In this document: piece by piece, positions 1 through 64,000 of the stretch
Numbering within the stretch: the first letter of the stretch is position 1
Layout: each line of letters begins with the position of its first letter
Assembly (NCBI GenBank): GCA_018902385.1
Contig: JABSSW010000056.1
Span: 1 to 64,000 of the forward strand
Origin: Physcia stellaris
Taxonomy: Eukaryota; Ascomycota; Lecanoromycetes; Caliciales; Physciaceae
DNA: 64,000 nucleotides
Direction: 5' to 3'
The notes under the pieces: generated by a model
Database searches by the model: none
Seen by the model: only the letters and a program-made list of their open reading frames with translations
Told to the model about the DNA's origin: nothing
Translations under genes and position numbers: made by a program

Positions 1-3000
1 AACGTAAATTATATAATTCAATTTTCGAATCGAATTAAAATCGTTTACGTTAATATTTATTTCTAATTTTAAAACAATGCGAATAAATTGTAAAACGCAA
101 AAATCGATGTTCATTTAAACAAACAAAATATTTGAAACGAATTCAAATTTTTTTGAAAAACGATATCGAACGAGCAATTACGTTGCAACAATTTTTTTTT
201 AAAAAATATCGTAAACACAAACAAAATTTTAATCAATTCGTTAAAAATTACAACGTTAAACGAATGAATATGTTTGTTGAATTGAAATTCGAATTCAAAT
301 TCACGAATGTCGTAAAACTTAACGATTTTCGTGACAAATTTCGTATAAAATTTCGTTGCATATTTTTTTAAAAAAATCTTTACGAAAATCGAATTATTTG
401 AACGACTCAAACGTATAAAAAATAGTCAAATTCTGAAAAAAAAAACTCAGAAATTTCAAAAAACGTAAAATTTCGTTCGATATTGACAATTTTGAAAATG
501 AAAACGAAAAATTCAAAAATGCGAAATTCAAAAATAAAAAAATAAAAAATACTAACAAAATCAATTCGAATCACGAATCAATCAAATCGAAAAATATTCG
601 AATGTATCGTTGATTTGTTTGCGAATTCAAGAAAATTCAAAACAAAAATAATTATATCGAATGTGATAAATGAAATTATCAAATTGAAATTTGCACAAAA
701 AAAATTATTTTCGTTGATTAAATTTTGAACAATCAAAAAATTAATCGATTTGATAATTTCGTTCAAATCGTTAAAAAAATTTCGAATTTCGATTTCGATA
801 CGTCGTTTTTTTTTAAACATGAACAAAAATCATGTTGACAAAAAAACGACGCAAAAATTCAAAAAAGTTTATAATTCGTAAATACGTTAAAATCAAAATT
901 AACATACAAAACGAAAATCAAATTTGAAACGAATCGAAAACAATATTCGATACAAAAACGAAAATTAATTTGATAAATCATGTTTATGCGAAAAAATTCG
1001 ATTTTCGTCGTTTCGAAATTTTGAATTGTGATACAATAACAATTGACAATCGTTGTTTGAAAACGTATGACGTTTATTTGATACAATTCGAAATGTCAAA
1101 CGTCAAAAAAATTAATCGTTTTTTCGAAAAATCGTTTTGATCGTGAATTTGAATTGATATTTAACGTTAAACATGTTTTGAATACAATTTTCGAAAATCA
1201 AAATGAATTGAAACTATAACAATATCAAAATTTGACGTTGCAAAAAAAAAAACATTTCATTTTTATCACGAATCGTATCGAAAACATCGAATCAAAACAA
1301 TTGACAAAAAACGTCATCGATAACGAAATTGAAACGTATTTCATGTTCGTACAAATGTATATTGACAAACAATTCGACATGCATAAAATGCACGTTTCAA
1401 AACGAATTCAAATAAAATTTGTTTTGACGAAAATGAAAAAAAAAAACTCGATATCAAAATTACGTTTTTCGATATTTTGAAAACATACGAAAAACTTAAT
1501 AACGAAAATAAAATTTACGAATTATCGAATCATAATTCAAACGATCATGTTATTGATTTAAAAAAAACAAAAAATCGTTTCATAAATCAATTTATTTCTT
1601 ATTCGAAAATGAATTTCGAATATTGTATGTTTATATCGAAAAACATTTAATCAACGATTTCATTCGATTTTCACAATTTTTGCAAAAACGTTTATTTTGT
1701 TCGTTAAAAAAACGATAATTTACGATTTGTGTAAATTACAAAAATCTCAATATTTTCACGATGAAAAATAAATATTTTCTTTCGTTAATCGATAAAAATT
1801 TAAATAAATTTAACAAAATCGTCAAATATATCAATATCGATTTGATTGTTGTTTATCATCGATTGCGTATCAAACATGAAAACGAATGAAAAACAATTTT
1901 TCGTATTCGATATAATCATTTCGAATACAACGTAATTTTTTCGATTTTATTAACGTTTCGACGACGTTTCAAAATTTCATCAATCGAATTTTGACGATTC
2001 GTTTCGATATTAACGTCATAATATATTTGAACGATATAATAATTTATTCGATAAACGTCGAAATTTATGTCGACGATGTCAAATGAATTTTTGATCGTTT
2101 TAAAAAAAATAAATTATATATTGTTTTTGAAAAATGCAAATGATTCGTTGACGAAATAATTTTTTCAATTCGTTATTTCATTTCAAAAAATACGAATGCA
2201 AAACAAAAAAATCGAAATTATTCAACAATGATTTGTATTTCGTAACGTTTTCGACATTTTGCAATTTTTCGATATCGTTAATTTTTATCGACGATTCATT
2301 AAATATTTCAATAAAATTGTTAAATTTTTAATCGTTGTGTAAAAAAAATTGCAAAATTTACGAAAAAATATTCTCAAACGCAAACGAAATCGAAATCGCA
2401 ACAAATTGTCGAATATTTATATTTTTTTGATCAATAAAACGTTGAAAATTTTCAAACGATTTCGCAAAACATTTATCGAAATATCAATTTTACGTCATTT
2501 CGATTTCGAACGTGTTATTCGAATCGAAATCGACGCATTCGACAAAATTATCAAAATCATTTTATGTTAACAAAACGACGAAAATTATTGACATTTTGTT
2601 GCGTATTTTTCGCGCAAAATGATTTCGATCGAATGCTATTACGAAATTTATAACAAAAAATTGTTGATTATTGTGATTTCGTTCAAACAATGAAAACATT
2701 ATTTCGAAAACGCAAAAAAACAAATTTTTGTTTTTATTGATTATCGCAATTTGAAACAATTTATAATTACAATTAAATTGTCGTTACGTCAAATTCGATA
2801 AATTCAAAAATTGAATCGATATAATTTTTTAATCGATTATCGTTTCGATAACAAAAATTTTGTTAACGAATTTTCAAAACGATTTAATCACATGATAATT
2901 ATTGAAAAAAACGTCGAAAACAATCGTTAAATTTTGAAACAATTGCAAAAATCATTGATTGCAAATTCGAAACGTTTCGAAAAAAATGAAAAAATGTGAT

Positions 3001-5100
3001 CAAAATCATGAATGCGATGCATATCATGAAACGATTTATAAATGCGATACATAACATAAAACGTCGATCGTATTTAAATAATTCAAAAAATATCAAATCA
3101 ATCAACGTTATTTCAAAAACATTTGATTTAAAAAATTCAAAACGAAATCGAATTTCAATCAACGTTGTTTCGAAAACATTCGATTCAAAAAATTCAAAAA
3201 ATTCGAAATATTCGATTGAATAAAAACTAAACGTGATATTTATAAAATGAAAATTTTTGTGTTAAAATCAACAATTGTATTTAAATGCGCAATGCATAAA
3301 ATTCGAATATAAATTGTTTTACGAAAAAAAAACGACATATAACGACGAATCAACATTTTCATTGTTGAATTTCGTTCGAAATTTGATCGATAAAAATCAA
3401 TTCGTTTTTGAAATATGTCGAAAATTAATTATTTCGAAAACAAAAACAAATCATTGACAATACAAAAATGAATTTTTGTATTACGACGACGTCGTTTACA
3501 TTTCAAAAATTTGCGTAAAAACGTTATTCGTGTCAATCACGATAATTCGTTCGTTGATCATTTCGACATCGAACGAACGTTAAAATTGATACGTCGAAAA
3601 TATTATTGATCGAATCAAAATTTTATCGAAATTTTTGAAATGCGACAACAAATCAAAAAATATTGTGAAATATACGTCGTTTGCAAACGAAACAAAATTT
3701 CACGACACAAATCATACGACGAATTTTTTTTTTTTTTTCGATTTTTGAATTTAAATGAATTGATTTTTTATGAATTTCGTGACAAAACTTTTTCAAATAA
3801 AACATGAAATGAAACGATTTACGATTCGATTTTAATGATTGATGAATCGTTTAACGAAAAATTTATTACATTTACATATTGAAAAAATCATGAATGATTA
3901 TCATTTTATTGTTTTGAATTTCGTTTAAAACAGATTTTCGTCAAAATTAATTTCAACAAAAACATTAATTTTGTTTTCGTCAAATTATATCAATTGAATT
4001 TTGCGCAACATTCGTGAAACACATTTGCGAAACTGTATTTCAACATCAATAATTAAAACGATTTTCGCAAAAAATTGAATCGAAATTATTTCGCGAAATT
4101 ATTCGATTTTACGATTTTTTTCGTCAATCGTTATCGACAAAAATTTCATTTTACGTTCAAATACAACGATGCATTGTGTTACGTTTTGAAAATCAAACGT
4201 AAATTGTCAATCGTTTTTATTTTCAAATCGATGAACAAATCGAACGAATAAACAACGTCATAAAACAATTTTTTTCGCGTTTTCGTCAATTTCGAACAAA
4301 ATGATTGAATAAAATTGTTGTTCATAATCGAATTCGTTTACAACAACAACAAACGCATTCACAAACATTTTTTCGTTCGAAATCATGTTTGAATATTCGT
4401 TTCGCATGTTTTCGAAAAAACATGAAACAAAAAAATTAAATTCAAATTCGCAAAAAAACACGTTGAACATTTAATTGAATTATTTCGAATATTGAAAAAC
4501 AATTTATTCGTGACACAACAACAACAAACAATGTGTAAAAACGAACGCACAAAATCAATGTCATATAACGTCGAAAATTACGTGAATTTGAACGATAAAA
4601 ACATAAAAATTAAACGAAACAAAAAATTGAAATGAAAATTTTTCGAATCATTTCAAAATTTTTAAAATTATAAAAAATTAAATTTATCGTTTAGATTTAT
4701 TCAAACGTTGACACATTCACGACGTTTTTCGTTTTTTTTTTAAAAAATTCAATTTAAAAAAAAAAAAACGCGCAAACGTTACAATTTTTTGAATTTTCGT
4801 ATCAAATTGAAAATATCAAATTCGACGAAAACATGAAAATGAAAATCACGAAAAATTTTATGAAATCGAAATCATTAAAAACAACAAACTTTTCAAAACA
4901 ATTGAAATTTTAAACAAATTTTACAACGAATTCGATTTTTACTATTTGATAAAATGAAAAAATTATGAAAACGCGATTTGAAAATTTGCATCGTTTGTCA
5001 AACATTTTCGAAAAATTTTGCGACAATTTTACAACGAAAATTCAAAAAAATTTGATATTAATAAAAAAACAAATCATCGAAAATCACGAAAAAAATGAAT
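1..5100 (+). mobile_element. Ty3/gypsy retrotransposon fossil (chromodomain type), left end outside window or not visible
   Basis: Despite heavy mutation, a plus-strand pol order can be followed. The reverse transcriptase region is at about 1,560-2,330 (recognisable YHR-RI and FEY segments near 1,850-1,940). An integrase zinc-binding region is at about 3,530-3,720 (H..H..CxxC). The integrase core is at about 3,780-4,450 and a chromodomain-like segment at about 4,880-5,060. The first 1.2 kb may hold gag, but I cannot recognise it. The element is broken many times over and looks old, since the mutation load is near saturation. A copia-type LTR lies inside the integrase region. No LTRs of its own were found. 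Confidence 0.75.
3877..4045. repeat. Copia-type LTR fragment nested in the Ty3 fossil
   Basis: This segment matches the 198-bp LTRs at 30,683-30,880 and 33,730-33,927, starting TATTGAA and ending TTTCAACA, but is shorter (169 bp) because of internal loss. Ty3 integrase-like sequence continues on both sides, so it is probably a solo LTR inserted into the older element. No matching target-site duplication is visible. It carries the same CpY-type changes as the LTR at 33,730. Confidence 0.65.
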
Positions 5101-7854
5101 TAAAATATTTATTACATGTTAACACATTTTCGTTTTTAAAAATTTTGTGTATTATTTTTGTTTAAAATTTACGAGTCGTACGACACATAAAAAAATTGAA
5201 TCGTGTCAAAAACATTTTCGAAAATTGTTGTTCGATTTAATCGAACGATAAATCGTTGAATAAAAAATGTAAAATGAAATAATAAAAAAAATTTCGAAAT
5301 TTGAATATCAAATACGATCGCGATTAATTAACGTTTATCGCGTTTATATTTTTTGTCATAATATCGATATTGATATTCGAAATAAAAAAATAAAAAAATA
5401 AAAAAATGTTCGAATTCAAAATTTTTTGTCAACAAATCAATTGTCAATCATCATATCGAAAATTGTAAATTGTACGAAATCAAACATTCGATCATGAAAA
5501 TAGCAAACAATTGATTAAATCAAATTATTTTTTTTCGAAATATTCAAAAAAATGTTTTTTTAAATTTTTAACGCAAATTGATTATCGAATTCGAAACAAA
5601 ATATTTCGAAATGCAAAAATCATAATTATAATAATTTTTTAAATCGATGCAAAAACAAAACAAACAAAACACGTTAAAACAAACAAAATACGTCAAAATT
5701 GTTATTAACATGTTGATTTCAAAAAATTTCAATGTTAAAAAAACGTATGTAAAAAATAAAAATTTCAAATTTTCGAAAATGCGATTCGTATTTCGTTAAA
5801 CAATTCGATTATCGACATTCGAATAATTTCGAAAAAATTAATTTCAATTATTTTACAATTCGATCAACGATAAATTCAACAAATTTATATTTTCAATCGA
5901 AATCGATCGAATTCGTACGATTGAATAAATAAAATGTAAATAAAAAACAATTGTAAAACGTAATTTGTTTTGTAACGATTAATAAATTAATGTATTACAT
6001 TTCAAATTATACATTTTTGATGTCAATAATTTATTAAATTATATTATTTCTAATACGAGTTTTACATCTCAGAAGTTTTTAGATTGAATACAAGTTTGTT
6101 CGTGAATTTTTTCAAAAAAATTTCGTTCAGAACTTCAAAGTTAGAACTAAATCTGATAAGATTGCGAAGTAGTGCAGACTGTTCAACTTTGCAGTCGAAT
6201 AACATTTGCACTCAGTCTCCAAAACATACAAATGAAGATTCGTTTTGAAATTCTAAATGAGATCTATTCAATGATTCAATAACATCGAGAATCGATTGTG
6301 TGCGCATTGAGTTATGATGAAAGCGATGACGAGACATTGCAAACAGCAAAATCGAATTCTGAAAAAATTTGAAGCTAAATCGCATTGAGCAAGAGTGTCG
6401 CAAAGTCAATTTTTCGCAAATTCGAAAATTTCAATGTTTGATTTTTGAATTGCAAAATTGCAATCATTTGAACATATTTTCGAAACATAACATGATTTCG
6501 AATCGAATTTGATGCGATGAATTTGACAAACACGTGATATTTGAATTGCAAACACGAAATATTTGAATTACAAACACGCATTTGATTTGAAACAATGTTT
6601 TGTATAATTATTTTCATTCATTAATAAAATCATATAGATAAACGTGAAAGTTTCGTTGAATATCGTCGTACAAAGTTTTCTTTTCTAAATCAAATTTACA
6701 ATATTTGACAATTTTCTTTCGTAACATTTTTCGCATCATGATTTCGTCGTTGATTCGAATCGTTGTGATCAAAAAAAAATAAATCATCGATTCAATTACA
6801 ACAAAAAAATTGTTTCGATTCTTTCAATCTCGATATCTCGTAATTCAAACAGAAATAGCAACTTGATAAAACGATTTGATTCATTCAACATCGTTGCAAT
6901 GTTTATTTTTAAAATCGATTTTGAATAATGTCAATCGAAAACGTTGCGAGTTGTTCATTTCTTTTTTGTATTTGTTGAATATTTTGAAAATTTCGATTTG
7001 TTTCACGTTTCATCAATATACAAATATTTGACGTTTTCAAGTTTGTTGTTTTTGATTTTGTTTTTGTTGAAACACGATTTGAATTTTGACGTTTTCGTTG
7101 ATTGTGTTCTCAAAAACGACATCGAATAAAAAACGACAAAAGATAACAAAATTTTGAATTCGAAAATGTATACAATCGATTTCGAATCAAATCATATCGT
7201 TCAAATCGTTGACGATATAATGAGATTTTCGAAATTGAACGAATGATTGTTCATTGATTTGAAATGAATGACAAAATCGAGAAAAAATGCATATATTTTC
7301 GATATCAAAAACTGAAAATTTTGAATTGAATTGTTGTTGTTGTTGAGCAATGAATTGATTTTGAACGAACAATTGTCGAAATTGTCGATGTTTTTTTTGT
7401 TTTTTTCGTTTTTTTTGTTCTCGTAATGTCGTTTGACGTTCTTTTGCAATGATAAACAAATCGAAATTCAAAATAAATTACATGATGAATGTGAAATGCT
7501 TGAAATAATGTTTCGAAAATGAACGTGTTTTGAATAATGAATTCGAAATTGATTTCTCGACAACAATTTCGCGTGTAAAATTATTTGTTCATTTCATAAT
7601 TATTGCGATAATGAATCGATTTTGTTTTTATTGCAACGTTGAATTGCGCTCGTTTTGCTTTACAATTTAAATTAAATAATCAAAAATCATATGTGATTGT
7701 TGATTGATGTGCAAATTGCGAAATATTGCATGAACGCAATAGTCGAATTTTGATGTTCGTGATTTGAATTTTGAAAATTTTGTGCTTTTTAATCAAATTA
7801 ACGTCAAAATTGAAAAGAAAACGCAAAATATTTTATTATAGAAAAATTTTATGA
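5100..7854. other. Unclassified mutated DNA without a recognisable gene
   Basis: 5,100-6,050 is saturated with the CpY-type change and gives no recognisable protein. 6,050-6,620 is less mutated and keeps several AG, CT and CC dinucleotides, but shows no gene. 6,620-7,854 is strongly mutated again; short ORFs there (for example a Gln-rich one at 7,187-7,471 on the minus strand) match nothing I can name. It may hold a further decayed element. Confidence 0.5.
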
Positions 7855-7930
7855 AATAGATTGTTTCGAAATAAAATTTATTCGAAAATTGTGCATTTCA
7901 CGCTAGAAAATAATTCTTGTATTGAGTTAA
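7855..7930. repeat. Terminal piece of repeat D
   Basis: About 75 bp ending ATTGAGTTAA match the right-hand end of the 0.8-kb repeat at 35,440-36,224 and 46,012-46,505. The rest of the repeat is not evident to the left. It abuts the presumed start of the LINE. Confidence 0.6.
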
Positions 7931-8829
7931 CGTGTGTGAGTTCATCGCGATGCATATTTTAGACAATAACAGTTCTAACTTTAAGAATTTTATCTATCAA
8001 TTTCGACGCGTAAATTTATTAAATCAATATCAAAAAAACACATTTTATGTCACAAATCGAATTTTTGAAATAATTCAACAACGAAACGTGATATTGACTC
8101 AATTGACGCGTCATTTGAATTGTTTATTTTTGCGCATCAATCAATGCGTAATTGAATATGATGAAAAAAACGTCATGATCGCAACTGAATCAAAAAAATC
8201 AAAACATCAACGAGCAAAATATTTTGCTTTTTGTGAATATTCGAAAATGCATTAAACGCATAAAAGATAAAAAAAAATCGTCACAAAAATCGTTCAAAAA
8301 TGATTTCAAACATTCGTAATTTATTTTGAAAATTCACAATTTTCGACAATCAATGAAAAACTCGTTAAACGAATCGATTTCATGATCAGTCAATTTCATA
8401 AAAATCAAATCAAAATGAAAAAAAAACAACGTCGTCATTCGTCGCGACATTACAGAATTGATTATTTCATTCAAATTTTTTTTTCGCGAATAAAATGAAT
8501 TTTCGTAATTGAACAATCGTCGTCGTTGCGTCGTCAACATCACGAATTACGATCAACAAAAATACGAAAATCGTTGTTCGTTTCAACGACGCGAACAAGA
8601 AACAACAATTGAACAAATACGAAACGAAACGCATAGTCAAAAACATCAACGTCTGTATTGAAAAAAAAAACATACAAATTAAACATATTCGTGCGATCAA
8701 AAAATTTTTCAGCGAAAATTTTACGATACACGCGATAAACGCAAAAAAATTGAAAAATTGAAAAACAACAATACGTGAACGACAATTCTCGACAAAAAAA
8801 CAAAAACGATTGTTCAAATTCACGCGATT

Positions 8830-9734
8830 ATGATGAACGAAATGAAAATTAAAAAATTCAATCTAACGACGATCGAAAAAAGAAAAACGACGATACGTAA
8901 AATCAAAAAAAAAAAACGAAAACGTGAAAAAATTAAAAAAAATGAAAATTTTGTACGTGTTTTGAAAAAACAAATTCACGACAAAACAATTGTATCATAT
9001 CATGATCATCGAAATTATCATTTCGAAAATGAAAAACGCGATGTTAAATAACAACATTATGATTGACGAAAAATTGAAAATTTGTTCGATGTTTAACAAA
9101 ATTTGCAAAACGATTTAATGTTATAAATATTATTAACACGAACACATTACAATTCAATGCACGAAAAAAAAAATGCGATTATTGCGCAAAAACGCATGTT
9201 ACAAAAAAAAAATGTGTACAAAATTACAAAATCAAATGTTGTGTGTGCGAAAAAGCACACAATTCATGAAAAAAAAAATGCAAAAAAAAACAAAAAAAAA
9301 TTGAACGTATCAAATATTAATTCTCGATCACGTCGACGAAATTTTCGAAACAAAAACAACAATATATCGTCGTCAACAAAACGATAACGAAATCAATGAA
9401 CACGTTCGATAACAATTCAAAATCGATGATAAAAACAAAAAAATTCAATCAATTGAAAAATATACAACGACGAAAAATCGAAAAAATTCAAACGAAAAAA
9501 ACATTATTCGACGAAATCAACAAACGCAAAAAAACAAACATTTATGCATCAACAATATCAATGATTCAATCGATTGAAACATTGATATCATCACAAATTT
9601 CATCGATTTCGCAAAGATTTCGAAATAAACAAAACGACAAATCGACGTCATCGATTAAAAGCAAAAAATCGTCAACGATCAAAAAAAAAAATCGAGAAAT
9701 CAAAAAAAGAAAACAGCTTTTTCATCACGATTAA
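8830..9734 (+). pseudogene. LINE ORF1 remnant with CCHC-like zinc knuckles
   Basis: A lysine/arginine-rich region precedes a cysteine-rich stretch at about 9,150-9,310 that reads CDYC...H...C followed by CCVCEKAH and a later C, matching the paired knuckles of Tad1-clade ORF1 proteins. In the family this is an RNA-binding protein. It is followed by a basic, Ser/Thr-rich tail. The N-terminal part, perhaps starting near 7,932, cannot be fixed. Stops and loss of Pro and Gly codons make it non-functional. Confidence 0.65.
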
Positions 9735-9784
9735 TCGAACATTTTTAAAAAACGTTACGAACAAACATACGAAATTCAACTCAT

Positions 9785-12700
9785 CGAAAAATGTTAAAAA
9801 ACGATACATTGTCGATATTACAATACAACGTCAACAATTCGAAAATTCAGATTATGATATCGTTGTTCGAAACGAAAAACATCGCAAAATACGACGTTTT
9901 GATCATTCAAAAATTTTGAAAAAATTCATTTCAATTCACGACAAATAACAAACTTTCGCAACATTTTGAATTTTTGTACATGTTAAATGCGATTACGAAA
10001 ATATGTTTGTTCGTCAACAAAAAATAACGAAAACGATTTACATTCACACGTTTCACAACAAAAATTTGATTTCGTTGAAAATGCAAACAAACGACGAACA
10101 ACAAAATTATCAACATTCACAAACATGTACAATTAAATGCAAAAAAAACGAAAACAACAATACGTTATTTGATTTCAAAAAGACGTTGCAAAAGAAAAAA
10201 AAAAAACACATCGTTGTAAAAATTTCAATTTACATCATTTCAATTGAAACGAACAACATGTGAAAACAAACGTCGACGCATATGAATTCATCGTTACAAT
10301 AAAAAAATACAAATTGAAAAAATCACATCAATCGAATTGATCATTTGAAACAAACACAAAAACGAAAACACAATTGATTTCACATACACGACGTCGTTAT
10401 TCAAAAACAACATTATCGAAACGAGCATCGACAAAAAAATGAACAATCATTCGAATCATCGTTCGATCAAGACGATATTGAATTTACGAACGAGAACGAT
10501 CGAAGCAAAACGCACAAAAATTTGAAAAAAAACGAACGTAAACGTTTTTCGAAAGAAATTACAAATCAAAATAACGAACAATGAAACGTTTTCGTCATCG
10601 AAAAAAATATTTAACAATCGAACAAACGAAATCGATAAACAAATAAAGAAATTGATGAAAACAATTCAAAAAATCATCGAAATATTCATTTCGCTCAACA
10701 AATCGAACGTATATTCGAAATCGAAATTTATTGAAAAATGCAAACAAATTTCGAAAACGACAAAGACGATCAAGAAAAATATCAACGCAAAAACGAAATC
10801 GAAAAATTGTGAATATCATACAAAAAAATCAAAAATCATTTGAATCGCGTCGTCGTCAAAATCATGAAAATACAATACAAAAAAAAATCGAAAAGAAGTG
10901 CAATATATCAAATAATATGTAAAAAATTTGCAAATGAGCAAAAAACAAAATCTCGAAAAAATTTGCATGTCAATTTTACACGATCATTTATTCATGTTAT
11001 CAAAAACGAATTCAGTCAAAAAAACAATCATATTTTTGAAAAAGTTTTTTCGTCGTCGTCAACGATAATTTTAACGAATATACAGAAAACTACATACAAT
11101 CAAAATTTGAAATTGAAAAACATACAATTTCACGAAATAATCAAAATTATTGCGATACAAATTTTCAACAAAATTTTAAAACACGACGACATTATCAACA
11201 AAATATTGAAATGAATCAACGACATTATAACATTTCATTTACAACGCATATTTAACGTTAATCTGAACACAAAATATTGTTTTGAACATTTTCGTAAATC
11301 GATTACAATCGCATTGCGCAAATCAAACAAAAAAACGTATTCATTTGCATTTTCATATCGATCGATAATTTTGTTGAATACAATAAATAAAATCATGAAA
11401 TTCATATTGATCAAACGTATTAATTATTTGACGAAAACGTACAATTTGTTGTCGCGTACGCATTTTGAAATAAAAAAAACACATTCATAAAACACGTTTT
11501 GCATTACATGATGAAACGCATACATTCGATTTGAAATAAAAAAAAAAAAAATAATCGTGATCATGTTGTTGAACGTAATGAGAACATTCGACAACATAAC
11601 ACGACAAAAATTATTGCACAATTTGAAAATGAAACGACTCGACGAAAAATTGATGCAATTCATTGATTTCTTTTTAAACAACAAAATGACGATATTAAAA
11701 ACAAAAAAATACGATATCGAATGATTGAAAATCTTTGTAAATATTTCACAAAATTTATTCATGTCATCGATTTTATTTCTTTTTACAACGCATCACTATT
11801 GAAAAATTGAAACGAAAAGATGTTTTTGCGAACGATTTCGTCGATGACGTGAAATTGATAAACGAAAATCAAATCATTGAAAAAAACAACGAGAAAATAA
11901 TTAAAACACACGAGAAAATTTGCGTATCGTGAACATTGAAACACGAAATGAAATTCGCATCGTTCAAATATCAATTCATTTATTTCAATTGAAAAAAAAA
12001 ACACAAACGTTATCGAATTTATACGATTGTTCGAATTCAATCAAGTGATAAAAGCGAAAAAAAAAATGAAATATTTAAAAATTATTATAAACACGAAATT
12101 CAATTGAAAAACGCACGTGAATCAGAACAAAACGAAAATATTGAAATCGATAAAAACATTACGAAATTTCAACGATACAACATGAAATGCAAAATTATCA
12201 CGAATGAAACAAATGATGCACGCGATTTTCATTTTACAATTCACATACGCATGTTCGATGTGATACACGTCGACAAAAAAAAATCATTTTAAAAAATAAT
12301 CAAAAATTTGACGAACGTGCAATATCAAATCGAAAAATTATAACAAAAACATACAAAGCAACGTCGAAAAAATGTTCAACATCGAAATCAGTTTAATGTC
12401 AATGTATTTGCGATTGAACAAATTCATCAACGTGACGACAATAAAATTGATCACAAATTCGACGTACGAAACGATTATAAAAAATCGTTTCATCAAAAAA
12501 ATCAAAATGCGTTAATTTATTGAAAAAGTTAATGAATAAATTCGAGCGCAATACGAACATCAAAACAAAAAATATAAAAAAAATAATTTCATTCGCGACG
12601 TCGTCATGATGAACATCATCGCGCGTACGTATCAATAAAAACAAAAAAAAATCGAAAAAATCACAAAAAACAATTCGATTCGTATTCAATCAATTACATT

Positions 12701-13640
12701 TACATCGACGAAAATGACATCAACGATAAAATAAAAATCGTAACGATTTCGTCAAAAACGAATTCAACAACGTCAATAACATATTTGAAATTTATAACGT
12801 TATACACAATGTATTCGACGAAATTGTACGAAATCATTTTGACAAAAATCATGAAATTACATTCGTTTATCGAAAGAAAAAAAAAATCGAAATTTGTCAT
12901 TTGCATCGATAATCAGACAACGATATTTGCGATTTACAATTCGAAAATCAATTCGAATCAATATTTGATGAAATGAATAATATGATTGATTGACGATTTA
13001 CGACGTCAAAACATCGAAATGAAATTGCATTGAATATCGATTCACGTTGACATCGAAAACAATGAAAAAACGAACGTTGCAATCAAACAAATCACGAAAT
13101 GAAAATTGAAAAATCAAAAAAATAAACGAAAAAAAATGAATACGAATCAAACTGTTTCGCAAACACAATTGATGAAAATGTTGAAAAACGCGATTAAAAT
13201 CATTGTGAACAAGAAAATGCAACATCGATGAATTAACGAATGAAAAAACTGCGATAAAAACAAAACGTTATATTCGATAATAACGAAATCGAACAAATCG
13301 ATATTGAAATTACACGACAAATTCAACAAAAAATTCAACGCAATTGCAATACAATTTCGAACGATCAAAATTGATTTGAAAACGTTTTTGTACAATAAAA
13401 AAACAATCGAAAATTTTTCGTGTTCGTGCAAACGTGACAAACAAACGATCAAACATGTGTTTTTCGAATGCAACAAATTGAAAAAATTTCGAAAAAAATT
13501 TTGAATCGACGAAATTCGAAAAACAAAATGAAAAAAATTGAAATTGACGAACGTGTTGATCAATTCGATCAATTTGAAAAAAACGACAATGTTAATAAAA
13601 AAATCAAAATTCATTGATTATTTAAAAATCTCATTCGAAA
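9785..13640 (+). pseudogene. LINE ORF2 remnant (APE endonuclease, RT, RNase H, Zn cluster)
   Basis: Domains appear in the expected order. The endonuclease start is near 9,793-10,030 (LQYNV then CLFVNKK). The reverse transcriptase runs from about 11,100 to 12,050, with the FVDD catalytic box at 11,837-11,848. RNase H is near 12,900-13,090 (DNQ). The C-terminal C-x-C...H...C cluster is at about 13,421-13,471. In the family this protein nicks the target and copies the element RNA. Many stops, several at positions where the family has Trp, show that it is dead. Confidence 0.8.
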
Positions 13641-13880
13641 ACGACGAAAAATAACGAATGCGAAAAAAATGCATTGAAATGAAAAGTTTCACACGAAAAA
13701 AAAATTAGAAAAAATCATGAAAATAATGATGTTTGAAATGATTTGTTCGAGCAAAAAAACAAAACATCAAAAAATAAAAAAGTTTGTATAGAGTCAAGAA
13801 TTTTTTAGAGATGATTGACTCGATTAATTTTAGTCGCATAACGAATTTCAGACGAAATCGATTCGAGTGCTTAATGAACT

Positions 13881-13904
13881 AATCAATCAATCAATCAATC
13901 AATC
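13881..13904 (+). repeat. (AATC)6 tract at the LINE 3' end
   Basis: Six perfect copies of AATC, directly after the mutated LINE 3' region and before ordinary-composition DNA. It marks the LINE terminus and the edge of the mutated block. Confidence 0.85.
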
Positions 13905-14007
13905 ACTAAATCAATATCCAGTTTTTTTTAGGTGAAGTCGGCGGGTCCCATGGACCACGAAAAAGCTTCCCTCGGTAGAAATCATAGTCCTATCTGGCCT
14001 TTACGAG

Positions 14008-15810
14008 ATGTCAATATTGCTTTTCAGGGATTTATACCCTATCTTAAAGAACGTGCTGGTGCAGCGTCCACTTCTAAGCTCCTTTGCTATCATAGCGCTC
14101 ACAGTTTACGCTCGATCTGCTTTTGCGAAGTTACGGGCCTATCAGGTATGTCGCAAACCGGAAAGCCCATTCGTTAAACTGACCGGATCACGATCGCAGA
14201 TTGACAAGGAAATCGGCCGTCGATACGGATGTTGCCCACCTCCAAGGCTCCGCAATGCCTGGCCATGGGGCATTGATCGCCTGGTGCAGATTTTTCAGGC
14301 AGATGCGAGCCACCGATTGATGGAACTCTTCCTGTTCCATTTCCAGGACGTAGGTTCAACTTTGGAGCAAAAGTTCCTGGGCACACCAGCCTTTGGTACC
14401 ATTGAGCCAAGAAATCTGGAAGCTATGCTGTCCTCGAACTTCGCTGGTAAAGCATGCTGTCAATGTCTTTCTTGTTGTTGATCAACAAGTGGTACAGATT
14501 TCGGGTATGGGTTGCGACGGCAAATATTCTTCCCCTTGTTAGGAGACGGAATCTTCACCCAGGATGGACCACCATGGAAGCACTCACGAGATCTCTTACG
14601 TCCCCAATTCTCGTACCAGCAATATCAAGATTTGGCTGTCTTCAAGGAACATGTGGACAATCTAATTGCCTGTCTGCCTGGGACTGGTGACCAAGTTGAT
14701 TTGCAACCACTGTTCTTTCGTTTTACGTTGGACACCACCTCTTCATTCTTATTCGGGGAGTCAACCTATACTTTAAAAGAGGGCCAATCTGTGTCTGGTT
14801 TAGAGTTCGCAAGGAGTTTCGACACTGCACAAGACTACGTTGTCAAACGATTCAGGCTCCTAGACCTATATTGGCTCATTGGAGGCTCCGAGTTCCGCCA
14901 GGCCTGCTCTATGGCGCATCAATTCATCGACAACATCATCAAGCGTCGGCAACGTAAGGAACTCTATTCCAACGACCGAAGTGGAAATTACGTTTTCTTT
15001 GACGCTGTCGCCAAGGATTCCACCAATGAAGAGGCATTGCGCGGCCAACTTTTGAATATCCTACTGGCTGGTCGAGATACGACGGCATGTCTGCTATCCT
15101 GGACATTCCATCTCTTGGCGCGACATCCCCGAGTCCTCCAACGGTTACGTGAGGAGATCAACAGCATGGGAAGTGTTGGAGTTGGCCCGGACATGTCGAG
15201 AGACGACATTAAACGCATGCCGTATCTCGCGAATGTTCTCAAAGAAAGTAAGCCTCATCTTCTTTCTAGTTAGCACACCGTCATGTAACCTTGTCTTCTA
15301 GCACTCCGTCTGTTCCCGTCTGTGCCAGTCAACACGCGTTCGGCAACAAGGACCACGATACTCCCCACTGGTGGTGGCCCTGATGGGCTGTCCCCCGTTC
15401 TCATCCGGAAAGGACAAAACGTTGCATACTGCATCTACGCAATGCACCGGCGGAAGGATCTATACGGAGACGATGCAGAGGAGTTTAGGCCAGAGAGATG
15501 GGACTCGAACGATCTGCCTCTAAAGAATCATACCGTTCATACGGCGTGGAGCTATCTGCCTTTCAACGGTGGCCCGCGCATCTGTCTTGGTCAAGATTTT
15601 GGCCTTATGGAAGCTTCATATGCCACTGTGCGTATCTTACAGACCTTCTCGAGGATCGAGGCCGGTGTTTTTGAAAGGCCTCAGATCCAATCTTGGCAAG
15701 GCTACTCCTCTCACTACACCAATGCTGTCAGTCGGATCTCGAAAGAGCGACAAAAGATGACTTTAGTGATGTCGCTAGGCGATGGCTGCCCTGTGAGGCT
15801 CTGGCGATAG
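14008..15810 (+). CDS. Cytochrome P450, CYP52-clan (fatty acid/alkane hydroxylase-like)
   Basis: Four exons (14,008-14,145; 14,200-14,446; 14,498-15,247; 15,302-15,810) with GT-AG introns of 54, 51 and 54 bp join into 547 codons, the usual size for the CYP52 group. An N-terminal hydrophobic segment suggests an ER anchor. Key motifs are intact: I-helix AGRDTT near residue 319, ETLR (ExxR) across the last splice at about 378-381, PERW near 441, and the haem loop [10 protein letters not shown] with its Cys near 473. [16 protein letters not shown] is typical of the CYP52 clan, which oxidises long-chain alkanes or fatty acids; the substrate here is inferred. The first intron is a multiple of three without stops, so its retention would add 18 residues. 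Only about 100 bp separate the ATG from the upstream LINE tail, so the native promoter may be lost or replaced. Confidence 0.93.
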
Positions 15811-16078
15811 GAGAAGGAGTTGCCGGTCAGCTGTGAGAGTGAAGAAGACGCACAACGCTATTGGCTGCCGTTATCTAAAGGCTTCAGAAGTCTTGCCTTC
15901 GTACAATACCCTGGAGCAATCACACAACAACTTACACCATCTCAGATGCCCCCCGTAGTTGACATGTGACATCGTCCAGCGCCTAGAGAAAACCCATCAA
16001 CTCTGAAGATTCCAAGGAGCGTTGCCGATTCAGCATCTCTTTCGCTTCAGAGATACTTTGCGCTATCAGTGTTGTCAG
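15811..16078. other. Intergenic, no gene seen
   Basis: Ordinary-composition DNA between the P450 stop and the decayed hydrolase-like gene. It would hold the 3' untranslated region of the P450. No other feature is visible. Confidence 0.5.
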
Positions 16079-16590
16079 TTATCGGTGCAGGCGATGACTC
16101 GTCGACGATCCGTTCAAATAAGCAATCGCTCTCAGCTTTGATAGTGTCGTAACGGCATCTGCATATTCTCGAGTATGAGGCAAGACAGTCTTCTGCTGCT
16201 CCCAAGAGAAGAAGCGACGGAAACTTATCATCAACGGTGCGAATTGGTCTATTATGTATTGTGGCACTTCAAAGCCATCGCTTAGATCGCGCAAGGGTTG
16301 ACTCTCTGTGTCGACAATTTTCTTAGGCATCATTGCTAATATGACTCGTTGCAGGGAAATAGCCGGTATGGCAATTATTCTACGCAGATGTGGAGTTCCG
16401 AGAAAGCGCACGGCGTAAGTGGAAACGTAGATGTAGTGGTGATGTTGCTTCGACGTTCGGCTGGCTGAATACACGAGTGTCTGCAGATAGGTTTTGGCAA
16501 TATGTTCGGTATGCTTGATTAGAGCACGTACCATCTTGACTATAATGCCCTCCCGCGAGTGACATATCAAAATTGCCGGCCTTTCCAAAA
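16079..16590 (-). pseudogene. Partial DUF676/alpha-beta hydrolase-like protein (NACHT-associated type)
   Basis: The frame reads ERPAILICHS, then FLGTPH, then VDTESQPLRDL and DQFAPL...FFSWEQ. This is the core of the fungal serine-esterase-like domain found at the N-terminus of NACHT or NB-ARC proteins. The family nucleophile elbow CHSLGG is here CHSREG, so catalysis is doubtful. A possible exon junction with a GT-AG intron lies at about 16,633-16,673, but no N-terminal catalytic-domain start or downstream NACHT domain can be found. I infer a truncated, decaying gene. It is outside the CpY-mutated blocks and its composition is ordinary. Confidence 0.6.
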
Positions 16591-16779
16591 TTCTTTCGAT
16601 TTGTGAGTTGTTAGCATCTTGTCCTTCTTCTGTTCAGTGTTCACAAAAGCTGATAGAGAGGGGCACTCACGCTTCGATCCGCATGAGGCGAGGATAATAA
16701 GATGTATTGATTGATCTACGAGACTTGAAAGTGCGCGTGCTACAAGATGCCGTGAAAGTAAATCCCGGCCAGGCAATTA

Positions 16780-18715
16780 ACCATTTGAGTCGTAATCTTA
16801 AGTTACAATTCGAGTTTGAAAGGCCACAAATAATGACACTGTCATAAATGTAAAGCGGAATTCTTTGTTGCTTTGGATCATTTATATTCTCAACATTTCG
16901 TTCAAGTCGTGCACAGTCATGTTACTGTAAATCAAAAATTAAATTTAGAAGAAATCGGCATTCTCGAGATGCATCAGCATAGTCATACATTTCCGGGCTA
17001 ATCGTGTCATATTCTTCAAAATGGCACAACATGTGAAACGATGGTGCAATTACTTGTATTCACTCTGTCATATTATTGATGTACTATTTTTTAGGCTATC
17101 GGTAAATGTCAGTAAGCATGTGACATCTAATGTCCAGCAAATGTCTGAAATCCAGGATCTATAAGACGGGCACCGGATCCTAGGAGACCTCCAGCCCATG
17201 ATCTAAATACAAATGTGTACCTAGGTCGAAAGTACGCTCCAATCCATACTGCATACTCCGATTCGAACAATGACTTGCGAGATTTGAATATCACAAAGCC
17301 CAGTGGAAATACGCCGAATTATGAAGTACTAAGGCATTTTGATACTCTGTGCCTCAACCCGATCCGACCTGCATCCCCCACCGCACGTCGACCGCCTAGC
17401 CCATACCACCGGTGATCCGGGATCTGCTCCAAATGCTTCAGCGAATTATCAAAGAAGACAAAGAATCCCACGAGGCGTGAAGTCTAGAACTGTTATGCCA
17501 CTCCGCCCACTTTCCTGATCTGATGTCCACAGTTGCGAGATATATTGCTGGGAGATTGAGAGCAGCTTTTAACTCTTTCTACTCCAGGACCATATATCTC
17601 AGTACAGGGTACCTTCCCCCCCCAAAGCGGGGCAACAGTTTGCCTTTATCTACCACTCGTTGGTAAACCTGACTCCATTCCCGAGCGTTTTGGCAGCTTT
17701 GTCTCTGCAAGGGCGTTTTGCGGGAGATGAATACTTCTAGAATATATTAGATTTGATAGTGGTTTGATCAGAGGAAAAGTTATTTTTGTTCCGAGCTATT
17801 AGAGAAGATAGCTTTGAGGGTATACTGCAAAATGCATAAAGTCAAACCAACTTGCTCGAGATGTTGCTGTAGTGCTTCAGATTGAGATGCTTGAGCTACG
17901 AATGTGATAGAGATTAATGATATATGATCTCAGACAAGAGGGGTGGAGCTGCCGAATCATCGGTTCCGAACTTTTCGTGTTTAAATTTAGGAACAGCTTT
18001 CTTGAGGGGTTTGTACCATCTGCTGGCGTAAATAGTGGTTATCTTATGATATGCGCCAGTGTTTCATTAGTACAGCGGCCTCGGATACCATTATGCAGTA
18101 CTGGTGGGTGAGGATGGTCGTATATGCCAAGTACTTGTTGCTGTCGAAAAGAGCCCACTGCTCGTTTGGTGAAAACAGTCCGCAAGTTGGAGGACGCATC
18201 CATTCTGTCGTCGACGCTCTTCTTCAGTCCTAGGCTAGGGCATGCTCGCTGGCGCTGCTCCTTCCGCAATGCAAATTTGCGCTCTACTGTCTTCGATTGA
18301 GAGTTCAGCTTTCGGCTCACTCTTTTGTCGTCAGCATGGCCCATCTGGCACAACAAACATTTGGAGGGTGCGGCTGTAAGTTATGATAGCTTGGCCAGAA
18401 GCGTTTCTGAAGCTTAAGCCTTCCAACGGACCAACGTACTGAGTATATCAGTTGGAATTGACATGTATCGTGTACTGATACCGATTGGAGGGGTTTCAAT
18501 ACAAGAACAGAGATGAAACCAGGGCTAGTGAGAGACGAATGGTCTCGAGGACCGGGAGGGGGAAATCGAACGAGGAGAAAGTGGAGGACAACGGTACGGA
18601 AAGATGAACAAAGTGCTACCAATAGCTGACGCTCCTTCTCGTTTTGGATTTTCTATGTTCTTTTCAGCAAACTTCCAGCCATAACACTTTTGGCTTAACG
18701 AGTTAGCGAAGTGCA
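16780..18715. other. Gene-poor interval
   Basis: Ordinary-composition DNA with only short ORFs (for example 17,215-17,415 on plus and 18,039-18,356 on minus) that match nothing recognisable and show no convincing splice structure. A C8 run sits near 17,616. I see no gene here. Confidence 0.45.
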
Positions 18716-18719
18716 CGAA

Positions 18720-19449
18720 TTAGGAATTTTTTGTAGAATAGATCAATGAACTTATAGTACGAAGAGCCAGACACAGCTTGAGGCGTGGGAATATTCTGAT
18801 GTATTGGACAAACGCAATGTACTGAGAGGGTTTGCCGTCAACTAACACACAGTCGGACAAAGGTAAAAAGCAGGCTTTCAGATGATTACTCAAAGCATCT
18901 TGATCGTATTGAAGTGACTGCAAAACGTCTCGCATGACATCGTACGCATGAGTGAGACTGTAATGATTGATGTGGCGAAATGTTTTCTTGACGCGACGAG
19001 TGTAAGTGTCTACATTCGGCTTGTACTGCTCGTTGTTCCACTGGATCACGTAATTGCCAGTCGCCTTGGAAGTACTCATTGATAGAATGAGTGAGCAATT
19101 CCTTTTTGATTTGGTGAAGGAGCAGATTGGCTGCATTGTAGAATACTTCCGAGGTGAGATGCAGGAAGATTTGGATATCAGTGCGATCAGGATGCAAGAT
19201 GTTCCGGAAGATCTCAACAGCTTTGAGCTTTGCTGGGTCACTGAAATCGAGCTTGTCGTTTACGCCCACTGCTACCATGCTTGAATCATTTGGTGGTCTA
19301 TGCAGAGTACAGGTCAGTGGAGCTGGCCTAGAAAGCACTGTTGCAATGGAGGCTTTATAGTCATCATCCTTCGCTATCTCATTAAGGTCGGTCGAACCCA
19401 CATAGTTGATATCGAACCCTCTACCCGTATTCGCATAGCTTTTTGTCAT
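18720..19449 (-). CDS. Unrecognised ORF pair, possibly one decayed gene
   Basis: Two overlapping minus-strand frames (19,449-18,886 and 19,241-18,720) read like protein in complementary parts: an upstream part with SDPAKLKAVEIFRN and a downstream part with NNEQYKPNVDTYTRRVKKTF. A frame change near 19,060-19,080 would be needed to join them, by a short intron or a real frameshift; I could not settle which. No family is recognised. It may be a fragment of a larger hypothetical gene extending upstream toward 19,930. Confidence 0.3.
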
Positions 19450-21224
19450 GAATGAAAAATGCTTTCCGTATACTTAATCTGATCTCTTCGAGCACGCGAT
19501 AAATCATCGTTTGAGCTAGTAATTGCAAGGAAATAGGCGACTTCGAAGGCCATCCTGAAAAGGTGCATCAATCACGAACTTGATGATACTTGCAGACGAT
19601 ACCGTTGAAGGCGTTGCTCTGGATTGAGTGTACACTCAAACATCGTTAGACTGATGGACACAGAATCATGGATTAGAGATGAATCGGTGAGAACGATACA
19701 TCTATGTTCAGGTCGGTATGCGGTAAGGGTCTCTTGATGCAATTGCCGAAACATGTTGAATCGGACGTGTGTATTATCATGACCTCCCATAGTGCGCTTG
19801 TAAGTTCTCGCATGATGTCGTCTTTTGATTTGCTGCGGTGCTTTTGAATTGATGACCCTTTTCTGGTAATATCTTCGATTTTCATATAAGCGAGGTCGAT
19901 GCTAATCATGGCTTCGATATTGAGTCCCACAATTTTTCTTTCGGTTCAGGCGCCATTGAACTGCACTGTTTTGAAAATGGCAGCGATTGGCGATGGCTTC
20001 GGCTACTGCCATAGTGGTCAGGCTTGTTCCGCATCCTATAAGTCCGCCGGTCAGCACCGAACCCAGATAAGCAGACCGAAGCAGCGGGTTGCAGCAGAGG
20101 AAAACCCAAGCGACGCTCAGCGACTCAGCCAGAGATACAAGATGCACGCGATCGCGGCGCAGAGACAAGCGGACAAAGCCCAGACCAAAATCAGCAGATC
20201 AATCTCCACTGTGCCACGTTAGCTACCAGTATGCCCGGGATGCATAAAGTGCGTATCGATCACACGGCGACAATGGCGCGTGGGCGCAGCCACTGGCTCA
20301 AGAGGCACAGAATCAACCACCTCGACAGAATCAAGATATATCTCGATATTAGAGGTCGAGGCAAGCGATCGGGTAAATAGACCCGCCGTCAGCTCGTGGC
20401 CTAGCGTGAAGAAGTCGTAGCATGAGATGCGTGAGGAGCATATTTGATGCATGAAGCGGCCACGGTCGAAAAGATAAATGCGTGGTCGTCGCGCTCCATG
20501 GCTTGCGCTATTATGTGCCGATTTTTGGACGGGTGATACCGTCAGCGGGCAAATGAGGAAGTGAGCAATCGAAAAAAGCTGCATTCGTGGTGGTGGCTGT
20601 ATTCGTGGCGATGAGCATCTGTTCGCACCAATTAGCCAGAGATCGCTAAGATTTCAAGAGATTGAGAACAACAGCACTTACCTTGATGTCAAGGGTTGCG
20701 TGAGAAGCAGAAGTAAAGTTGGAACTGGTGTGAAGTGCCGAAAGAGTACTAAAAGGAAAAGGAGAGATCGACATCAGATGGCCTTTTGCCACAGGGTGTG
20801 CCGTTTAGCCATGCCTTTGAGTTCTGAACTTTGAGGTAGGGATTCGATAAGATTTGAGCTGCTTGAACTGCTGTGATGGCTTTGATTCGCCATCGTCTGA
20901 GCGAATTGAGTTTTCATGACATTACAATTGTTTATATCCTTCATATCATCGTACACCTCGTTCTTCGAAGTCTCTCATGTCCTTCTTGTACTCTTTCAAA
21001 ATCGACAAGTTATTATCATCATCGCAATCGGAGAAGATTTCACTGGAGGTGAAAAATACTGTAAAGATCTCAGATTTGTTCGATTTTGGAATTGTAGCCG
21101 AAGATGCGATCAACTTCTCGACTGCTATAATCCTGAAGCTCTGCTCATATTGTTATATTTGAAACTTTCCAATCAGGAATACATTGAGTCAAACCGAACA
21201 AAGAGATCATATTAAAATGAATTT
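19450..21224. other. Gene-poor interval with unrecognised minus-strand ORFs
   Basis: Short minus-strand ORFs (19,673-19,930; 19,902-20,168; 20,219-20,584) have no recognisable domain. One frame near 20,130-20,220 encodes a hydrophobic segment that could be a membrane helix. They might be exons of one decayed gene with 18,720-19,449, but I cannot build a consistent model. The interval ends where the repeated locus copy A begins. Confidence 0.35.
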
Positions 21225-21227
21225 ATA

Positions 21228-21747
21228 TAACATGATGATGATGTGTGAAAAATTGCTTGAAAAATCAATGAATTTGTTTTATAATACTGAGAAATAAAAA
21301 TTGTTAAATTTTTGATGATAATGAATCATCTCATTATTGATACATGTGAATAAATAAGTCTTTAATGATTTTTTCGAAAAAAACATAAAATAATCGTTTC
21401 GAAATCGATGTCGCTGCATACAGCTCAACTATTTAAGTGAAATCTTGAGAAATTACTGAACATATATCTTTTGAGATTTATGATTCTGTCGAAATGATAC
21501 TAATAATCGCTCAAACGAAAACAAAAAAATGATCGAAATATATTTCAATATCTGTTGTACGTTCGTTCAATTTTTATCTTCAATGAAAATCGCAATTTTC
21601 AAAATTTTATTTTTTAATGTCGTCGCTTTTTTTCGCAACTCGATTCAATATTTCTAATTCAATTTTCTGTATTTTCAATTTAAAGAAGTTGAAGTTCTTT
21701 CGTAATAATCAATGTTTTTTTTTGAAAATTTTATAAATTGCAAATAT
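21228..21747 (-). repeat. Mutated copy A of the locus at 36,222-36,690
   Basis: From the shared CATGATGATG start the sequence aligns with 36,225 onward through the TATAATACTGAGA and ATACAGCTCA-type segments. Where the partner has ordinary composition (after 36,425), this copy shows C-to-T and G-to-A changes mainly at CpY/RpG. It corresponds to the C-terminal part of the unrecognised minus-strand gene. The copy continues beyond the Ty3 insertion, from 29,108. Confidence 0.75.
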
Positions 21748-21752
21748 TTCTT

Positions 21753-22145
21753 TGTAATACGTTCGCGTTATCGAACAACTAACTCATACGTTAATTTTGA
21801 ATACGCGTCTGCGTAACGCAAATGCTTGACATTAATAATGAATGTAATTCAAATGTAACATAATTATAAACGCACGTCTAATAGAAACGTTATGAATTGA
21901 TGTCATAATCATGACGTTAATCAAAACGTCATAACTATTACGTCAAATACGAATATAAATAAATTGTTCATTTTTTTTTCTCGTTGAGTTTCAACGATTA
22001 GTTTTACATTTACAGTATTCATACGATGTTGATAATTAATAATTGAAATTTATTAAATTTCACGTTTTTCAATAATTAAATGCGCTATCGTAAAATTAAT
22101 ACATTATTGAAACATGCTTTACGTCAACGCGCTTAAATTTTTACA
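21753..22145 (+). repeat. 5' LTR of the Ty3 fossil
   Basis: 393 bp, starts TGTAATAC and ends TTTTTACA. Paired with 28,711-29,102 and preceded by the target duplication TTCTT. Confidence 0.93.
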
Positions 22146-25100
22146 ATTCTAATCGTTTCATCTTTCGAAAAAAAAAACTCGAAATTTATTAGCATCATGA
22201 CTGAATCAAATATCAACATTTCAGATTTTAAAATAGAAAATCTTGATGATATTTCAAATATTTCAAATAGTTTTATTTTTTCGAGTTGAAACGACGTGAA
22301 TCAAATTCAGCAAAACATTTTTATTATCGACAATGCAACGACGCAAAACATTTTGAAACAAATGACAATTGTTTTTCGAAAATTTAACGATGAAATCGTT
22401 CAATTGCGAATTCAAATTCGAACAAATCAAAATGCAACGCAATTCGTTATCGCATCGCAAACGCAATCAATATCAATTGTATTTATCGTTCATTTCAAGA
22501 AACGAAAATTCAAAAAACAATTTTTTTACAAAAACGAGAGTGAAAACGAACATATTCGTTGATTTCGCGAAATCGAATTCGAATTTCTGACGTGTTTTAA
22601 TTATTTTATGAATAATCGATCGAAAATTCTTTGATGCATGTCATCGTTGCGAAAAATTTTCAATTTCAATGATTCAATCGCATCGACAACGATAAAGATT
22701 TGAAAAATATTTTTTACGATTATTATAAGTTTTTTCTTTTGAATTTGATAGCAAATTCAGTGAATCGTCGATTCGTCGTTTACGAAAATTGAAAACGAAT
22801 TCGTCAACGTGCGAATCAAAAAATGTTTAATTTCAAAAATGAATTCGAGAAATACGAAACTCATTTGTCGTTTTTTGATGAAATTCATTCGATCAATTTT
22901 TTTTTTTGTAAATTATTGTCATCGTTGAAAAAAATTGTTAAATATCGAAAAAATATCGATGAATAAAAAAAATTTGTTTGCGAAAATCGTTATGTTGAAA
23001 AAAATTTTCGAACGCGAACGACGAACAAATTCGCGTATTCAAAATAATCAAAACATTTTCAAGCAAAAAAAAAAATAAAAACAAAATTAAAGAGCAATTT
23101 CAACAACAAAATTAGCAACAAAATCAATCGCAAAATCGTTTCAATCAAAACATTTTTCACGATTTTGAACGCAATACGCATGCGAAAAGCAAACGAAAAC
23201 GCAATGAAAATGATCAAAATACAAAATCAACGTGTTATCGATGTCATCGCAAAAATCATTATGCTTTCGATTGTAAAATTGATGTAAATAAATCGAATAA
23301 TCAACATATTATCGTTGTCGTCAACGTCACATTTGAGTCAAAAAAAAATCAAATTTCGCGAACGTTTCGCAAACGAAACAAAAAAAATCAATAGAAATTC
23401 GAAATTTTATCGTGATTCAAAGTTGAATCAAATTTTTGAAAAATGAACGATTTGTTCGCGCGTTCGTGAATTTTGAAATCAAAATCAATTTTATCAATCA
23501 AATTTTTGTCATTCAATGAAAAATGCAATCGATAAACGAAATCATTTTATCGTTATCGAATTTTTTGAATGAACAAAATCGTTATTGTTATGAAACGCAT
23601 GAATTCATTTACAACATAATAAATTCGTGAAATCAACATCGTCAATGCAAAATTTTGTTTTATGCAATTGACTATATTGAATCGAATTTTATTTTGAATA
23701 TGTTTATGTTGATTGTCGAAAACATATTAATGAATTCGACGAAAAACAATTGACGTTTCAAAATCAAATTCAAGAAATTTCAGATTGATACGTCTAGACA
23801 ATTTGTTAAAAACTTAAAAAATCACGAACAGATATTCGCGTTGATATGTGCAAAAATCGAAAAACAATCGAAAAAGCAAAAATTTAAAATTACGAAAATG
23901 TCAAAACAATTAAAGAATTTAAAAAGTCAATTTGACGACACTAAAACAGATATTTTATTCGAATTAAATAGAAGTGATCATGTTATTGATTTGAAAAAAA
24001 ACGAGAAATCGTCGTTCATGTCGCTGTATAATTTATCACAGAATGAACTAGCGAAACTTCGACGTTACATTGAAAATGTCTTGATCAAAAAATGAATTAA
24101 ACATTCAGTCTCTTTCGCTGACGCGTCGATACTTTTTGTATCGAAAAAAAATGAAAATTTTCGTTTTTGTGTGAATTATCGAAATTTGAATGCGATAATT
24201 ATTAAAAATCGTCATTCATTATTTTTAATCACAAAAACTTTGAATCGTTTTAGTGATGTCAAGAAATTCATCAAAATCGATTTGAAAAATGTTTATCATC
24301 GAATTCGCATCAAGCAAAACGACGAGTGAAAAACGACGTTTCGCACGCGATATGAGCATTTTGAATATCAAATCATGTTTTTTGAATTAATCAATGTTTC
24401 AACAATTTTTCAAATTTATATCAATAAGATTTTGCGAAAACTTGTCGACGTCATTTGTGTGATCTATTTGAACGATATTTTGATATATAACAACGATTCA
24501 GCGCAACATTGACGACATGTGCGTTTTGTGTTCGAGCGATTGAAACAATACGAACTGTATGTCAATTTAAAAAATGCGAATTTGTTATCGATCAAATCGA
24601 ATTTTTAAATTTCATTGTGTTCATTGAAAATGTACAAATGAATTCAAAAAAAATTCGAATCATTGAGAAATGATCGCAATTTAAAAACAATCGCGAACTA
24701 CAAATGTTTTTAAATTTCGTCAATTATTATCGTCGTTTTATTCATGATTATTCAAAATTGATTGCATCATTTATTGATTTGTTGAAAAACAATAAACAAA
24801 ACAAAAAATCTGAATTTTTTGTTTGAAAAAAAAAATCGAAATTGACGTTTCGTCGATTGCGCGATATTTTTACATCGATTTTCATTTTTCATCATTATGA
24901 TTCAGTCAAAAAAATCAAAATGAAAATCGATGTTTCGAATTTCGAAATTTCAAATATTTTTAATCAATTTGATGAACAAAATCATTGACGTTCGATCGCG
25001 TTCTGATCGCGAAAAATGATATCGACAAAAATGAATTACGAAATTCATGATCAAAAACTACTAATTATAATTATGATTTTTCAACAATGACGACATTATT

Positions 25101-28100
25101 TCGAAAACGTTGCGCACGCGATAAAAATGTGATTTGATCACAATAATTTAAAAAAATTCATGAAACAAAAAAATTTAATTCAAAACAAATCAAATGAATT
25201 TTTAAATTAATTGTTTATGATTTCGAAATTTTTCATCGTGCAAACAAAATCAAATCGACAAATGAATTATCGAAACGTTCAAATTACGAAAAGACGTCGT
25301 CATTCAATATCAAGTTTTTGTTCACGTTGCAAAATAAATTTGCGTTATCGTCAAAAAGCGAATCGATTTTGAAAATCAAAATTTTGTTTCGAATATCGCA
25401 ACAAATATTCAATTATTCAAAAACAATACGCGTGCGAAAAACAAACGCGAAATATTAAAAAATTTAAATTCATTGTTTCAGTTAACTGATGTACAAATTG
25501 TCATTTTTAAAAAAAAAAAATACGAAATTTATCTGAGAAATTTTATGAAAAATCGCAAAAATCGATGAAATTTTTGATTAAAAAATTTCAGATTATCGAC
25601 AAAACGATTAAAAAATTTGTCGAAAAAAACAAAGAATCATTTCGTCGTCGACGCAACAAATTTTATTGAAAAATGAATTTCGAAAATTTTTTTAAATTCA
25701 AAAATCGTTTTTATGTATTTGAAAATGCAGCAATAAAAAAAAAATTCATAAACAAAAATCACGATGATTCATTGACAAAACATTTTGATGTTGATAAAAT
25801 TGTGAATTTAATTCAACGAAAATTTTATTGATTCGTTTGCGCGAAACAAATTCGTTCATATGTCAAAATTTGCGACATATGTCAACGTATCAAAATTCAT
25901 CGACATAAATTTTATGAAAAATTCAAATTCTTATTTGTTTCGAATATTTCGTGAAAAAAAATCATCATGAATTTTATTATCGATTTGTCTTTTAGCAAAC
26001 GTCGCGATGTCGTTTATGATTCGATTTTAATGATAGTGAATCGATGCATCAAAATGATCAAATACATTTCGATTACGATCAAAATCGATGTCGTTGCGTT
26101 GACGAAAATTTTTTATAAAAAAATTGTTTTTCGATTTGACGTCTCGAATGATATAATAAATGACAAAAATTTTGTTTTCACGAATGTTTTTGATTTTCGA
26201 TGTGTTATCACGCACGCATTAAACGACGATTAAACATTGTTTTTCATTTTCAAACGAATGATTTAATCGAACGTCAAAATCAGATTTTTGAAACGTATTT
26301 GCGTACATTCGTCGACGCGAAACAAACGAAATAAACAAATATGTTTTCAATGATTGAATTTGTTTATAATAATGTTATTCATTTTTTTACAAATGTTTCG
26401 TTTTTTTATTTAATGTATGATTATCATTCAGAAATTCACTATGTGATCGAGAACGATTTCAAAAAAAAAAAAATATTCATTGCAAAAAATAAAATAAAGC
26501 ACTTGCATGAAATAAAAAAACGTTGATAAAACGTTTTGAATTCGTTGTCGCAACGCAAACGAAATATTACAATCAAAATCATGAATCAAAAAAATTCAAT
26601 GTGAATGATTTAATAATGTTCAATATCAAAAATTTTAAACAACGACGTTTTAACAAAAAAATGTCGCACAAATTTGTTGAATTTTTTCGTATGAAAAATA
26701 AAATCGATACGCAAACGTATCGTTTTATTTTATTCAATATTTATCGCATTCATAATACTTTTCATGTTTCGTTATTGAAAAATTATTATCATAAAGCAAA
26801 CGATAAACACGCGAAACAATTTATGCAAATTTCAAAATTCATTGATAATAAAAAACAATGAAAAATTGAAAAAAATTTTGATAAAATAAATGACAAAAAA
26901 AATATTTGATACAAAATCAAGTGATTTGATTGAAATTCGAAATATAATCAATGATTACATGAAAATGAATTCAAAAATGTTTCAAATTTGATGAAAAAAT
27001 ACAATAAACGCGCGTCGCGCAAACGCAAACGACGTCATTGATCAATTCAAAATAATTTATTTTGTTTCAATGTCAGCAATGATTTGATTTTTTCGTTTTA
27101 TCGTCTAAAACGATAAAGACGATGAAATCGTTCAACATCAACATATGATCACGAACAAAAAAAAATAAACAAACGTCAAACGTCAAACAAAGAAAATTTA
27201 TGAACAAAAAAGAAATCGTTTATTTATCGCATATTCATTCTGAATCGAAATCAAAATCGTTCGAAACGAACGAATCGAAATTCAACGAATTCGAAAAATT
27301 CGAAATGTTCGAAAAATTCGTTTTATCGAAATTCACTTCGTTGATCGAAGTCGCAAAAAGAATTTTTTCGAGATTTTCGATTTTTGAATTATCATTTTCT
27401 GAACGAGAATCTTGTATTCAATCAATGCAAAAAATAAAATAAAAAATGTTTCGTTTGTTTATCGTCAATTGCGCATTTTTTTCATCAAAAAATTTATCAA
27501 CTTTTCATTCATTTTTTCAATTTTTCATTTTTTTCGTCAATTTCATTTTTTTCGCTTTTTTTTTTTCAATTTCATTCAGCAAATCAATGATTTGTTTTTT
27601 CGTTTTCGTCAATCGTTCGTCAAGTTGATTCGTCAAAATCGTGACACGATTGATCGTTGATTGTGCGCGATTTGCGATAATCGAAATGTATTCATGATTG
27701 CGACGTCATTATTTCAAATCGACAATCGCATTTTTTTCGTTTTTCGATGCGAACGAAAATGAATTGATCGCGACGTTCGATTTTTGCGAACTCGCGCACG
27801 ATTTTTTCATTTGCTTTCGAAATCGTTTTGAAAATTGTAATTTGTTAACGTTGTCGCATCGCGTGCGCAATCAAATACATATCGAATGACAAAAATTTGA
27901 ATCGTGATATTGAAAACGACATTTTTCGTAAATTTTCAAAATATCACGAACGCACGCATGACGATCAAAACACGTCATACATGCGAAATTTTCGCAAATT
28001 ATGACAAATTAATTTGTTGTTGTTGTTTGCGTTCGTGACGCGTGCGTTTCAAAATATTTACGTCGATTTTTTGAAAATCGATCATAATTGAAAGTAAATA

Positions 28101-28710
28101 AATTGTCGTATTGATAATTATATACATAAACAAACGTTGCGCAAACGTTGAAAAATATTTTACGCGAAAAAAATTGTGATAAAAAAAATATGAAAAAAAA
28201 AAAAAAATGCGAACAGAAAAATTGTTGATAAACAACATCGTGAAATTATCGACACGTTGTTTTCGCAATCGACGAAATTTCATGTTTATTAACAAAAAAA
28301 TTCGCGTCGACGTTTCGATGAAATTGAATTTGAATTTCGTCATTCAAATTTTGATATTGACATTTCGATTTTCGATTTTGAAACATTGTTATTCAAAATT
28401 TGCATTGAAAACATGCTTTACGATTGCGCAATTACGTTGAAAATTCTTTTTTTCTGAACAAAAATTTGAAAAATTTTTAACGAATTTTTGAGCAAACGAT
28501 ACATGAACGCAATGTGATATCGCACATAATATTTTTGAAAATTTTTTTTTTTTTTTTTCGTTTGTTTTCGAAATTTTGAAAATTTTTTTGATACGAATTT
28601 CAATAAATTTTTGAAACTTTACAGTCAAAACATTTACATGTTGTTTCTATTTATTGCATTGATATTGTTTTTATGCATTGAAAATCAACGCATTGAAAAA
28701 AAAAAGCAAC

Positions 28711-29102
28711 TGTAATACGATCGCGTTATCGAACAGTTAATTCATGCGCTAATTTTGAATACGCGTCTGCGTAACGCAAATGTTTGACATTAATAATGAA
28801 TGTAATTCAAATGTAACATAATTATAAACGCGCGTTTAATAGAAACGTCATGAATTAATGTCATAATCATGACGTTAATCAAAACGTCATAACTATTACG
28901 TCAGATACGAATATAAATAAATTGTTCACTTTTTTTCTCGTTGAGTTTCAACGATTAGTTTTATATTTACAATACTCATACGATGCTGATAGTTAATAAT
29001 TGAAATCTATTAAGTTTCACGTTTTTCAATAGCTAAATGCGCTATCGTAAAACTAATACATTATTGAAACACGCTCTACGTCAGCGCGTTTAGATTTTTA
29101 CA
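28711..29102 (+). repeat. 3' LTR of the Ty3 fossil
   Basis: 392 bp, the same termini as the 5' LTR, followed directly by TTCTT, the second copy of the target duplication. Confidence 0.93.
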
Positions 29103-29107
29103 TTCTT

Positions 29108-30225
29108 GTTTTTCTTTGCATTCATTGTCAATTTTAAAAGATCGAGAAATTCGAAAATCAAAATTGTGCAATATTTCGAGCGAGAAATTATGAAATTCAA
29201 TCGAATATCATCTCGACAGAAAGATGACGTTTTTCATTTCGAATTTAGTTTTCGTTAATATTCAAAATCTGTATCGTGAAATCGTATTTCTGATTTTGAA
29301 CGTTATTTATTGCTGTTACAATAATTTTTCTAATCGATAATTTTGCTCATGTTGAACATTCTTTTTGACTTGAAAATGACGACGCAGAATTTTTTTCTCG
29401 AATATCAAAAACGCAACAAACATGTTTTTGAAATCGATTTTCGCAACGAATTTGTCATCAAATGTTAATGTGTCGAAAAAAATCAAGCGATTTCTCTGCT
29501 TGTTTGAAACGTAATGCAAATAATTGTCAGTAAATAAATTTGATGTCATGCAAGATTGAAAACAGAAATATCGCAATCGTAAATCAAGAAAATCGTCAAT
29601 ATGAACGAATAATTTGAGAAAAATGCGTTCAATTTTCACGTTTTCATTTAGAAAAGTCTTTAGTCTTCTGCTAAATATGAGAACTTGATGACAGTATAAA
29701 AAATCAATGTCACGCAAAAGTTTGTTTTTCACGATATTCGATCGTCGTGTGTTTGAAATTAACAACGCGATCAATTAAAATTTACGAAAAACAAAACAAG
29801 TTCATTATCATAGTGATTTTCTGCGAACATTATTAGTAATAATCAAAAATGAAAACTTGATGATAAACAATATTTACGTTCGTTTTCATTTGAAAAAAAT
29901 TCAATATTGTAAACACAACGAAATTCAACATTTACATCATACGTGTCAAATTCGATACGAATGATAATGCAAAAAAACAATCGATTGTGTTGTTTACAAT
30001 CGAATTTAATTTGTTTCGATTGTTTATGAATTTTTTCATCACAATTTCTATTGATAATCATTAGCATGTAAACGACAAATTTCATTGTCGACATATCTTG
30101 ACGACGAAATGCGCGTTTTGTCTCGATACATTCGAAAAAAAGCGAATTGCAAAAAGAAAACGAGTCGAAAAAAAAAAAACGAATCAAAAGAAAAGAACAA
30201 ACTGTAATAAAATATTTTCATTCGA
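29108..30225 (-). repeat. Mutated copy B of the locus at about 37,000-38,150
   Basis: The best match runs from about 29,640 to 30,140 against 37,646 to 38,150, including shared segments such as TTTCTATTG, AATCATTAGCATGTAAACG and GCGAACATTATTAG. Differences are mainly CpY/RpG transitions here relative to the clean partner. It is the continuation of copy A after the Ty3 insertion. The first 500 bp align only weakly. Confidence 0.7.
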
Positions 30226-30610
30226 AATTTGAACGATCGAATTTTCATTATCATTCATTTGCAATATTTGAAATTCATTATCGTCAAACGACAAATTCGT
30301 CGACGTCGATTGCAACGATTACATCAATTTAAATGATAAAAAAATTTTTTCGCTCGTCGTGTCTGAGAAAACTATGTGATATTTTCGATGAATCGTATGC
30401 TTTCATGTTTGAATTTATAACAATTTTCTGAAAACAGTTTTCAAACTCATATGATTAGTTGAATCGTTTGATGACAAATTATCTCGACGATTTGTTGACA
30501 ATATATCGACTTTGATTTAATCGATGATATAATTCGAATCATTCGCAACATCGCAGACGATTCAAGTTGAAATTTATGAAATGCAAAATTTGTCGATGAA
30601 TTATTACAAT
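30226..30610. repeat. Repeat C, copy 1
   Basis: Aligns with 39,425-39,800: both contain GATCGAATTTTCATT, a GACAAATTCGTCG segment and TCAAGTTGAAATTTATGAAA. Both copies are mutated. In each case repeat C follows the duplicated locus or its SINE-like end, so it may be part of the same duplicated unit. Confidence 0.7.
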
Positions 30611-30682
30611 ATGATTTCAAGACAGATGAAATGTTTGAAACAATATATAGTTTAATGAAAAATGACGATATATTGTCAAAAT

Positions 30683-30880
30683 TATTGAAAGAATCATGAG
30701 TGACTATCATTCATTGCTCTGAAATCTCGTTGTTCTGATAAGTTACATGCAGGTGAAAGCACAAGAAGTGTGCGAGTGTCAAGGCATTAGTCTCAACAAG
30801 GACGCACTAGTCTTGCTTTCGTCAGGTTATACCAACTGGATCCTGACTGCAGCACACCTGCGGAGGCTGTATTTCCAACA
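30683..30880 (-). repeat. 3' LTR (minus strand) of the non-autonomous element, nearly unmutated
   Basis: 198 bp, keeping many CC, CT, AG and GG dinucleotides that its partner LTR at 33,730 has lost. Preceded by AAAAT. Confidence 0.9.
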
Positions 30881-30929
30881 CTCCCCCACAGCAACCGCTT
30901 GTGCCACCTGCCCTGTATCCTAACGAGCC

Positions 30930-32120
30930 CAGCCTGGAGCTTCCGTGCAAGCTCCCCCAGCGATGAGTCCTGGAGCTCCCCCAGAGCGAACTCCCCCAGC
31001 GATGTGGCTCCCCCAGCGATGCGGCTCCCCCAGCGATACGTTGCCTGGAGCTTCCGAGCAAGCTCCCCAACGTGGTGGGTCATACACCGATGCGAAGACT
31101 GCAGAAACGAACGAATCGAGGTCCGATGACCTATTGGCTTCAGGTATGACGTAGGGTCGATTGGTAAGACGTGCGACCGGGCAATTGGCCGATTACCTGA
31201 AGGGGTGCGCCGTTCTGAATGTCTCCATGAGGTGAAGCATCGATGTGGGATCCGGTACCTAGAATTGAGTAGAAGGTACACCATAGAGCAAGTACCAATT
31301 GCCTGAGTAGTGCGATATTGACGAGAGTGCGGGTCACACCATGATCTTGGTAGCATCATTGTGGATCTCAGGGTTCTCAGGTACTTCTTGCGGCATCAAT
31401 GGTCGAATACCTATGTGATTTGGCTGTAGGAAGTCCATAAGGTATGCCGATGCAATGCCAAAAGCTGGAGATGGTCGAGAAATCGATAAGGAAGGTAGTG
31501 CATCGAATGCGACGAGCATGCACCGATGCAAAGAGTGCAGATTCGAGCTTTTCTGACCTGACTAAGACCTGCCAGAGAACCAGGTCGATTAGTATGCGAA
31601 AAGGTCAGATATCTCCAGCACTATTTGTCCTTCTTGATCGAGTTCCTGCTCTGCAAGGCCGAGTATGTAATGGCTGCATAGTACGCTCCCCGAAGCGGTA
31701 CTATAACTGTTCCTCCTCTTCTAACAACTGTTCGTACAGTACGTCAAGTACGACGACTGTACTCACTCTCTCCCCCTCGTATTTATCGGGCGACTGAAGC
31801 CTCAAAGGGTAGTAGGGAATAGAGGCGATTAATCAGTCGTGTTAGATCAAGACGAAGCCACAACAGAGGTAAGTCCCTACCATATTCGTTAAACAATAAA
31901 ACAAAGCATACAACAACTTGTAAAGCTCCCCCAGGCCGAAATGGGGCGGGAGGGGCGGGACATCGAATCCATTAAAACAACAACTTTTATGCTCCCCCAG
32001 GCCATGGCCGATCAACGGTTAATAGGGTGGGGTGGGCGGGCAAAACAAAAAACAAACAAACAAACAACATGCTAACTCCCCCAAAGTAGTGACTCCCCCG
32101 AGGAGGGGTCAATACTCCCC
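30930..32120. repeat. CTCCCCCA-rich tandem-like repeats inside the element
   Basis: Units of the form CTCCCCCAGCGATG recur several times at 30,955-31,040, and CTCCCCCA recurs at about 31,925, 31,991, 32,077, 32,091 and 32,115. This is the complement of the element's purine tract. The region is otherwise ordinary in composition and shows almost no CpY loss. Confidence 0.75.
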
Positions 32121-33228
32121 CAAAGCAGGGCGGAGAGGAGCGAAACGCCAATAACGCATCCCCATCGGTATCCCATTCTTCCCAACTCTTGGGGCACTTG
32201 GCATGGGCCATTTGCTAGGCCAACGTGTGGCAGAACGCCCTTGACAATGCCTGCAAACAAAAGAAGGGCGAGAGAATGCCGAGAAAGAGGGGCGCACCGA
32301 AAAAGAAAATCGAGAAATAGGACGAAACAAATGAGACCACGAAGGTGACGTGCGGGCCGACTGTTTCACCGAGGCATGCACTGCTGAAAATGCTTCGAAT
32401 TTGGCCGATTTGAAAGCAGATAAAATCATCGCATTGAAGTATGACGTAATGCGCGTTTGTATGAAATCAGATTTGCAACTGCTTCTGTCAATGACCTTCG
32501 AAAAAGAAAAGTGCATTTGATGTTGCTGCAAATCAAATGAACTCGACTTTTCAACGAACATGTGATACAGATTTTTCACGATCAAATAAAATCTCGATGA
32601 TGTAAATGCTCGAGACGAAATAAACGAAACAAGCGAACAAGTGACTGTTGACTTTTTCATGAATTTGTATGTCGATTTTGATGTCGCAATCGAGAGACGA
32701 GAAAATTTGAAACGCAACGATTGATCGTGAGACGATTTTTGTTCAAGATATCGATTTCTTTGATGTTGCAATCGACAAGAATTCTGATGAGAATTTTGAA
32801 GAAAATGTACTCTTTGAACGTTCGCGTACAATTTCTGATGCGAGCATCGCGAGAAATAAGAACTTCGATGAGATGAAAGATGACGAGAAAGATGAAAAAA
32901 TCATCGATCGAGAAGACGTATAAGATTTCGATTCGAAAGCAGATAAAACAACGAACTCAACAAATTGTTGAGCAGGCTTCGATTTCGACTTCTTCGCATG
33001 TCGAGTGCGAATATGCTCGTGAAACTTGATGTTGCTATCGAATTTGGCCGTCTTGCAACGTCTGCACGTATATTTTTCAGCTCGTTTCTTGATCAGACGA
33101 ATTTCTTTTTGTTGTTTCAACAACTTCTTCGCTTTTTGCTTTATTTTGCTCTTCATGATCAACTCGTGCTTTCGAGCGTGATAGATTTCTTGTGCTCTTT
33201 TCGCCTGCACGAATCAACTGCATCTTAA
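32109..33228 (-). pseudogene. C2H2 zinc-finger ORF remnant of the non-autonomous element
   Basis: A lysine/arginine-rich helical segment is followed by one C2H2-like finger (YTCRRC...FHEHIRTRH) near 33,035-33,095, then Ser-rich sequence, then a segment with FVCRHCQGRSATRW near 32,230. I believe similar ORFs recur in transposon-linked hypothetical proteins of Pezizomycotina, but I have not checked this. The upstream part lies in mutated DNA and the downstream part in clean DNA. It is broken; function is unknown, possibly nucleic-acid binding. Confidence 0.5.
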
Positions 33229-33729
33229 AATCTTAGCATTTTCATTCAGATGCATGTTGTAAATATATTTGAAATCTTGCGTCATGAAATGATCTTCAGA
33301 TACGTGATCGCAAAGAACAGACGAAAAAATAAAAGATCAGATTCGAAAATGATCGCAGAAATAGAAGTAAGAACGATCATTCTGACTGAGTGATAAATAG
33401 ACGGATTCGCGTAGAGATTTGATATCGTAAGATATTCGTAAGAAATCTCGATAGATAGACGAATTCGTAAAATATTCGCAAGAAAATTGAATAAATAAAT
33501 GTTATCGACGTAATTGAAAATACTGATGTATTGTGTATCAAGATACTGAATGCTGTCAATGCAATTGAATCGATTCTGATCTGACAAGACTGAATATTTT
33601 CAATGAAGTTGATTATTGCTGAAGTATTGCAAATCGATTGCTGTATTGCTCGACGACTAGATATTACGTGCGCTCATGCTGTAGCTGATATTAGATGTAG
33701 CGAAAGCTGCTAATTCGATTCTCATAATC

Positions 33730-33927
33730 TATTGAAAGAATCATGAATGATTATCATTCTATTGCTCTGAATCTCGTTATTCTGATAAGTTACATGCAGA
33801 TGAAAGCACAAAAAGTGTGCGAATGTCAAGACACTAGTTTCAACAAGAACGCATTAGTTTTGTTTTCGTCAAATTATATCAATTGAATTTTGATTGCAAC
33901 ACATTTGCGAAGACTGTATTTTCAACA
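33730..33927 (-). repeat. 5' LTR (minus strand) of the non-autonomous element, CpY-mutated
   Basis: 198 bp, aligned end to end with 30,683-30,880 apart from one compensated 1-bp indel pair. Followed by AAAAT. The differences are described in the findings. Confidence 0.9.
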
Positions 33928-33932
33928 AAAAT

Positions 33933-35435
33933 GATATATTAAAAATTCTTGAGAGTGTTTTTTTCTAATGATTGTTCGTGCTTTTTTCAATTCATGACGT
34001 TTGATTTTGTCTCGCTGCAAACTCGATTGTTTCGATTTCGAGAAAATTACGATTTTTCATTGAGAGTTTTAACGTAATGAAACAATCAAAATAAATTTAG
34101 AAAATTTGTTAAAAAAACTCGTTTCGTTTCTTAATTCTTTTTAATCGACTTTAATTGCTTTTTGAATTTATCATGATATTTTCGATTGAATACGAATTAT
34201 GAAAAATTCTCGTTTCACATTCAAAGAATTTTTTTTTCGTATTCATTTTTTCATTTTTCGTATCGTTGATAAACGTAATAATTTTTTCGATTCTAACATT
34301 TTCGTTTGTTTGTTTCACGTTTTCGTCGATTTCGCAATTTGAAAAAACATTTTCGTCTCGATGTGAATCATTGTCGAAAGCTTTTTTTTTTTTTTTTATT
34401 TCGTTTTGCTTTTTTGTGAATGAAGTTGTGTTGATATCGAATGCGTATATCATTCAGATTGTTGTTCAGATTATTTTCAGAAAAACGAACAACATTTGCA
34501 AAAATTTGTTTTAAGTTTCGAAATATTATATTTTCAGTTACATCGTCGTTGCTTGCATTTTTTGTTGAATAGTTTCAAATATTTTGAAACTAATTTTCTT
34601 GAGAATAAATTTCGACGCGATTTGAATTAACAATTTCATAATTTCTTTACTGAAAGATTTGAAATATAACTGAAAATCTAAAAATCATAAATTGATTTGT
34701 TTTTTTATTGTTTCTTAATGTGTTCTTCAAATGACTTCAGAATTGCGTGAAGTTGTCGATTTTTTTTTCAAATGTTTCGCAATACATTGAGAATCATGTT
34801 CGTTCATATTTTTGTTTTTCATTTTGTTTCAAAAACACGATGTTTTCTGTATTTATTTTTGCATTCAACAGAAAATGCATTGATTGCATAAATGTTTTTG
34901 CATTTGATCGAAAATGAATTTTGTTGTCATCATTTTCTGTTACAAATATGTAAAATGCAACGTGTTTATTATTCATGATAATATTATTTATCGTACATGT
35001 GATAAATGTGAATCATTGTACAGAATTTGCACGTTAATTTATAACAAAATAACGTTTTGACATTGTTTTTGATAATGAATTTATTTCAACATTTTTTTTC
35101 GAATTTGCAAAAATATAAAATTATAATATTTAATTCATTTCGAACATGTCGATAAATCGTTGATATTTGAACGAAAATAAAAATTTGATGAAATTGTCGA
35201 TTGACATAATGTCGATCGTTATGTATTTGAATTCAATGCGATTTTTTTTAATTTCGTTTTTTACATAATGATATACGATATCGACGTGTTTGATGCGATC
35301 ATGATATATCGAATTTTCATTAAATGTTTTGACGTTTTGATTGTCAATATTTATCAATATTTTGACGTAATTGTTCGATTGATTTTGAATTCGTAAATCA
35401 ACGAATAATTGTGTAAATCAAATAGTTTTTTTGAC
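33933..35435 (-). mobile_element. Ty1/copia fragments and a mutated zinc-knuckle-like copy
   Basis: A minus-strand segment at 35,357-35,130 reads DNQNV then KHVDIVYHYV, the C-terminal RNase H region of a copia polyprotein. It is cut off by repeat D on its upstream side. A segment at about 34,794-34,980 aligns with 46,830-46,920, the downstream part of the zinc-knuckle gene remnant, again with CpY-type changes. The rest (33,933-34,790) has no recognisable feature. Broken and partial. Confidence 0.55.
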
Positions 35436-35439
35436 GACG

Positions 35440-36224
35440 AACAAAACAAACGTTTGCAAATTGCAACAACGTTTTATTTCAAAATTGAAATTATCAAATA
35501 TTGTAATTTTCGTCATTTAATATTATCGTTTTGTTATTATCATCATCATCGTTTTGTTGTACAAAACATCACACTATTGACAATTCACGATTATACGTTG
35601 AGACGATGATGATTTTGCGATCGAACATACACATGTTTACGTTCAAATCGCAAAAATCGAGCGTTTGTTCAAGCAATTGACAGTTGATTCTTGATTGAAT
35701 CTTATTGCAATTTCTATTGCAATTGCAATATATATACAAGAATTCTTCTAACGTGCATTTCACATTAGCGTTATTGTTGAGCGTTGATCGTCAATTAACA
35801 CGATTATCGCATATCGTTAATACATCAATGCGTGCATGATTTCGAATTGTTATATTGAAATTTTAACAAATTTTCATGTCATTTTTCATATTAATTTGTA
35901 TTGCAAAATATTTTCACAATTGTTCAACAACGATATCGATAATAAAAATGAATAATGTATTTGCAATAATTTCACGTCAAAACATGAAATAATTATAATT
36001 ATCAATAAAAAACATACGTAATATTGAACAGTATTTTCGATTCAATTGTTCAATTTGTATGATAAATTGTATGATAGTCAAACGATTTAATTTGAATTTT
36101 TTTTTGAATTTTCGTTTTATTTCAGAAATTTTTAAACGAAATACGAAATAAATTGTTTCGAAATCAAATTTATTCGAAAATCGAGCATCTCACGTTAGAA
36201 AACAATTTTTGTATTGAGTTAACA
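35440..36224. repeat. Repeat D, uninterrupted copy (0.8 kb)
   Basis: Starts AACAAAACAAACG and ends TTGAGTTAA. A second copy is split by the copia element into 39,808-40,149 and 46,012-46,505, and the last 75 bp also occur at 7,855-7,930. Read on the minus strand it starts TGTTAAC, which is LTR-like, but no matching flanking duplication was found for any copy. All copies are mutated except the extreme right end at 46,450-46,505. Confidence 0.7.
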
Positions 36225-36498
36225 TGATGATGACGTGTGAAAAAATGCTTGAAAAATCAATAAATTTGTTTTATAATACTGAGAGATAAATATTGCTAAA
36301 TTTCTGAAAATAGTAAATCATTTTTTTATCAATATATAGAAACAAATAAGTTTCTAATGATTTCTTTTGAAAAAAATACAAGATAGTCTTTTCGAAAACG
36401 ATGTCGTTACATATAGCTCAGTCATCCAAGTGAGATCTTGGCCGTTTCATGGAACTACTGAAGATATGCCTTTCGAGATCTAAGATCTTGCCGAATTG

Positions 36499-38960
36499 TC
36501 AGATATCGATAACCGCCCAAATGAAAGGAAAGGGGATGATCCAAATATGCTCACCCTTCATCCGATATTCCTCGTCCTCCAATACCTGCTGTACATCCGT
36601 CCAGTTCTTGCCTTCAATGAACATTGAAGCTTCCGGGATCTTATTCTTCAGCGCCGTCTTTGCGTTTCGATGACTCTTGCTAAATGCTCTGGCGAATAAA
36701 GGTCAACAATTCGACAACACGTCCATGGATTGATGGTGCTTGAGACAGAGGGAAATTTCTGAATTACTGAGAAGATGTCCGGGACCGGAGGAAATCATGA
36801 AGGGGAGGACGAAAGGTAACAGGAGTAGGATCAAGGTGCTCAAAGGTGAGCATCGAATTGACTGGTGGTCTAGATGCATGCTGTACTGGTCCAGATACAT
36901 TCCGTTGTGGTCTAGACGTGGAAAGCTGCAATTGGGAAAAGGAGGGTCTAGAAGTTGCTGTAGCGATGCCACCGGTGTGAGCTATCGTCATGCCTCGATG
37001 AAAACGGTGGGATGACCATTTTCCAGAAAAAAATTTGGAGAGGGCATTGGAGCACGTCGTGAAGATGAGATAAGCTTCCTAGAATGCATACAGGAGTTAG
37101 CGAAGAGATCACTGTTGATAGTATTAGCTTGACTCACAGTTAAGGTTTGCTTGCATCCATTGCCAAATTTGCGTTTAAAAGCATTCGCTTCTTGTTTATT
37201 CAGACTCTTGAGTCGAAAAAACAAACCTTTGACGGTATCCGTGGGATCCTCAGGAGATGGCCAGAGAAAATTACCATCCTCATCCTTGATATTTAGACGC
37301 TTTATTGTTCTCTCTGCCGCGATCGTGGACAGTAAGCGAAAGGTTGACCTCTCCTTGACAGTAGCGACTGACTTAGATAAGTTGAGATCCATCGTAGCCA
37401 TCGCAAAGTGGCCCATCTCGAATGCGTCTATGTTTGGGGTATTCACTTTGATTTTGCTTTGGCGCTCATTAGGACAACTTCCCGTTCATAATCTCATATG
37501 TGAGGTAGATGCAGGAGGATAAATTCGCTTTGTAGGAGGATGAGATTGCGTTCCTGATGACAAATATCTTGTGGCTTTGTGGATTGAATGCATGATAAAA
37601 ATACTGCTGCACGCTGCTGCTAGTGTCTCCAGAGCCCAATAAACACATTTCACGTCTTCGTCTAGGAAAATCATTAGTCTTATGCTAGGTATGGAGATTT
37701 GATGACAGGATATACCATTTCCCGTGGAGGTTTACTCCCTGTGATACTTGGAGGTACCCGCTCGCTTGGGGCTGAAAGCGCGATCAACTAAAATCTACAA
37801 GGGACAAGACCTTTCTATTACCATAGTGGTTTCCTGCGAACATTATTAGCAATAGCCAATGATGAAGACTTGATGGCAGGCAGTACTTACGTTCCTCTTC
37901 GTCGGAGGACGAATCTGACTCTGTTGGCACATGGATGTCTGCAACGTCTACATCAGACGTGTCAGACTCGGTACGGGTGGGTAATGCGGAAAGGCAATGC
38001 ACTGTGTTGCTTACACCCGGACTTAGCTTGCTCAGACTGTCTATGCATTCCTTCCATCGCAGTTTCTATTGGTAATCATTAGCATGTAAACGGCAGATTC
38101 CATTGCCGACATACCTTGGCGGTGAGATTCACGTTCTGTTCTGAGAACACTCAGAAGAGTGCGAGCCGGAAGGAGAGGGCGAGCGGGAAGAAGAGGGCGA
38201 GCTGGAAGGAGAGGGCGAGCTGGGGTTCTTCTTCTTCGTCTTCAGTCTTGGCGTGCTGGCATGAAAATTGGCCCCCCGCTGAGGTCAATCAGATCTGGTC
38301 TTTGAAGGAAGGGAAAGGGCAGTGCAGGAAGCATGCTGAGGCGCACTGGCACGAGGCTGGACCTCGGGGGGACTCTGCTGGTGGGAACTGGACTGCGGAG
38401 GGGAGACTTGCTGCTGAGGGGGAGCTTGCTGCTGAGAGGGAGCTTGCTGCTGAGGGGGAACTGGCTGCTGAAGGGAAGCCTGCTGCTGAAGGGGAGCTTG
38501 CTGCTGGAGAGAGGCTTGCTGCTGGCGACGCTCTTCTGCTATGCGTCTACGCAATCCCCATGTGGCGGTGTGGAGAGGATTGCGTTCTTTGTCACAGCGG
38601 CGAGTGGCGACAGAACAATGCCAAACACCGTGAACATCTAATCAATCCCTGACGTGCGCCAGATCTTGTAAAAAGTTAGAAGACGATGGCATTAAGTTGA
38701 AAGAATAATTTGGAATGATACATACTTGTTACAAGCACAACAGCGTAGTCTTTGCGCATCCCTCGGGTTGATGTATGGACGTTCCCCCCGGTGACGGCAC
38801 CAGCGGCGCGACACCAGCGGCGACGACCAGCTATAGAATGTCAACAATCTATCGCTTGACTTGCTCGGGAAACTCATGAAGGAATCATGACTTACCACGG
38901 GAGCGACGAGTATAGGGGCGGAGTAAGACATCCTCATTCGGGATCTGTCAGACCACAATT
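36499..38960 (-). CDS. Unrecognised multi-exon gene, the clean copy of a duplicated locus
   Basis: Ordinary composition and several protein-like minus-strand exons. There is a cysteine-bearing N-terminal part around 38,555-38,850 (RLRCCACNK, then HCSVATRRC). A Gln/Pro-rich repeat region lies at 38,285-38,554, an acidic Ser/Asp region at about 37,880-38,000, and a globular segment at 36,988-37,446 (RSTFRLLSTIAAERTIKRLN). A C-terminal exon ending at 36,499 contains KNWTDVQQVLEDEEY. Plausible splice sites occur, for example between 38,668 and 38,720, but I could not complete a model. No family is recognised; the cysteines could bind zinc. A mutated copy, split by Ty3, lies at 21,228-21,747 and 29,108-30,225. 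It may be a host gene or part of an undescribed element. Confidence 0.5.
38285..38560 (-). repeat. Imperfect 21-bp tandem repeat encoding Gln/Pro-rich sequence
   Basis: About eight imperfect units around GGAGCTTGCTGCTGA on the plus strand, giving QQQAP/QQQAS-type repeats on the minus strand in frame with the preceding RRRIAEERR segment. Confidence 0.7.
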
Positions 38961-39035
38961 ACCCTCATATACCACCATACGCTACTCACTATAGTGGGGC
39001 CTCACTTTTGGTGCAGTGGTTAGTCTTACAGTTAT
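38945..39035. repeat. Clean copy of a 90-bp repeat with mutated partner at 39,334-39,427
   Basis: Both copies read through CACAATTA, CATACGCTA and a CACTTTTG-type segment ending AGTnTTACA. This copy keeps ACC, AGA and GG sites that the partner has lost. Confidence 0.8.
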
Positions 39036-39100
39036 GAGTCCGGATTTCGCTTAAAGTTAGCGCACAAAAACACGAACGTCGCAAGTTCGAATCCTACACA
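39010..39100 (+). repeat. tRNA-like (SINE-type) sequence
   Basis: GGTGCAGTGGTTAG resembles a tRNA A box, and about 60 bp downstream AGTTCGAATCC resembles a B box. The flanks do not pair as an acceptor stem and the spacing is too long for a normal tRNA, so a SINE head or tRNA pseudogene fits better. A truncated, mutated copy of its start lies at 39,405-39,427. Confidence 0.45.
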
Positions 39101-39333
39101 ACGCATCGAAAAAGTCAATTATTAGCACTCAAGCAGAATCGTACAACGAAACGAATATCAATATTAGTCGAATGATTTGATTGATTAAGCACAATTTCGT
39201 ATCGAGCGTCGTTCGCACATAGCGACATAGTTCATACAAACGAGAAAAAGACTTATCATTAATATTTCGTTACAAGTACATTTCATCACGTTATATTCGA
39301 TACATTTTAGTTCATCGAAACTTAATTAAACTG

Positions 39334-39427
39334 AAAGAATGTGTCAAATCACAATTATTCTCATATATCATCATACGCTATTCATTAATTGTGAAATTTC
39401 ACTTTTGATGTAATGATTAGTTTTACA
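39334..39427. repeat. Mutated copy of the 90-bp repeat
   Basis: Partner of 38,945-39,035. Repeat C follows directly. Confidence 0.8.
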
Positions 39428-39800
39428 AAATCTGAACGATCGAATTTTCATTGTCGTCGAATTGTAATATCTGAAACTCATCATCATCGAATGACAAATT
39501 CGTCGTTGTCGATCGCATTAATTGCATCAATTTATATCGTGAAAATTTCGTTTCGTTTGTCGTGTTCGAAAAATTATGTGATATTCTCGATGAATCGTAC
39601 GTTTTCATTCTTGAATTCATGATAATTATATGAAAACGATGTTCATATCATAGAATTCATTGTGTCACTTGATGACAGAATTTTTCAACGATTTGTTTAC
39701 TGTATATCGATTCTGATGTAATCGATAATATGATTCGAATTATTTTCAACATCGCAAACGAATCAAGTTGAAATTTATGAAATGTAAAATCATTGATGAA
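39425..39800. repeat. Repeat C, copy 2
   Basis: Aligns with 30,226-30,610. Repeat D begins a few bases to the right at 39,808. Confidence 0.7.
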
Positions 39801-39807
39801 TAACATT

Positions 39808-40149
39808 AACAAAACAAACGTTTGCAAATTTTCGACAACGTTTTATGTTAAAATTGAAATTATCAAATATCACAATTTTTGTCATTTTTATTTGACATTA
39901 TGATTTTGTCATCATCATCACGATCATCGTTTTGTACGAAACATCACATTGACAATTCACGATTATACGTTGAAACGTTGATGATTTTGCGTTCGAATAT
40001 ACACATAATTACGTTCAAATCGCAAAAATCGAACATTTCGTTCAAACAATTTTCAATTGATTTTTGATTGAATTTTATTGTTGCAATTGCAATTGCAATT
40101 GCAATTGTAATTACAATGATGTTTTTATTGCAATTGCAACAATGTATAT
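39808..40149. repeat. Repeat D, left part of the split copy
   Basis: Aligns with 35,440-35,725. It contains a short run of CAATTG hexamers at about 40,080-40,107 and ends in TATAT, the target duplication of the copia element. Confidence 0.75.
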
Positions 40150-40345
40150 TATTGAACGAATGTGAATGATTGTCATTGCATTGCATGCAATACTATCGAA
40201 GTTACGTACAGAAATAAATACAATTTGATTGCGCAGATGTTTTTAGTAATAATCGATCTTGACACGTTTCGCTTAATCGATCAATCAGAAATTTTGATTT
40301 TATTCGTGTTCATATTTCAATTTCTTGTTATCGTACTTTTCAACA
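40150..40345 (-). repeat. 3' LTR (minus strand) of the copia fossil
   Basis: 196 bp, TATTGAA...TTCAACA on plus, paired with 45,811-46,006. Related at its outer end to the 198-bp LTRs at 30,683 and 33,730. Confidence 0.87.
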
Positions 40346-40489
40346 TTTTCACTCGATAACAATCATGCTCATTGCACTCGTGAATGCGACTCTTATTGAA
40401 TTTCAGTTCTTGCACTGATTGTGATTTTCATTGAATGTTAATTCGTGCAGCGACGTAACTTTCACTGAGCTTCAATTTCTACGTTCATT

Positions 40490-40870
40490 GATGAAAAAAA
40501 CACTGAATTTCTTTGATCAGAAAATCGAGTTCGAACGATCTCGAAAAAGTCATTTTGAATTATCATGCAATTCGAGTCTGAACACGATCAACGAGTTTCT
40601 GTTTTCAATCATAACTTGTCAGATTCGTACAATCGAATCATCATCGCTTTAAAATGAAAAAAAATGACGTGATTTTCATCAAGCTCGAACTTTCTTAATT
40701 ATTGACGAGAAAAACATTGACTTCTTTTGATCAAAGAATTAGATTCGAACGATTTCAGAAAAATCATTTTGAATTATCATGCAATTCAGACTTGAGCACG
40801 ATCAACGAATTTCTGTCTTCGATCACGATTCGTCAAATGTGTACGATTCAATCATCAGCATATTAATATG
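40490..40870. repeat. Two-copy tandem duplication (period about 214 bp) near the copia 3' end
   Basis: Both units contain CATTTTGAATTATCATGCAA and an ACACGATCAACGA-type segment. The second starts 214 bp after the first. It lies between RNase H and the 3' LTR, in non-coding sequence of the element. Confidence 0.75.
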
Positions 40871-43800
40871 AAAAAAGCAATTTTGACGATTGAGAAAAAT
40901 TTAATTGATTTTCGATTTTTTCAGTCTCAATTGCTTCACGAATCTTTTGAACTTATTTTTTGACAGCGATTTAGTCAGATCATCGATTATCATGTTTGCA
41001 CTCGAAACGTAATTCAATTGAATCAAATTTTTCTGATGCAAGTTTTTGATGTTGTGATAAGTCACATCAATGTACTTTGATCGTTCATGAATATGTGCGT
41101 TTTTGATTAACAGATTAGCGATTTGATTATTTTTCAAGAGTTGCATTGATGAGCAGATTTCGTGTTTATCGTTTTGAATGATTGCTATTTGATTCAGTTC
41201 GATTTCGAAATATTTGATGAAATTCAAATTTCGAAGAAACTGTGCTATTCATAGTTTTTTTGACGCATGTCGATAAAGTCATATATTCGATTTCAATGAT
41301 TGAAATAGCGATCGATTTTTGTTTACGATTCATTCATGATATTGATTTCTCAGCGAACATGTAAACGTATTCGAAAATCGATTTTTTGTTCAATTTATCG
41401 ATTGCGTAGTCAAAATTCGAATAAATTTTGACTTTGAAATTTTCACTGTTGTTCAGTTTCAAGTCGTATATCAGATTTAAATCGATGATCGATCGAATGT
41501 AACGAAGCAGAATTTTCATTGCTCTATCATGATGTTTCGCAAAATCACTGAGATATTGATTTAATCGTTTTAATGCGAAAGCGATATTTGAACGAGTGTG
41601 TATGACAACATACATGAGTTTTTCGATCTTGTGTTGATAATTTTTTGAATCAATTCGTTCGTCGTTCGATTCAACTGATCTGAGTGAGTCGTAATCGTTC
41701 ATGAATAATTTCGTACGTTCATGCTTATCGATGTTCATATGCAACTCATTCAATATTTCGTTCAAATAATGAGTTTGATTCAATCGAATAATTCGTCTTT
41801 TACGATCGCGAGTGATTTTAATGTCAAGAATCTTTTGTATTTTTTCAGATTTTTGACTTTGAATATTTTCTTGAATTCGTTTTTGAATCAGTTGATTTGC
41901 TCGTTGAATTTGACGACAACAGAAATGTCATTCACGTAAAAAAGTAGTATGATTTCTCGTTTTTTATGACGAAGCATACATGGATCAGTCGAAATCTGTT
42001 CGAAATTCAGTTTGTGCAGCTTTTTTACGCAACGCTCGTGTCAATTTCTAGTTGTTTGTTTCAATTCATAAAGATTTCGACGAATCAGAAGTGCTTGTCC
42101 GGGAGATAAATTCACGTCGAATGGCGATTTCATGTAAATTATTTTTTTTAGAAATGATTTCGTGAAAGCATTGTTGACGTTCATCTGATGACATTCGAAA
42201 TTTTTCAACGCGACGATGACGAAAAACAAGCGAAAAGTATCGAATTTAACAGTTGAAACAAAAATATTTGTATAATTTATTTCATATATTTGCGAGAAGT
42301 TTTTTGCAACGAATTTGATTTTCAATTTGTTCAACGTATCATTCACATGCATTTTGATTTTGAATATTCATTTACTGATGACGATATTGACGTTCTTCGA
42401 TGAAATGACGACGTTTCAAGTCTCATTAGCTATTAACGTCGTCAATTCGATTTGAATAGTCTCGAATCAAAATTTATTTCAAGTGAAATCATTGACAGCT
42501 TTCTGATAATTCTCGAGCACAAATATGATCAACTTTTCAACGAATTGTCGATTTGTACTTTTTTGTTGTTGCAAACAGAGTTCATTTATCGTGCTCGCAC
42601 GTATCAAAATTCTCGATCAGAAATGTCATCATGACGCGTGCAATTTTGTTGCGATGTTCATTTCGCTTTTTCTCGTTCGTGATATTTCGTTTACGTTTAG
42701 AAATTGTCACGTGAAGAAATTGTTGCATCATGCGTGAAAATTTCGTGAGAAATGTTAATTTAACACGCGTTTGAATTGTTGATTTCGTCGTAAACTCATT
42801 GATTTCATTTTTTTCATTTGATGTATCGATGAATTCATCGTTTTTTTCATGTGCATTGACTGAATTTTTTTTTCGTTTTTCGAAATCATAGACGCAGCAA
42901 GAATCGAGAATTTCGCAAAAACTGATACAACAAAAATTGATACGAACGTCGATGTCATCGAAACGACTGCAAATGCAATAATTATTTTGCGTGATTTTTC
43001 GACAAATCGTTTTTCAAATAATTCGTTCATCGTAATCGTGAACAAATTCAACGATTCACTTTTTCATTTTTCACGTTCAAAAAACATTATTTTGTGATGT
43101 TTGATGACATCACGACGATCGAAAATTCATATCTTGTATTGAGTCGTGATGTTTTCGTTATAATTCATGAACACGTCTGGTTTTTCTGTATTGACGAATT
43201 TGTTTTTTTTATTTTTTTCAAACAATGACTTGATATCGACGAGCGAATAGCATTTGCATTTTCAAACGCGTATGTGATTTATCGACGACTTAATATCTGT
43301 TCATGTTTCAATAAAATTTGTTGAGTTGTCGTTGATCATTGATTTCGTGTTCATACGATTGCGAACATATATATTTGCTTCTTTTGTTTCAAGTCAGAAT
43401 TTTATAGACAATTTTGCATTTTGAATCATTGCTCGAATCTGATTTTCGAACGTTCTTATGACACGCTCTACTACGTCGTTCTGAATGAAATTATACGAAA
43501 CAATGTATTGTGAAACAATGTCGATAAATTCGCATCAAAAATCGAATATGAATTTCAATTTTTGACGTTGTCACAACGTATTGTCTGTAATTTTCGTTGA
43601 GTTTCTAGTTTCATTTTCAGTTTTCATTTGTTAAGTGCTTTTGATGATCAAATCGTTTGCGAAAAGATAAAATTCACGTTCGTCGAAAATGATTATTCAC
43701 GATTTCTAGAAAGTATTCGTAATCGAATCTTAAAATGAATAAAATTCACAAATATCGATAAATATCAATTTCAATATGTGAGTTTTGCGTTCGACTAGAC

Positions 43801-43980
43801 GACGATTATGTGCATTAATCATTTTCGTAATCGCACATATCTTGCATAAATCGCTGCGATTTTCAACAATGAGTATTGATTTGCGTAAAGTTGTAATCTT
43901 GTGCAGATTTCGAAGTTTTGCAAATTTCATATGATCAAAACGTCGATGTCATAATTCGTATAAATCACGTCTTTTTTGAT

Positions 43981-44060
43981 CAGCATTTGAGTCAGTATTT
44001 GAATCAACATCTGAATCAATACTTGAATCAACATTTGAATCAATACTTGAGTCAACATTC
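43981..44060 (-). repeat. Short tandem repeat coding for Asp/Ser-rich sequence in the copia fossil
   Basis: 12- and 24-bp units of the type TTGAATCAACAT, read on the minus strand as repeated DSNVDS. Confidence 0.75.
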
Positions 44061-45810
44061 GATGATTGAGAATCGATCTCGATATCATTTCGAAAATCAA
44101 TATTTGCATCGAGCAAGATTTCGTTCGAGTTCACGATTGTTGACATTGCAAATGAAACAAACAAGATTTTAAGAAATTCAATTGCAAACATCGTGTTGCT
44201 CGTTAACAATGCGTATTTTTTAAGTTTTGATGTGATTTTGTTTATTATGTAAACATTTTCTTGAGCGGATGCTCGAAGTATTTCAACGTTTTGTTTATTG
44301 CGCATGAACAAACTATCGTCATTGAAGTTTTTTATTAATTTTTTCTTGATAAAGTGTCTGTCGAATAGAAGATTGACGTCGAGATCAAATACATAAAGCA
44401 TTTTCGTTAACGTGTTTTTATCATTTTTGATTCGCATCGTCATTGAATCACATTGATTTGAGTACAATTTTTTTTTTCCGATTTTGATCGTGCGTCTTTT
44501 AATCGACTTGAGAAATTCATTAAAAAATCGAAAATCGTCAGTCATGTGAAACGAGACGTCAATGTTTGCAATTCAAACGAATTTGAAAAGTTTATTGATC
44601 AATTCTTTGAATAGAGCGACGATTTTTTTCATGTGTTTTTCATTGTTTGAATCGATGTCGATGTCGAAACTTGAATTGTTGCTGAACGAGAAAAAATCGA
44701 CGACATTGTACGTTTTGTGTTTTTTTTTTTTTTTAAGAGTTTTTTGATTTTCTGTTTCTTGACTCATTTTTTAATTTTTTCAGAAGATCACATTTTGCGA
44801 TTCGATGTAATCATCACAGAAAAACATCTCGTTTTTTTCGCTTTAATTTTGAGACGACGAGAATTTTCGTCGAAGCTGAAAAATCGTCGTTGAAATATAC
44901 GATAAGATTGACGACGATTGTTCTTGATCATCAATGTCGATTCGACGATTTTGTTCGCAATGAATTGTGTCTTTTTTTTTTGCAATTTCTGAATAAATTT
45001 ATCAACATCGAAATTGTTTTGTGCGTCGATTGTATCACGAATGACATCGTATTCGACAGACAAGAATGCTAAAAGTGTTTGAAAACGACGTTCTGATTTG
45101 AACAGATTCGTCATGTTTGATTGCATGCTTGCAACTTTGCGATTTTTTTGATGATATCGATATAGACGATCTCAATGATCACGTCTGAAAATTTTTTGTA
45201 ATTCATAAGTTTTTGCAAATACTGTTTTTCGATTGTAGCAAACTTTTGTTTGTATTTGTTGACAAAAACTGTTCAAATTTTTTGACAATTTTCAATTTCG
45301 TCATCAATTCTTGATCATCGTCATCGATACATTCGATGAATTGATATTGTGCTTTTGCGTCGAATTTTTCTCAGTTTCTTTTTCATCAAAATTCAAATCG
45401 ACGTTTCATTTTGATTTTCGAAAATTATTCGACAACAGTTTCGACACATAATTTGAATCGACGATTATTCAGATTTTTTCGCCGATGAGTCATTGTTTCA
45501 TTAACTTGAATCATTTTTCGCAGTTTTGACGAGTAAAAATATCGCAGACTCGACGCGCGTTGAATTTGCTGATTTCGAAATCGTTCATGATGCGTGATGT
45601 GATATGTAAGTATGTATTCGAATGTAGATTTTTTCTATTGCCGTGTGCTTTTTCGTGAAGTTGTCGATCGAGTCGTGTAAATTCTTTTTACTGTTTTAAC
45701 GCGATCGAACGATGAGTTCTCTTCACAGCTGTTTGATTCTCGTGATCTCGTGATCGAACGATTGACGCTGACAATCACAAAAAACTTATGCTAATTCGAA
45801 TTTCATAATC

Positions 45811-46006
45811 TATTGAAAGAATCATGAATGATTGTCATTGCATTGCTTTGAATATTATCGAAATTACGTACAGAAATAAATACAATTTGATTGCGCAAAT
45901 GTTTTTAGTAGTGATCGATCTTGACACGCTTCGCTTAGTCGATCAATCAGAAGTTTTGATTCTATTCGCGCCATATTTCAGTTTTCTGTCATCGTACTTT
46001 CCAACA
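45811..46006 (-). repeat. 5' LTR (minus strand) of the copia fossil
   Basis: 196 bp, TATTGAA...TTCCAACA on plus, followed by TATAT. Confidence 0.87.
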
Positions 46007-46011
46007 TATAT

Positions 46012-46505
46012 ATACAAAAACTTTTCTAACGTGCATTTCACATTAGCGTTGTTGATCGTTGATCGTTATTTAACACGATTATCGCATATCGTTAATACAT
46101 CAATGCGTCAAAAATCGCATGATTTTCAATCGTTGCATTCGTTTTTAACAAATTTTCATGTCATTTTTCATATTAATTTGTATTGCAAAATATTTTCACA
46201 ATTGTTCAACAACGACATCGACAATAAAAATGAATGATGTGTTTGCAATAATTTCACGTCAAAACATAAAATAATTGTAATTGTCAATGAAAAACATACG
46301 CAATATTGAACAATATTTTCGATTCAATTGTTCAATTTGTATGATAAATTGTATGATAATCAAACGATTTAACTTGAAATTTTTTTTTGAATTTTCGTTT
46401 TATCTCAAAAATTCTTAGACGAAATACGAAATAAATTGTTTCGAAATCAGATTTATTCGAAAGCCGTGCACCTCACGCTAGGAATTAATTCTTGTACTGG
46501 GTTAA
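46012..46505. repeat. Repeat D, right part of the split copy
   Basis: Aligns with 35,735-36,224. Its last 55 bp keep CC, CT and GG sites (GCCGTGCACCTCACGCTAGG) lost in the other copies, so the mutated block ends inside it. Confidence 0.75.
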
Positions 46506-46870
46506 TTATCGTACGGTCTCAAGACAGGAGAGGTTTTTGGGAAATTATATAGTGTAATTCAAGGATAAAGGCATATCGCCAATATGTTATGTTGAACCTC
46601 CTTGAGATGGTCTTTGCTATTGATAGCTGGGGTCGCAGGTATCAAGGAAAACGACGATCTTCTTACTGGGAGCTGCCATGTATTAAAGCGATGAGAACAA
46701 GCTCAAGTAGTGGATGAAGCTTGAAGGACGGCTAAAAAGACTCCTCCCGCCCATGAAATCTCTTTGATCAGCTTTTGCGGCTCTTTGAGTCTTCGATGAT
46801 ACTCTCGATCTTTCTGCCTCTCTCTGTCTTTACTTTTGCATTCAGCGGGGATGCATTGATTGCATAAGTG
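46506..46870. other. Intergenic, no gene seen
   Basis: Ordinary-composition DNA between repeat D and the zinc-knuckle gene remnant. No recognisable feature. Confidence 0.45.
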
Positions 46871-46873
46871 CCT

Positions 46874-47769
46874 TCAGATTTGATCTGGAATAGATGCTGT
46901 CAACACCTCCCTCGACTGCTTGCCCTCATTGTTGGCTGGCGGGCAAGCCGGTAGCGTTGGATTGTGCCGGGTGCCGCATTTTTGGCATGCCGGCCAGCAG
47001 GTACTATCGCCATGGTAGTGATTACCACAGCGAGGGCATCTACCTTTTTTGACATTGCTGAAAATGAGTGGCTGCCAGGGTTCTCCAGCAGAAGTGGATC
47101 TCAAGCAGCGACGCTCAGTACATCGCCGCTTGGCTTTGAAGATGAGCTGAAGGCTGATGATGAGAATTAAAGTACAATATTCGCACTTGGAATGAATGTG
47201 CTTGGGTATACGCATGTGTGGAGGGAGACGTGATTGATCCTGCCGTGATAAGTCAGCTTTGTCGTTAAAGTTAGATTTGATGAACAAACTTCATCGTCAG
47301 GATTCTGGGAATCAACTTGTGGATTTTGAGCTAATGGCACCTGATTCAAGCGCACTTCAAGTTAGTGATAGCAGACAAAGATCGGATTGAATCCAACTTA
47401 CTTGATCGCGATTAGGCAAAGTGACAGTCGTCAATCGTGTCATTGATGCGAGCTTGCCATCAATATACGTCATATGTTTTTCATCCGATATTCGTCGAAC
47501 AACGATTGTAATGAATACAAATGTTTTTTGTTCTTCTTTCCAGCCACTTCAGAATTTGAAAAAATTGATGAGTTCGCGATGAGAACTGTGTCGCATTTGG
47601 GACGAGAAAGCATGACGTTCAACCGATTATGATTGCGGAGGAAGGTGACATCTCTAACTCCGGGTCCAGGTTGAATAGTGGATGGAGATGTGATTGAGCA
47701 AATATATGTGGGGCTTAGAAGCACCCCTGATCTGTCTTTGATCCATTTCGGTAGATTCTCAGTACTCAA
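46874..47769 (-). pseudogene. SF1 (UPF1/NAM7-like) helicase C-terminal fragment with a zinc-knuckle tail
   Basis: The upstream exon (47,769-47,470) contains FLRNHNRLNVMLSRPKC then LIANSSIF, which resembles the motif VI region of UPF1/NAM7-type helicases (family pattern RLNVALSRA). A following exon candidate (about 47,492-47,340) with a GT-AG intron leads toward a cysteine-rich C-terminus, GRCPRCGNHYHGDSTCW...CQKCGTRH, at about 47,050-46,940. No upstream helicase motifs (Walker A, DEAD-like) are found, so the gene is a remnant. Exon joins are inferred and not all frames agree. The downstream part has a mutated relative at 34,794-34,980. Confidence 0.4.
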
Positions 47770-48019
47770 GGGCGTTGCTTTTAGTTACTACGGCTGGCTG
47801 GATGGATAGTAAGTGGTCGTGGTCGTGATCCTGCCTTTGCTGGATAGGGGAAGTTGGAGGTCGGAAGCGACGAAGGAGGAGGAAGATAATTGTCTGGGAT
47901 ATATAATTCGTTGAAGTGAACAGGTAGAAAAATATTGAAGCAGCGGCGATTAATTTTGGTCGTCGTGACTTTAACTTAATGAGAAAGACGTAGTATCGCA
48001 GTGCCAGTGGTGCTAATTA

Positions 48020-49010
48020 TCAATGATAAGCTGACGCCAGGACGAAAGTTCCGCGGCGCCATAATCCCAATCGTTGGCATTAACAGACCGCCCTAAAGGA
48101 ACATCGAGACTGTATTCCAGGATGAATTTTGCAAACGACTAAGTATCTGATCACGCATCACTCATAGAGGCTTCAACCTTACCATTTTTCCGCTGTAGTA
48201 TCATTGGGGCTTTTTGTGCCCAATGAGCGACCTCTGTAACATTGTCACAACCCGGGATCTCGAGCTCGCGCTTGCCATCTACGGCCATCAACATGGGGTA
48301 AACTGTTATTAACTCGGTATTCGTAAAGCCTTTTGCTCCACATGCGATATTGGGCAGAGAGAATCGAATAGAGCCCTGCAGGGCAAGGAGTCCACACTGC
48401 TCCGTTCCCTTTTATATCCTCGCTAGTGAGGTGATGGGGTTAAAGAAATTAATACGATCTCCCTCTAGCACTTTTCTGGTTTTCAATCGATTGCACCAGC
48501 CGGTGAAATCTTGATGAACTCCTGTCAATAGAAGAGAAGTATTGCTCTCGCTTTCCTTCGTGAAGATTACCGCTGTCGAATAACAATTCAGAGTGGTTCC
48601 ACCGAGCAACAGTAGCGGATCCCGATCCAAATTCAGGAATCGAATTGCATCATTGGGCTGTGCGAAACGCATATCCAATGGATACGATACTAGACGGTGG
48701 TTACGATCCAAGCGTAGTGCTACCATCGTTCTGTATATCAGGGGGTCCGTGCGAACAATCTGTTGTAATAACGAGTGTATGCAATTCCTCAGCCACCCCT
48801 TGACATCTTGAAGACAGAGATTCGTTAGTCATAAGTAGAACATAGCGTATTCAATGTGGACTTACCTGATCGTAGCTGTTTGAATAACCATATTGACGAC
48901 CTTGTACCTTGCTTTGTGAGTAAGAGCTTTCGCCTGTTTCAGGACATCGAGTGTCTGAAAGTACCGATCGCATTTTGCACCTTCGTACCCTGAAGACTCT
49001 GTTTGCATCA
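48020..49010 (-). CDS. Unrecognised multi-exon gene or remnant
   Basis: Minus-strand frames read as protein: a first part near 49,005-48,868 (RYFQTLDVLKQAKALTHK), a middle part at 48,726-48,412 (VALRLDRNH, then FTGWCNRLKTRK) and a third at about 48,400-48,190 (IACGAKGFTNTELITVYPM). There are good GT-AG intron candidates at about 48,811-48,866 and 48,119-48,184. The frames do not join cleanly in my reading, so exons may be missing or the gene may be decayed. No family is recognised and no function can be given. Confidence 0.35.
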
Positions 49011-50647
49011 CCCTGCTTTTGGATGGAAATCCTACTGCGTTAAGGTATGATTGAGGCAGAAGGCAGTATGCAGGTATTTCTTGTTAGGAGTCGCCGTTGT
49101 TTGAACTCATAAGTGTCTAAATGTAAAACAAAGTGATCGTGGGCTCTTTAAGTGAGTGGTAGGCGTGTGGTTCTTGAATTTTGAACGACGCTGGGTAGGG
49201 TCTCTTGGTAATCGGGAACCGGACGATTGAGTTCTAAACAGCCCGGCATCAGTCAGGAAATAGTCAGACTAATTTTTAGCGAAGGGTTGAGATGTCATTC
49301 AGACTTCAGCTTTTCAGGGTCGTGTGCTTCGGCTTTTTTGATAATCTTTATCTACCAATGAATTACTGATCACCCTATGGAGGAAATCTGAACTAGAGGA
49401 TGATCAAGAAAGGGATACAGTATTTTCATCTCAAGCAGCGGAAGCACCGTGTTGATGCGACCCTGAACGATATTGTCCGCAGACTCCTCACACACGACCC
49501 GGAACGCTGCCAGCACACGAAGCTAGGGAAACCAGTGCTTGTCAAGAAAACGAGCGCCGCCAGCTATTGCATGATTGAGTATGAGCTCAGACCGCCAGCC
49601 ACAGTAAGCACGTGCTGTTAGACTTCATAGCTCGAGAAAGTAGAGACAAGCGATAGCACTAGACACAATAATTTTCAAGCTGTCGAGAATCAGTTTTTGT
49701 CCAATCTGGTTGTAGATAGCTAGAGGTTTCAAGTATATTATATTATTATGAGAAAAGAAATCTTGAAAATTGTGAAGAGGTCCTTGGAATTCTATTAATT
49801 ACTGATAACATGATTGAGAGAATCATAAGAAAATGATAGAAGATGATAGAAGATAGTATAGAGAGCTCTGACTATCATGTAGTAGCTGTTGACGTGAAGA
49901 AAGCATGGGAGAACGAGAGAGGTCAGGGGGTTGAGTAGTCGGTGTATGTCGCTTTCTTCATTATCGGAAGGGGCTGAATTTATTGGGCAATGAGAAGCGC
50001 TATTCTTCTGAAAGTCACGATGCCAGATCATTGTGCTCAGTGATGAAACTGGAGAGTTGGAACAGTCACGGTCCGGTCGATTGATATATTGCCTTCTGAG
50101 AGAATTCAGCGTGATCTGCTATGGTCAGTGCTGAATAGCGACTCAGTGCGAAGGTACATGGGGTGTTGTGATATCCCCAACTTACAAAAGTAATGAAAGA
50201 TTGTCTTGAAAAAGCGCCTCTTTTTGGCAAATCTTAATGAAGGACCATTAGTTATCAGTATAATGTAGGGAAAAACGTAGAAGCCTTGATAAGTTGATAG
50301 CTAGTCCTTACAAAGGGGGACGGGTGGTCAGACTTCAGGCGGGATTTGGCGAAATATTTCATCCAGAGTGTTTTGATCGAAACGAAAATATGACGGTGCA
50401 CTAGATGAAAGTTTTAGGTTTTGAGCAAGATGGGGAGAAAGAATTGATGACGCAGGATATTAAGAACTTTGAAGCCGTGGCAGGCACTGGTCCCAACCTG
50501 GGTTTTCATTTTTGGAACATCGAGATGAAGAAGAACCTACATCACGTCGACCCCGACGCAAATCCAACCCACACCCTTCTTGACCTAGCCAAGTGGCCAT
50601 CGTAACACTTTCTATACCTTGTGTAACAATCTCCAGACCACCACTTA
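49011..50647. other. Gene-poor interval
   Basis: Ordinary composition. Two small plus-strand ORFs (49,400-49,621, 73 codons, basic; 50,405-50,605, 66 codons) have ATG starts but no recognisable family and no splice context. I cannot say whether either is real. Confidence 0.4.
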
Positions 50648-51809
50648 TCACCACGCGGACCTCAACACATCCACTTCCCTCTCACCAGCATCCTCACTCA
50701 CCCACCCAGCCTCAATCTCCTCCCGCGTCCAGTAGCTCTCCACAATCAAGCTCTTCAACCGCCGATTCCTCTTCTTGAGCACCGCAACATCCTCCTCCAC
50801 AACATCCACCCCCTTCAAACGCAGCGTCTCCAACCCCCGCCACGCGAGCGGCGGAGCGCTGAACCACGCATCCTTATTCTTCGTTTTCTCAGCTAGTTTG
50901 TCCAAGAGGAGTGGATTGACGCTCTCGAGGACGCCGATCCATTCGAAGCGGAAGAATTTGAGGCTCGTGGGTGGGAAGGATGAGAGCCAGTCGTGGAGGA
51001 TTTTGAGACCGGCCTTTTGCTCTTCCGAGAAGCGCCGGTAGGAGGGACTGATGCTACTGCTGCCTGTAATGTTTGGGGTATTAGCGACGTTGAGGAGGAC
51101 GGTCGCGCCTCAAGGCTTGAGATTGGATAGACTGCTGGCTTACCACCGTCTGTTAACGTGCCTGGACAAGCAGAAAATGTTAGTAAGAGATTCTCCTGTC
51201 AAAGTCTCGATATTTGGACTGGAGACTACTCACTGTCACGGCGGTTGCCCTCAGCGAGAGCGTTCGAGACTTCGGTTTTCCAGAATGGCACGACTGCAAT
51301 GTCCAGATAACGAATATTGCGGATCTCAATCCTAGATGTCTGAAAGAGGGAAGTGGTAAAAGCACCTCCGCGAAGGCCCATAATGTCCTGGATAGTTAAG
51401 TTCTCTAGAGCGAGCTCGGTGGTTACACCATGGTGAAGGTCGTTTTTCTGAAGGTGGGTTCTCAGGTGCCTTTGTGCTAATGCCTGATGAGGTGAAGTTG
51501 CAGGGCGGAGGACAAGATCCCTGATGCGATCATGCTCCATCACACCTTCACTGCCTTCAGGGGTAATGGTGAAAACGAAGTTGAGACTCGGAAGCTGCTG
51601 AAGATTTGATGTTATGACTCAGCGAATGAGATCCTCAAAAAGAGAGATATGACACTTGAAAGATGCTACGATCATTTGATAGAACCGTCACATGTTGCGA
51701 AGCGCGGCGATGAGCTAAGTGAGTACGATAATGCAGTAATCGACGTGCAACTTACATGGTTGAGAAGACTGATGAGCTTATTTGCCACAAGAGCTGAGGT
51801 AGGCTGCAT
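50648..51809 (-). CDS. Unrecognised 283-residue fungal protein (LRR/F-box-like C-terminus)
   Basis: Four exons (51,809-51,756; 51,597-51,234; 51,161-51,144; 51,063-50,648) with GT-AG introns of 158, 72 and 80 bp join in frame to 283 codons. The third exon is only 18 nt but restores the frame exactly. The C-terminal half has leucine-spaced segments such as LETLRLKGVDVVEEDVAVL and RLKSLIVESYW, the pattern seen after leucine-rich stretches in fungal F-box-type hypothetical proteins. No F-box is visible, and the start could lie further upstream if the first intron is mis-set. It ends 113 bp downstream of the DEAH helicase stop on the same strand. Confidence 0.6.
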
Positions 51810-51921
51810 CTATTCATTCATTTGTGAATCCTTCCTGAAGTGTCGTTGTCAATCCTCGGTTACCGATAAACCGGAAGAAGTCCGTGGTAACACACTACCA
51901 TACTAAGCTATGTCTACAGGA

Positions 51922-54900
51922 TTACGCTTTCTCTTTGTGCCGCCGCGAAAAGATTTGCTGCCATATCTCAAACCAAGCTTGCTGCTGGACGGATAATTCT
52001 CGACCTGGATTGCGGAAGGCTTGGGCCATGATCTGTCTAATATTCACTCGAAGATATTTAAGAGCCAGCATTGACTTCCAATCATCAACACAAAAGCGTA
52101 CTCGGTGTCCGTCAATCACAATCACTCCTGAGTAGATCTAGCAATAAATCTATCAGTCAGATTCTCAGAAAATGAGAAGATGGCGATTACTTACCTTGAA
52201 TTCAGCATCTCCGCAAACGAGTGCTATGGCAAAGTCCTCTATAGCGCTGGTCTCGTGTGCGTTGTAGAATCTGTGATCTATATAAATAAGTTGTCTAAAC
52301 CCCCGGCAAGCTGTCTTACTTGTTATTTGATTGCATAATATGATAGAACGACAGCCATCTCGGATGAGGACCTGGACCTTTGTTGACCGAATTTGGAGCT
52401 AAGCTCACGCTTTGATTATTGGCGACATTCCGCCAGCCTTTACCCTCGCTTTTGAGGAGCTTAGGGTAAAAGCTCCATCCCAATACTGAATGTAGGACGA
52501 GATCATTGTCGCCGTTGTTATCGTATTGGGCCGGGATTTTGACGAAATTGCGACCCCATGAGGATTGTACCCTGATAAGTATCAGTACAGTCTGAACACT
52601 CAGAGAGAAGGGGACGTCACCTGTTTAGAGCTGTTCTTTCTGCATCAGCTAGTTCGATGAAACCGGCTCCAGCCAACGACCCGGTGAGCTGCGCCTTCAG
52701 GTCCTCAATGTTGGAAAGTGTCTGTTGGCTTAGGCAATTTTTCCGACAAAACTGCTGTTCCGGCATACTTTTACTGACGCATACATGGCGCCAGGCGCAG
52801 TATGCATTGTAAACGGTAAGAATGTCAGAATCACCTTGAAAAATTTAGCTAATGTAGAATTGAATTCGGCAGATCCAAGGCCGGACTCACTGCGCTTGAA
52901 GGCCACACGGGCCAGCTCGGCTTGGGAACGCGAACCAAATGGTGCCGAGAATGGAGATTTTGAAGTAAGTATGGCGGCAATTGTTAGTGCCCCGTCCAGG
53001 CATTGGAATATGCTCCCGAGTAAGATGAGTTTACCCAAAAACACATCCAAGGGTAGCTTAGCCAGCTGGCTGCCGAGAGGTGTCAGGTCTTCGAGTCCAG
53101 TCAGAGCTTTTACATCTATCAGCGAGTCGATGGCACGTCGAACATTCCTCGATGACGGAGGGTCTAGAGCCTCTGAGAGGGTATGCTCTATTTTCCCTAA
53201 GTTGCAGATCTTGACTCTTAATGCCAAATCTTGCAAGGACAGGCGCAGCATTTCCGGTGTTTGCTCCTCTGCCATCTTCATACCGTCAGTAGTTGACAGT
53301 ACCTTTCAGCTGCAAATAGACGACCTACTACATGATCATGACGTTCTTTGGTGAAGAGATGGAAACAAAGCCCATTCTGTACCCTTCCGGCACGACCGCG
53401 CCTTTGCTTGGCATTTGCTCGGGATATGAACGACTCGATTAGCCTCGAGAGCTGGCGCCGCTCGTCAAATCTGTTCACAGTTCAGTTGCTGATATAGTAG
53501 AGAGACGGTAAAACAGACCTCATCTCCTTGTGTTTCCCAGTATCAATGACGCAGGTGACGTCGGGTATTGTGATTCCTGTTTCTGCAATATTGGTGGCCA
53601 AAACTATCTTCCTTGTTCCTTCTGGCGGAATAAGGAAGGCATGCTCCTGCTCTTCATTTGCGATAGTGGAGTGCAAAGCGTAAATGAGCCATCCCCTTCC
53701 GAACACGGGATTACCAACTATCATTGCTTGCAATCGTCGAATTTCGGCAATGCCAGGTAAAAAGACTAATACCGCTTTACTATAGAGCGAATAGCTATCT
53801 GACGTGGAAATAGTCTCGAGAAGTCTGATTATAAGATCGTATGCGATCTGGTATTCATCGAAAGATGCTAGCACACTACGAGTCTTTTTGCTGTAACCGT
53901 CAAGATTGTATTTATGACCTGAACCTGAACGAGCGTCTTGCCTGACATCATCACTATCTTCTGTCTCGCCGTGTTCCCTTGGCTCGTTGATTCCCGATTC
54001 CTGATATCCCGTCAATTCTATGGCATCTTCCAAGTATCGTGTCTCGACTGGGTAAGTCCGCCCAGGTACATTAAGAACAGGGGCACTACCCAAGTAATTG
54101 GAGAACCTTTGCGCATTGACGGTTGCGGACATCAAGATGAGGCGTAGGCTTGGCCTTTGCGCCATTAGCTTTCGAAGAACGATGAGCAAAAAGTCACTGT
54201 CAATAGTTCTCTCGTGCACCTCATCCAGAACTAAATGCGTAATTTCGCCCAAATCATCAGACCTCTCAAGCATCCGCAGAACTATACCAGTAGTCGCATA
54301 GACCAGTCGAGTTTGTGGCGCCATTTTACTTTCCAGACGAATGGCATAACCAACAAGGGACTTAGGGGTACCAAGGTCACCTTTCTTCTCGCCTAACTCC
54401 TCGCAAACCCGGCGAGCGAGGGATGTTGCAGAGATACGTCTTGGCTCTGTGCAGTATACTCTGCAAGGGCGGCCATTTGCTAATTCGTGCTCAAGTATGA
54501 ACGCAGGAACCTGTGTACTCTTTCCACATCCTGTCTCGCCGCAGATGATGATCGCCTGATGCTTTTCAACTGCTTCGAGCACATCGTCTTTGAAGTTCCA
54601 GATTGGCAGTGCTTGCCGAGATTTGAGCATACGTTGGTACGATGGTGTTGATATTTTGGAAGACCATAATGTTTTGAACTCTGATGGATCTCTGGTCGAG
54701 TCGTATGGAAGAGTACCATGGGGTACTGTAATCGAGGTTTCCTGCGTTATATATTTATGCTGTCCTTCGTCTTGACCGTCGTAATCTGCAGTATGTCGAG
54801 ACTGTTCTCTACGCTCTGAAACAACGTTGCGAAGCTCTCGGAGGATCATACGATCAGCCGCGTCCAGATCCTCCTTCTTTACAGCGGATAATTCGGTCCA

Positions 54901-56733
54901 CAAGTCTCGCCAAACTCCAGGAAGTCTAAAATGTACTTTTTCTTCTTTACCTGAAGTCGAGAAGAGAAGAAATAATGCCACAGTCGAGACATAAGCTTCT
55001 GACTGCAAGGCGTCAGGAGTCGCAACTGATGTCATTTCCACCTTGAGATGGCGAGAGTCTCCTTCGCAAGCGACCATTGATATAGGGATTGAGATAGGGA
55101 TAGGCTGCTCACGCGACCATTGCACGGTCAGAGAATGACGTATCTGAAAGGGACTTTTTGATATTATCTGGTACAAGGCCTGCGAGCCGGCATCCCTCGA
55201 ATCTAATTAGCCTACTTCTGGAAGTGAGAATTCTGCCATACCTAGCTTTGCAGGCTTCTTCGAGAACTCTGCGGGGCTTCAGACCATTGAATTTACCAAA
55301 GTCTCTCATGACAAATGTCTGCTCTTCTATGGTCGAGTCTTTGTCGTCTATTCGTACATCGGTATTACAGAATAGCCCTGCCAGCATGTCCATACCTAAA
55401 TCCTCTTCATCAGCATCAGCTTTGCCGCTGTTTTCGACCGGAGTCGTTTCAGGGCTGTTGCTCAAGGCTTTTTGTGCCCGCAATGTATCCTCAGGTAATT
55501 GGAGCCTTTTCCGCTCTGATGCATCCTTAAGGAGTGAGTTATAGATTTCGGTCCATTGTGTTTGAGCCTCCTCACGATCGAACAGTATATCGGCTTCGAT
55601 TTCAGTTATTTTACGCTGCAACTTGGAAAATCGAGGGTCAGTATCGTTGGCGCAAGCTCGCTTCGGCGACTTTGCTGGTGACGGACGGTGTGTTTGTTCT
55701 AAATCAGGCCGTAAGTCGTATTGTCGTTTTTTGAGGGCTAGATACTTAGCCGTCAGTGCCTCAGGATCATCATCCGTGTCGGAATCTTCTCCGCTGGACT
55801 CCTCGCTGACTCTGTCGCCGATTTCAGGCGTGAAACCTTCGATTGTCTTCTCCTCAGTTGCCGGAGGGTTCAGAGGCCTTGATGTTGGCAATGTACTCTT
55901 AGACGCGTCTAGAATAAAGCAGATCAGATCTAAGTTGAGGTGAGGTAGTAGTAAGAGTCCATACCAACATGTTCTGGCGCTGCAGCCTCGACGCTAATTT
56001 GGTGCATCTTGGGATGGGTTACTATATGATTGTCCTTGTATGAAGGTAGTTGAGACTCGTCAAAGGTCAAAGCAAGCCAACCCAAACACTCGTTAAGGCC
56101 CCAGAGAGACTCCTTTCCTACCGCGGCTACTGGGAACCCCGAAAATTCTCTATCTACGAGGTTACAAATTGCGTTGCGAGCTTGACCTCCAGAAAAACCC
56201 ATCTGAATCAAAGTCTGTTCTAGCTTCCACAACCTGATAACTAGGTCATCTTCCGTGACCGTTTTCGCTTTGGCTATCTCCTCAGATACATATGTTGCAG
56301 GCTTTGTATCACGGAGTTGAATTTCTATTTGTGAATAAATCAACCTCATCAAGTCTTCTGGAAGCCACGACCGAACCATCAGTGCTTCAGCTTGCGGGCG
56401 GATCAGCCTCTTCTCAGTGATTGATCTGCTTGCTTGATGAGAAGCATCCTTTCTTGCTTTCTCTCCATGCTTTTCGGCAAGGAGCTGCAGATCTGACTCC
56501 TCGAGCTGCTTCTCGAGCTCTTCAGGATCTAGTTCGCAAAGCTTCGGATCAGGGTTCTGTGGCTCTGCGGACTGGACTTGTTTAAAATCTTCTAGAGAGC
56601 TATCCGCGGGATTAGTAGGTTGTGCCAGTTCTTCGGATTGCTCTGAAGGTTTTGCTTTTGATGGAGTTGAAGTGGTTGCAAACCCTCGACGTGGATTACT
56701 TGCAGCCTTCTTCTTCTTGCTCTTCTGAGCCAT
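51922..56733 (-). CDS. DEAH-box RNA helicase, YLR419W/DHX29-DHX57-like
   Basis: Nine exons with introns at 55,909-55,964, 55,196-55,241, 53,471-53,518, 53,276-53,328, 52,835-52,890, 52,572-52,620, 52,271-52,319 and 52,138-52,194 join into 1,465 codons, close to yeast YLR419W in length. The N-terminus is low-complexity and charged, with a UBA-like [13 protein letters not shown] segment near residue 200. Helicase motifs follow in order: GETGCGKST near 700, [10 protein letters not shown] near 730, DEVH near 804, SAT near 835, [19 protein letters not shown], and QRRGRAGR in exon 4. The HA2 and OB-fold regions come next and are complete (KVICNLGK... replaced here by [29 protein letters not shown]). 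The family unwinds RNA, and DHX29-type members aid ribosome scanning; the exact role here is inferred. The start is the ATG at 56,733 (a GTG precedes it in frame). The gene is divergent from GCN1. Confidence 0.93.
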
Positions 56734-56979
56734 CACTGCTACTGAGGAACTCGAGCAGGAACACGGTTTTGGATCATTTTAAGCCTTGTCCTGACGAGTC
56801 TGACAAACTGCAGGTGTTATGATACAATACAGCTAGAACTAGTCGTAATTTATCTTCGTCATGTCACTAAAAAAATTTCCGGATGTTGAAGACTTGAGTG
56901 ACTCACGATAGTGTGCACGTATGCCTCAATCTGTTTTGCGCACTGAGCAAGTCTACCATGCCCTTTCTTAGCTGTTCGT
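56734..56979. promoter_or_regulatory. Shared divergent promoter region, DEAH helicase / GCN1
   Basis: 246 bp lie between the two start codons, which face away from each other. No clear TATA box or named operator could be identified, so only the arrangement supports the call. Confidence 0.6.
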
Positions 56980-59900
56980 ATGAACATGGAGACCATGGAT
57001 CACCTAGGAGGTCCCTATGCGGCTCTATCTTCGAGCTCTACCAAGCGGCGCAAAGCAGAGCTCTCAGCTCTGCGTCAGCAGTTGCAAAATTCTGGTAAAA
57101 TACCTGGGCTTCTCGTCTTGGAAACGTCTAGCTGACTTGCTTCTCAGATCTCTCGCAAAGCTCAGGCCAAGGCTTGGTAAATGCGCTTCTTCAGACCTAT
57201 CCGTTCTACCACGACAGAACATCTCGTCAGGCGGTTCGCCAATGTCTACAGGCACTGTTGACCAACCCTCGCTACACCGATTCCGCTAGCTCATTCATTG
57301 ATGCATATCGGGCAGAAACATCGAAGGCTGCAATCGCTCCTTCGAGTGCTTTCGTGCTTGTGGAATGGGGATCTCTAATACTCCAACACTGCGCGGTCCA
57401 CCCGCCATCATGGGATGCATACGGACTAGATATTATCTTGCACGATGCCAAGATACTAGACCTTTGTATTTCGTCAAACACACGAGATACCGTCAAAAAT
57501 GCTGCTTTGGTCGTCACACGGCGGGCTTTGCGCAAAATGTTCAGGGAAACGAAGACGGGAGATTCTGCGATTCAAACGATTGTCTCCAAGCTCACCGCAA
57601 AGTCTCAGAGCTTGGGCACGAAGGGTGCGGTCCTTCTCGGCGTTGTGGCAGGCGTCTGTGCTCGACTTCCGAGGAGTAAGCCTGCGCTAGAGGCAGTCAA
57701 GGATCTTTACTATTCGTTCTATGTACGTGAAATTCTTGGATCGCGCACTACTGTACCGCAACATATAGTAACAGCCTTCAATAATTTCTTTACCCACTTC
57801 GCTTGTCTCGAAGACTTACGCAAAGATGTTGTGCCTGCGTTGGAAAAGGCGCTCCTCAGAGCTCCAGAGGTTGTACTCAATGATCTCTTATCACCCATGA
57901 TCAAAGCGTTACCCCCTGAAATTGATCTTTCAGATCCATTGGCAGACCATCTGCTCAAACCTCTCCTGACCAATGTCAAATCTCAAAGTCCCTCCATCCG
58001 GGAGGGAGCGATGTCCGCTTTTGCTGCCTGTATTGCGAGGGCCAATGAGGACAAACAATTGGAGAAAATTGTGGGTGACGTTTTAAGTCCCATGGTGTCT
58101 TCAAAACTCCCTGCGATCGAACAAAGAGTACTTCATGCTCGGATGTTGTCCCTTGTGCCATATCACTCTGCCCGCTGTCCATCCATATGTAACGGCCTGG
58201 CTACGACTACTATCAAGGAGCCCAATGAGACTGCTCTTGCTGCTGAAGTGTCCGCTTTGGCATCGCAGCTGTCTTTAGTTCTGGCCTCAAACGATGAATC
58301 TAGCTCCAAACATTTACCTTCTCCTGTCCTTGACGCTTTTCTTAAAGGGTTAGGAGACAAGCGTCCTGCGGCCCGAAGGAACTGGACTATGAAGACTGGA
58401 GAAATAATTTGGGCACTGAAAGACCGGTCAATTCATTCGGTAGCAGCCGCCCACTTCGTCGAGACGATAATTCCAAAGTTGTTTGACGTCTTTGATGAGG
58501 TCGTCAGCAATCTTCAGCCGTCTGTACAGACTGGCGTTGCAGGGGCAGCCTATGTAGTCGTGGCGATATACGTCCACTTGGCCGACATTGTCCGAAGTGA
58601 TGACGCGAAGACCTTGATCCGAAAATCTAAGATCTTCGATCGTGCGTTCCCATCGGGCCAGAAAGTTTCTCTACTGAATCATCGAATCTACGCGAAATTG
58701 TCATCCCGAGAAGAGGTATCCTGGATAGTTCGTGCACTACAAGCTTACGCAGGAGAGACGATGAAGCTGGAAGCTCTTCCAGCGTCTGGAGATCAGTGGG
58801 CGCAGGCCTTCCTCTATTTAATCACAGCGGCCGACGTCGCTCCCACAGAGCAAACAAAGGCAGCAGATGCCCTGTACAAGGTTTATATTAAGCAACCAGA
58901 GCCGATCTCCGAACTAATCATTCGAGCTTTGTGGAATTGGTACACAAACGTGGAACAGGATGAAAAAGACACTCCTGCCGTGATATCCCGAACGGGCACC
59001 TCAAAGCTATACCTCGCCCTTCGTTCGGTATTTCCTTCCAGCAAAGATAGAAAGACTGAAATAGATCGTGGAATACTGTGTAATCAATTGATCAAAGCTC
59101 TTGTACTTGCTCGTCCGGAGATATTGCCTCGAGTAGAATGGATTGAACTGTGTCTACGAGTTGGTCAGGACCCTGGCGAAGTCGCACGCTCCAGGAGCGC
59201 CGAATGCCTAGGCCAAGTAAAGAGCAAACTTCTTCCCGAGACTTCTCAAAACCACAAGTCTAATCTGGCAGCATACGCTACCGCCGCAGAGCTTGCCTTT
59301 GTTGCTCCTGAGGTGATCACACCAATCTTAGTACAGGAAGTAATCTCAAACTTTGCTACAGATATTGCTCTCAGATATGGGCCTACTGAAGTAGCCATTG
59401 CTCGCACGCCGGAGGGAACCGCTTTCATCGATGTGCTTAGCACTAAGTCTCCAAAGATTCTTGACAAAAATGCTCGCGACTACGATACCATGAAATGGGA
59501 AGAGGAATTACGAGCCCAATTAGCTCAGAAGAAAAGCCAGGAAAGAAAGCTGACCGCTGATGAGAAAGTCAGGGTCCATGCACAGCTTGCTAAGGAAGCA
59601 AAGATCCGCACCGATGTTCTACAGATTGAGCAAAATCTTCATAAAGGCATTGGATTCATTCTAGCCCTTGCCACAGGGCCACCCACAGCGGCTGAGGTTT
59701 GGATGAGACCATGTCTCAAGGCTTTACTCGACGCTATCACCGCTGGAGCTGGCCTTTTGGTAGGTAACGCTGCAAATGAGGCTTACATTAGTTGTGCAAA
59801 CTTGGTATCATCGCGGCTTGGGAGTTTGAGACCCTTCATCGGCGTAGCGACGCTTCGAGGCCTGGAGTCATCGCATTTACCAGAAAACATGTGCCAAGAG

Positions 59901-62900
59901 CCCTTAGGAGGTATAGATCTGTTTAGCCCCCTTCTAGAGATGTTTGTGCTCAGGATTTGCTTTAGATCTCGCGACCAGACTGCTTTACCGACTTCGTTTT
60001 TCCAGCGAGCAACGGCCATTCGACATTGTTACACTGACTTACACGTTACCCCTAGTTTTCGCGGTAATCAGAGACAATGGGGTTGGTCTTTCGACGTCCG
60101 ATGATACAGATGAGCAGATTACACTTGCCTTGGAGTTCCTGAGCTTCCATGCGGACACATGTAAGGCCTCCTCGTCTTGATTTGATATTCGTCACTGATC
60201 CTTGGTAGTCTCTGACGTCCACCTCCCTCGAGGTGAACTTTTCACGCTGCTTATCGAAGCGATGCAGCGTTACTCGCAGCATTATAAAGTTATAAGGAGT
60301 GTCTGTTTGATACCTGCAGATCCTGTGCACAAAATCTAAGTGAAACGGAAATGGCAATCCTTTTGAAGGGCTGCATTGTCCCTCAGACTGTTGTTCGGAA
60401 CTCTGTCTTGCAAGCAATTCGAGAAGATGTTGATCTTACTGATCTCGATTTCTCGGTTGAAGTCTGGCTTTCAAGCCACGACGAGAACGAAGAGAACGCC
60501 GAGCTTGGCCAAGCGATCTGGGATGAGAACGCGTTGGAAACTCAGCCCTCTGATGCCGTGGCGATCCTGCCCTATCTCATCAGTACCGACAGACAACTTC
60601 GTCGGTCAGCCGCACGAGCTCTCGCACAATGTCTCGGTGATGATGAAACGGCCTTTTCAAACACTCTAGAGCGACTCGAGGTGAGTTATAGGGATCTAGC
60701 GAAACCGAGAGTGCCTGAAAGGGACGAATTTGGAATGCCCCGAAAGACCGATCTTAATGACCCCTGGGAAGCCCGAAGCGGAGTGGCACTAGCTTTCAAA
60801 GAGATGGCAGCGCAATTCAAGCCCTCGGACCTTGTTCAGTTCATTGAATTTCTTATCAAGGATAGCGCAATCGGTGATCGGAATGCCTCTGTAAGGGATG
60901 AGATGATTGAGAGTGCTACCAAAGTCATTGCGATACATGGTGCAAGTAAGCTGGAAGAGCTCATGAATATGTTCGAGAAGGCATTAGACGAGTCTGACAA
61001 AACATCGAAGGTGTCGGATCTGGTTAGTGAGGCAGTGGTCATCCTCTACGGCGCACTTGCTCGTCATCTCATGCATGGTGATGAGAAAGTCCCCATAGTT
61101 GTACGTAGGCTGCTGGCCACGTTGAGTACACCGTCTGAAACGGTCCAGTACGCAGTTGCTGGATGTTTGCCGCCCCTAGTCCAGTCGTCAAGCCAGGAGA
61201 CTTCAAACTACGTGCAGCTCATGCTAGATCAGCTGCTTCAATCCAAAAAGTACGCTGCCAGGAGAGGCGCTGCCTATGGCCTGGCCGGGATCGTTAGCGG
61301 CAAGGGAGTGTCGGCTTTGAAAGAGTTTCGCATCTTATCCAATCTTAGAGCGGCTGTTGACGACAAAAAAGATCAAAATCATCGTCAGGGAGCTTTCTTT
61401 GCATACGAGCTAATGTCTCTGATCCTTGGAAGAATCTTCGAGCCTTATGTGATCCAGATCGTGCCGCAATTACTATCTGGGTTCGGAGACTCCAGCGCTG
61501 ATGTACGCGAAGCCTGCCTCGATGCTTCGAAAACATGCTTCTCGAGTCTAAGTTCGTACGGTGTTAAGGAAATTCTGCCTACACTACTGGAAGGTTTAGA
61601 CGACCAACAGTGGAGAAGTAAGAAGGGCGCTTGTGATTTACTTGGAGCCATGGCCTATCTTGACCCTCAACAGCTAGCCCTCAGTCTACCTGACATCATC
61701 CCACCTCTGACAGGCGTCCTTACTGATAGCCATAAGGAAGTACGAACGGCAGCAAATCGCAGTCTTCAGCGCTTCGGTGAAGTGATCAGCAATCCTGAGG
61801 TGAAAAATATAGTCAACATTCTGCTCAAGGCGCTTAGCGACCCTACTAAGTTCACCGAGGATGCACTAAATGCGCTCATCAAGATCTCTTTCGTTCACTA
61901 CCTGGACTCGCCTTCGCTGGCTTTAGTTGTACGCATTCTCGAGCGCGGGCTTGGCGATCGTTCGGGCACAAAACGGAAGTCTGCGCAGATCATTGGTAGT
62001 CTAGCCCATCTTACCGAGCGCAAAGACGTGTTGCCTCATCTCCCGATACTAGTATCTGGTTTGAAGGTGGCTGTCGTAGACCCAGTGCCTGGAACGCGTG
62101 CAACGGCCTCCAAAGCTCTAGGTTCTTTGATAGAGAAGCTTGGAGAGGACGCTTTGCCGGATCTTATACCAGGCTTGATGTCAACGCTCAAATCGGATAC
62201 TGGCGCTGGGGACAGACTAGGATCTGCACAAGCCCTTAGTGAAGTTCTTGCTGGGCTAGGTACAGGAAGATTGGAGGAGACCTTGCCTACTATCTTGCAA
62301 AATGTGGCCAGCACCAAACCGACAGTTCGCGAGGGTTTTATGTCGTTGTTCATCTATCTACCGGCGTGCTTTGGGAATAGCTTTGCTAATTACTTGAGCA
62401 AGATCATTCCGCCTATTCTATCCGGTCTGGCGGATGAAGTCGAATCTATTCGGGAAACCTCGTTGCGGGCTGGGAGGTTGCTAGTCAAGAACTTCGCAAC
62501 TAAAGCCATCGACCTGTTGCTCCCAGAGCTAGATCGTGGTCTCTCGAATGATAGCTATCGCATTAGGCTGAGCTCTGTTGAGCTTGTTGGCGATCTTCTC
62601 TTCAACCTCACAGGTATTAGCGTTCAAGATGAGCAGGAAGAGGAAGAAGAAGATGCAACGGAAGCCGGTCAATCTCTCCTGGAGGTCCTTGGGGAAGACA
62701 AGCGTAACAAGATCCTTTCATCACTCTACATCTGCCGATGTGACACATCAGGACTGGTGCGCACTGCAGCTATCAACGTCTGGAAGGCTTTGGTAGCAAC
62801 ACCTAGAACTCTCAAAGAGCTCGTACCCACACTATCCCAACTCCTCATCCGACGTCTTGCAAGTCCAAACCCTGAACAGAAAGAAATAGCGGGTAATGCT

Positions 62901-64000
62901 TTGGGCGAGTTGATTAGGAAAGCCGGTGAAGGTGTCCTTGCTAGTTTGCTACCTACGCTTGAAGAAGGCCTGCAGACCTCGACAGATACCGACAACAAGC
63001 AAGGAATATGTATTGCACTTCGCGAAATCATATCATCGGCATCAGAAGAAACGCTCGAGGATTACGAGAAGACCTTGATCTCGGTGGTACGGGTTGCTTT
63101 GGTCGATCCTGATGATGAAGTCCGAGAAGCGGCTGCTGAGGCTTTCGATTCACTGCAGAAAATGTTTGGGAAGAGAGCAGTGGACCAGGTATTACCGTAC
63201 TTACTGAATCTTCTGAGAACAGAAGGTGAAGCGGACACCGCTCTGGCGGCATTACTCACGCTGCTCACGGACAGTACAAGATCTAATGTCATTCTGCCAA
63301 ACCTCTTACCAACTCTACTCACGTCACCCATATCATCATTCAATGCAAAAGCTATTGCGTCCTTATCGAAGGTTGCCGCATCAGCAATGACGCGCAGACT
63401 GCCGGTCATACTAAATACGCTGATGGACAACATTGTCTCTTGCAAAAACGAAGCTCTGCGCAACGACCTAGAAGAGTCCTTCGATGCCATTCTCATTTCA
63501 GTCGACGAATCAGATGGCCTAAACATAGCTATGAGCGTAATGCTAGCTTTGATGAAGCACAATGATCATCAGAGACGAGCAATGGCAGATGTCCGTCTTG
63601 GCAATTTCTTTGCTAAGACTGATGTCGACTTCTCACGTTACCACCAAGACCTGATTAGAGTGTTGCTTATCGCGTTTGATGATTCAGACAGCGATGTAGT
63701 CAAGGCTGCATGGACGGCGTTGACAGAGCTAACCAAGCGCTTGCGAAAGGAGGACATGGAAGCACTCGTGATCTCAACTCGTACAGTCCTGCAGCAAGTT
63801 GGTGTTCCAGGCGCTAACCTACCTGGATTCATGCTACCTAAAGGCATCAACGCTATACTTCCAATCTTCTTGCAAGGTCTGATGAACGGAACGGCTGAGC
63901 AACGTACTCAATCCGCTTTGGCCATTTCCGACATCGTTGATCGCACTGGAGCAGATGCTTTAAAGCCTGCTGTGACGCAGATCACAGGTCCTCTGATCAG
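56980..64000 (+). CDS. GCN1: GCN1, translational activator of the GCN2 kinase (3' end beyond window)
   Basis: Exon 1 is 56,980-57,094. Introns at 57,095-57,147, 59,911-59,953 and 60,161-60,208 lead into a long last exon open to the window end. About 2,290 residues are present, against 2,672 in yeast Gcn1. The protein is built of HEAT-type helical repeats with family segments such as QHYKVIR, VREGFMSLFIYLP and SYRIRLSSVELVGDLLF. GCN1 sits on stalled, collided ribosomes in the cytosol and relays uncharged-tRNA stress to GCN2. One oddity: near 60,297 the frame moves by one base, between QHYKVIR and CLFDTC, and no intron of plausible size resolves it; a sequence error at a short G run is the simplest reading. 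Three in-frame ATGs (56,980, 56,986, 56,995) could start it. Confidence 0.93.

Follow-up and report, generated by a model that had tools for sequence, protein, structure and literature searches.

Loss of cytosine before pyrimidines in AT-rich transposon blocks of a filamentous fungus points to a RIP-like process with a re-specified target

The first kilobases of this locus raise the question of which process removes cytosine before a pyrimidine (CpY) from both DNA strands and leaves cytosine before adenine or guanine in place. We analyzed the whole stretch of 64,000 nucleotides, referred to below as the window. On the + strand of positions 1–6050, with a GC content of 23.3%, CC and GG were both absent and CT and AG were reduced to 20 and 9 occurrences, whereas 359 CA, 270 TG, 374 CG and 63 GC dinucleotides were retained. 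The observed/expected ratios were 0.00 for CC and GG, 0.08 for CT and 0.03 for AG, compared with 1.12, 1.21 and 4.60 for CA, TG and CG, respectively. In 2,000 mononucleotide shuffles, CC and GG together averaged 164 with a minimum of 128 (observed 0), and CpY counted on both strands averaged 699 with a minimum of 631 (observed 29). The initial annotation had described just this loss before pyrimidines and survival before A or G on both strands of 1–6050, and the counts and shuffles bear it out; the pattern nevertheless reaches far beyond this region, with affected blocks extending to 46464.

The AT-rich blocks showing CpY depletion sum to about 34 kb of the window. Tracts of 6.2, 7.7 and 9.6 kb lack any CC or GG, and intervals between successive CC/GG sites span 1–6219, 6219–13918, 21194–30752, 33403–36426 and 39093–41982. 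As reference flank we used 48001–64000, normal-GC DNA including a GCN1 gene piece. Relative to this flank, the density in six blocks was 0–1.7% for CpC and 3–38% for CpT, CpC being lost first and CpT second. The density of CA plus TG amounted to 0.78 of the flank in 1–6050, where a slight loss of CpA may have occurred, and to 0.91–1.05 in the other five blocks, indicating that CpA was not simply exhausted; within the window CpA was not as low as CpT, the outcome by which the initial annotation would have been refuted. CpG density was 0.89–1.24 of the flank in the six blocks, without the CpG loss that marks methylation decay, and observed/expected values of 2.4–4.6 in four blocks place CpG among the best-preserved dinucleotides. 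The CpY index, (CC+GG+CT+AG)/(TC+GA+TT+AA), was 0.009–0.125 in five blocks against 0.84 in the flank. Low GC by itself left no such trace: the flank thinned by context-free C-to-T change to 22.8% GC retained CC and CT at observed/expected values of 0.86 and 1.07, and the one real low-GC control, Pelagibacter phage HTVC010P (30,000 bp, 32.5% GC), showed 0.80 and 1.19. Together with the shuffles, these controls rule out chance or AT-richness as the cause.

Dead transposons in these blocks have lost nearly all CpY and kept most CpA and CpG, a choice opposite to that of classical RIP. The CpY-saturated block 1–6218, devoid of CC and GG, includes a stretch (1525–1993) matching the Gypsy block at 23959–24434 (67%). 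The mutated block 21194–30752, with 9.56 kb between successive CC/GG sites, carries a Gypsy reverse-transcriptase remnant (24000–24640, + strand; Pfam RVT_1, E 1.9e-20) and a further Gypsy-type remnant (26511–26858, + strand; Pfam SH3_Tf2-1, E 1.1e-9). It is followed by a mutated tract without CC or GG between its end sites (33403–36426) and by the partly mutated block 39093–46464, in which CpC and CpT stand at 1.7% and 38% of flank density over 39430–46000 and which holds a Copia reverse-transcriptase remnant (42044–42367, − strand; Pfam RVT_2, E 4.8e-14). Transposon frames are still recognizable in the mutated blocks through these Pfam Gypsy and Copia domains; two Copia pieces contain no stop in 197 and 108 codons, counts that are uninformative because the pieces were selected stop-free. 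Within the mutated block 6219–13918, again without CC or GG between its end sites, frame remnants at 8–13.6 kb appear LINE-like by eye; two of three read-through tiles, including the LINE-like one, had no Pfam match.

The genes of the window are spared, as in RIP. Cytochrome P450 gene pieces (14482–15807, + strand) lie in a normal-GC island with its edge at about 13.9 kb, and the DHX29-like helicase gene pieces (52733–55206, − strand), which served as control DNA, and the GCN1 gene piece (57132–60104, + strand; Gcn1_N, E 2.9e-100) are likewise of normal GC. Rfam yielded no matches at gathering scores and no tRNAs were found. No relatives could be confirmed, either for the GCN1 piece in genome_contigs or, in viral_contigs, for the pieces from the helicase and the Copia and Gypsy elements; a degenerate repeat pattern gave no hits in either collection.

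We simulated C-to-T change according to the 3' neighbor on both strands of the window's GC-normal DNA, covering all 15 neighbor sets. The CpY rule performed best, predicting a GC content of 23.7% compared with the 23.3% observed, and its dinucleotide distance was 41 per 1000, against 109 for CpT alone, 160 for C/G/T, 291 for CpC alone and 389 for CpA alone. CpA-directed RIP, CpG decay and mixed contexts were thereby rejected. For the Copia block, a model parameterized with the block's own survival rates (CpC 0.98, CpT 0.62) gave CC 0.03, CG 2.37, CT 0.55, AG 0.54, TA 0.38 and 29.5% GC, where 0.03, 2.39, 0.46, 0.56, 0.41 and 31.5% were observed.

Homologous pairs within the window report on the changes directly. 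The near-unmutated homologue at 37648–38139 (+ strand, 47% GC) serves as reference for its mutated counterpart at 29634–30121 (+ strand, 28% GC), in which 36/45 CpC, 45/58 CpT, 10/63 CpA and 8/44 CpG were changed, corresponding to 81/103 CpY versus 18/107 CpR (P = 5e-20). Pooling 11 pairs, with each site counted once and 81 conserved C with mixed neighbors excluded, gave 63/67 for CpC, 196/261 for CpT, 104/448 for CpA and 95/350 for CpG; the CpA and CpG changes are taken as ordinary divergence. Counting conserved sites once per direction gave 63/75, 196/337, 107/866 and 95/671, and similar counts under a transition-neutral alignment. The C-to-T changes in these repeat alignments thus do not fall mostly at CpA, the second outcome that would have spoken against the initial annotation. 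Both strands were affected, with 23 CpC changes on + and 40 on −, and 115 and 81 for CpT, in line with the absence of both CC and GG from 1–6050 and with the both-strand C:G to T:A change that characterizes RIP. At CCR sites the first C was changed in 31/36 cases and the second in 4/33, so that the 3' base decides the target, with little 5' or +2 preference; a 5'-neighbor model (CC to CT) is excluded by this test.

The pairs also differ in how their copies were affected. The less-mutated copy 30672–30880 (+ strand), with a block edge at about 30.7–30.8 kb inside it, differs over 208 aligned bases from its mutated partner 33718–33927 (+ strand) by 26 transitions at CpY, 1 elsewhere and 2 transversions. 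The repeat copy 28711–29106 (+ strand), 92% identical to 21753–22150 (+ strand), showed 21 CpY transitions, 6 other transitions and 1 transversion in 396 bp, and each copy had changed at CpT relative to the other (15/24 and 6/15). Based on these two of ten pairs, change in the least diverged pairs is burst-like; other transitions outnumbered CpY transitions in three of the ten and nearly equaled them in three more. Mutation was two-sided in 28711/21753 and one-sided in 37648/29634 and 30672/33718, whose partners could be short, diverged or late-arriving.

These data are best read as the work of a RIP-like system whose target has been re-specified. We consider it likely that a filamentous fungus has turned these blocks into transposon graveyards through a CpY-aimed C-to-T defence, which probably relies on an enzyme of the DNMT1 superfamily. 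An active C-to-T process would rewrite the AT-rich transposon blocks on both strands, taking CpC to near exhaustion and then CpT, with CpA and CpG changing at or near background. Direct evidence from this window covers the target and its order, the role of the 3' neighbor, action on both strands, transposon targets with gene islands of normal GC next to them, and burst-like change in the least diverged pairs. The process would represent RIP-like genome defence, its enzyme most likely belonging to the RID/Masc1 or DIM-2 branch, with target recognition presumably shifted from CpA to CpY; methylation or direct deamination, followed by fixation as T, would provide the chemical route. A scan of 33 pieces covering part of the window revealed no DNMT, so the identity of the enzyme is one that we infer. 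A C-to-T process aimed at CpY and sparing CpA and CpG, as initially proposed, is supported by composition, the one-rule simulation and the homologous pairs, and the designation RIP-like, short of proof, by both-strand action, transposon targets, adjacent GC-normal gene islands and burst-like change.

Several other explanations were weighed. CpY-specific non-CG methylation could mark repeats, with 5-methylcytosine then deaminating slowly and without a dedicated mutagenic burst. Such passive decay would yield the same dinucleotides on both strands, the block stages (CpT survival from 3% to 38%) could be ages, and the accessible text of a 2026 review (PMC13297926) describes DIM-2 as mainly non-CG methylating with a CpT preference. 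We nonetheless regard it as unlikely, since in the least diverged pairs (two of ten) changes at CpY are far in excess of neutral ones, and 11/11 CpC are gone from one mutated copy, alongside 2 transversions over 208 bp. Quite improbable, in our view, is a mutator from outside the RID/DIM-2 family, be it a cytosine deaminase acting on DNA or some other enzyme that prefers a 3' pyrimidine. AID/APOBEC deaminases have a 5'-base preference, and both-strand action together with the 3'-base dependence at CCR is unlike deaminases that read the 5' base or act on one cDNA strand, the latter being ruled out by the mutation of both strands. No candidate enzyme was seen among the scanned window pieces. In favor of such a mutator, the preference is unlike the CpA, CpT plus CpA and CpG signatures in the literature, and according to a 2025 phylogenomic screen the evidence is strong that some ascomycete clades have RIP mechanisms not yet described (PMC12543289).

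Blocks that are AT-rich and hold transposons, next to genes of normal GC, are what RIP usually looks like, and CpT changes can exceed CpA changes in RIP-affected repeat alignments, as far as the accessible portions of PMC2621366 and PMC7882544 report. Ordinary CpA-directed RIP or CpG methylation decay, misread through AT-richness, is nevertheless refuted for this window and given a negligible chance: CpA and CpG stand at 0.78–1.05 and 0.89–1.24 of the flank over six blocks, the CpA simulation is far more distant than that for CpY (389 versus 41), none of the five blocks tested is positive by the standard indices, and the context-free and real low-GC controls retain CC. The startling zero of CC and GG across kilobases might suggest an assembly, sequencing or chemical-conversion artefact. 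This is very improbable and was rejected, as normal islands adjoin the mutated blocks: CC and CT are at normal levels in the contig's own genes of normal GC, several block edges are abrupt, transposon frames are recognizable and the blocks show graded states.

The finding bears on how RIP is detected. With the RIP-positive thresholds of TpA/ApT above 0.89 and (CpA+TpG)/(ApC+GpT) below 1.03 (PMC4188875), all five blocks tested score as RIP-free, the usual indices being blind to CpY blocks: TpA/ApT, which rises in RIP, falls from 0.72 in the flank to 0.38–0.50, and the substrate index is 1.18–1.46. The outcome of mutation differs as well. Simulated full CpY versus full CpA mutation of two window genes produced 13 versus 52 and 6 versus 28 stops, 4 to 5 times fewer, and altered more residues (44% versus 26% and 42% versus 27%). 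As a tentative extension, this fungal lineage may possess a CpY-reading defence mutator, perhaps a separate enzyme and not a re-tuned RID, that would ruin transposon proteins chiefly through missense changes and less through stops; as common detectors rest on CpA depletion, other lineages possessing it may have been scored RIP-free. Target choice nearly defines RIP, and a clean, near-saturated CpY system amounts to a natural specificity swap; comparing RID/DIM-2 target recognition with CpA relatives could therefore make the question of the RIP target testable.

That no fungal system with this preference has been described, as the initial annotation supposed, held in the literature searched, where the main older survey (Clutterbuck 2011) was represented through its citing papers and no CpY-only system was found; CpT-heavy signatures are, however, in print. 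CpT plus CpA signatures are known from Magnaporthe oryzae, Botrytis cinerea and Sclerotinia sclerotiorum (PMC4352252) and from some Colletotrichum truncatum families (PMC6180176), and CpT-dominant alignments from RIP-capable fungi (PMC7882544, accessible text) and from Tad1 of N. crassa and repeats of S. nodorum (PMC2621366, accessible text). These systems share CpT as a major target, but CpA is also a target in those genomes, whereas here CpA persists and CpC is hit hardest; in C. truncatum, a substrate index of 0.08–0.12 in five CpT families reflects strong CpA loss (PMC6180176). The nearest exception, CpT without CpA change in short S. nodorum rDNA repeats, is presumed by its authors to be RIP-unaffected, according to the available part of PMC2621366. 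Basidiomycete RIP-like mutation at CpG/TpCpG (Microbotryum, Rhizoctonia solani; PMC4352252, PMC4014442) shares C-to-T hypermutation of a non-CpA target, but CpG, the stated target there, is well preserved here. In R. solani AG8, CpC changes are denser than CpG changes (one per 214 bp versus 370 bp) in the accessible text of PMC4014442, whose authors stress CpG; unlike here, the R. solani changes are heterozygous SNPs across genes and repeats alike. Neurospora DIM-2 methylation shares non-CG sites and the CpT preference, but acts in all CpN contexts, and CpY-only mutation is not described in the available text (PMC13297926). With RIP of Neurospora crassa and many Pezizomycotina, the window shares near-saturating, both-strand C:G to T:A change in transposon repeats and GC-normal genes next to AT-rich blocks. 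Classical RIP mutates both copies, whereas here 37648–38139 is nearly untouched and its homologue heavily mutated. Classical RIP also depends on repeats exceeding thresholds of length and identity, requires RID and/or DIM-2, and proceeds during the sexual cycle. The known preference of RIP is CpA, as given in the accessible text of PMC2621366, and RIP-like defences share it in the 2025 screen of 1,239 fungal species (PMC12543289); here, by contrast, CpA did not behave as the preferred target and persists, the losses falling on CpC and CpT.

Dinucleotide counts in the first 6,050 bases of the window (1–6050) gave CC 0, GG 0, CT 20 and AG 9, with CA 359, TG 270 and CG 374 retained, bearing out exactly the initial annotation, in which the base after C is nearly always A or G and the base before G nearly always T or C. 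The minimum of CC+GG among 2,000 mononucleotide shuffles of this region was 128, versus 0 observed. Per-kb counts across the window are normal where GC is normal; in the AT-rich blocks, CC and GG are at or close to zero and CT and AG are lowered to differing degrees. AT-richness could be ruled out as the cause, since CC and CT are retained in the normal-GC flank (48001–64000) after context-free C>T thinning to 22.8% GC (observed/expected 0.86 and 1.07, respectively) and in one real low-GC sequence, phage HTVC010P (30,000 bp; 0.80 and 1.19). The loss of C before a pyrimidine (CpY) is confirmed as an observation.

Tracts bounded by successive CC/GG sites extend over 1–6219, 6219–13918, 21194–30752, 33403–36426 and 39093–41982. 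Analyzing the block edges in seven regions at 100-bp steps, we observed CpY counts shifting about two- to threefold inside ~100 bp near 13.9, 36.4 and 39.1 kb, over 200–300 bp near 30.7 and 46.5 kb, and stepwise across ~400 bp near 21 kb, while 32.5–33.9 kb forms a diffuse intermediate zone with CC almost absent and CpY at ~7–14 per 100 bp. On either side of the edges, C before a purine (CpR; CA, TG, CG) mostly stays at 14–23 per 100 bp. The edge at ~30.7–30.8 kb lies within one copy of the pair 30672–30880/33718–33927 and is therefore not simply the end of shared sequence. Short GC-rich tandem repeats in the normal-GC islands (30991–31037 and 38156–38524; units of 17, 18, 36 and 54 bp) exhibit no CpY loss.

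We modeled saturated C-to-T mutation set by the 3′ neighbor, on both strands of the flank, for all 15 neighbor sets. The CpY rule predicted 23.7% GC versus 23.3% observed, and densities per kb (observed values strand-averaged) of CA 67 versus 52, CG 52 versus 62, CC 0 versus 0, CT 0 versus 2, TA 47 versus 68, TT 205 versus 202, GC 14 versus 10 and TC 63 versus 62, the misfit being a slightly lower CpA and a higher TpA than predicted. Its distance of 41 was followed by CpT alone (109), C/G/T (160) and G/T (163), with CpA alone at 389. For the part-mutated Copia block (39430–46000), a one-pass model with CpC 0.98 and CpT 0.62, both set from the survival of these sites in the block itself, comes close to the observed/expected ratios (simulated versus observed: CC 0.03 versus 0.03, CG 2.37 versus 2.39, CT 0.55 versus 0.46, AG 0.54 versus 0.56, CA 1.27 versus 1.43) at 29.5% versus 31.5% GC.

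Self-alignment of the window yielded 21 distinct matches, the best 11 of which by score entered the pair analysis. The most informative pair aligns 37648–38139 (47% GC) with 29634–30121 (28% GC): from the normal to the mutated copy, 36/45 CpC, 45/58 CpT, 10/63 CpA and 8/44 CpG were changed, versus 0/0, 3/17, 5/62 and 5/44 in the reverse direction (CpY versus CpR, Fisher P = 4.7e-20). Pooling the best 11 of 21 pairs with one count per aligned site, which sets aside 81 conserved C with mixed neighbors, resulted in CpC 63/67, CpT 196/261, CpA 104/448 and CpG 95/350; counting both directions, so that conserved sites enter twice, gave 63/75, 196/337, 107/866 and 95/671, and 62/74, 183/330, 105/864 and 94/668 with a transition-neutral alignment. 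No strong 5′ or +2 preference was visible in the pairs (CpT changed after A 68/110, C 12/23, G 31/64, T 85/140). Where one partner has normal GC or is less mutated (three pairs), CCR was changed at its first C in 31/36 cases and at its second in 4/33, establishing that the 3′ base decides which C mutates; for CCY the values were 26/32 and 21/31. Composition, the one-rule model, the homologous pairs and the CCR test together support the target named in the initial proposal, a RIP-like process aimed at C before a pyrimidine.

Relative to the flank, six blocks retain CpC at 0–1.7%, CpT at 3–38%, CpA at 78–105% and CpG at 89–124% density, indicating that CpC is consumed first. Tallying CpY transitions/other transitions/transversions in ten pairs, denoted by their starts, revealed a burst in the least diverged ones, mainly 33718/30672 (26/1/2) and 28711/21753 (21/6/1), on which this claim leans; the others were 45811/40150 (13/4/4), 37648/29634 (84/28/29), 46006/35728 (19/16/7), 36220/21228 (29/23/12), 40666/40452 (26/20/9), 39808/35440 (6/15/10), 39428/30225 (17/32/21) and 23959/1525 (14/53/59), pairs with few remaining CpY sites showing mostly ordinary change. 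This burst-like tempo weakens the main rival explanation, passive decay of CpY methylation. The target, its order, the burst-like tempo, action on both strands and transposon location are observed in the window; the process is probably a RIP-like defence, putatively exerted by an enzyme of the DNMT1 superfamily whose target recognition has changed. In two pairs, one of the copies has escaped change almost completely or in part, which speaks against a simple RIP reading; these copies are short and could be late arrivals.

The blocks carry remnants of Gypsy (RVT_1, 24000–24640, E 1.9e-20; SH3_Tf2-1, 26511–26858, E 1.1e-9) and Copia elements (RVT_2, 42044–42367, minus strand, E 4.8e-14); in one domain scan, 2 of ten pieces scored above the curated cut-off. 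Region 1525–1993 aligns to the Gypsy block at 67% in the self-alignment, and its own frame had no Pfam match. Frames at 8–13.6 kb appear LINE-like by eye, an identity for which a family search gave no support. This LINE-like block (8001–13900) shows a strong skew of A over T (AA 227–284 versus TT 84–131 per kb), present although CC and GG are both missing from most of it and probably reflecting the element's coding-strand bias. Nested repeats around the Copia remnant (35728–36222, 46006–46505, 39808–40105, 45811–46007 and 40150–40346) resemble LTRs left by at least two overlapping insertions. Adjoining a mutated block, 46877–47784 (minus strand) holds a remnant in which an AAA_12-like helicase end scored under the cut-off (E 0.005) and a cysteine-rich stretch is seen by eye. 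The GC-normal parts encode a cytochrome P450, a DHX29-like helicase and GCN1. The host is a filamentous fungus and probably belongs to the ascomycetes. The GCN1 piece had one PDB relative at E ≤ 0.001, chain 8i9x_LR (E 2.5e-197; molecule name 'Ribosomal protein L19'), from an entry we take to be of Chaetomium thermophilum. Sequence and degenerate-repeat searches of genome and viral contig collections found no related locus.

CpY mutation converts TGG to TGA and removes ApG; three transposon frames contain 11 TGA, 6 TAA and 0 TAG stops. Simulated full CpY mutation of the GCN1 piece (990 codons) produced 13 stops, all TGA, with 56% of residues kept, versus 52 stops and 74% for CpA; the helicase piece (574 codons) gave 6 stops and 58% versus 28 and 73%. 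CpY mutation would inactivate mainly via missense. In five AT-rich blocks, TpA/ApT (0.38–0.50), the substrate index (1.18–1.46) and the composite index (−0.67 to −1.04) all fall on the 'no RIP' side of thresholds in the excerpted text of PMC4188875 (0.89 for TpA/ApT, 1.03 for substrate). A CpY index (blocks 0.009–0.125 versus flank 0.84) tells mutated blocks from flank.

In the literature searched, in which a CpY-only system was not found, this target is not described; Clutterbuck 2011 could contain a precedent. The excerpts of PMC5555474, PMC10998396, PMC7979813 and PMC13297926 contain no CpY-only target, and PMC4188875, the sole paper from a 'CpY' literature search, cites CpY in its excerpt as the less mutated class. 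As excerpted, PMC4352252 describes CpT alongside CpA in Magnaporthe, Botrytis and Sclerotinia and CpG in others, the term CpC being absent from that excerpt. Nearest to a precedent, within the parts consulted, are PMC2621366, in which changes at CpT outweigh those at CpA in N. crassa Tad1 and short S. nodorum rDNA repeats, presumed not to reflect RIP, are changed at CpT and not at CpA; PMC7882544, where CpT to TpT predominates in alignments from fungi capable of RIP; PMC4014442, whose table for R. solani gives CpC changes a higher density than CpG ones, across both genes and repeats; and PMC3828140, according to which M. haptotylum shows less preference for CpA. Some Colletotrichum families show CpT mutation and, according to the excerpt of PMC6180176, also lose CpA strongly, whereas the blocks of the window keep it. 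CpA preference, a canonical feature of RIP, was tested and is absent here; the process appears to work like RIP with another target.
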